A DNA stretch of 23,182 bases, from the IMG/VR virus record IMGVR_UViG_3300042731_006140, positions 1-23,182 of that record. One strand, 5' to 3'. This DNA is from a virus. The notes beneath the pieces are model-generated. The model saw nothing but the letters and a program-made list of their open reading frames with translations, was not told the origin of the DNA and did not search any database. The translations under genes and the position numbers were made by a program. Positions 1 through 23,182 of this stretch are shown piece after piece. How positions within the stretch are numbered: position 1 is the first letter of the stretch; each line of letters starts with the position of its first letter.

Positions 1-653
1 CTTTCTAAAACATCTTCAATTGGCATTACAACTTCTGCTGGGTGAAGTTCAGCAACACCACCACGTTCAATATAACCACCAGCTTGCATTTTTGGAACTC
101 TACCTTCTCCACCTTTAAGTTTTTCCCCAACTCCTTTAGTACCTTTTCTAAATAAGTTTACTATGCCCCCAACAACGTTACCAAAACCTTCTCGCATTTT
201 AGTAGCAGCTCTTTTGAAAACATCAGTTTCCATAAATTTTGCTGCAAAATAGCCAAATAAAGGAGTTGTTCTTGATAAAGCCATAGCAACTACGTTTTGT
301 TTGTTAACACTAATATCTTCACTTACAGCTTTTCCGTATTGAGCAATAGCATCTTTTGTTGCAGCTGCTGTGTCAATAGTAATATTTTTAACGCCAGTAG
401 TTAAAGCCCCAATTGTTTCACTTAATTTTTGAAGAACTTTATTCATCGAGGATTGTACTCTTTCAATATTATCAGATTCACCCATTTCCATTTTAGTTTC
501 CTGCATTTTTTGGTCCACATCTTTTTTCATTTCGTTTACGGTTTTTGAAACATTACTTATGTCAGAAACTCTCTTTTTCTGAATGTCAGCTGTTTGAGTT
601 ATGCTTCCTCTTTTTGAAGGTGCTCCCATAAGGTCAACTGGTTTTTTTGGCAT
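1..653 (-). CDS. Virion protein, tape-measure-like motif (partial, 3' end outside window)
   Basis: This open frame starts at ATG 653-651, behind a good AAGGAG site, and runs off the left edge of the window after about 217 codons. The N-terminal part (about residues 15-90) is polar and looks helical or coiled, with many K, E, Q and S/T residues. It is followed by an Ala-rich segment. At about residues 180-215 there is a Gly-rich stretch reading AGGYIERGGVAELHPAEVV followed by M-P. That pattern (GG.hh..GG.A.hHP.EVVhP) is common near the C-terminus of phage tape-measure and other tail or virion proteins. It sits next to the terminase and a hub-like protein in the same direction, which fits a structural gene. 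The exact role is not provable from this fragment. No signal peptide or membrane segment is evident. Confidence 0.6.
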   Translation of the reverse strand, partial: MPKKPVDLMGAPSKRGSITQTADIQKKRVSDISNVSKTVNEMKKDVDQKMQETKMEMGESDNIERVQSSMNKVLQKLSETIGALTTGVKNITIDTAAATKDAIAQYGKAVSEDISVNKQNVVAMALSRTTPLFGYFAAKFMETDVFKRAATKMREGFGNVVGGIVNLFRKGTKGVGEKLKGGEGRVPKMQAGGYIERGGVAELHPAEVVMPIEDVLE

Positions 654-676
654 ATTATTCTCCTTAGTCTAAAGTT

Positions 677-1564
677 TTAAATAGCTTTAAATGCTCTTCT
701 AATTTTGGAATTTGTTGATTTCATTTCAGAAAAAACGCATATTATTTCTGATGGATTTATAAGTTCTTGGAATTCCGTAGTATATTTATTGCTTAGACCA
801 AAAGTTTTTGGGTACGTTTTATGTAAAGGTCCAAAAATATGAGTATATTTCTTATATATTCTTGTAAATACTGCAAAACTACTTAAGTATACTTTTGTGA
901 CTACTATATAATCAATTAAAGTTCGTTTAAATTTATCTTCATCGAGCCTAGTAGAACTTAAAAATTCTTTTTCTAGTATCTTATGATATTTAGTTAATTC
1001 TTTATTTATTTGTCTTGAATTTGCGTTTTCAAATCTAGAAAGAAATTTTATTATTTTCTCAACACCTTTTTTATTTGGATTTCTTTTTAATTGGAATACT
1101 TCCTTAAAGAAGTTTGAATAAAATTTAATAAGAATTGGCATAAAGATTGAGAGAAATTTTCTCCTTTTTCTTCCAGCAAGTAAATGCATACTTTCATGCA
1201 TAGTTGTAGAAACTAATAAATCATTTGAGGCAGAACCAAAAATATTAATATTATTATCTATTAAGACATATATTCTTCTGGTCGGCATATGATAAAACCC
1301 CAAAATAGTTTTTTGTTCAGCTCCAAATGTCTTATGAACTAAAAGTCGTAGTACGTTTTTACTTTTATAGCATGGATTTATGATACCTTTATTAACTAAT
1401 TTTTTAACGCTTTTATGAATTGGTCTTCCTCTACCAGATTTTTCAAACGAAAGGAGAAATGATTTCTTGAGTTTTTTAGACGAGTATAACTTTATACCGC
1501 CTATAACTGCTTCAACTTCCAAACCAACAGGAAGAGAAAATAATTCATTAATATTTTTATCCAT
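677..1564 (-). CDS. Putative HExxH zinc metallopeptidase-like phage protein
   Basis: This 295-aa protein contains TTMHESMHLLAG, so H123-E124-x-x-H127 forms the zinc-binding HExxH signature of zincin metallopeptidases. A third ligand could lie in the C-terminal E-rich segment (SEIICVFSEM, about residues 273-282), but this is a guess. The rest is very basic and rich in K, F and I, with a helical-looking middle (residues 140-210). I do not recognise a specific family. It lies directly after the large terminase gene (12-base gap) and before a virion protein gene, so a virion-associated or maturation role is possible. The start has a GGAG site six bases upstream. A cell-wall or host-directed peptidase is an alternative. 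No secretion signal is seen. Confidence 0.55.
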   Translation of the reverse strand: MDKNINELFSLPVGLEVEAVIGGIKLYSSKKLKKSFLLSFEKSGRGRPIHKSVKKLVNKGIINPCYKSKNVLRLLVHKTFGAEQKTILGFYHMPTRRIYVLIDNNINIFGSASNDLLVSTTMHESMHLLAGRKRRKFLSIFMPILIKFYSNFFKEVFQLKRNPNKKGVEKIIKFLSRFENANSRQINKELTKYHKILEKEFLSSTRLDEDKFKRTLIDYIVVTKVYLSSFAVFTRIYKKYTHIFGPLHKTYPKTFGLSNKYTTEFQELINPSEIICVFSEMKSTNSKIRRAFKAI

Positions 1565-1576
1565 TAGTAGCTCCTA

Positions 1577-3250
1577 TTATTCCCTACTATAAAAGTTCAT
1601 AATATCAACAAGACCACCTTTTTCATCAAGATTCTCTTTTACTTTATTTAATACATCAGAATTTGTTAATTCTTTTACATCTGACACTTCATTATAAGTC
1701 ATAATATCTCGAATATCACTAGAAACGCTTACGAATCTTGTTTTATCAATTAATGTAGGAGGATCGTATTTTCTTACATACATACAACAAGCAGTTGCTA
1801 ATGCTAAGTCGTCATGACAACCACGATCTGCTTCAACTTTTCCACTAGTTTTAGAAACGAGTCCAGTTAGTTCTAAAGCCAAACGAGTTGATCTAATACT
1901 CTCTGGATATTGCGTAATATATGAATATAACGCATCAATAATTAAAGGTCTAGTTTGTGCATTATTTGAAATACCAGGAACTAATGTGGTATTAGATGAT
2001 TTTCTATTTCGTTTCTCTTTATAAATCATAGATGAGAATTCAGTCATGCTTAATTCTTCTAAAACTTGGTTTCCATAACCACCAGTACTTTCTATAATTA
2101 TTATTCCAGGATACGATCTAGCTGCAATTTGAACAACTTTTACAAAATCCAGAATTTTACACTTTCCTTGGTATTCCCAAACTTGTTCAAGTGTTTCATA
2201 ATTCCATACAGTTATAGCTGACTTATCTTGACCGTGTTCTGGCGCTGTGTCGACACCAATCATATAATATTGGTTTGGAATTGGTTTTTCAAATTCCCAT
2301 ACTTCACCATTAAATATTTTTAGTTTAGCTATTGGTTCTTTTATTGATGATTGAACCTTTTCCATAGTTTCTGCTTCAAAGAACGCTCCCTCTGCTGGTA
2401 AGAATTTTAACTCTAATTCTTGAGCTATTTTTCTTGGATCGTGATCAAACAACGCACACTGTGTTTTATACCAATCTGGATCATCTTTTAATTCTTCGAT
2501 CATCTTCCAGTGAATTACAAATGGTTTAAAGATGTCATCATTTGAAACAGCTCTTGAGTATTGCTCAAAATACCATTTTCCAATACCTACAGTTTTATTT
2601 GGGGTCGATAATATTATTGTTCCATAAGGAACTCCAGATCTTTTTGCTTGCATTTGGTTTGTTGATAGTGCTGGTACTATTGAAGTCCATGCTTCTTCTA
2701 CATAACCAACAAACGCTGCCTCGTCTATAACCAAGAAAGTTATATGTTTACCACGAAGAGTTGCATCTGGTTTATTTGGGTTAACTGGAGAAGCATAAAC
2801 TTTTGCACCATTAGTAAGGATAAATGATTGTTCTGTTCTTTTTGCAAATCCTCTCCCCTGAACCCCCTTTGAAGGTTTCATCCAATCTGGAAGTTTTTCT
2901 ACCATTCCTCTTGCTGCGCGAGCAAAATCAGTTGCTTCTTTGTGGTCTTTAGAAATAATCCCTACAACTACGTTATCATAAAACACAACTAACCATGCTG
3001 TATATGCTTGAATGATTGTAGAAATACCAATTTGCCTACTCTTTAGAACAAGAACGTATTTTTCTTTTTCGATTTTTCTTATAAGCTCAGATTGTTTTTT
3101 ATAAGGAGATAATACTTCGTCTTTTCCTGGTAGTTCGATTTTTATGTATTTTCTACAGAAATATTCAAAATCAACTTTACAACTAAGATATTCTGCAATA
3201 TACTTGGTACCCAATTTTTGAACTTTTTTATTACTTTTTGGTCTTGCCAT
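1577..3250 (-). CDS. terL: Terminase large subunit (DNA packaging ATPase/nuclease)
   Basis: TerL is the motor that cuts concatemeric DNA and pumps it into the prohead. The 557-aa protein has the expected two-domain order. The N-terminal ATPase has a Walker A-like segment LKSRQIGIS (about residues 69-77, K70) and a Walker B FLVIDEAA (D176, E177). A coupling-type motif (IILSTPN) lies near residue 213. The C-terminal RNase H-like nuclease shows IGVDTAPEHGQD (D334), IIIESTGGYGN (E387) and HDDLALATA (D480/D481), matching the acidic triad of T4 gp17-type nucleases. The length is normal for the family. The ATG has AAAGGAG upstream. It is flanked by a tail/baseplate-like gene and a putative metallopeptidase, as expected for a packaging and structural block. 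Confidence 0.96.
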   Translation of the reverse strand: MARPKSNKKVQKLGTKYIAEYLSCKVDFEYFCRKYIKIELPGKDEVLSPYKKQSELIRKIEKEKYVLVLKSRQIGISTIIQAYTAWLVVFYDNVVVGIISKDHKEATDFARAARGMVEKLPDWMKPSKGVQGRGFAKRTEQSFILTNGAKVYASPVNPNKPDATLRGKHITFLVIDEAAFVGYVEEAWTSIVPALSTNQMQAKRSGVPYGTIILSTPNKTVGIGKWYFEQYSRAVSNDDIFKPFVIHWKMIEELKDDPDWYKTQCALFDHDPRKIAQELELKFLPAEGAFFEAETMEKVQSSIKEPIAKLKIFNGEVWEFEKPIPNQYYMIGVDTAPEHGQDKSAITVWNYETLEQVWEYQGKCKILDFVKVVQIAARSYPGIIIIESTGGYGNQVLEELSMTEFSSMIYKEKRNRKSSNTTLVPGISNNAQTRPLIIDALYSYITQYPESIRSTRLALELTGLVSKTSGKVEADRGCHDDLALATACCMYVRKYDPPTLIDKTRFVSVSSDIRDIMTYNEVSDVKELTNSDVLNKVKENLDEKGGLVDIMNFYSRE

Positions 3251-3285
3251 CCTAACTCCTTTATAATTTGTTCTTAAGAATTAAA

Positions 3286-4521
3286 CTATATAGATGATTT
3301 ATTTGTTCTTATTAAATTTAAGTTAGCAATTGCTTCCCACTCTTTTAGTCGTTGAAATGTAAGTTCTGAAGATTTAAGAATATACTTTCCTGTTAACTGT
3401 ACATATTCAGAAACTTTAGAATTAAATTTAACTGCTTCCCCAATATTCATTAAATTTAAAATTGATATATTTTTACTGTTAAACTCAATATTTAAACTTG
3501 CTAATGAAGCGATTTCTTTTGATAAGTCAGCATTAATAAATGATCTGGTTTTCTCGTAGCCAGTGTGATTTGTCATTACACTCCTTCTATATAAAGATAA
3601 AGCATCTGAATCAAAAAAGATTTTGTTATTTTTAGAAATCAATCCATATGTTTGAGCAAAGTTTTCTAAATTAATGTCAATAGTATGATTTATAGTATCT
3701 CCTGGTTTAACAACAAATCTGTTTCTTGGCGCAATTACTGAAAAAACCGAATTTCCAGAATACTCAGTTTCTATATCATCCCAAGTATAAAAAGTTACTC
3801 CATCTATTCCTTGGGTTATTGTTTCATTCTCTTCTGCGTCGGTTGCTAAATGATTTACTGTAAATGTATGACTTGAAATAATCTTTCTTGTTAAATTTTT
3901 TAGATATATTTTATTGTCATATAGAGCAAAGAAACCAAGTAGTCCATTATAAATTCCAAAAGTTTTATCTAGGTATTTAACTGCTTGATAAAATGTAGTT
4001 GGAGGAACAATAATTTGATCGATTTTTTCATCGTTGGTATAATTTGTATCATAATTTAAAGTTGCTCCAGTTTTTAAACCCTGTACTAATGTTGCTACTG
4101 TTTCACTCATGTTTGAGTTATAAAACAAACTATTTACAATTGAACTCATAGTTTGAAATGGTTTTCTGCAGACTGTTGTTATTTCTATTGGAGATCTATC
4201 TTTCATTGTTTTTTGTTGGTCAACTGATTTAACTATAATATCATAATCTGAAGTTAGGTACATTAAATCAAATTCAATTTGTTCTACTGGAACCGCCCCT
4301 TGACCAAGAAGTCGTATTGATAATTTTAGATAATCTTGACCATAAATTTTATCTAAAATCATATCGTTTGCATCAATAAATAAATATAGAACTACAATTT
4401 GATATGGCGTTGTTAATGAAGTTGCTATAGAAATCTTCTGTAAATCTGGTGTATAATCTTTATCTTTTATTATGAGTTGCATATCATAACTACGAGTTGG
4501 TGTCCAAAATCTAGTGGCCAT
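3286..4521 (-). CDS. Probable tail/baseplate hub-like structural protein
   Basis: This 411-aa protein has no signal peptide and is rich in beta-forming residues and N/T/Y. The C-terminal part reads like phage baseplate hub proteins (T4 gp27 / late gene D type). A 'G-E-A-V-K-F' barrel-like strand is followed by LTGKYILKSSELTF and a final WEAIANLNLIR segment, a pattern typical of hub proteins whose last domain ends in 'G.Y.h....h.h....h...h.LhR'. The middle segment (PPTTFYQAVKYLDKTFGIY...) resembles the hub segment that selects a tail-domain fold. The resemblance is by eye and the family assignment is not proven. It lies between a terminator and the TerL gene, so it appears to head the packaging and structural block. 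The ribosome site AAAGGAG is about ten bases before the ATG. Confidence 0.5.
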   Translation of the reverse strand: MATRFWTPTRSYDMQLIIKDKDYTPDLQKISIATSLTTPYQIVVLYLFIDANDMILDKIYGQDYLKLSIRLLGQGAVPVEQIEFDLMYLTSDYDIIVKSVDQQKTMKDRSPIEITTVCRKPFQTMSSIVNSLFYNSNMSETVATLVQGLKTGATLNYDTNYTNDEKIDQIIVPPTTFYQAVKYLDKTFGIYNGLLGFFALYDNKIYLKNLTRKIISSHTFTVNHLATDAEENETITQGIDGVTFYTWDDIETEYSGNSVFSVIAPRNRFVVKPGDTINHTIDINLENFAQTYGLISKNNKIFFDSDALSLYRRSVMTNHTGYEKTRSFINADLSKEIASLASLNIEFNSKNISILNLMNIGEAVKFNSKVSEYVQLTGKYILKSSELTFQRLKEWEAIANLNLIRTNKSSI

Positions 4522-4561
4522 AGGTGAACGTCTCCTTTATTTTTTGTTCGGAAAAAGAAAC

Positions 4562-4590
4562 AAAAAAAAGATGGGGGGATTAACCCCCCA
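4562..4590 (-). terminator. Intrinsic (Rho-independent) terminator
   Basis: Read on the minus strand, a T/A pair plus six G-C pairs (4572-4578 with 4584-4590) closes a 5-base loop. It is followed by TC and eight consecutive T (4569-4562). This is a textbook intrinsic terminator. It starts only a few bases after the stop codon of the 309-aa gene (4595-4597) and would end that transcript before the hub-like gene at 4521. Confidence 0.88.
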
Positions 4591-4594
4591 AATG

Positions 4595-5524
4595 TTACTC
4601 TAGATGCTCGAGTTTTTTTAGCATTTCAAGCATTTTGGTTGGAATGACAAGAACACTCTGTGCTGCATCTTCAAGTAATGATTTTACGTTTAAGTTTGGT
4701 TCTAAACTACTATATCTTACTATTGCAAGAAATACTTGCCATGCAGAAGGTAATGGTACTGGTTGTCCTTCTTGTACTTTTGGCATCATTTCTTGTAAAA
4801 TTTTTACTACTTCTTCTCGCCTTTTCTTTCCTAAATTTTCAACTACATCTAGTACAGAAAAAAGTTCATCTTCTGATATTTTGTTGTTAAAACTTTGGTT
4901 AATCATATCTAGTATATTTTCTGTAAATCCTTGAACATAGTCACCAACTGCTGATTTTACCACTGTTGAAGCGCCAGCAACATGTATTTGCCTCATCTCT
5001 CCAAGTGTGAAAGCAAATGTCACTGGTTTCCCATCATAACTCATATTTAATCCAAATCTAATTGATTGTGCTCCAGTACCATCGTAAGTATTTTTAATAA
5101 CCATGACAGGAAGAATATCTCCGTATTTTGGAGATGTCACTCCGTTTCTTATGGTAAGCTCATTTCTCATATATGTTCGTTTCCATGACAAGATCGTATT
5201 TTCTTTTATAATTGGAAGTCCAACGTCAGAAATTGATTTTTTAATTAAATTGTTAAGAACTTCATTTCCAACAAACTTATAAATCCTGGATACTAATCCA
5301 CAGTACATATAACCATCTTCGGTTTGTGTTGGCGGTTTTGTAAAAACTGCCAGTGCAGGAATTTCAAAATTATCTGTTTCGTGACTTATTTGTTTTTCAG
5401 GATCTTTAAAAGTTTTAAGTTTTCGATATAAAACCGAACCAAATTTATCATTATATGAATAGATTCCCTTTTGAGCATCTATTTGTAAGCCCATTTCAAC
5501 GGCTCGTTCTTCAAATGTGATCAT
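4595..5524 (-). CDS. Phage protein of unknown function (weak DUF932-like middle)
   Basis: This 309-aa protein is not confidently recognised. The middle (about residues 130-200: KYGDILPVMVIKNTYDGTGA, then a beta-rich segment) faintly resembles the 'GD.h.h.h.h.NSYDG..A' core of DUF932-type phage/plasmid proteins, but the typical CxNG motif is absent. The last 100 residues look helical, with a K/E-rich stretch (residues 215-250). The ATG is preceded by AAAGGAAAGG and overlaps the end of the upstream 106-aa gene by 14 bases, suggesting translational coupling. It is the last gene before the strong terminator at 4562-4590, so it ends the transcription unit that runs down from the RNA polymerase genes. 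Function unknown. Confidence 0.7.
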   Translation of the reverse strand: MITFEERAVEMGLQIDAQKGIYSYNDKFGSVLYRKLKTFKDPEKQISHETDNFEIPALAVFTKPPTQTEDGYMYCGLVSRIYKFVGNEVLNNLIKKSISDVGLPIIKENTILSWKRTYMRNELTIRNGVTSPKYGDILPVMVIKNTYDGTGAQSIRFGLNMSYDGKPVTFAFTLGEMRQIHVAGASTVVKSAVGDYVQGFTENILDMINQSFNNKISEDELFSVLDVVENLGKKRREEVVKILQEMMPKVQEGQPVPLPSAWQVFLAIVRYSSLEPNLNVKSLLEDAAQSVLVIPTKMLEMLKKLEHLE

Positions 5525-5831
5525 AAAAACCTTTCCTTTTCTTTTCTTTTGGTTTAAATTCAGAAATTACGTTTGTTATTTTCTTTTTTAATTCTTCAAT
5601 CATACCTTCTTGAAACATATTTAATTTACCATGATAGAATTGATGCGCTATCATTTTTGTTGTTAGATCTATAAAAGAATTAAGACTAATATCTCCTCGG
5701 AAATTACTATATCTATTTTTTGCAACATAAACTTGTTTTGTTTTATTAGATTGTATTAGAACAACATCCGCTTCGTATACCAATTCCAACAATGTAGGTC
5801 CACTCCTCCCCCCAACACTTTTAAAATTCAT
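5511..5831 (-). CDS. Small phage protein of unknown function
   Basis: A 106-aa protein with a Gly/Arg-containing N-terminus (FKSVGGRSGPTLLEL), then a likely beta segment (EADVVLIQSNKTKQVYVAKN), then helices and a basic tail (KPKEKKRKGFYDHI). I do not recognise the family. The ATG overlaps the stop of the upstream methyltransferase-like gene in an ATGA junction and has AAGGAG upstream. Its own end overlaps the next gene by 14 bases. The tight packing supports a real gene in an operon with both neighbours. Confidence 0.65.
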   Translation of the reverse strand: MNFKSVGGRSGPTLLELVYEADVVLIQSNKTKQVYVAKNRYSNFRGDISLNSFIDLTTKMIAHQFYHGKLNMFQEGMIEELKKKITNVISEFKPKEKKRKGFYDHI

Positions 5832-6430
5832 TTATCACTCCTTATTGCAGTAAACTTTAAGTATATATCTCTTCCATCAAAATTAAATCTATGGTCATCT
5901 AACCTAACTTTAAAGCGTCCTTCTAATTCCCAAAAATAAACTGCTCTTGCTGCAGTCCAAATTGAAGTATGTGGGCAAGATGGTTCGTTCAGCATTTCAG
6001 TTGTGAGAAGAATATTATGTTTTTCAAAATCAGGCATAGATGCTGGATTATCTTCGTTAAGTATTTTTGAGGCAAGAATTCTATAATTCGGAACTATTAC
6101 CTCGACTTCACTGCCAACTTTAGTAATGGTAGAAATCAAATAGATAAAATATAATACTTGATCCATTGGAACATGTTCAAGAAATCTATAAATAGAAACC
6201 CTATCAAAGAGAATTGCGCAACGTTCCATAAATCTAAAAGCGTCACAGTTACATCTAAACATTTTTGGTTTGTGTATCCACTTTTCATATTCTTCCTCAA
6301 TTTTACCAGGTTCAGTACTGGAAAAATATGAAATGTCTAAATTTATCAGGAAAAAATTCTCTGGTAAATTTAAAGGTAATAATTTTCCTGCTGCAATGTT
6401 TAAGATTGTTGGTCTGTTTAAATTTGCCAT
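5828..6430 (-). CDS. SAM-dependent methyltransferase-like protein (class I fold)
   Basis: The start chosen is the second ATG (6430-6428), giving 200 aa. It forms a TAATG junction with the upstream gene and has GGAGGG at good spacing; the first possible ATG (6445) lies almost on top of that site. Residues near the N-terminus read ILNIAAGKLLPL followed by NLDISY, like motif I (h-h-x-h-G-x-G, here AAG) and the acidic motif II of class I methyltransferases. Then come CDAFRF and FDRVSIYRFLEHVPMDQV, the usual 'FDxhhhxxhhEHh' segment, and GSEVEVIVPNY (motif after the last core helix). The first Gly-rich loop is degenerate. Substrate unknown; it could modify nucleic acid, a nucleotide, a sugar or a protein. 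Confidence 0.6.
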   Translation of the reverse strand: MANLNRPTILNIAAGKLLPLNLPENFFLINLDISYFSSTEPGKIEEEYEKWIHKPKMFRCNCDAFRFMERCAILFDRVSIYRFLEHVPMDQVLYFIYLISTITKVGSEVEVIVPNYRILASKILNEDNPASMPDFEKHNILLTTEMLNEPSCPHTSIWTAARAVYFWELEGRFKVRLDDHRFNFDGRDIYLKFTAIRSDK

Positions 6431-6810
6431 TATCCATCCCTCCACGCTTTTTCAATATATCCTGCTTTCTCTGTAATACCAACTTTTTTAAGTTCGTCCT
6501 GAACTCGTTGTTTAAATTCTCCAAATGTTTCGTCGTCATTCATTTTGGTAAATGGTATTCCAATCCCCATCCAATCAATGTCAAAATTTGTTCTTTGTAC
6601 TAGTTCAGTATTTTCAAGTAGAATATCCATTCCTTCGTAGAAAAGTTCGTCATCGGCAATCTCTTCGATTGGTTTATTGTGTACCTTTTGAAAAATTGTT
6701 GTTAATATATCTTTATAGTCTTCTTCAAAATCAGCTTTATAGAATGAAACTCCCCAAACAACAAAACATACGGTGCTGGAATTGGTTACAAAATCTTGTT
6801 TTATTTTCAT
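6430..6810 (-). CDS. KIxxDFVTNSS-family small protein
   Basis: This 126-aa protein begins MKIKQDFVTNSSTVCFVVWG. The N-terminal 'MKI+.DFVTNSSS..F' signature recurs in many small phage and bacterial proteins whose biochemical role is, to my knowledge, not established. The rest is acidic and includes an IDWMGIGIPF segment and a K/E-rich C-terminal helix. It has GAGGT upstream, located within the final codons of the preceding gene. It ends in a TAATG junction with the methyltransferase-like gene, so the two are probably translated together. Confidence 0.7.
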   Translation of the reverse strand: MKIKQDFVTNSSTVCFVVWGVSFYKADFEEDYKDILTTIFQKVHNKPIEEIADDELFYEGMDILLENTELVQRTNFDIDWMGIGIPFTKMNDDETFGEFKQRVQDELKKVGITEKAGYIEKAWRDG

Positions 6811-6813
6811 TTT

Positions 6814-7545
6814 TTACCTCACAAATTCAAAAACTATGCTTTTAGTAAACGGTTCAATATAAGTAGAAAAATATTTTTCTTTATCTATATCTTTAATATC
6901 AATTATTTTGAGTGTATTTTTAGAAATTTCCAATTCTCCATATTCTTTTAGAAAAACATTAACCTTTTCGTCATTAATTGGAACTCCAAACAAATACGGA
7001 TCAGTAGAATTGATGAATTGATCTTTTATCTTTTGTAAATTTCTAAATATTGACTTCCTTGATAAAAAGTTTATCTTACAAATTTGTTTATATATACTAT
7101 CTATTTCTCTATATCTATGCGAAACTCCTTTTATTTTTATGTCACCGTTTGTAGCACTTGCAATATACATTTGTCGATTAATAGATGATATAAAAATTTC
7201 AAAGTGGTGCCTAAAATCTAATGACATTCCTCCAATGTCAATTATTTTTAAAGTTTTCGTTGTAAGCATACCATCATACTGACGTATAACAATTTCGTCG
7301 TCTTCCACGCCGTTCTTACTTATATATTCATCTAATAAGGAATTTGTTGTGTTTCTTAAAAGAGACGTTATGTTTGGATTAGCTCTCATCATTTGACCAA
7401 TCTGAATATTCCTTTTTAGTTTGTCATCTTTATCAATTCCAGACAAGTCAAATCCATATTTCTTTAGAATGTTATAGTGACATGCTGAAATATCGTAAGA
7501 ATAGACATCTTGTAACACCAATTTCAAATTTTTATTGATTTTCAT
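6814..7545 (-). CDS. Unknown protein with faint polymerase-palm-like motifs
   Basis: A 243-aa protein that I do not firmly recognise. The N-terminal half has a segment DVYSYDISACHYNILKK (about residues 13-29) that looks like motif A of DNA polymerase palms (Y-D-h-x-x-x-x-Y-x-x-h). A helical stretch with KRNIQIGQMMRAN and many N/T/S residues follows, and then VIRQYDGMLTT (about 86-97), which could stand in for a motif C-like turn. These are only hints; no polymerase family is proven and the length is short. The C-terminal half is rich in K/I/F. No ribosome site lies directly before the ATG. The nearest AAGGAG is on the far side of a hairpin (7557-7600). Confidence 0.5.
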   Translation of the reverse strand: MKINKNLKLVLQDVYSYDISACHYNILKKYGFDLSGIDKDDKLKRNIQIGQMMRANPNITSLLRNTTNSLLDEYISKNGVEDDEIVIRQYDGMLTTKTLKIIDIGGMSLDFRHHFEIFISSINRQMYIASATNGDIKIKGVSHRYREIDSIYKQICKINFLSRKSIFRNLQKIKDQFINSTDPYLFGVPINDEKVNVFLKEYGELEISKNTLKIIDIKDIDKEKYFSTYIEPFTKSIVFEFVR

Positions 7546-7552
7546 GATAAAG

Positions 7553-7600
7553 TGGAGCGGGACCTAGATTACCAAAGACTCCGGATTCTATCGGTCCCGC
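7553..7600 (-). promoter_or_regulatory. Intergenic hairpin between a distant SD and the 7545 start codon
   Basis: The arms 7557-7564 and 7593-7600 are perfect 8-bp complements (GCGGGACC / GGTCCCGC), with an extra AGA/TCT pairing possible inside the 28-base loop. On the minus strand the order is stop codon of the 246-aa gene, AAGGAG, TTT, hairpin, eleven bases, ATG at 7545. There is no U-run after the stem, so it is not a classic terminator. Folding would bring the AAGGAG to about 14 bases from the ATG. Alternatively GGAG could pair with CTCC just beyond the right arm and hide the site. This is a candidate translational control element. Confidence 0.6.
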
Positions 7601-7607
7601 AAACTCC

Positions 7608-8348
7608 TTAACTTAAAAGTCTAATTATAACATCATCAATTTGAATATGATGATTAATATCTGTTATTGCTTCTTGTCTTTCTAAAAGCCAATTTACAGC
7701 ATCATTATTAGATTCTAGTGTCGTAATAACTTTACTACTTTGTCTGTATAATATCTGAATTTCTTCTTTATCTAAATCTTTAGATAATTTTTCCAAAACA
7801 TTTGTTGGACTTTCTTTCTTAACTTCAATACCAGTTTCATGTTTTTTCATTTTTGTTTTTGCATAAGGAACTAATTTATCTGCGATTTTATTACAAAACG
7901 TTGCAATAAGGCCAGTTTTAATTCCATAGCATTTTATAAAGATGTTACCTTCATGTTGACAGATTATACGAAAACCGTTATTATAAACTTTCATATCAAT
8001 TCCGGGAAGGTCCAAAACTGGTTGCATATTTGCATTATCTAGTGTTATGAGTTTTCTTTTTATAGTACCATCTTCATTTGTTTCTTCTGATTCATGTGGA
8101 ATCGTAACAACCAAATCTTCAGCTGGGTCTACGCCAGTTACCTGAAGTTTTACGTGTTTAACATCTTCAAAGTTATGTTTATTCTTTTCGAACCAAGTTG
8201 TTAAGTTAGAAGTACCAATCGTCTGAACTTGTTCAATTTCTTCTTCTATCTTTGATTCAGTTTTTGGAAGATCAAGACCTTCTTCAATAAATGGGGTATC
8301 TTCTTTATATTTATCCCCTTTTACCATATCGCTTAAATTATCATTCAT
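7608..8348 (-). CDS. Phage protein of unknown function
   Basis: A 246-aa acidic protein with a low-complexity E/K-rich N-terminus (residues 1-45), a beta-rich middle (KLQVTGVDPAEDLVVTIP to NIFIKCYGIKTG), and a helical C-terminal part including a long K/E stretch (about residues 160-200). No catalytic motif is visible and I do not recognise the family. AAAGGAG lies nine bases before the ATG. The start overlaps the end of the upstream 130-aa gene by 8 bases, showing coupling. The next gene downstream is separated by the hairpin region 7553-7600. Confidence 0.65.
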   Translation of the reverse strand: MNDNLSDMVKGDKYKEDTPFIEEGLDLPKTESKIEEEIEQVQTIGTSNLTTWFEKNKHNFEDVKHVKLQVTGVDPAEDLVVTIPHESEETNEDGTIKRKLITLDNANMQPVLDLPGIDMKVYNNGFRIICQHEGNIFIKCYGIKTGLIATFCNKIADKLVPYAKTKMKKHETGIEVKKESPTNVLEKLSKDLDKEEIQILYRQSSKVITTLESNNDAVNWLLERQEAITDINHHIQIDDVIIRLLS

Positions 8349-8733
8349 TTTCTAAAACTCCTTTGTCAAATTTTTCTTTTAGCCATTTCTGGCCTTCCAC
8401 TAATGGATCACTTCTCCACTTTTCTGGAAGAATCTCTATATATGTTTCTAAAAGTGCTCCAGCAAGAGCCATAACTTTAATGATGTTTGCATACATTTCT
8501 GCTGGTGCAGTACCCTCTTCAAGTTCATAACAATCTTTTAACCACTCAGGAACTTCTTTTGACCATGGTCCGCAATAAGCCTCTTCAGCTTCATTTAAAT
8601 ATTTTCTTATAAACGCTAAAAAACTAGCAGGATTCAATTTTTTTATTTCAGAATACTCACCAAAACACAAATTCTGATAATTTCGTTCTCTTTCATATAT
8701 TTCTAATATTTTTTCAGTTTCCATTAAATTCAC
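8341..8733 (-). CDS. Small helical phage protein, GTG start (possible NTP-PPase-like)
   Basis: The gene starts with GTG (8733-8731) directly after the FolE2 stop. AAAGGAGGT is nine bases upstream of the GTG and would be 18 bases from the internal ATG, so GTG is preferred. The 130-aa product is almost all helical, with RERNYQNLCFGEY, ASFLAFIRKYLNEAEEAY and AEMYANIIKVMALAGALLE. The acidic helix EAEEAY and a later helix ending ALLE recall all-alpha NTP pyrophosphatases (MazG-like proteins), and similar small proteins occur in phages. The metal-binding pattern (ExxE...ExxD) is not clear, so this is only a suggestion. Its position next to FolE2 would suit nucleotide metabolism. Confidence 0.6.
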   Translation of the reverse strand: MNLMETEKILEIYERERNYQNLCFGEYSEIKKLNPASFLAFIRKYLNEAEEAYCGPWSKEVPEWLKDCYELEEGTAPAEMYANIIKVMALAGALLETYIEILPEKWRSDPLVEGQKWLKEKFDKGVLENE

Positions 8734-9603
8734 TTATATAAACCTCCTTTCATCAAAACCTCCTGGAATGCCTTTCCAATTTATTGCTATTGCTTCAGAT
8801 GTATGTATTGATTCTTCATGTGCACATTTAATAATCCAATCTCGAATATCTTCTCTCTCATTTAATGCTTGAGAAATTAAACGAATTGCATCTTCAACAA
8901 ACATTGGATTCTTTGCTGCTATCTCTGCGATTTTTTGCTCATCTTCCCTTTTTATTATTGGATATGGAAGAGTCTTAAGTTTAGATTCGACAGTTTCAAT
9001 AATATCTTCTAACCAAACATAATTTGGTTCTACAGTTTCAACAACAATATTTGAAAATGATCTTTGATTATGAGGGAAACCACTAACGCTTTTAGATAAC
9101 TCAGCAGAGCATGGACAATATGATGAGTATTGAATTATTACTCCCTGAAAGAATTTAAAAGACATCTTTGATATACCAAATTTTCGAGATGGGTCTATTG
9201 GGTAATATTGCCCTTCAAACATGCACTTATAATAAATTGGAAATTTATTATTTGTAATTGGAGATTTTCTGTTTATTGGTAATCTAAAATTAAATTTCAT
9301 GAAACTTGAGTTTGTTTCAAGATTATTACTTAGATCTTTTAATATTTCTTGAATGAGTCTATGCTTTAAAGGAAGATCAAGATATTTCTTTAAAGTTCTT
9401 ATAAATCTTGACATTGAAATTCCTTTTATATTTTTATTTAGTTGTGTTCTCATAGAAACATTTGCAATTAGTTGGTGATGCCCGCCGTATTTTGATTCTA
9501 ATCTAAACGGAACTTCAACGTTTTCAACTCCAACTTGTTGAATTGGGATTTTAATTTCAGGTTTTGTAGTTTGAATATCAGGAAGGTTGTCTTTTATGGA
9601 CAT
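8734..9603 (-). CDS. folE2: GTP cyclohydrolase IB (FolE2)
   Basis: FolE2 converts GTP to 7,8-dihydroneopterin triphosphate, the entry step of folate and of 7-deazaguanine (preQ0, queuosine) synthesis. The 289-aa length is typical of the family. Diagnostic segments are HHQLIANVSM and KGISMSRFI (family 'KGTHMSRF', about residues 80-87). The metal/active-site segment SYCPCSAELS is followed by HNQRS (family 'PCPCSKEIS...HNQR'). The C-terminal ESIHTSEAIAI corresponds to the family 'ESIHNHDAxA'. The H in KG-T-H-MSRF is replaced by I here, which is a small departure. The start has AAGGAGG upstream. It lies between a zinc-ribbon gene and a small helical protein. In phages it may supply modified DNA bases, but no other pathway gene is in the window. 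Confidence 0.92.
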   Translation of the reverse strand: MSIKDNLPDIQTTKPEIKIPIQQVGVENVEVPFRLESKYGGHHQLIANVSMRTQLNKNIKGISMSRFIRTLKKYLDLPLKHRLIQEILKDLSNNLETNSSFMKFNFRLPINRKSPITNNKFPIYYKCMFEGQYYPIDPSRKFGISKMSFKFFQGVIIQYSSYCPCSAELSKSVSGFPHNQRSFSNIVVETVEPNYVWLEDIIETVESKLKTLPYPIIKREDEQKIAEIAAKNPMFVEDAIRLISQALNEREDIRDWIIKCAHEESIHTSEAIAINWKGIPGGFDERRFI

Positions 9604-9615
9604 ATTTAATCCTCC

Positions 9616-9900
9616 TTAAATAAGTCTCTCACTAACGATCGTTCTCATAACGTCTTTTTCTATTTCAGTTTTCCAAAATTCAAAAGCCACGTAATCTTCT
9701 GAATTTTCGAATAAATTAACGTTGTGTTCTAGGTCGTTTGAGCATATAAATATAATACCCTCATCTTCAAATAAATCGTTGTTTTTATCTCTTTCTATAT
9801 ATCCATCATCATTAAGATAGAAGTATTGTGAGCGGCGACGATATTTCATTACTATCTCGCCGCCACATTCTGGACAATATACTTTTTTATGTTTTGTCAT
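9616..9900 (-). CDS. Small zinc-ribbon-like protein
   Basis: A 94-aa protein that begins KHKKVYCPECGGEIVMKYRR. The CPEC knuckle and a later C-S-N-D-L-E-H (IICSNDLEHN) offer Cys2 plus Cys/His ligands, so a zinc ribbon is likely. An acidic segment lies between them. The ATG overlaps the beta subunit stop codon in an ATGA junction, so it is probably translated together with the polymerase beta subunit. A transcription-associated role is tempting because of this coupling but is not shown. No known family is recognised. Confidence 0.65.
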   Translation of the reverse strand: MTKHKKVYCPECGGEIVMKYRRRSQYFYLNDDGYIERDKNNDLFEDEGIIFICSNDLEHNVNLFENSEDYVAFEFWKTEIEKDVMRTIVSERLI

Positions 9901-12896
9901 TTATGTTCTACTCCCAAGACAGTCAGATAAGAGTTCAATAACTTGACTGATTCTGGAGTTGTATCTAACTCTTTTTTCTCATCTGACAAATCAAATTCTA
10001 TAAGATCTCTAATGTATTTATTCTTCAAGTCAATGCAATCTGATTTTGTTGTTAAAAACTCAAAGAGGTTTTTTGGTGCGTCATGCCCAATAATACAGGC
10101 AGTTTCCATTTCTCCACACCTTTGGCCTCCTTTATTTTTCCTTCCACCAAGTGGTTGTAATGTTCTTTTTGCATAAACACCAATTCCTCTTGCTGCTAAT
10201 TTTTCTTCAGCAATATGAACCATTCTAAAGAAATACATAAAACCTACTGCAATTGGATTAACTAAGAAATCTTTAGAAACAGGATCGTAAATTTTTTGTT
10301 TAAATTTACTATATGTATATTCCATTGCTTTTTTGAGGTCTTTAATTTTCATTGATTCAAAAGGTGGTTGAATAACTTGAAGATCAAAAATAAACTCACG
10401 AGTTATTACTTTGGGAAGTTGTTCAACAAATTGGTTATAATACCAACTATCTTTCGTTTTATCTACAATTTTTATGTAATTCAACAAATATTTTTTAACT
10501 TCATTGTTTGATTTTCCATCTTTTAACATTTCCACTAACTTCTTTTTTAAAGCATATAGAGACATTGAAAGATGTAACTCATAAAGCTGGCCGATATTCA
10601 TCCTGGAAATTATTCCAAGAGGATTAATACAGATGTCTAAATGCCTTCCGTCTTCGAGTTTTGGCATTTTTTCATGTTCAACAATTCTTGAAACAACTCC
10701 TTTATTTCCGTGTCTATTTCCAATTTTGTCCCCAACTTTTATAGGTCTTAAATACACACCATACATCTCAACCTTTAGACCATTAATTTTTTCTCGTTTT
10801 TCTTTATATTTTCCAACGAATGAGAATATATCTAAATTGTTTTCTTTAATAAACTTTTCAGCCTCTGCTCGAGGAAGTTTATCTTTAATTATTTTTTTAA
10901 GGAAATTTTCCCTTTCTTGTTGAACAGCAATTTTTTCTTCAACCCATCTTTCAAATTCTGGAATTTCTTTATTCCAATCATTTGCATATATGTTTATTTC
11001 TGGAATTATAAATTTTTTCTCTGCTTCTAATGAAATTGTTTCACTAAAAACAGAATATAAATCTTCTGAGTTCAAAGTTTTGATCTTAGCATATGGGTTT
11101 CCATTCTCGATAATATCAAACTCATCTGGTAATGGTTTAAATTTTCCCTTTTCTAAACTCAAAAGAACCTTATTTGGACTAATGGCAAATGACAAATCTC
11201 TGTAATGAACTGAAGTTAAAGTTTCTTCATTCACAAGTCGTTTAGAAATTACAATTCCATCTTCGTAGTTATTACCATAATATACCATTACTCCAGTCAA
11301 GAGATTTTTTCCGAAGTTTATATTACCATTTTTACAGAAGTTGCTTTCTGCTAAAACTTCGTTAGCTGTAAATTTATCTCCTGGTTTAACATAAACTTGC
11401 ATAAAATCCATATTTTCAACATAGATTTTTCTATATGAAATGTTAAAAATATCAATTTCGCCATCGTCATATTGAACTATAAGGAATTTTGTGTCGATGT
11501 GAAGAACAACTCCGTTCTTTTTTGCTCTCTTTACAAATTGAGTTTGGTCAGAATATAATCCTTCACAACCAGATGAAATCATGGGTTTGTCAAAGTTTTT
11601 TAACATGATCGATTGTCTCATCTGAGATGAAGCCATTTGAAGTCTAGTTTGGTCATCATGTTCATGGAACGGAACCATAGATACTGGAACTGAGATTGGT
11701 TGCTTATCTAGTTGTTTATTTGTAAATTTTAAATTTTCATCCAAATCTACATTTGGAAGAAGATTTTGTAAAACTCCACAATTATCTCTATCAGGCGTAT
11801 CAACTGGGCAAACTCTCCCGAACATTGTTGGGCAAACATCTCTTAAATGTTTTGGTATATTTTCTCTTTTAAATCCACCTGGTCCAAGAAGACTTATTCT
11901 AGATAACTTTGTTAATTCTTCAATTGGATTAATTGAAAAATCAAACTGAACAATATCAGAAACGTTACATTCAGAAATTATTTGATTTGAATTTATATTA
12001 AATTTTGGCTGCCTACTGGTTCTATTTGAAAAACACAAATCAAATATATTTTTTGATATTTTAGAATATATTACGTATTCAAAACATCTTATACGTTTAT
12101 TTATAAAAAGAGTATCATCAACGTATCCCACTCTTATTGCTTCAACCAATTCATCTAGTATAGTTGGTTGTTTCATAAATTTTGCAGTTAAAATATCTAC
12201 TTTTGGGATTAAATCAAGAGCATACATAATATCTTCGCCCTTTGATTTTGCATTATATTTTGAATATTTCCTTCCAACTTCATGTATAAAATCATCTTGT
12301 GTATAACCTTTAGATGATTCTTTATATAGATTTAAGTCATACATCAAAAGTTCAAATAACTCTTTGCTTTTTTCGTTTGCATTTTTTATTTCTTTTTCGT
12401 ATTTGTTTAATAGAGTGTCTAATCCAAAATATGCAATCATTAGTAATATAAGAGAAACTTTCTTTCCAAGAAAACTAACTTTTACAAAGGGCTCTTCTCG
12501 ATCTTTAAAGATCATTAATGTTGCAACGTTCGTTCTAAATTTAATTGTTTCTCCTCTTGTAACAATTGGTATGTCAAACAATTGAAACAAAGGAATCTTT
12601 TTTCTTCCATTTATTAACATATAATTATTGTTAACTAATTTTGGAATAAATATACTTAGATCAATAGAAGAGTTTCCTTTTTGGAGTCTAATTGCCAATG
12701 TTTGCTTTAAGGTTTTTGTTAATTCTCCAGATGAGAATCTTGAATCTTTTAATCCCAATTCAGTTATATTAAAACCCAATTCTTTTACTGGTTTAACTAT
12801 TTCACTAACTATATCCTCCATCATATTATAATCAGTTTCTCGAATTTTAAAAATGTTCTTTTCGTTTAGCTTGAAAATCGGATTTATAATGTTCAT
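9897..12896 (-). CDS. rpoB: Phage multi-subunit RNA polymerase, beta subunit (single chain)
   Basis: This forms one half of the catalytic cleft of a cellular-type RNA polymerase. The protein is 999 aa, against about 1340 in E. coli, and the N-terminal lobes are shortened. Segments in order: FIPKLVNNNYMLINGRKK near residue 85-100; RISLLGPGGFKRENIPKHLR and CPTMFGRVCPVDTP (about 333-368), the fork-loop region; YYGNNYEDGIVIS (about 538-550), with the E-D pair near the active centre; KVGDKIGNRHGNKGVVSRI (about 719-737); INPLGIISRMNIGQLYELHL (about 756-775); and QPLGGRKNKGGQRCGEMET to LTTKSDC (about 912-952), the C-terminal anchor that contacts beta-prime. All hallmark segments are in one chain. 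The start overlaps the beta-prime stop (ATGA). Confidence 0.95.
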   Translation of the reverse strand: MNIINPIFKLNEKNIFKIRETDYNMMEDIVSEIVKPVKELGFNITELGLKDSRFSSGELTKTLKQTLAIRLQKGNSSIDLSIFIPKLVNNNYMLINGRKKIPLFQLFDIPIVTRGETIKFRTNVATLMIFKDREEPFVKVSFLGKKVSLILLMIAYFGLDTLLNKYEKEIKNANEKSKELFELLMYDLNLYKESSKGYTQDDFIHEVGRKYSKYNAKSKGEDIMYALDLIPKVDILTAKFMKQPTILDELVEAIRVGYVDDTLFINKRIRCFEYVIYSKISKNIFDLCFSNRTSRQPKFNINSNQIISECNVSDIVQFDFSINPIEELTKLSRISLLGPGGFKRENIPKHLRDVCPTMFGRVCPVDTPDRDNCGVLQNLLPNVDLDENLKFTNKQLDKQPISVPVSMVPFHEHDDQTRLQMASSQMRQSIMLKNFDKPMISSGCEGLYSDQTQFVKRAKKNGVVLHIDTKFLIVQYDDGEIDIFNISYRKIYVENMDFMQVYVKPGDKFTANEVLAESNFCKNGNINFGKNLLTGVMVYYGNNYEDGIVISKRLVNEETLTSVHYRDLSFAISPNKVLLSLEKGKFKPLPDEFDIIENGNPYAKIKTLNSEDLYSVFSETISLEAEKKFIIPEINIYANDWNKEIPEFERWVEEKIAVQQERENFLKKIIKDKLPRAEAEKFIKENNLDIFSFVGKYKEKREKINGLKVEMYGVYLRPIKVGDKIGNRHGNKGVVSRIVEHEKMPKLEDGRHLDICINPLGIISRMNIGQLYELHLSMSLYALKKKLVEMLKDGKSNNEVKKYLLNYIKIVDKTKDSWYYNQFVEQLPKVITREFIFDLQVIQPPFESMKIKDLKKAMEYTYSKFKQKIYDPVSKDFLVNPIAVGFMYFFRMVHIAEEKLAARGIGVYAKRTLQPLGGRKNKGGQRCGEMETACIIGHDAPKNLFEFLTTKSDCIDLKNKYIRDLIEFDLSDEKKELDTTPESVKLLNSYLTVLGVEHK

Positions 12897-15589
12897 ATTA
12901 TTTTTTCTCCTTTGAGAATCTTATCCATAACGCCAGAATATCTTCCTTCATGAAGGATCCCTTGTAATATACTTCGTTTTGGATTTGAAAAAGCCATAGC
13001 AAGTATCCAACTTTCTTGATGTGGCACACTCTGGATGCTATAGAAATTTGGTTCAATTTTATCTCTATTTTTTAATAATCTCCACTTTCTAAAATCTTTC
13101 CACATAAGCTGAGAAACTACACATTCAAAATGAACATGATGAATATTTTTATTATAAACGTCAAATAACGAATCTACTATTTCTATATAATTTTTTCTTT
13201 TAAATTTATGAAGTAAGGATGTAACAGAAGCTAAGTCGCCAATAATATCTTGTTGACGCATGTCATTAGATTTAGCTCCTTTTATTGCTGCTCCAGAAGT
13301 ATGAAATGTTCGAAGAACTAATTGAGTTGATCTTTCTCCAAGAGTTTGTGCTGCTATAATTCCAATAAACCTACTATTCAAAACTTTATATAATTCTCCA
13401 TAACATTTTTTACAAATCTTGGGGCTCTTACATAAAATTGGGCTTCTTATTTTAATTACTTTTCCAACATTATTTTCATAATTTTCTTCTGTGATTAATT
13501 CATAACCATCTTTGCTGGTTTTCTTCCAACGATCAACTAACATAGAAGCTTTTCTTTTGTTTTTAACATCTACTTCTAAGCAATCTGCTGTTCCACAATC
13601 TTCAACATCCTCGCTAATTTGTAAGTTTGCGCATGTAAAGATTAGTTTCCTTGATAAATATCCAGAAGTTCCTGTATTTAATGCAACGTCCAGAAGGCCT
13701 TTTCTACAACCATAAGTTGAATAGAAAAATTCTTCTTCTGACAAACCATCTAGCAAACTATGCTTTATTGGCAAAGGTAAAATTTCACCGTCGAAGTTTG
13801 AGATAAAGCCTCTGGTTAGAATTAGTTGTTTAACTTGATCCCAGCTACCTCTAGCTCCTGATTCGATCATATATGAGTATGCAAACTTATTTTTTAAAAA
13901 ATCAGTAACTTTTTTATCTGACAAAGCAGTTAATTCTTCTCTAAAATTTCCCGTATATAATTTGTTTTTAAGCTCATCTGCTTCTTCTACTAAAAAGTCA
14001 TCAAGTGACATGGTTGAACCAAACAATGTAGCATATTTAAAACCAATTCTTTTTATTTCATCAAGAATTTTTGATGCTTCATTTCCTGAATAATTATTTT
14101 TGATATTGTTTAATATATCAATTAAGGTTTTTTTGGTTACAACTTCATCCACCAACTCGTAATCTTCGGGGAGACATTCGTTAAAGATCTTGCGACTTTT
14201 TGTAATTTCCTTTTCTTTAAATTTAACTTTGTTATTTAGATTTTCAAATTTATTTGATGTTAAGGCATAAATTCCTAATATTACATCTTGACTTGGAGTT
14301 GTTGATAAATTTTTATTTGCTGGACTGCTTAAATTTTGTGTTATGAACATTTTTTCAATTACTTCTTGTTTTGCTTCTTCAGTAACTGGAATATAAACAG
14401 CCATTTGATCTCCATCAAAATCTGCATTAAATGGTGGACAAACCAAGGGATGGATCTTGATTACAGAACTGATAGTTAACTTTATTTTAAAACCTAACAT
14501 ACCAAGTCTATGTAAAGATGGTTGTCTATTCAAAATACATACTTCATTTTTAATAATATCTTCACATATTCTATATAAGACTGTTGATTTTGTTTCAATA
14601 CATTTGTCAACAAAATCAATTGCTTTATTGAGTAATTTATATTTTCCAATTTCAATTATCTTTTTAGCAACTGGTAATTTAAATATTTCTAAGACCATAA
14701 AATATGGGAGCGCACATTCAGTTAAATTTAAAGTTGGGTCTGGAACAATTACTGCTCTCCCAGAAAAATCAATTCTTTTTCCTAAAATATTTCCTCGTAT
14801 TAATCCTTCTTTTTTTGACATCTTTGCTAAAATTTCAGTATATAGCTCATTTACATCTTTTTGTAATTGTTTAAAGTAAGTATAATATAAAACTTTATCT
14901 TTATGAAGGTTAATGATAGTTTCCCTCATTGCTTCTTTTTTAGTTAGTATCTGAACATAATATCTATTTATTTTGTCCATAAGTTGTTTATTTTTTCCGC
15001 CTACTGGAGATGCTGGCCTTAGATCTGGTGGTAAAACAATAACATTTTTTATCAATAAATTATCAATATTATCTAAAATCATTTTCCACTCTTTGAGACC
15101 ATCTTCTGCCCCATCAGTTGCTATAATTTCAACGAGCTTTCTAATCGCTTCTGTTTTTTCCCAAGTTTGTGCACCTTTTGGAATTTGCTTTTGAGAAAAC
15201 TCAACAGCAAGGTTGGCACCATCTAGGTATAAAATGCTTTTATCTTGTTTCATTAAATCATCCAATGCGCTTTGTAGATTTTTTCCTTCTATATTAGTCA
15301 ATAAGTCATAAAATAATGGGTTTATAACTGGGATTGGAAGCGCAATTTTTGCAAATCGTTTTCGTCTTTCGTCACTATTGACAATATCGACGTTACAAAA
15401 ATCACATTTCCCGCCAGATTTTGAAACTCCATAATATTTTCCACATTGGCATGTATAATTTTTAATTGGACCAAAAATTTGCTCAGAGAATAACCCATTT
15501 GGGTGGTAATGCTTTTTTCCCATGATTTTTATAGACGTCACTTCGTCTAGATTTTCACAAAATTTTTCATAGTTTAAAATTTTTGGCAT
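12893..15589 (-). CDS. rpoC: Phage multi-subunit RNA polymerase, beta-prime subunit (single chain)
   Basis: This is the catalytic, magnesium-binding subunit. The protein is 898 aa, against about 1400 in E. coli, so it is compact. Features in order: GLFSEQIFGP and zinc finger 1, CQC-x12-CDFC (C47, C49, C62, C65); VLPPDLRPASPVGGK (rudder/lid region, about 185-199); GNILGKRIDFSGRAVIV (about 266-282); ILNRQPSLHRLG (about 352-363); NADFDGDQMAVYIP (388-401) with D390, D392 and D394 for magnesium; SGARGSWDQVKQLILTRGF (bridge helix); GCRKGLLDVALNTGTSGYLSRKL (trigger loop, about 627-649); zinc site 2, DCGT...LCKSPKICKKCYG; and QLVLRTFHTSG. It starts four bases after a 68-aa gene, with a GAGGAG site. 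The sequence looks bacterial-like rather than split as in phiKZ-type jumbo phages. Confidence 0.96.
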   Translation of the reverse strand: MPKILNYEKFCENLDEVTSIKIMGKKHYHPNGLFSEQIFGPIKNYTCQCGKYYGVSKSGGKCDFCNVDIVNSDERRKRFAKIALPIPVINPLFYDLLTNIEGKNLQSALDDLMKQDKSILYLDGANLAVEFSQKQIPKGAQTWEKTEAIRKLVEIIATDGAEDGLKEWKMILDNIDNLLIKNVIVLPPDLRPASPVGGKNKQLMDKINRYYVQILTKKEAMRETIINLHKDKVLYYTYFKQLQKDVNELYTEILAKMSKKEGLIRGNILGKRIDFSGRAVIVPDPTLNLTECALPYFMVLEIFKLPVAKKIIEIGKYKLLNKAIDFVDKCIETKSTVLYRICEDIIKNEVCILNRQPSLHRLGMLGFKIKLTISSVIKIHPLVCPPFNADFDGDQMAVYIPVTEEAKQEVIEKMFITQNLSSPANKNLSTTPSQDVILGIYALTSNKFENLNNKVKFKEKEITKSRKIFNECLPEDYELVDEVVTKKTLIDILNNIKNNYSGNEASKILDEIKRIGFKYATLFGSTMSLDDFLVEEADELKNKLYTGNFREELTALSDKKVTDFLKNKFAYSYMIESGARGSWDQVKQLILTRGFISNFDGEILPLPIKHSLLDGLSEEEFFYSTYGCRKGLLDVALNTGTSGYLSRKLIFTCANLQISEDVEDCGTADCLEVDVKNKRKASMLVDRWKKTSKDGYELITEENYENNVGKVIKIRSPILCKSPKICKKCYGELYKVLNSRFIGIIAAQTLGERSTQLVLRTFHTSGAAIKGAKSNDMRQQDIIGDLASVTSLLHKFKRKNYIEIVDSLFDVYNKNIHHVHFECVVSQLMWKDFRKWRLLKNRDKIEPNFYSIQSVPHQESWILAMAFSNPKRSILQGILHEGRYSGVMDKILKGEKII

Positions 15590-15592
15590 ATT

Positions 15593-15799
15593 TTACTCCT
15601 CGCTACCAAATTTGGTTAAGAACTTGCCAAACTCTACAATATGTTTTTTTACTATCTTTGCTACAACCACGTTTAAGTCTGGCATTATAGCTTTGATTAT
15701 CTTTTTTACTTCATCTTCTGTTAATTTAGTTTCATGTTCTTCTATAGTATCAATTACAATCTTTTTTATAAGACCTACTAAAGCTTCGTCATCTTTCAT
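15593..15799 (-). CDS. Small helical protein between the E2-like gene and rpoC
   Basis: The start chosen is ATG 15799-15797 (68 aa). It lies one base after the E2-like stop codon (TAA-T-ATG), with AGGA ten bases upstream. A longer start at 15844 lacks a ribosome site. The product is nearly all helical and charged, for example LIKKIVIDTIEEHETKLTED and VKKIIKAIMPDL, with amphipathic patterning. No family is recognised. It sits four bases from the beta-prime start and so connects the conjugation cassette with the polymerase genes. It could be a polymerase accessory factor or a small adaptor, but there is no sequence proof of either. Confidence 0.6.
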   Translation of the reverse strand: MKDDEALVGLIKKIVIDTIEEHETKLTEDEVKKIIKAIMPDLNVVVAKIVKKHIVEFGKFLTKFGSEE

Positions 15800-15800
15800 A

Positions 15801-16346
15801 TTATGTAATCCTACTTGTTTTATAAAACTCTTTGCCTGGTGCATAATAACAATGGTCTAAATTCCAATGGTGTAGATCTTCTCTTATACTTCTCCAGAGA
15901 TGATAATTTAAAAAAGTTTCATAGTAATCTGGATTAAAGCAATAATGACCATCTCTATAATCTACATTTGGATGGTTTGCAGTAAATACAAAAATACTTT
16001 TTATCAAATAATTTTCAGATATACTATAAGGTGCTACTCCATGTCCAGTATTATCTTTAAAACGATTACAATGTATTTGGTATTTTTCAATAATTAAATC
16101 ATTACATACTTTCTCTAATAAATAATATTTTCCATTTTTCTTTAAATATTTTGGAACTATTTTATCATAGAAAATGCAATTCAAATGTGCTTCCGTCTTA
16201 TAGATTTCAATGTCTTTTAATAATCTTAAAGAAGTATCTACATTTTTATAAAATTTTATATCATTTAAAAATGATCTTGTTGTGTTTCTTGGTTTATAAT
16301 TTTTAGGCGCCCCCATATTCTTTAATGAGGTGAATACAAAATTCAT
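15801..16346 (-). CDS. E2-like (UBC-fold) protein with HPN...Cys motif
   Basis: This 181-aa protein carries VFTANHPNVDYRDGHYCFNP (about residues 120-139). In ubiquitin-conjugating E2 enzymes the pattern is HPNh...G.hCL, with the active Cys eight residues after the Asn. Here H125-P126-N127 and C136 are nine residues apart, one residue longer than most E2s. The preceding ENYLIKSIFVF fits the strand before HPN, and the following YHLWRSIREDLHHWNLDH fits the helix after the active-site loop. The N-terminal 100 residues are basic and less recognisable. The start at 16346 has AGAGGAGGG upstream and overlaps the E1-like gene by 44 bases; the alternative ATG at 16316 has no site. I infer thioester-linked Ubl transfer; unproven. 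Confidence 0.7.
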   Translation of the reverse strand: MNFVFTSLKNMGAPKNYKPRNTTRSFLNDIKFYKNVDTSLRLLKDIEIYKTEAHLNCIFYDKIVPKYLKKNGKYYLLEKVCNDLIIEKYQIHCNRFKDNTGHGVAPYSISENYLIKSIFVFTANHPNVDYRDGHYCFNPDYYETFLNYHLWRSIREDLHHWNLDHCYYAPGKEFYKTSRIT

Positions 16347-17163
16347 TTACCCTCCTCTCAAACCGTACAACATAACTAGAATCGTCTTTTTCGATCAATT
16401 GTAGTAATTTAGGTATTACATCCACAGGAATATTCAAACTATCCTTTGGAATTATACTTCTGGTGTTTTCTAAACCACCAATGACAATTTCAATATCTTG
16501 TTTTTTATTTTTAGTATAAATTGGTTTGAGGTTTTCTTCAATTTGGATCAGTCTTTCAGAACCTTTATAAGCATCACAAATCATATCTTCTCGATTCTGC
16601 AAAATTCCCTGTATGTCTTCTTTAACTGCTGGTATTAAACTGTTTATATCTACTGTTTGAACTAATTGGTTCTTTAATAGTGTGTATATTTGTTCACTGT
16701 TTATTATTCTTGTTGCAAAAAACGCGGCTGTATTTATTTCATCTTTCATTAAGTTTATTAAATATCTTCCAGGAATTGGATTATTACAATAAACATTTTT
16801 CTTACAATTAATTACAAGAAAATTTTCTGAAATATATAACTTCATGTCAATTTCTTTTTTTCTTGTACAAATAATATCTCTACAATCTATCACTAAATCG
16901 CATTTTGGTAACTTAGTTATTCCTTCTTCGTATTTTTCATGTATCTTTGTAACTTCGACATTATTACTAGCAAATCTAAATACCGCGTTTACTTTTGAAT
17001 CTCCTACGTCAGTTTTCTTGAACATTGACGTTGCTAAATTTTTTACCTCGACAAAATCGGGGTCTATCGTTACGAGATGCTTCACTTGATCTAGTTCTGA
17101 AAGGTGCTTACAAAGAAAACTACCTAAGCTTCCAAGACCTATTACACATATTTTTTCAAACAT
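16303..17163 (-). CDS. ThiF/E1-like Rossmann protein, divergent second copy
   Basis: E1-like proteins adenylate the C-terminal Gly of ubiquitin-like proteins. This 286-aa protein has CVIGLGSLGSFLC (nucleotide loop, G9-x-G11-x-x-G14) and TIDPDFVEVKNLATSMF (D34, N42), where the Arg usually found after NLx is Ala. It also has GDSKVNAV (K57) and DLVIDCRDIICTRK (D93 and D96, like the 'D-C-T-D-N...R' segment of MoeB/ThiF). Candidate Cys residues are C120 and C126. The C-terminal 120 residues resemble nothing I know. The lost Arg suggests reduced or altered adenylation, or a partner-binding role. The start has AAAGGAGGT at good spacing. It overlaps the E2-like gene, suggesting the two act as a pair. 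Confidence 0.75.
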   Translation of the reverse strand: MFEKICVIGLGSLGSFLCKHLSELDQVKHLVTIDPDFVEVKNLATSMFKKTDVGDSKVNAVFRFASNNVEVTKIHEKYEEGITKLPKCDLVIDCRDIICTRKKEIDMKLYISENFLVINCKKNVYCNNPIPGRYLINLMKDEINTAAFFATRIINSEQIYTLLKNQLVQTVDINSLIPAVKEDIQGILQNREDMICDAYKGSERLIQIEENLKPIYTKNKKQDIEIVIGGLENTRSIIPKDSLNIPVDVIPKLLQLIEKDDSSYVVRFERRVNEFCIHLIKEYGGA

Positions 17164-17193
17164 GTATTACAGACCTCCTTTCAGAATTGATTT

Positions 17194-17218
17194 ATTGGGG
17201 GCAAAGATTGCCCCCAAT
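17194..17218. terminator. Terminator-like perfect inverted repeat
   Basis: An 11-bp perfect stem (17194-17204 with 17208-17218) closes a 3-base loop; its G/C core is a run of five G-C pairs. On the plus strand it is followed by a run of six T (17218-17223), which is the intrinsic terminator pattern. On the minus strand, where all genes lie, the sequence after the stem is AATAAATCAATT, a poor U-tract. It sits between the Ubl stop and the E1-like gene's ribosome site. It may attenuate or stabilise the minus transcript, or block antisense transcription. Confidence 0.6.
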
Positions 17219-17234
17219 TTTTTGATTAAAGGTA

Positions 17235-17693
17235 TTAACCTTTCTTTCCGGTGGGTTTCAAGAACTCAAGACGATCTTCTTCTTTAAGAACATAATCGTT
17301 ACCCACTTCTTTTCCGTCTACTAGACCAGTTGACATACGAGTTACATTTAGAACTTCTCGTAAGTATTCTGCAACTTCACCAACTGTTCTACCAACAACT
17401 GGAAAGTTCCCCGTATTTGCCCCACAGGATACTTCAATGGTTGTTGCTGTTCTATTACCAAAATTAGCTTCTGGCTTATTCATAACACTTGTAAGTTGTG
17501 CCTGAAGTCCACTCATTGGCTTTCCTGTGGTAACAGTAGCTGAAGCTCCACTATCCTGTTCGGACAAAATGGCTTCAATTACTTCAGCTTTTGGGCTCTT
17601 GCTTACGCCTGAAATTCCCAATTCTCTAAATGCCATCTTTTTCATTTCTTTGGCATTCATGTTTTCAAGTTCTTGACGTGTGTAAAGTGGCAT
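17235..17693 (-). CDS. Ubiquitin-like (beta-grasp) protein with N-terminal SAP/Rho-N-like domain
   Basis: A 152-aa protein. Residues about 84-149 show a beta-grasp pattern: TTIEVSCGA (strand), NFPVVGRTV (strand), VGEVAEYLREVLN (helix), TGLVDGKEVG (strand), and YVLKEEDRLEFLKP (the 'L..gDrLeF' segment of ThiS/MoaD-like and bacterial ubiquitin-like proteins). It ends in TGKKG with a free C-terminal Gly and no extension, so no processing step is needed. PRTRC protein C-type Ubls end in a comparable GxKG. Residues about 6-45 (RQELENMNAKEMKKMAF... to EVIEAILSEQ) look like a SAP/Rho-N helix-extended-helix domain that could bind nucleic acid. A Ser/Thr/Gly-rich linker joins the parts. It lies between two E1-like genes, with AGGAGG before the ATG. 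Confidence 0.82.
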   Translation of the reverse strand: MPLYTRQELENMNAKEMKKMAFRELGISGVSKSPKAEVIEAILSEQDSGASATVTTGKPMSGLQAQLTSVMNKPEANFGNRTATTIEVSCGANTGNFPVVGRTVGEVAEYLREVLNVTRMSTGLVDGKEVGNDYVLKEEDRLEFLKPTGKKG

Positions 17694-17701
17694 ATTTCCT
17701 C

Positions 17702-18391
17702 CTATTTCATAAATTTTCTTACATTTCTTGATTTTGGTACAACTGACATTTGTTCAATATCAAAGTAAACCTCAGAAATACCAACATTACCCTGAATAAC
17801 AACATTCCAAAATGCAAAACACATAATAGATGCAGCTGCTAGATTGGCAAAATATAACTGAGGCTCAGATTTTGATAGTTCTTCGCAAGACATTTCATTT
17901 GGAGATTTATCATCTGGGTTTGCAATTTCTGGGTGATGAAGGCACAAGTCTGGCGTTAAGTCACGACCCTCCTTTCTGACATAAATTTGTACACTTCCAT
18001 CTATCCAGTCATTGCCTCCAGAAATCAAAATTCCATTCTGTAATGTCCAGAAATAATTTGATACGATTAATCTTGTTTTGTGATTATCAACACAGAGAAG
18101 GACAATATTATTCTCTTTTATTACTTCATTAATCGTATCATTTATTATAAATTCAGGATGGCTATTAAAATTAATGTTTGGATATTTCTCTTCTAGTTCG
18201 ACTGCTTTTATTTCAGCTTTATTTCCCATCCTCTCAAATTCCTGCCTTTCTAGATTCTTATATTCATATTCGTCACCATCGACTAGCAGGACATTAATAT
18301 CTTCTTCAAATTTAGAATAATTTAGGAATCTACATAATCTTCCTGATAAAATAGATCCGATTCCCCCAAGTCCAATTATAGTAATATCCAT
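17702..18391 (-). CDS. ThiF/E1-like activating enzyme (PRTRC ThiF-like)
   Basis: A 229-aa compact Rossmann protein likely to adenylate the Ubl C-terminus. MDITIIGLGGIGSILSGRL gives the nucleotide-binding loop (G7, G9, G12). LLVDGDEYEYKNLERQEF gives D38, D40, N46 and R49, the conserved 'D.D....NL.RQ' of ThiF/MoeB/E1 proteins. K62 fits the catalytic Lys position and CVDNHKTR (D102) the ATP/Mg site. SPNEMSCEELSKSEPQLYFAN places C169 where PRTRC ThiF proteins carry a Cys followed by acidic residues, a candidate thioester site. It lies between JAB and Ubl genes, with 7-base and 8-base gaps. AAAGGA precedes the ATG. It is the better-conserved of the two E1-like proteins in the cassette. Confidence 0.85.
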   Translation of the reverse strand: MDITIIGLGGIGSILSGRLCRFLNYSKFEEDINVLLVDGDEYEYKNLERQEFERMGNKAEIKAVELEEKYPNINFNSHPEFIINDTINEVIKENNIVLLCVDNHKTRLIVSNYFWTLQNGILISGGNDWIDGSVQIYVRKEGRDLTPDLCLHHPEIANPDDKSPNEMSCEELSKSEPQLYFANLAAASIMCFAFWNVVIQGNVGISEVYFDIEQMSVVPKSRNVRKFMK

Positions 18392-18398
18392 AGTTTAA

Positions 18399-19700
18399 TT
18401 ATCCTTTCAAATATTTTCTTAACCAAGCTATTGGTTTATTCTTTAGATTTTCTGGAATTTCATCGGGCTTAGGGATTTTTTCTCCAGCTCTATGTCCATC
18501 TTCAAACACTTGACCATAAAGAAATTCGGGGCTCTCATGTTGTTCTTTAACAATATTTTCTATGTGTTGCTCTCCGAATTTTTCTTTATCTGAACCGGTT
18601 CCATCATCTGCTGCCATGAATACAGTATCATCTGGGATAAAATTATTTATTGGGTTTTCTACTTCATCGTCGTCTGGTTCTGTATATTGTTCCAGTGCCC
18701 AATCTATTTTGGTATCTCGAAATACACACTCACAGCATGGATTAAAGTCATCGTCATCAAGATCATAATCATTATCATTATCAAATGATTTAGCTTGTTC
18801 ACTTATAACCTTTTGGTCGAGTTCAAGGGGATTTTTATTTACAAGCGGATTTCCAATGTGAGCATAATATGCTTGCCAAAATTCCGCCCAACCTTGCTTA
18901 TCAACTCTATTCTGAATGTTTTTCCAGTTCCCTTTATTAAATGTGGGAACTACATACTTAACTTTCTTCAACCAATTTCGGTTAAATGTTTTTTGGGAAA
19001 CTGGAATATTTATAAAATATCTGGGTGTATAATATTTAGATTTATATGGTTCGGATTCCACTTCTATAAGTTTCCCGTTTATATATTTATAAACTTTTCT
19101 ATAAGATTGAGTTTGAATTTCTTCAATCTTTTTTAATTTATCTATGTAGTCTTCTGGTTCTCCAACAAATCTTGTTCCATTTGCAGTTATTGAAAGAGAA
19201 ACTCCCACGTTGTCACTTGCAACATAACCAACAGTGATATGTAAGCCATCATTATCTGTATACTCATCTTTATCATCAGTTGGAGAATGAAATGCAGACA
19301 TGTTACCGTGACTATGAATGTCTCCAAGTAAAGTATAATCTCTTATTTGTATATTTCGATCATATTCGCATTTTGCCATGCTTACTTCTTGCTTTGGAAT
19401 AACAATTTTAAAGTTCTCGGTGTTTTGGTTGTAAAATAATAAAGCAACTGCTTCAGCTCTATGTTTTTCATGAACTGCTTTAAAGAACTCAACAACTTTC
19501 GCGAACATGGGTGCTGGAATCATGGGTATATTTAAAGAGGCTGTTGATTTAATTTCATTTAAAATAGAAATTTTGTCAACTTTAGCTATACTTTCTAAAA
19601 CACCCATTTTTTTCTTTAAATATACTCCATCTTTTGCAACTATATAACAAATATCGTCTTCTGGAAGTTTTTCGCTATCATGTAAATAAATATTAAACAT
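18399..19700 (-). CDS. JAB/JAMM metallo-isopeptidase (Prok-JAB, PRTRC-A-like)
   Basis: The start chosen is ATG 19700-19698 (433 aa). AAAGGAG lies nine bases upstream, and it overlaps the 863-aa gene by 8 bases. A frame-open start at 19796 would overlap far more. The JAMM zinc motif is complete: E83 (AEAVALLF), H129-S-H131, seven residues, S139, two residues, D142 (DIHSHGNMSAFHSPTDDKDE). The AFHSPTDDKDE segment closely resembles PRTRC-A / Prok-JAB proteins, as does the N-terminal YIVAKDGVYLKK. JAMM enzymes cleave isopeptide bonds after a ubiquitin-like C-terminus. The C-terminal half is unusual: an Asp-rich stretch, a CCEC cluster, then an acidic low-complexity tail. Its neighbours are the E1 and Ubl genes. 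Confidence 0.87.
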   Translation of the reverse strand: MFNIYLHDSEKLPEDDICYIVAKDGVYLKKKMGVLESIAKVDKISILNEIKSTASLNIPMIPAPMFAKVVEFFKAVHEKHRAEAVALLFYNQNTENFKIVIPKQEVSMAKCEYDRNIQIRDYTLLGDIHSHGNMSAFHSPTDDKDEYTDNDGLHITVGYVASDNVGVSLSITANGTRFVGEPEDYIDKLKKIEEIQTQSYRKVYKYINGKLIEVESEPYKSKYYTPRYFINIPVSQKTFNRNWLKKVKYVVPTFNKGNWKNIQNRVDKQGWAEFWQAYYAHIGNPLVNKNPLELDQKVISEQAKSFDNDNDYDLDDDDFNPCCECVFRDTKIDWALEQYTEPDDDEVENPINNFIPDDTVFMAADDGTGSDKEKFGEQHIENIVKEQHESPEFLYGQVFEDGHRAGEKIPKPDEIPENLKNKPIAWLRKYLKG

Positions 19701-22284
19701 TAAGGAATCTCCTTTCGTCAAGATCAAATGAAAGAATAGATAATCTATTTTTAACAAACATACCATAAAAGTTTGGTAATGCTTCCACTTTTTCAAACTC
19801 CATCCATTGATTTTGCGTATATCTTGGACTTAAAAATCCAAATGGTTTGGCGTTTCGTCTTGTCTCGTTATTAAATGTTTGTATCTGTGGTTGACTAGCA
19901 ATCTTATACAAACTAGTTCGTATGTACCTTATTCCCCTATTATATGGATTACTAAATAATATTACTGGGTCAGAACTAATTCTTTGACTAGTAATAATTA
20001 TATCTCCTGGTTGTAATTTTATTTTTGTTAAGTCAATTGGAGAAATAGTTAATTTATTTTGTTCTGAATCATCTGTTGGAATTATCTCAAAATCTTCCTT
20101 TAATTGATCTGGCCAAATAGTACAACAATTTGAACATAATACTAATGGAATATCTCCGCCGGTATCTGTTAAAAATCCAATTATCATATTAATATCTTTT
20201 TGTGGGAAATTACATATTCGTGGTTTGTTGGATTTAATCATAGTTCCAGAACGAATTCCATTATATTCATTTGTTATATGTCTAACAGTCCCAGTTTTTA
20301 TAAACATATAATTAGGAGAAGTATATTGACGTAGTGTATCTTGTTCGATAAATGGGTATGAAATAATACTACCATCATCAGATTTTGCGTTAATATAAAG
20401 TTTACCACTATCTTCAGTTTTAAATTCAGTAATAGTTTTTGGTTTTATCATTTCAGTTGGATTATCCCAATCAGAAATAACTATCCAATCTCCTACAGAA
20501 AACTCTAAAGTATAGTTAAAACTTTTTACTTTAAGTGTTTTTCCACCATTTATAAGAAGTTCTGAAATGACATCATTAAAATTAGGCACAACATATTTAC
20601 AATTTTCTTTTTTAATAATTCCATTTGTTGGGTGGAAGTAACCAAGTCCGGCATCACTTTCATTAGTGTATTTATCCACTAGTCCATATAATCTTGTTCC
20701 ATGCATAAATATTTTTGGAATTTTTTCTAGTTTATTATGATCATAAGTTTTGGTCCAAATATTATTTGAGTAATTAATTAAACGTTCACTACCAGTATTC
20801 GTATCAATAAATTTAGCTTGAAGGTTACCATTTCTATGAACACCCATACCGATATATCTACCACAAAATGCTACTTGAGATGGCAGCCCACTGACAGTTC
20901 CAGTAGTAAGTAAGTATTCATTTCCTTTTTTTAATTTTATTCCATCTATTTCAGGATCTTTTAGGTTTACTTTTTTAATATTTTTTATATTCTCAAGTAA
21001 ATAAAAATCTTTTCCTAGTTTTGCCTCAACTTTTCCATCAAAACTATATCTCAAATATTGAAGTTCTTTATAACCTTTTACGCCGTAACTATCAATTTCT
21101 ACTATATCTCCTGCTTTTATTTTGGTTCCTTTAATTGTAGCTGTATGAAAACACCTTTGTTCTTCTGTTTTCTTTCTAAGAAAAGCTACTACTTGTTTTG
21201 TTAGTTTCATTATGATTTTTTTATTAGACGGAGAAAGCAGTCGAACATGTGAAATATTTCCACATTTTTTACCTAAAAATGAAATAACGAAAAACCTTTT
21301 CCCTTTTATAATAATTTCATCTTCAATAAATAGATTTATTCCATTTCCAAGATTAATATAATTTGCCATATTATCATAAATTTTTGTGCTATCAGTTTTT
21401 GTAAGATTCGTAACAGAAGAACTTTTATCAAATAATCTTGTAATTTCAGAGAAGTTTGAAATTCCATAATATTTTTCATTATGTTTTCTGCGCGAAATAT
21501 AGACGTCACCTAATTCTAATAGTATTTCTTTAAGATTTCTTTTATGTGGAACCCAATCTACATTATAAACAAACATTGGATCAACTTTAGTATAATGTTG
21601 CCAACTTAATAAGTCACCAACATATTGATTATTTTCATAAGAAATTACGTTTGTTACATAATCTTCGTTAAAAGTCGATCCCCAAAAACGATTGATTACT
21701 CCGATAATTGCTTCATCAATACTAATATAATATTCTCCACGACCCAAACATACAGCTTGATTTTCTGATATGTTATAAAGGGGAATTTTATATAGAATAT
21801 CGCCAATCCCTTGAAGGGGTAAGTGCCGTAGAAAAACCATTAGTGTGGATAAACTGGCGGTCTCAGTATTAAATACCATAATATATTCTATGAAAGGAAA
21901 TGCTAAAGTATATTTTTGTTTTCTTTTTCTAGCAGGTAAATTTTTATAACCAAATTCAATTAGTTTTCCTTGGGTCTTTAACTTTGATAAAGCACCACTT
22001 AAATTAACGCTAGCAATAATAGTTCTTATTTCTGGATCTTGTTCAATAACATAAACAGTATGTCTAGAAGATAACTTTTTAATAAGTCTACAATTTCTTG
22101 GAATAACAAGCTCTCTGCTTTTTGGTGCACCAAATGAAGCATTCATTCGATCAAGAAGAACATCAGTTTCGATAAACTTGTTGTTTGTAATATCTATTGA
22201 TTTTTCACCTTCGCCATAAGCAGAAACGTCACAAGTATAAATTTTAGAAAAATTTTCATTAATTCGTAGTTCTTTAATTATCAT
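19693..22284 (-). CDS. Large protein with Prok-E2 family D (PRTRC-B)-like domain
   Basis: An 863-aa protein. Residues about 125-210 match the PRTRC-B / Prok-E2_D pattern: LAFPFIEYIMVFN, then PLYNISENQAVCLGRGEYYIS, then INRFWGSTFNED. In that family the Cys of 'h.hC.G' (here C179) is the proposed catalytic Cys of an E2-like fold lacking the usual HPN His. The remaining 650 residues are beta-rich with recurring 'h.h..GD.h.h' units (IKAGDIVEI about 389-397, LKKGNEYLL about 451-459, FSVGDWIVI about 595-603, LQPGDIIIT about 757-765). These suggest repeated small SH3-like barrels for substrate or partner binding. This is far longer than usual PRTRC-B proteins. The start overlaps the upstream stop (TAATG), with GAGGTG before it. 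Confidence 0.72.
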   Translation of the reverse strand: MIIKELRINENFSKIYTCDVSAYGEGEKSIDITNNKFIETDVLLDRMNASFGAPKSRELVIPRNCRLIKKLSSRHTVYVIEQDPEIRTIIASVNLSGALSKLKTQGKLIEFGYKNLPARKRKQKYTLAFPFIEYIMVFNTETASLSTLMVFLRHLPLQGIGDILYKIPLYNISENQAVCLGRGEYYISIDEAIIGVINRFWGSTFNEDYVTNVISYENNQYVGDLLSWQHYTKVDPMFVYNVDWVPHKRNLKEILLELGDVYISRRKHNEKYYGISNFSEITRLFDKSSSVTNLTKTDSTKIYDNMANYINLGNGINLFIEDEIIIKGKRFFVISFLGKKCGNISHVRLLSPSNKKIIMKLTKQVVAFLRKKTEEQRCFHTATIKGTKIKAGDIVEIDSYGVKGYKELQYLRYSFDGKVEAKLGKDFYLLENIKNIKKVNLKDPEIDGIKLKKGNEYLLTTGTVSGLPSQVAFCGRYIGMGVHRNGNLQAKFIDTNTGSERLINYSNNIWTKTYDHNKLEKIPKIFMHGTRLYGLVDKYTNESDAGLGYFHPTNGIIKKENCKYVVPNFNDVISELLINGGKTLKVKSFNYTLEFSVGDWIVISDWDNPTEMIKPKTITEFKTEDSGKLYINAKSDDGSIISYPFIEQDTLRQYTSPNYMFIKTGTVRHITNEYNGIRSGTMIKSNKPRICNFPQKDINMIIGFLTDTGGDIPLVLCSNCCTIWPDQLKEDFEIIPTDDSEQNKLTISPIDLTKIKLQPGDIIITSQRISSDPVILFSNPYNRGIRYIRTSLYKIASQPQIQTFNNETRRNAKPFGFLSPRYTQNQWMEFEKVEALPNFYGMFVKNRLSILSFDLDERRFLNV

Positions 22285-22673
22285 TATTCACCTCTATAAA
22301 ATTTTACTTTCTTTGCAAATTCAGTTAAAATTTTCTTGGTTGATTTTCCTTCAATTTTATATGTTTTAACTCGCTTTAGACCTTTAGTATCATTTAGAAA
22401 AAACTTGGAAAATACTGTCCAAATACCGATTAACCAATTAGTTCCATCTTCACCTTCAAGGTCTAAATCCCTTTCTAGAGTTATATATGAAATTTGGTCA
22501 TGATTAATTCCTGGAATTTCAAGAGATAAGAATATATTTGGACCTTTTGGAAGTCTATTGTGATGTTTTATATTTTTAATCTCTTCATTTTTTATTTGAT
22601 TGCATAGTTCACGTAATTGAACAATCATATCGTCGGTTTTAAATTCTGATATAATTTCATCTAGTATTCCCAT
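22284..22673 (-). CDS. Small phage protein of unknown function
   Basis: A 129-aa protein with a helical acidic N-terminus (about residues 1-40), a beta-containing middle (GPNIFLSLEIPGINHDQISY, then TLERDLDLEGEDG), aromatic-rich WLIGIWTVFSKFF, and a basic C-terminal tail. I do not recognise it. Its stop overlaps the start of the 863-aa E2-D-like gene in TAATG form, and its ATG has GAGGT inside the end of the preceding gene, so it is translationally coupled on both sides. That ties it to the conjugation cassette by position only. Confidence 0.65.
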   Translation of the reverse strand: MGILDEIISEFKTDDMIVQLRELCNQIKNEEIKNIKHHNRLPKGPNIFLSLEIPGINHDQISYITLERDLDLEGEDGTNWLIGIWTVFSKFFLNDTKGLKRVKTYKIEGKSTKKILTEFAKKVKFYRGE

Positions 22674-22675
22674 TT

Positions 22676-22996
22676 TTACCTCACTTTTACTTTATATTGC
22701 ATATCCCCAGCTTTTAAATACTCAACTTTGTCAATTGGTACAGATCTCCATGCTTTTTTCTCAAGATCATAAACTCGTATGATTTTATTCTCTTGCACAA
22801 GTTTGAGTATATTTGCCATATCTATGCTTCTAGATTTTGGATAATCTTTTTTTGGAATTCTGGAAAAATCTAGAGTACAACGCATAATTCTTGTTGTTCC
22901 ATCCTTTTTCTCAAATTTTACAGTTACTTCGCCTTCTTCTCGAATTTTTCTCCAGAATCCAATTGCTGTATCAATTATATTTTTATCTACTGCCAT
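22676..22996 (-). CDS. Small phage protein, DUF2693/SH3-like
   Basis: A 106-aa protein with VTVKFEKKDGTTRIMRCTLDF at about residues 24-44, a block resembling the 'V.F.KkDGt.R.M.CTLdf..IP' pattern of small SH3-fold phage proteins (DUF2693 type). It is followed by RIPKKDYP and a later IIRVYDLEKKAWRSVPIDKV, whose 'VYDLEK..WRS' part also recurs in that group. The match is from memory. Function unknown; possibly a nucleic acid or protein binding barrel. A GAGGAGG site lies upstream, inside the end of the preceding partial gene. Confidence 0.6.
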   Translation of the reverse strand: MAVDKNIIDTAIGFWRKIREEGEVTVKFEKKDGTTRIMRCTLDFSRIPKKDYPKSRSIDMANILKLVQENKIIRVYDLEKKAWRSVPIDKVEYLKAGDMQYKVKVR

Positions 22997-22997
22997 A

Positions 22998-23182
22998 TTA
23001 TTTTCCTCCTCGCTTATCTAAATGAACAAGATCGTCAACTTTATCTCCATATTTACTCATTAACTGGCAAGTATGATTACATAACTCGCAATATCTTTTT
23101 TTATCTCCTTTTATTGTTTCCAATAAATCTGAGTTTATTCGATAATCAGCTAACGGAAATATATCTTCTAACTGAAATGTTT
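22998..23182 (-). CDS. Cys-rich protein, C-terminal fragment (5' end outside window)
   Basis: An open frame enters from the right edge and ends at TAA 23000-22998, leaving 61 visible residues. They include RYCELCNHTCQLMSKYGDKVDD, with C-x2-C-x3-C spacing plus a His that could bind zinc. The last codons (RGGK) contain the ribosome site for the next gene, one base before its ATG. The small remaining length prevents family assignment. Confidence 0.55.
   Translation of the reverse strand, partial: TFQLEDIFPLADYRINSDLLETIKGDKKRYCELCNHTCQLMSKYGDKVDDLVHLDKRGGK

Follow-up and report, generated by a model that had tools for sequence, protein, structure and literature searches.

A candidate two-module ubiquitin-like conjugation gene set co-inherited with RNA polymerase in a lineage of large phages

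What is known of bacterial ubiquitin-like (Ubl) conjugation by E1, E2 and JAB proteins comes mainly from host defence (Bil, CBASS) and from the functionally unassigned PRTRC cassettes of plasmids. A Ubl, a JAB protein, an E1-like protein and an E2-like protein without the classical His make up operon type 6d of Iyer, Burroughs and Aravind (2006; PMC1779556). The antiphage use of E1, E2 and JAB parts by bacteria, in type II CBASS and Bil, is described in two papers (PMC10097602; PMC12660748, citing Hor 2024). Plasmids have a PRTRC-like core, and so do other phages, among them Bacillus phage KLEB27-3 and Vibrio phage D69. In the open-licence literature we found no paper describing a phage set such as the one reported here, although subscription papers or preprints could do so; neither the 2021 survey of jumbo phages nor the 2020 paper on huge phages mentions JAB or ThiF.

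The stretch of viral DNA that we analyzed (the window, 23,182 nucleotides) carries six contiguous genes on the minus strand at positions 15801–22284, encoding an E2_D-like protein, a JAMM protease, an activating enzyme (E1a), a Ubl, a second activating enzyme (E1b) and a small E2-like protein (E2x). They probably constitute a working, two-module Ubl conjugation system encoded by the phage, with a core role in one lineage of large phages that have their own RNA polymerase. This reading draws on the composition and order of the gene set, on active sites that are conserved, on the E2 folds predicted for two of the proteins, on co-inheritance with rpoC and on the separability of the modules, from which we infer all catalytic steps. 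A preliminary description had claimed six contiguous genes forming a near-complete conjugation set; all six are present, and motifs, families and a gene order recovered in 38 dereplicated contigs bear the claim out, with the start of the JAB gene moved from the mechanical TTG 19796 to ATG 19700. A Shine-Dalgarno-like purine stretch is found at the starts of most of the six genes. The conserved neighbours, both on the minus strand, are rpoC, encoding the phage RNA polymerase beta' subunit (12893–15589; Pfam Rpb1 domains), and upstream the gene for a WYL_2 Sm-like protein (22676–22996; PF10902, 2.5e-10), which is conserved in position.

The E2_D-like protein (19693–22284, minus strand; 863 aa) has a predicted N-terminal UBC-like domain of ~260 aa with ~600 aa beyond it. 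Its N-terminal part matches Prok-E2_D (PF14460) with 24.4 bits (1.3e-4; cut-off 25), and 31 of 36 relatives of this region match the family, the best at 1.3e-7; N171 and C179 are invariant in all 36. For the AF2 model (pLDDT 90.7), the first 12 structural matches by VIA alignment are E2 enzymes, with Z values of at most 5.3, a range that unrelated folds can also reach. The PRTRC_A-like JAMM/JAB protease gene (18399–19700, minus strand) shares 8 bases with the end of the E2_D gene. The protein matches Prok-JAB with 29.0 bits (cut-off 25) and PRTRC_A (TIGR03735) with 62.3 bits (4e-17), not reaching the cut-off of 101.8; it is homologous to PRTRC_A but lies outside the curated family. The JAMM motif (E115, H161xH163x7S171xxD174), initially reported as complete, is indeed so and is kept in 37 of 38 dereplicated phages, and the C-terminal extension contains a conserved CxxC.

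E1a, a ThiF-type enzyme with a complete adenylation site (17702–18391, minus strand), matches ThiF with 57.5 bits (1.5e-15), and its best NCBIfam match is PRTRC_ThiF (TIGR03736; 46.4 bits, below the cut-off of 144.75). R49 and Q50 (the RQ pair), K58, D102 and C169, which sits in an SCEE segment, are kept in 38/38 relatives; in L007, an in-frame TAG noted for E1a precedes the start codon. The putative modifier (17235–17693, minus strand) comprises an N-terminal Rho_N/SAP-like head (1.1e-6) and a beta-grasp-like domain with a weak TGS match (0.008). The GKKG end pointed out earlier is matched by a KG at, or no more than two residues from, the end in 38/38 Ubls, and relatives match Rho_N (34/34), TGS (31/34) and ThiS (25/34). 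Two features agree with JAB processing: extra residues beyond KG in 12 of the 38 and, in L007, a tandem SAP-Ubl-SAP-Ubl. A second Ubl-like match before the E2_D gene in L046, L048, L049 and L061 turned out to be only an SAP-like domain with a disordered tail, and no Ubl. The resemblance of the Ubl to ThiS and TGS, the ThiF-like nature of both E1s and the bacterial association of JAB with sulfur carriers (Iyer 2006, PMC1779556) could alternatively mean that the Ubl donates sulfur, in the manner of ThiS or MoaD, for a phage cofactor or for the modification of tRNA. This is very unlikely, and a sulfur-carrier operon was rejected, as no rhodanese, ThiG, MoaE or cofactor genes adjoin the set, two Cys-containing E2-like proteins would have no role in such pathways, and the Ubl carries its SAP-like head.

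With PRTRC and operon type 6d, the locus shares a putative Ubl with a C-terminal Gly, a JAB protein, a ThiF-type E1 and an E2_D-type protein as neighbours, and JAB and E1a score best with PRTRC_A and PRTRC_ThiF. It differs from PRTRC in that all PRTRC scores stay under the NCBIfam cut-offs and in possessing an E2_D protein of 863 aa, the SAP-like Ubl head, a second E1–E2 pair and a phage RNA polymerase as neighbour. The phage E2_D protein and Ubl gave no NCBIfam match to PRTRC_B or PRTRC_C, and no ParB-related gene was found among the 20 window proteins scanned; with the cut-offs not reached, PRTRC membership was rejected. The match first seen between the JAB/ThiF/Ubl/E2-D part and the plasmid PRTRC set is supported as a resemblance, and the core is known from phages, not from plasmids alone. 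Bacillus phage KLEB27-3, Vibrio phages D69, D148 and D181 and gut phage MT835919 have E2_D, JAB and ThiF in a row, accompanied in KLEB27-3 and D69 by a Ubl-like sequence ending in KG, there as tandem repeats. These sets carry no annotation as a Ubl system, and phage records gave no E1b relative beyond weak partial matches. Because a PRTRC-like core already exists in other phages, the E2_D/JAB/E1a/Ubl core is of a known kind, and it is the E1b–E2x pair and the fixed context that are new.

E1b (16303–17163, minus strand) matches ThiF with 43.2 bits (3.4e-11) and PRTRC_ThiF with 20.4 bits, below the same cut-off. It keeps GxGxxG, D34, D36, N42, K57 and D93, has N-S where R-Q is expected and is without the conserved loop Cys, its sole conserved Cys being C94 in a Rossmann strand. 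Matches in a PDB profile search were active adenylation domains (MoeB, ThiF, Cap2, UBA5); PADLOC gave CBASS E1-E2 (1.2e-9), and the profile matched Citrobacter BubCD weakly (1.8e-4). The C-terminal domain of E1b is conserved, with Ala as last residue in 70/74, mostly as GAA or GGA (...GGA in the window). No relative of this domain emerged from a Pfam scan, a PDB profile search or a profile comparison with the Ubl, and a Chou-Fasman type estimate was unusable, with 52–59% agreement with AF2 models. A profile built on E1b proved too variable to scan genomes with. The absence of E1b relatives from 72,556 plasmids agrees with the earlier placement of the added pair outside PRTRC; 50,697 phage records yielded no close relative and weak partial matches only. 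In our searches the E1b–E2x pair turned up in this phage lineage only.

E2x (15801–16346, minus strand) is a small, predicted UBC-like protein with H125-P126-N127 and C136. The H, P and C are kept in 38/38 and the N in 37/38, so that the HPN...C motif recognized at the outset is complete in 37/38, and the pattern occurs in 4/1141 background ORFs of similar length. The window protein had no family match in the domain scan, and two of 38 relatives match UQ_con (0.006). For the AF2 model (pLDDT 82.8), all 50 VIA structural matches listed are E2s, with Z values of 5.9–7.0 that unrelated folds can also reach; bacterial E2s (Bil, Cap2) are missing among the matches listed, where their absence is uninformative. 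Because Foldseek gave no match under E 0.001 for either E2-like model, the argument for a UBC fold rests on VIA alignments, family matches and motifs. Both predicted folds are UBC-like, with E2s first in VIA at modest scores (Z 7.0 and 5.3).

With type II CBASS the pair shares an E1b nearest to Cap2 E1 domains in PADLOC, an Ala/Gly tail like that of cGAS, and an E2-like protein with a predicted catalytic Cys. Here, however, E1 and E2 are separate proteins, the tail is on E1b itself, the loop Cys is lacking, and the set is without nucleotidyltransferase or effector. No CD-NTase or nucleotidyltransferase family match was found among the window proteins scanned, and this, together with the Ala tail on E1b, led us to reject CBASS membership. 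Bil (BilABCD) and Bub have Ubl, E1, E2 and JAB parts in common with the locus, whereas the phage set has two E1s and two E2s and consists of phage core genes rather than a bacterial defence or stress operon; PADLOC gave weak BilD matches only and no model match to BilA, BilB or BilC, and Bil membership was rejected on that account.

The complete six-gene order, as sought in metagenomic phages, was found in 49 loci, representing 38 viral contigs after dereplication, with 27–55% mean protein identity and nearly invariant active sites. A separate E1b scan gave 45 loci, all adjoining rpoC and 44 with E2x, and a separate rpoC scan yielded 63 close orthologs that could be assessed, having 6 kb or more of contig upstream, and 60 of these had all six genes. 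In all relatives examined rpoC adjoins the set, the protein distances of each of the six follow those of rpoC (r 0.56–0.87; 0/500 permutations), and dN is below dS in most close pairs, denoting purifying selection; in the close pair L026–L029, dN of E2x is near dS. In this lineage nearly all members carry the set next to the phage RNA polymerase, and the two are inherited together. Two genes aligned as possible orthologs, p129 and one of 170 aa in L002, are probably unrelated. A non-enzymatic remnant or binning artefact might be suspected from the purely metagenomic origin of the fragments, with no cultured representative found, yet its probability is negligible: dozens of independent contigs from many samples retain active sites, purifying selection and synteny, and this conservation refutes it.

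Counter-defence genes are usually patchy. The preliminary description had suggested modification of host or virion proteins, or counter-defence. In a counter-defence role the system would act on defence proteins of the host, adding or removing a modification, or the phage JAB would strip Bil/CBASS conjugates, an idea that fits the use of such parts against phages (PMC10097602; PMC12660748). The near-universal presence of the set, its fixed place beside rpoC and its co-divergence with rpoC speak against it, as does the consideration that JAB alone would suffice for stripping conjugates, and we consider it improbable; an inherited core beside the phage RNA polymerase points to housekeeping in the phage rather than to counter-defence of a sporadic kind.

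Three exceptions, one incomplete genome contig for each type of loss, bear on the internal organization. L189 has E1b–E2x and no other ThiF, JAB or Ubl within its 92-kb contig, L195 has E1a, E2_D, JAB and Ubl with E1b–E2x gone, and L193 is missing both blocks. Since they drop one block, the other or both, the set appears to comprise two separable modules. The extra E1/E2 had been described as an addition; the pair is there, but the reciprocal losses, along with the E1b GAA/GGA tail, suggest a separate module rather than a plain add-on to one pathway. In a single pathway, an active E1a and a partly degraded E1b would pair up as an E1 heterodimer comparable to AOS1-UBA2 or to the halves of BilD, one inactive and one active (PMC11354881), and both E2s would serve one Ubl. 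The RQ pair and loop Cys, present in E1a and in E1b neither, and the joint occurrence of the six genes in the 60 contigs are consistent with this; L189, L195 and the similarity of E1b to active adenylation domains argue against it and make it rather unlikely.

In the favoured two-module arrangement, JAB would trim the Ubl precursor after KG, and E1a would adenylate the Ubl C-terminus and take the Ubl onto Cys169. The Ubl would then presumably pass to Cys179 of E2_D, whose long C-terminal part may select or hold targets. Ubl with its SAP-like head, which may bind nucleic acid, would thus become attached to target proteins and be removed again by JAB; from gene position, we guess that the targets are phage transcription or virion proteins. 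In the second module, E1b would adenylate a C-terminus that Cys136 of E2x, beside HPN, would accept. That C-terminus could, tentatively, be its own: because the Ala/Gly tail resembles the Gly/Ala C-terminus that is activated in the cGAS of CBASS, the catalytic domain of E1b might adenylate the C-terminal domain (GAA/GGA) and pass it on to E2x, the E1 or a released C-terminal piece serving as a tag independent of the Ubl encoded beside it. Together with module 1, two Ubl-type systems would then stand side by side in one phage.

Our analysis suggests that some phages run their own eukaryote-like protein-modification pathway. A virus would thereby own such a tagging pathway, reversing the usual defence relation, in a lineage of phages of up to about 300 kb. 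For PRTRC-like systems, the lytic cycle, with its defined programme of transcription, would be a biological setting in which to test function. The natural two-E1/two-E2 arrangement offers material on the evolution of such cascades, and the idea of an E1 with a modifier of its own can be tested.

The six-gene set is real. The preliminary description had claimed six contiguous genes for ubiquitin-like conjugation, and these lie directly upstream of the RNA polymerase beta' gene (rpoC) on the same (-) strand, with the start of the JAMM protease gene (JAB) corrected to 19700. They encode a Prok-E2_D-like protein (E2_D, 863 aa), JAB (433 aa), two ThiF-type E1-like proteins (E1a, 229 aa; E1b, 286 aa), a ubiquitin-like modifier (Ubl, 152 aa) and a small E2-like protein with an HPN...C motif (E2x, 181 aa). 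The window, 23,182 bases of viral DNA recorded in IMG/VR, also carries the large terminase (1577-3250), RNA polymerase beta (rpoB, 9897-12896) and beta' (12893-15589, (-)), the polymerase genes being unsplit (9897-15589), and FolE2 (8734-9603; PF02649, 1.7e-67), a GTP cyclohydrolase that is kept near the cassette in many relatives and possibly serves deazaguanine DNA modification.

Scanning viral contigs with E1a yielded 60 loci, most of which show, by profile search, the order WYL_2 - small gene - E2_D - JAB - E1a - Ubl - (variable insert) - E1b - E2x - small gene - rpoC - rpoB. The search for this order among metagenomic phages, proposed earlier, recovered the JAB-to-E2x block in 49 loci, and the 38 left after removal of near-identical ones are the basis of the conservation counts. 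A separate E1b scan found 45 loci, all adjoining rpoC and 44 with E2x, and a separate rpoC scan found 80, with all six genes in 60. The other loci comprise 11 cut by a contig end, 5 with a distant paralog of the RNA polymerase or relatives of this paralog, a distant ortholog (L207) and 3 real exceptions; all six genes accompany 60 of the 63 assessable close rpoC orthologs. For each of the six genes, protein distances are correlated with rpoC distances (r 0.56-0.87; 0/500 permutations), and in this group the contigs of 207-312 kb contain exactly two ThiF genes each, E1a and E1b. Considering the co-occurrence with rpoC, the distance correlation and the two ThiF genes per large contig, the set is a core block inherited vertically within a large-phage lineage. 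No isolate of this lineage was found: phage isolates share no more than about 30% identity in rpoC, and there was no full-length E1b relative among the phage or plasmid records searched. One of the five paralog loci, L211, shares its 277-kb contig with L061 and represents a second beta' paralog, about 30% identical, an arrangement also seen in phages with virion and non-virion polymerases. Part of the lineage carries between Ubl and E1b a gene of 80-95 aa (KLIKxFE...GGxPKLQITRSYxKKD...GRL; L044:11328-11582, L053:11205-11486, L058:11941-12183 and others), perhaps a candidate ssDNA-binding protein of PC4 type.

In a family scan of the single window proteins, ThiF and JAB scored above the cut-offs, E2_D and the beta-grasp domain were sub-threshold, and E2x had no family match; because this evidence was mixed, relatives were collected. 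Mean pairwise identity is 55% for E1a, 47% for Ubl, 36% for E1b and JAB, 28% for E2_D and 27% for E2x, compared to 62% for rpoC. Functional residues are fixed despite this divergence: the JAB Glu and HxH-x7-SxxD are intact in 37/38 dereplicated loci, E1a R49-Q50, K58, D102 and C169 occur in 38/38, KG is at the Ubl end or at most 2 residues from it in 38/38, and E2_D N171 and C179 are present in 36/36. E2x retains H125-P126 and C136 in 38/38 and N127 in 37/38, the HPN...C layout of eukaryotic E2s; among 1141 other ORFs of comparable length, 4 show this layout. For all genes, dN is well below dS in most close pairs. The C-terminal 600 aa of E2_D (19693-21500) have invariant R668, G680, F693, D707, P713, S718-N719 and R821, and the C-terminal part of JAB (18399-18750) keeps a PC-x-x-C pair among relatives, after a variable acidic region. 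Five loci (L050, L064, L065, L067, L068) have at least two E2_D-like genes in tandem.

Both proteins had been claimed to be E2-like, and their AF2 models match E2s first in VIA. For E2x (38-sequence alignment; pLDDT 82.8), the 50 matches listed consist entirely of eukaryotic E2s, aligned over 109-124 residues with Z 5.9-7.0, and Foldseek against a viral model library ranks first a phage protein labelled 'Type II CBASS E2' (E 0.016, probability 0.93). For E2_D (first 262 residues; pLDDT 90.7), the first 12 rows are E2s, with Z 4.4-5.3 and rmsd about 5 A. A Z under 8 is possible for a merely common arrangement, and these scores are not decisive alone. A weak profile-profile match between E2x and the E2_D domain places their Asn and Cys in register. 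The VIA scores, motifs and PF14460 hits together make UBC topology likely for both.

The losses in the three exceptions, each provisional because its contig is incomplete, jointly indicate two separately inheritable modules, E2_D/JAB/E1a/Ubl and E1b/E2x. In L189, the slot from WYL_2 to rpoC keeps only E1b, ending in ETASA, and E2x with HPN...C intact, and the rest of its 92-kb contig lacks any further ThiF, JAB or Ubl; the L195 slot has the first module without E1b-E2x, and L193 has neither. Beyond the lineage, the core set occurs alone, both in other phages and in a number of MAG contigs from bacteria. Among contigs L126, L127 and L128, binning assigns the full cassette to a Thermoplasmatales archaeon, probably by mis-binning of a phage contig, and the core set alone to Moraniibacteriota/Falkowbacteria.

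The C-terminal stretch of E1b is conserved (consensus IELIPETGAA): 70 of 74 non-redundant proteins terminate in Ala, with ends GAA in 46, GGA in 15 and GSA in 3. E1a ends are not conserved (n=90). Loci with a missing or altered E2x (L184, L063, L050) still keep the E1b tail. The gene after E1b keeps HPN in L063 (12641-13315), with Cys seemingly lost, and has an unrecognisable HPN motif in L050 (12098-12706); both loci retain a GGA tail on E1b. In type II CBASS, Cap2 activates and conjugates a conserved C-terminal Gly or Ala of cGAS (PMC10097602), and PADLOC places E1b nearest to Cap2-type E1 domains (1.2e-9). By this analogy, E1b could plausibly supply, with its own C-terminus, the modifier of the second module. 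Against this count the lack of a conserved loop Cys and RQ pair in E1b and a C-terminal domain with no detectable relative, which might alternatively be a ubiquitin-fold-like domain for docking E2.

The core corresponds to operon type 6d of Iyer et al. 2006, known as PRTRC (PMC1779556), and its members exist in sequenced phages, annotated only piecemeal. The proposed PRTRC match is borne out as kinship, but the window's proteins fall under all PRTRC cut-offs, and we therefore call the core PRTRC-like rather than PRTRC. The open literature searched contains no description of the second E1-E2 pair, which is specific to this lineage, or of the E1b tail, the SAP-headed Ubl or the fixed link to phage RNA polymerase.

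Judging from conserved residues, the first module would support a standard cycle, in which JAB would mature the Ubl precursor, E1a would adenylate Ubl and form a thioester, Ubl would pass to E2_D for ligation, and JAB would remove ligated Ubl. Maturation by JAB is suggested by residues beyond KG in 12/38 Ubls and by two SAP-Ubl units in tandem in L007. Phages also carry tandem Ubl precursors in which KG marks every junction between the two to four units (L007:8447-9403; L069:6936-7565; L003:2676-3425). Ubl conjugation by the set is a prediction from sequence. The non-patchy distribution of the set makes a counter-defence role less likely. All 34 Ubls scanned have an unusual SAP/Rho_N-like head, which suggests that a tagged protein may thereby gain nucleic-acid binding; given the neighbouring RNA polymerase genes, a first guess for the target process is the regulation of phage transcription.

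Follow-up and report, generated by a model that had tools for sequence, protein, structure and literature searches.

A compact HPN-type E2-like protein encoded beside E1, Ubl, and JAB genes in an operon of uncultivated phages

Gene content of the operon

The stretch of DNA analyzed here (hereafter the window), a virus record of 23.2 kb, most likely comes from a tailed phage, since it encodes a T4-type terminase. It carries a set of genes whose order is conserved: a WYL_2-like small protein, E2D, JAB, E1a, Ubl, E1b, E2x, a small ORF, rpoC, and rpoB. About 60 relatives keep an operon in which E1a, JAB, and Ubl are intact. The genes from E2D to rpoB all lie on the minus strand. E2x (15801–16346) encodes a compact, predicted UBC-like E2 of 181 amino acids; its start codon stands in the context AGGAGGG-TAA-ATG, with the Shine-Dalgarno sequence GGAGG at 16351–16355. 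An earlier note, made from the letters of the sequence alone, had drawn attention to an HPN motif and a downstream Cys in this ORF. We confirmed both, the HPN at residues 125–127 (codons at 15966–15974) and the predicted catalytic Cys136 (codon at 15939–15941); residues 125–136 read HPNVDYRDGHYC.

The 5' end of E2x overlaps the 3' end of E1b by 44 bases (16303–16346), as the earlier note had observed, taking the overlap as a sign of tight coupling and the E1-like gene as the partner E1 of E2x. The coupling holds in part, since the two genes overlap by 1–65 nt in most relatives, so that the arrangement is common but not universal. The partnership does not stand as proposed: E1b (16303–17163; Pfam ThiF, 3.4e-11), a second E1/ThiF-like protein, keeps GxGxxG, D34, K57, and D93, and the ATP-site Arg is found in 0/65 members, hence E1b is probably not the activating E1. 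The loss of this Arg makes E1b more likely a scaffold or pseudo-E1 than an activator, a role suggested by its sequence. E1b also ends in a TG[AG]A tail that is strictly conserved (mostly ETGAA or TGGA, final Ala in 63/65) and looks Ubl-type. We considered whether the E1b C-terminus is itself a beta-grasp Ubl and rejected this: hhalign gave a probability of 0.2–0.5 against Ubl and against E. coli ThiS and MoaD.

The Ubl gene (17235–17693) encodes an N-terminal Rho_N/SAP-like domain, detected as Rho_N in 14 of 20 members, followed by a ThiS/MoaD-like beta-grasp with the C-terminus GKKG. Ubl tails end in KG, and many members carry at least one residue past the last Gly; in L003, L020, L040, and L055, for example, the residues after the last KG include C, DRKGC, and VILTK. 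Such extensions imply proteolytic maturation. In one relative the Ubl gene (L004:6447–7406) contains two Rho_N-Ubl units in tandem, both with GRKG at the end; ADETA follows the first unit, and the whole resembles a polyubiquitin-like precursor.

E1a (17702–18391; PRTRC_ThiF, 3e-12) is a predicted active, PRTRC_ThiF-like E1: R49, Q50, K58, D102, and C169, which include the ATP-site Arg, Lys, and Asp and the candidate catalytic Cys, are present in 63/63 members. JAB (18399–19796; PRTRC_A, 4.3e-17) is a PRTRC_A-like JAB/JAMM metallopeptidase with E115, H161, H163, S171, and D174 in 64/64, and its likely role is the processing and removal of Ubl. E2D (19693–22284) encodes 863 amino acids with a Prok-E2_D-like N-terminal region (Pfam Prok-E2_D, 1.3e-4, below the gathering score); N171 and C179 are present in 58/58 members, spaced N-7-C, as in HPN-7-Cys but with no His-Pro.

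Downstream of E2x lies a small conserved protein gene (15593–15844), with small ORFs at the equivalent place in L001, L003, L065, and L075; its product had no significant family match. It is followed by the phage RNA polymerase beta' gene rpoC (12893–15589; Pfam RNA_pol_Rpb1 domains), whose product is 58–70% identical in three relatives, and by the predicted beta subunit gene rpoB (9897–12896), assigned by position and sequence; an ORF after rpoC recurs in relatives. Elsewhere in the window, the WYL_2 protein (an Sm-like SH3 barrel; 22676–22996) heads the operon and is conserved in relatives, and a FolE2-type GTP cyclohydrolase I gene lies at 8734–9603 (Pfam E = 1.7e-67). In one relative, a long NSIGDSIR-like tandem repeat protein (L001:15012–15839) sits between the RNA polymerase genes.

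Homologues and predicted fold of E2x

E2x gave nothing usable against Pfam, NCBIfam, and PHROGs, and a Pfam scan of the window protein returned no family at E ≤ 1. A search of viral contigs by a pattern based on the window E2x alone found no relative, and tblastn of phage records found no match. Since these direct searches came back empty, we sought relatives through the neighboring E1 and rpoC. The E1 at 17702–18391 led to one related contig with the same gene order and an HPN-8-Cys ORF at the equivalent place; alignments of E1b and the RNA polymerase beta' subunit yielded about 120 loci; and an iterated profile search identified an E2x-like ORF in 97 sequences, 66 of which are non-redundant. 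Nearly all sit between the E1b gene and rpoC, and they are only about 12–30% identical to the window E2x. In the genome collection, an E2x subfamily pattern found none, a scan that reaches close relatives only.

Both the His and the Cys are present in all 66 non-redundant homologues, and the full HPN in 59/66 (variants: HPH in three; HVN, HCN, HAN, and HPL in one each); the HPN-8-Cys spacing is found in 55/66. In a 62-row alignment, full invariance is confined to H125 and C136, with P126 in 59/62, N127 in 58/62, and a second Cys, C166, in 49/62. The earlier note had said that its reading would fail if homologues did not conserve C136 or the HPN, and the reading withstands this test. A chance motif was rejected on counts: among about 6,300 ORFs at 124 loci, 80 contain HPN.{7,8}C, 79 of them in the E2x family, against an expectation of 0.014 in shuffled window ORFs.

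Several weak signals, and no single strong score, agree in relating E2x to eukaryotic E2s. Two of the 62 members matched Pfam UQ_con (best E = 0.0059, below the gathering cut-off). A PDB search with the family profile returned only two chains at E ≤ 10, both Pex4-type E2s (E = 0.23 and 0.84); these matches are weak, yet align HPN to HPN and Cys to Cys. In hhalign, the E2x family scored a probability of 63 (E = 7e-5, a single comparison) against four UBC sequences, and unrelated controls scored 0.1–0.2. Of the four, the UBE2K sequence was matched to the PDB, with full-length identity.

The AlphaFold model of the window E2x has a pLDDT of 80.6 and a pTM of 0.72, with low confidence over residues 1–35; that of a compact 108-aa member reaches 95.9 and 0.85. 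In VIA-align, the best 50 rows were all UBC/UEV folds or BubB for the window model (Z 5.3–6.3) and all UBC E2s for the compact model (Z 4.3–5.3). Foldseek returned nothing below E = 0.2, hence no significant E-value, for either model. A Z of 4–6 by itself can reflect a common arrangement; the case for a UBC fold, at moderate Z, is that every top row belongs to one fold and that independent sequence evidence points the same way. Together, the conservation of H125, N127, and C136 and the predicted fold bear out the earlier suggestion of a UBC-like E2 in a tailed phage. The compact model begins at strand 1, and its alignment to UBC proteins starts near their residue 30, so that helix 1 of eukaryotic E2s, which serves E1/E3 docking, appears to be missing.

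Relation to known E2s and gene clusters

The residue count between HPN and Cys had been taken as a departure from eukaryotic E2s. This proved not to be the case: human UBE2K (HPNISSVTGAIC) has eight residues between Asn and Cys, as in E2x, and Pex4 (HPNVNFKTGEIC) likewise has HPN-8-Cys, and the extra residue is therefore no mark of a new lineage. The marks of a new lineage in E2x are its sequence divergence, the missing helix 1, and the operon context. Compared with eukaryotic UBC E2s such as Pex4 and UBE2K, E2x shares the HPN-8-Cys active site and, in its model, the UBC beta-meander, but lacks the N-terminal helix 1, has a core of about 110 amino acids, and shows very low sequence similarity.

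The earlier proposal that E2x is distinct from the Prok-E2_D type was borne out. E2x did not match Pfam Prok-E2_D (PF14460), and the operon's own E2D keeps the Asn and Cys without the His-Pro; hhalign of E2x against E2D gave a probability of only 3.8, with N and C in register. Type 6d E2s have no His at the HPN position (PMC1779556), unlike E2x, which keeps it in 66/66; E2D lacks the His and keeps N171. BilB of the BilABCD antiphage system, from bacteria, resembles E2x in being a UBC-like E2 that has Ubl, E1, and JAB as partners. Its active site differs, with a CEHH motif and a downstream His (PMC11354881), whereas E2x has the upstream HPN; the BilB-type CEHH motif is absent from E2x, and no column after C136 is invariant. 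BubB of the Citrobacter Bub operon (PDB 9eae) matched the window model in structure (Z 6.1, rmsd 3.5 over 105 residues) but is 5% identical to E2x, and the likeness is one of predicted structure. The type 6a E2-E1-JAB fusion (PMC1779556) also has an E2 domain, bacterial in this case, in which the classical His and Cys are present; there the E2 is fused to E1 and JAB and has a metallo-beta-lactamase partner, whereas E2x stands alone. Because E2x falls outside Prok-E2_D and BilB, scores below the UQ_con cut-off, and has the UBC active-site hallmarks, we file it as a new E2 family that would work like an HPN-type E2. In the literature searched, mostly outside subscription journals, we found no report of a phage E2x family.

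Prokaryotic clusters of E1, E2, Ubl, and JAB are already known, and the operon is a PRTRC-like version of them in which two E2s are predicted to be active. Clusters of the 6d/PRTRC type were described in 2006 (Iyer et al., PMC1779556), and the phage operon shares with them a Ubl with a C-terminal Gly, a PRTRC_A-like JAB, a PRTRC_ThiF-like E1, and a Prok-E2_D-like E2. To these it adds E1b, the HPN-type E2x, a Rho_N/SAP-fused Ubl, and adjacency to rpoC/rpoB. Judged by sequence scores, the phage core is related to PRTRC and lies outside the NCBIfam curated families (PRTRC_A, 62.3 bits vs. a cut-off of 101.8; PRTRC_ThiF, 46.4 vs. 144.75).

Possible function, alternatives, and exceptions

Most known HPN E2s of the eukaryotic type come from eukaryotes and some archaea, and among bacterial Ubl systems the best studied, CBASS Cap2 and Bil, act in antiphage defense. 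In the phages described here the pathway would instead belong to the phage: a large clade of uncultivated phages that encode RNA polymerases of their own carries a compact HPN E2 beside a Prok-E2_D-type E2 and E1, Ubl, and JAB. Given this conserved set of E2-like proteins, Ubl tag, activator, and remover, these phages probably tag proteins during infection. We think it likely, on present evidence, that E2x is a stand-alone compact HPN-type UBC E2 that is charged with the phage Ubl by E1a and passes it to targets. The JAB peptidase would trim the Ubl precursor to a ...[KR]KG end; E1a, with ATP, would adenylate the Ubl C-terminus and take the Ubl on Cys169; E2x would then receive the Ubl on Cys136, with the HPN Asn steadying the transition state. 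With E1b, itself probably inactive, holding or recruiting it, E2x would pass the Ubl on to a nucleophile, a lysine or another, on a phage or host protein, JAB would reverse the attachment, and E2D might also carry Ubl as a thioester. For each step the required residues are in place and invariant; the chemistry, the order of transfer, the role of E1b, and the targets we infer from the genes present and where they lie. From context, the likeliest targets are the transcription or replication machinery, because of the Rho_N/SAP-like domain of Ubl and the fixed position beside rpoC/rpoB; gene content and position suggest a setting in transcription or DNA. A more speculative extension has two conjugation branches, of which the HPN branch (E1b-E2x) would have its own modifier: the E1b tail would act as a built-in Ubl-type tail, and E2x would join it to the phage RNA polymerase, switching the transcription program. 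This strikes us as very improbable.

Against the E2x cascade, no E3 and no target was identified, and the Prok-E2_D-like E2 could serve E1a instead. E2D may be the first Ubl acceptor, with E2x a UBC-fold E3-like protein or specificity relay that takes the Ubl from E2D and not E1a. Two predicted active E2s in one operon, with E2D N171 and C179 present in 58/58, would fit this, as would a PRTRC-like core with E2D but without E2x in L075; we nevertheless judge it unlikely, as HPN is a usual feature of E2s that are loaded by E1 and pass their load to amines, and E2x occurs in the L069 record, a fragment where neither E1a nor E2D was detected. That same record, with E1b and E2x and no core, together with the adjacency and usual overlap of the two genes, could also be read as a sign that E1b and E2x form a module apart, which E1a does not serve and which has a modifier or substrate of its own. 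The absence of the ATP-site Arg from E1b in 65/65, the fragmentary nature of the L069 record, and the fact that E1b-E2x nearly always lies beside the core operon make this reading quite doubtful.

The predicted catalytic role of Cys136 could also be questioned: E2x might be a non-catalytic UEV-like scaffold in which Cys136 is structural or metal-binding, and a second Cys, C166, is indeed common. C166 is replaced in 13/62 members, however, and H125 and C136 never are, and a scaffold would leave the HPN-to-Cys arrangement unexplained; we regard it as improbable. A metal site with C166 is likewise unlikely, as C166 is not conserved. The operon might instead perform ThiS/MoaD-like sulfur transfer, with E2x handling a persulfide or thiocarboxylate, as Ubl resembles ThiS/MoaD and JAB is also found in sulfur-related contexts (PMC1779556). 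Among the neighboring genes, however, no rhodanese or sulfurtransferase was noticed, and two E2-like proteins and the Ubl precursors point to protein conjugation; we hold sulfur transfer to be very improbable. Charging of E2x by E1a remains our preferred reading, and the operon would offer a minimal natural system for studying E2 origins and protein tagging by a virus of bacteria.

E2x and the core operon are strongly though not absolutely linked. In L075, E2D-JAB-E1a-Ubl occurs without E1b/E2x; L065 (768–2057) keeps E1b and lacks E2x, the next ORF being the small helical protein that precedes rpoC; and in the L069 record, which is a fragment of 92 kb, E1b and E2x are present and no E1a was detected. 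A genome scan with rpoC gave matches only at about 30% identity and hence no host clue. The cultured Bacillus phage vB_BauM_KLEB27-3 (OM634661.1, L130) has PRTRC_A-like and ThiF genes and no E2x match, and might serve as a laboratory model for the core system. We also noted that a 321 kb phage record with a divergent rpoC (L087:3–2655; L228:12828–16620) has a separate cluster with E1 and JAB that includes a 584-aa protein with HPN-7-Cys (HPNVSSSGQVCMGD).

Follow-up and report, generated by a model that had tools for sequence, protein, structure and literature searches.

The giant protein encoded in the viral DNA described here is probably, on present evidence, a conjugating enzyme of E2 type that serves a ubiquitin-like pathway encoded by phages, with built-in barrels that would bind substrates or partners in the manner of human UBE2O. 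The window, that is, the whole stretch of DNA analysed, comprises 23,182 nt (IMG/VR record IMGVR_UViG_3300042731_006140, positions 1 to 23,182). Conjugation chemistry is strongly implied for this pathway; the role of the tail and its targets are what we infer.

The Cassette and Its Neighbours

The cassette consists of the genes for the giant E2, a JAMM protease, an E1 (E1a), a ubiquitin-like protein (UBL), a second E1-like protein (E1b) and a small E2 (Table 1); it adjoins phage RNA polymerase genes, and 63 of the 74 virus contigs carry all of its parts. The junctions measure at most 60 nt between E2D and JAB in 62 of 69 cases, between JAB and E1a in 68 of 73, between E1a and UBL in 60 of 70 and between E1b and the small E2 in 64 of 67. 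In addition, the start of the JAMM protease overlaps the end of the giant, and the stop of the 129-aa protein overlaps the giant's start (TAATG).

Table 1. Features of the window discussed in the text; positions count from its first letter.
Feature	Position	Strand	Evidence
Giant E2-like protein, 863 aa	19693..22284	-	ORF; PF14460 match; 60-row alignment of giants
E2_D-like core, residues about 60-250	21535..22107	-	hhalign to PRTRC-B-type proteins; model
Codon of C179, candidate active cysteine	21748..21750	-	C in 60/60 giants
Codon of N171 (Asn at offset 8 from C179)	21772..21774	-	N in 60/60 giants
Codon of N206, at place of PRTRC-B histidine	21667..21669	-	N in 60/60 giants
Tail of diverged small β-barrels, residues about 306-800	19885..21369	-	model; Foldseek and VIA-align KOW/Tudor/SH3-like rows; internal repeat test
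JAB/JAMM protease	18399..19700	-	Prok-JAB 9.2e-7; JAMM residues in 61-62 of 63
E1a (E1-like, ThiF), with C169 as candidate active Cys	17702..18391	-	ThiF 1.5e-15; C169 in 61/61
Ubiquitin-like protein: Rho_N, then β-grasp-like domain ending GKKG	17235..17693	-	Rho_N 1.1e-6, TGS 0.0079
E1-like protein b (ThiF)	16303..17163	-	ThiF 3.4e-11; conserved positions
Small E2-like protein (the second E2), HPN...C motif	15801..16346	-	motif counts; UBC-like model
129-aa protein, directly upstream of giant	22284..22673	-	family in 51/74 contigs
WYL_2 Sm-like protein (neighbour)	22676..22996	-	PF10902 2.5e-10
Phage RNA polymerase β′ (12893-15589) and β (9897-12896) (neighbours)	9897..15589	-	Pfam, PHROGs

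The UBL carries GxKG at or near its C-terminus in 58 of 61 sequences; 35 end exactly there and 23 carry 1-7 further residues (in 14, a single Cys), as expected for a precursor trimmed by the JAMM protease. E1b has C94 as its only conserved Cys and a conserved C-terminus, the last residue being A in 55 of 57. A second ubiquitin-like domain in this C-terminus was unsupported, with a score of 11.1 against the UBL and of up to 17.9 in shuffled controls.

The Giant Protein and Its E2-Like Core

The 863-aa ORF is real, and homologues of similar length lie at the equivalent place in other virus contigs. These homologues, 60 non-redundant sequences of at least 600 aa each, were reached only by way of the neighbouring E1 and RNA polymerase genes, followed by alignments; single-sequence searches with the giant gave no match in viral contigs, annotated phages (tblastn) or PDB sequences.

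Prok-E2_D (PF14460) matches residues 164-220 with 22.2 bits when the whole protein is scanned and scores 25.2 in a frame-aware search (curated cut-off, 25), and 40 of 53 N-terminal domains (47 giants, the window's included, and 6 other relatives), each scanned separately, match at E ≤ 0.1. Furthermore, profile-profile comparison (hhalign) of the giant with three PRTRC-B-type proteins gave a probability of 96.5% and an E of 7.8e-10 over residues 118-239. Because of these results, the Prok-E2_D-like domain that an earlier, sequence-only reading had placed at residues 125-210, and whose failure to align to PF14460 was to count against it, is right in substance, and by profile the giant is a Prok-E2_D-like protein.

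The core profile found nothing up to E 10 among PDB sequences and resembles that of the small E2 weakly (2.2%), though their Asn-Cys regions align. In the structure libraries searched with Foldseek and VIA-align, the only E2 entry among the matches listed for the giant was UBE2O, aligned in the barrels, and none of those listed paired a UBC domain with the N-terminus; this does not speak against an E2 fold, because VIA barely tests the N-terminus of so long a model. In a viral structure library the best matches were unnamed phage proteins.

C179 in QAVCLG, already proposed as the candidate active Cys, is invariant in all 60 giants, and so is N171, with the canonical E2 offset of eight residues between Asn and Cys in 56. 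Judged from the alignment, the giant thus has both the conserved putative active-site Cys of Prok-E2_D and the Asn that canonical E2s place eight residues before it; the HPN motif is represented in the window's protein by PLYN, which has no His. Asn206 is likewise found in 60 of 60 giants, at the place of a histidine that, according to PMC1779556, is absolutely conserved after the cysteine of PRTRC-B (type 6d); the equivalent site reads FTH in three of three PRTRC-B-type proteins. Consequently, the giant is not a PRTRC-B proper: the comparison drawn by the sequence-only reading holds for the E2_D-like core and fails for a simply enlarged PRTRC-B.

PRTRC-B proteins are indeed short, as that reading stated: the one from an annotated PRTRC plasmid has 274 aa, and other short relatives have 205-289 aa. 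A tree of the core, many of whose branches are weak, requires three switches between short and tailed proteins and does not fix the number of tail gains. One cultured phage, Bacillus phage vB_BauM_KLEB27-3, carries a short version, which brings first tests within reach.

The Barrel Tail

The tail is predicted to be a row of successive small β-barrels (model pLDDT 87.3), and an internal repeat test agrees with the repeated small barrels proposed from the letters alone. At least four GD units had been claimed, and these were recovered at columns 321/322, 392/393, 598/599 and 760/761 of the 60-giant alignment (G in 46-56 and D in 46-55 giants), the window's own protein having ED at the first. A long barrel tail is supported, and its supposed length of 650 residues is too great, the barrel region covering about 500 (306 to about 800). 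With domain borders chosen by hand from the model, barrel-versus-barrel profile scores exceeded 12.5, the best unrelated score (E2 core versus barrel), in 12 of 21 pairs, and column-shuffled controls (n = 63) reached at most 11.2. In this barrel-pair test, repeat status is mostly unsupported for segment B4 (521-582), which exceeds 12.5 in 1 of its 6 barrel pairs, and unsupported for the last 64 residues of the giant.

Matches of the tail (Foldseek, VIA-align) include the KOW domains of Spt5, the Tudor domains of SETDB1, 53BP1 and UHRF1, DNMT1 and UBE2O; they are weak, the best VIA Z being 7.1 over 62 residues, and UBE2O aligns with giant residues 383-514 at Z 4.7 over 95 residues. UBE2O is a eukaryotic E2/E3 hybrid that joins a UBC-type domain to SH3-like barrels within a single large chain, an architecture that the giant is predicted to share. 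However, its UBC domain lies towards the C-terminus, whereas the E2-like core of the giant is N-terminal; no sequence similarity between the two was found, and the activity of the giant is a predicted one. PMC12109548 describes regions CR1 and CR2 of UBE2O as binding substrate, and by analogy an E3-like role for the tail, as the sequence-only reading imagined, is plausible. A second invariant tail Cys as in UBE2O was sought and rejected (of the 60 giants, 46 have Cys at the place of C717 and 38 at that of C721).

Since SH3-like barrels also bind nucleic acid, protein substrates are not the only candidate ligands of the tail. It is conceivable, if unlikely, that the giant conjugates while its barrels attach to nucleic acid or to RNA polymerase, the tag landing on nearby transcription or DNA-handling machinery and not on a tail-selected substrate. 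Several Spt5/DSIF (KOW) chains stand among the top Foldseek matches, 69 of the 74 contigs have RNA polymerase β′ at the locus, the UBL has a Rho_N domain, and SbcC-like and topoisomerase genes lie upstream in one locus (L005). However, the KOW and Tudor matches are at fold level only, synteny inside one virus clade may be plain inheritance, and the cassette occurs with no RNA polymerase match in the fetched flanks of three loci (L079, L088, L092) and of three bacterial ones (L089, L091, L093).

The Small E2 and Cys-Less Paralogues

The HPN...C motif of the small E2 is conserved (H 57/57, P 54/57, N 56/57, C 57/57), the Asn of the window's protein standing at offset 9 from the Cys. By its model (pLDDT 81.3) the protein has a predicted UBC-like fold: the 50 VIA-align matches listed all bear titles of E2s, E2 complexes or (8qat) the Fts-Hook complex, with a best Z of 7.2 over 120 residues and every listed Z below 8. 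Its profile has three matches up to E 10 among PDB sequences, all E2s (E 0.098-0.86). Foldseek alone gave no match at E ≤ 0.001, and its list is headed by unrelated p32 and Cas12h, with TSG101-UEV at rank 12.

Sixteen extra relatives of the giant were also examined, and four of them lack C179, the absence of which from homologues was to speak against the sequence-only reading; the claim stands for the 60 giants and not for these four. The same four also lack N171, and position 206 is altered in three, as expected if these residues form an active site. Each adjoins an intact copy (loci L089, L091, L093 and L090), so with N171 also lost they look like inactive partners. They are themselves long (701-906 aa); at L090 the short E2D (233 aa) is intact, and a Cys-less protein of 717 aa, encoded separately, comes after it. 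Ubc13-Mms2 is an E2-UEV pair, and the Cys-less paralogues are a parallel to such pairs in that an active E2-like protein is encoded beside a Cys-less one. The Cys-less copies here differ in being long, the partnership is a putative one, and the window itself carries a single giant.

These paralogues bear on another explanation, which we regard as quite improbable: the giant would be a scaffold that chiefly positions substrate and E2, the small protein with its complete HPN...C motif would be the real enzyme, and C179 would be structural or vestigial. The Cys-less giants beside active copies and the split arrangement at L090 fit this idea; against it, all 60 giants, very diverged ones included, keep both C179 and N171, whereas drift would be expected of a vestigial site and is what the four Cys-less copies show.

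Comparison with Known Systems

The PRTRC system contains, in addition to A, B, C and ThiF, the ParB protein and other PRTRC members; no ParB match was found among the window proteins (20 in Pfam, 25 in PHROGs), the window being a fragment. Bil and type II CBASS are bacterial anti-phage conjugation systems, and both, like the present cassette, bring E1, E2 and JAB-type proteins together in one prokaryotic operon. The present cassette differs from them in being phage-encoded, in the Rho_N domain of its UBL and in the barrel tail of its giant E2. That the cassette serves sulfur transfer of the ThiS/MoaD/URM1 kind and not protein conjugation is highly improbable, since two E2-like proteins with Asn-Cys sites are not known among the parts of sulfur-transfer systems. 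A Pfam scan of 20 window proteins matched no rhodanese or sulfur-metabolism family, and what the two have in common is that sulfur carriers too have ThiF-type E1s and a Gly-ended UBL, as discussed by Iyer et al. 2006 (PMC1779556).

A close relative of the core is PRTRC-B/Prok-E2_D of operon type 6d (Iyer et al. 2006), which has the same N-x7-C pattern in an E2-like core and likewise lies beside JAB, ThiF E1 and UBL genes. In contrast, the core of the giant is extended by about 600 residues and has Asn206 for the downstream His, and the phage cassette has a second E1-like protein, a second E2 and RNA polymerase neighbours. In the literature outside subscription journals and preprints, no phage cassette of such composition was found, and a term search in the text of a jumbo-phage survey (PMC7824862) gave no E2-like, JAB, Ubl, ThiF or E1-like entry.

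Proposed Pathway and Its Meaning

The observed parts, conservation, motifs and gene order suggest a pathway of which we infer every reaction. The JAMM protease would trim the UBL to its GxKG end, and E1a, perhaps with E1b, would adenylate it and carry it on C169. The UBL would then be transferred to C179 of the giant, where N171 may assist as in canonical E2s, and the barrel tail would bind substrate or partner so that the giant works without a separate E3, as UBE2O does. Tag removal by the JAMM protease would also be possible, and the small HPN...C E2 may serve a second set of targets or act jointly with the giant. A more far-reaching picture, to which we give only a small chance, is that large phages possess a full ubiquitin-like tagging pathway of their own with two E1-like and two E2-like proteins, that its viral E2/E3 hybrid arose independently of UBE2O, that an array of KOW/Tudor-like barrels directs tagging to transcription or DNA-handling machinery, and that the Cys-less giants of related cassettes are UEV-like partners.

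Ubiquitin-like conjugation in bacteria has been seen mostly as an anti-phage weapon, and a phage cassette whose E1, E2, UBL and JAMM genes keep their order across dozens of large-phage contigs would reverse the question: what do phages tag, and why? An E2 with a barrel tail would also give prokaryotes a counterpart of UBE2O, and with it a simple setting for studying target choice by an E2 that lacks a separate E3, and the loci with a split or short E2 offer a chance to study the tail apart from the core.

Layout and conservation of the cassette

The giant Prok-E2_D-like protein singled out by the sequence-only reading belongs to a larger finding: a cassette for ubiquitin-like conjugation that is encoded by phages and has two proteins each of E1-like and E2-like type. 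No earlier description of a phage cassette of this kind was found in the literature searched. The window (23,182 bases, 30% G + C) also encodes a terminase, whose matching family is T4-type, and phage RNA polymerase β and β' genes, ahead of which the cassette genes lie. E1a and E1b are both ThiF-type, the N-terminal part of UBL is a Rho_N domain, and the 181-aa protein gave no match in a Pfam scan. The stop of the 129-aa gene overlaps the ATG of the giant gene and the end of the latter overlaps the JAB start, as in a translationally coupled operon.

Cassette and polymerase genes of the window in minus-strand order, and features of related contigs
Contig	Feature	Positions	Strand
Window	WYL_2 Sm-like		-
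Window	129-aa protein	22284-22673	-
Window	863-aa giant (E2D)	19693-22284	-
Window	JAB/JAMM protease	18399-19700	-
Window	E1a	17702-18391	-
Window	UBL	17235-17693	-
Window	E1b	16303-17163	-
Window	181-aa protein (small E2)	15801-16346	-
Window	83-aa ORF		-
Window	RNA polymerase β'	12893-15589	-
Window	RNA polymerase β	9897-12896	-
L003	170-196-aa protein	7820-8383
L002	170-196-aa protein	9405-9917
L006	170-196-aa protein	9939-10529
L079	triple UBL protein, short E2D, JAB, E1, nearby reverse transcriptase and (by eye) RuvB-like ATPase	6936-10702, 14123-17973
L092	reverse transcriptase, short E2D, JAB, E1, UBL, adjoining apparent CRISPR array	5518-14010
L099	E2D, JAB, ThiF genes	5615-8708

Single-sequence searches with the giant gave no relatives; the first were obtained via its neighbours E1a and RNA polymerase. 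An alignment of three giants as query led to 8 loci; with an E1a alignment the number in IMG/VR was 73, and these together with the window form a set of 74 contigs. Profiles run on all ORFs of this set revealed a strikingly constant gene order, with E1a present in 74 contigs, JAB in 73, UBL in 72, E2D in 70, β' in 69, E1b in 68, the small E2 in 67 and the 129-aa family in 51. Giants of 600 aa or more occur in 64 contigs, and 3 contigs have two giants. The complete set (E2D, JAB, E1a, UBL, E1b, small E2 and β') occurs in 63 contigs; several of the other 11 break off inside the cassette, and departures from the standard set include L057 (UBL fused to E1b), L073, L079, L084 and L085. The contigs reach 277 kb, so the carriers are large phages. 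The virus contigs L012, L057 and L083 have tandem giants with the Cys kept in both copies. A conserved-looking 170-196-aa protein lies between UBL and E1b in three contigs; the two that were scanned, from L003 and L006, match no Pfam family, and in the window the space between these genes is too small for it.

The E2 core of the giant protein

In an alignment of 60 giants with mutual identity under 90%, P130, N171, C179, W201, N206 and W228 are invariant, which favours C179, proposed earlier, as the candidate active Cys. N171 stands eight residues before C179 in 56 of the 60, and canonical E2s have the same Asn-to-Cys spacing. The E2_D-like domain is borne out by PF14460 matches in 40 of 53 cores and by a profile alignment of the core with three PRTRC-B-type proteins (probability 96.5%, E 7.8e-10). 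In the passages of Iyer et al. (2006, PMC1779556) on operon type 6d, which from its gene content we read as PRTRC, the E2 is without the usual His, but a His that follows the Cys is absolutely conserved. This His appears as FTH in all three PRTRC-B-type proteins, whereas all 60 giants have Asn206 at that place. Because of this replacement, the giant is a relative of Prok-E2_D outside the PRTRC-B group as those passages define it.

When sixteen more relatives were added onto the alignment, the Cys was kept in 12 and absent from 4, namely a 717-aa protein of L090 and, in L089, L091 and L093, the second of the two giants. Homologues lacking C179 had been set beforehand as refuting; however, each of the four adjoins an intact E2D and all have also lost N171 (position 206 is altered in three), and losing both at once speaks for a concerted action of N171 and C179. 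The intact E2D of L090 has just 233 aa and is followed by the separate Cys-less protein (a long branch of unsure placement in the tree), so core and long extension can sit on two proteins.

The barrel tail

The AlphaFold2 model of the giant (60 rows, mean pLDDT 87.3, pTM 0.64) has predicted small β-barrels one after another from about residue 306, and the mutual likeness of the barrel segments exceeds that of controls, in agreement with the repeats noticed from sequence. Foldseek placed Spt5/DSIF-containing entries (KOW) at the top; SAWADEE and Tudor proteins come next and UBE2O stands lower in the list. VIA-align gave DNMT1, Spt5, UHRF1, SETDB1, 53BP1 and UBE2O at Z of at most 7.1 (UBE2O, Z 4.7 over residues 383-514 of the giant). 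Such middling values show a shared barrel type, not function. UBE2O, in the passage of PMC12109548 describing it, binds substrates by CR1 and CR2 and has its E2 Cys in the UBC domain, a layout parallel to that of the giant but with the order of parts reversed. Target selection by the tail is a reasoned guess.

A probable second E2

The small E2 motif is well kept in 57 non-redundant relatives (H 57, P 54, N 56, C 57). The model (pLDDT 81.3) gave no significant match with Foldseek alone; the 50 VIA-align rows listed are E2s or E2 complexes, plus one case of the UEV-like Fts, and the best is UbcH7 (Z 7.2 over 120 residues). The three matches of the profile to PDB sequences up to E 10 are all E2s, no single one significant, and UQ_con is matched by 2 of the 57 members (best E 0.0059). 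From all lines together we regard the protein as a second E2; confidence in this is good, though not final.

UBL, its protease and E1b

Among 61 UBL-family C-termini, KG is the very end in 35, is followed by a single Cys in 14 and by other short extensions in 9, and was not seen in 3; in L079 three UBL domains in series show GRKG, GRKG and finally GTKG-DG. Since KG ends carry extensions and 61-62 of 63 JAB proteins have the JAMM residues, the natural reading of these sequences is that a UBL precursor would be trimmed by the JAMM protease. E1b has a conserved ETGAA-like C-terminus, the final residue being Ala in 55 of 57; its comparison with the UBL scored within the range of shuffled controls, which does not support a β-grasp domain there.

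Cassettes outside the RNA polymerase setting

A short E2D occurs with JAB, E1 and UBL in L088 (Methylomirabilota), where the cassette includes an AAA+ gene and is adjoined by FtsX and ABC-type ATPase genes, and in L092 (Lentisphaerae), while L089, L091 and L093 have tandem giants. From their neighbour genes these loci look chromosomal. L089, L091 and L093, from Uhrbacteria/CPR, combine JAB, E1 and UBL with two giants, one an intact E2D and the other Cys-less; L091 has a RuvB-like AAA+ gene directly upstream and CTP synthase and ribosomal L9 genes nearby. An apparent CRISPR array (repeated translated units) adjoins the cassette genes of L092, and in the phage contig L079 a reverse transcriptase (RVT_1) and a RuvB-like ATPase, judged by eye, lie nearby. 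In the cultured Bacillus phage vB_BauM_KLEB27-3 (L099), a 270-aa E2D, a PRTRC_A-type JAB and ThiF genes are adjacent. The linkage of the cassette to RNA polymerase is therefore not universal. For the phage cassette itself, its parts and their conservation strongly imply that it would carry out conjugation.
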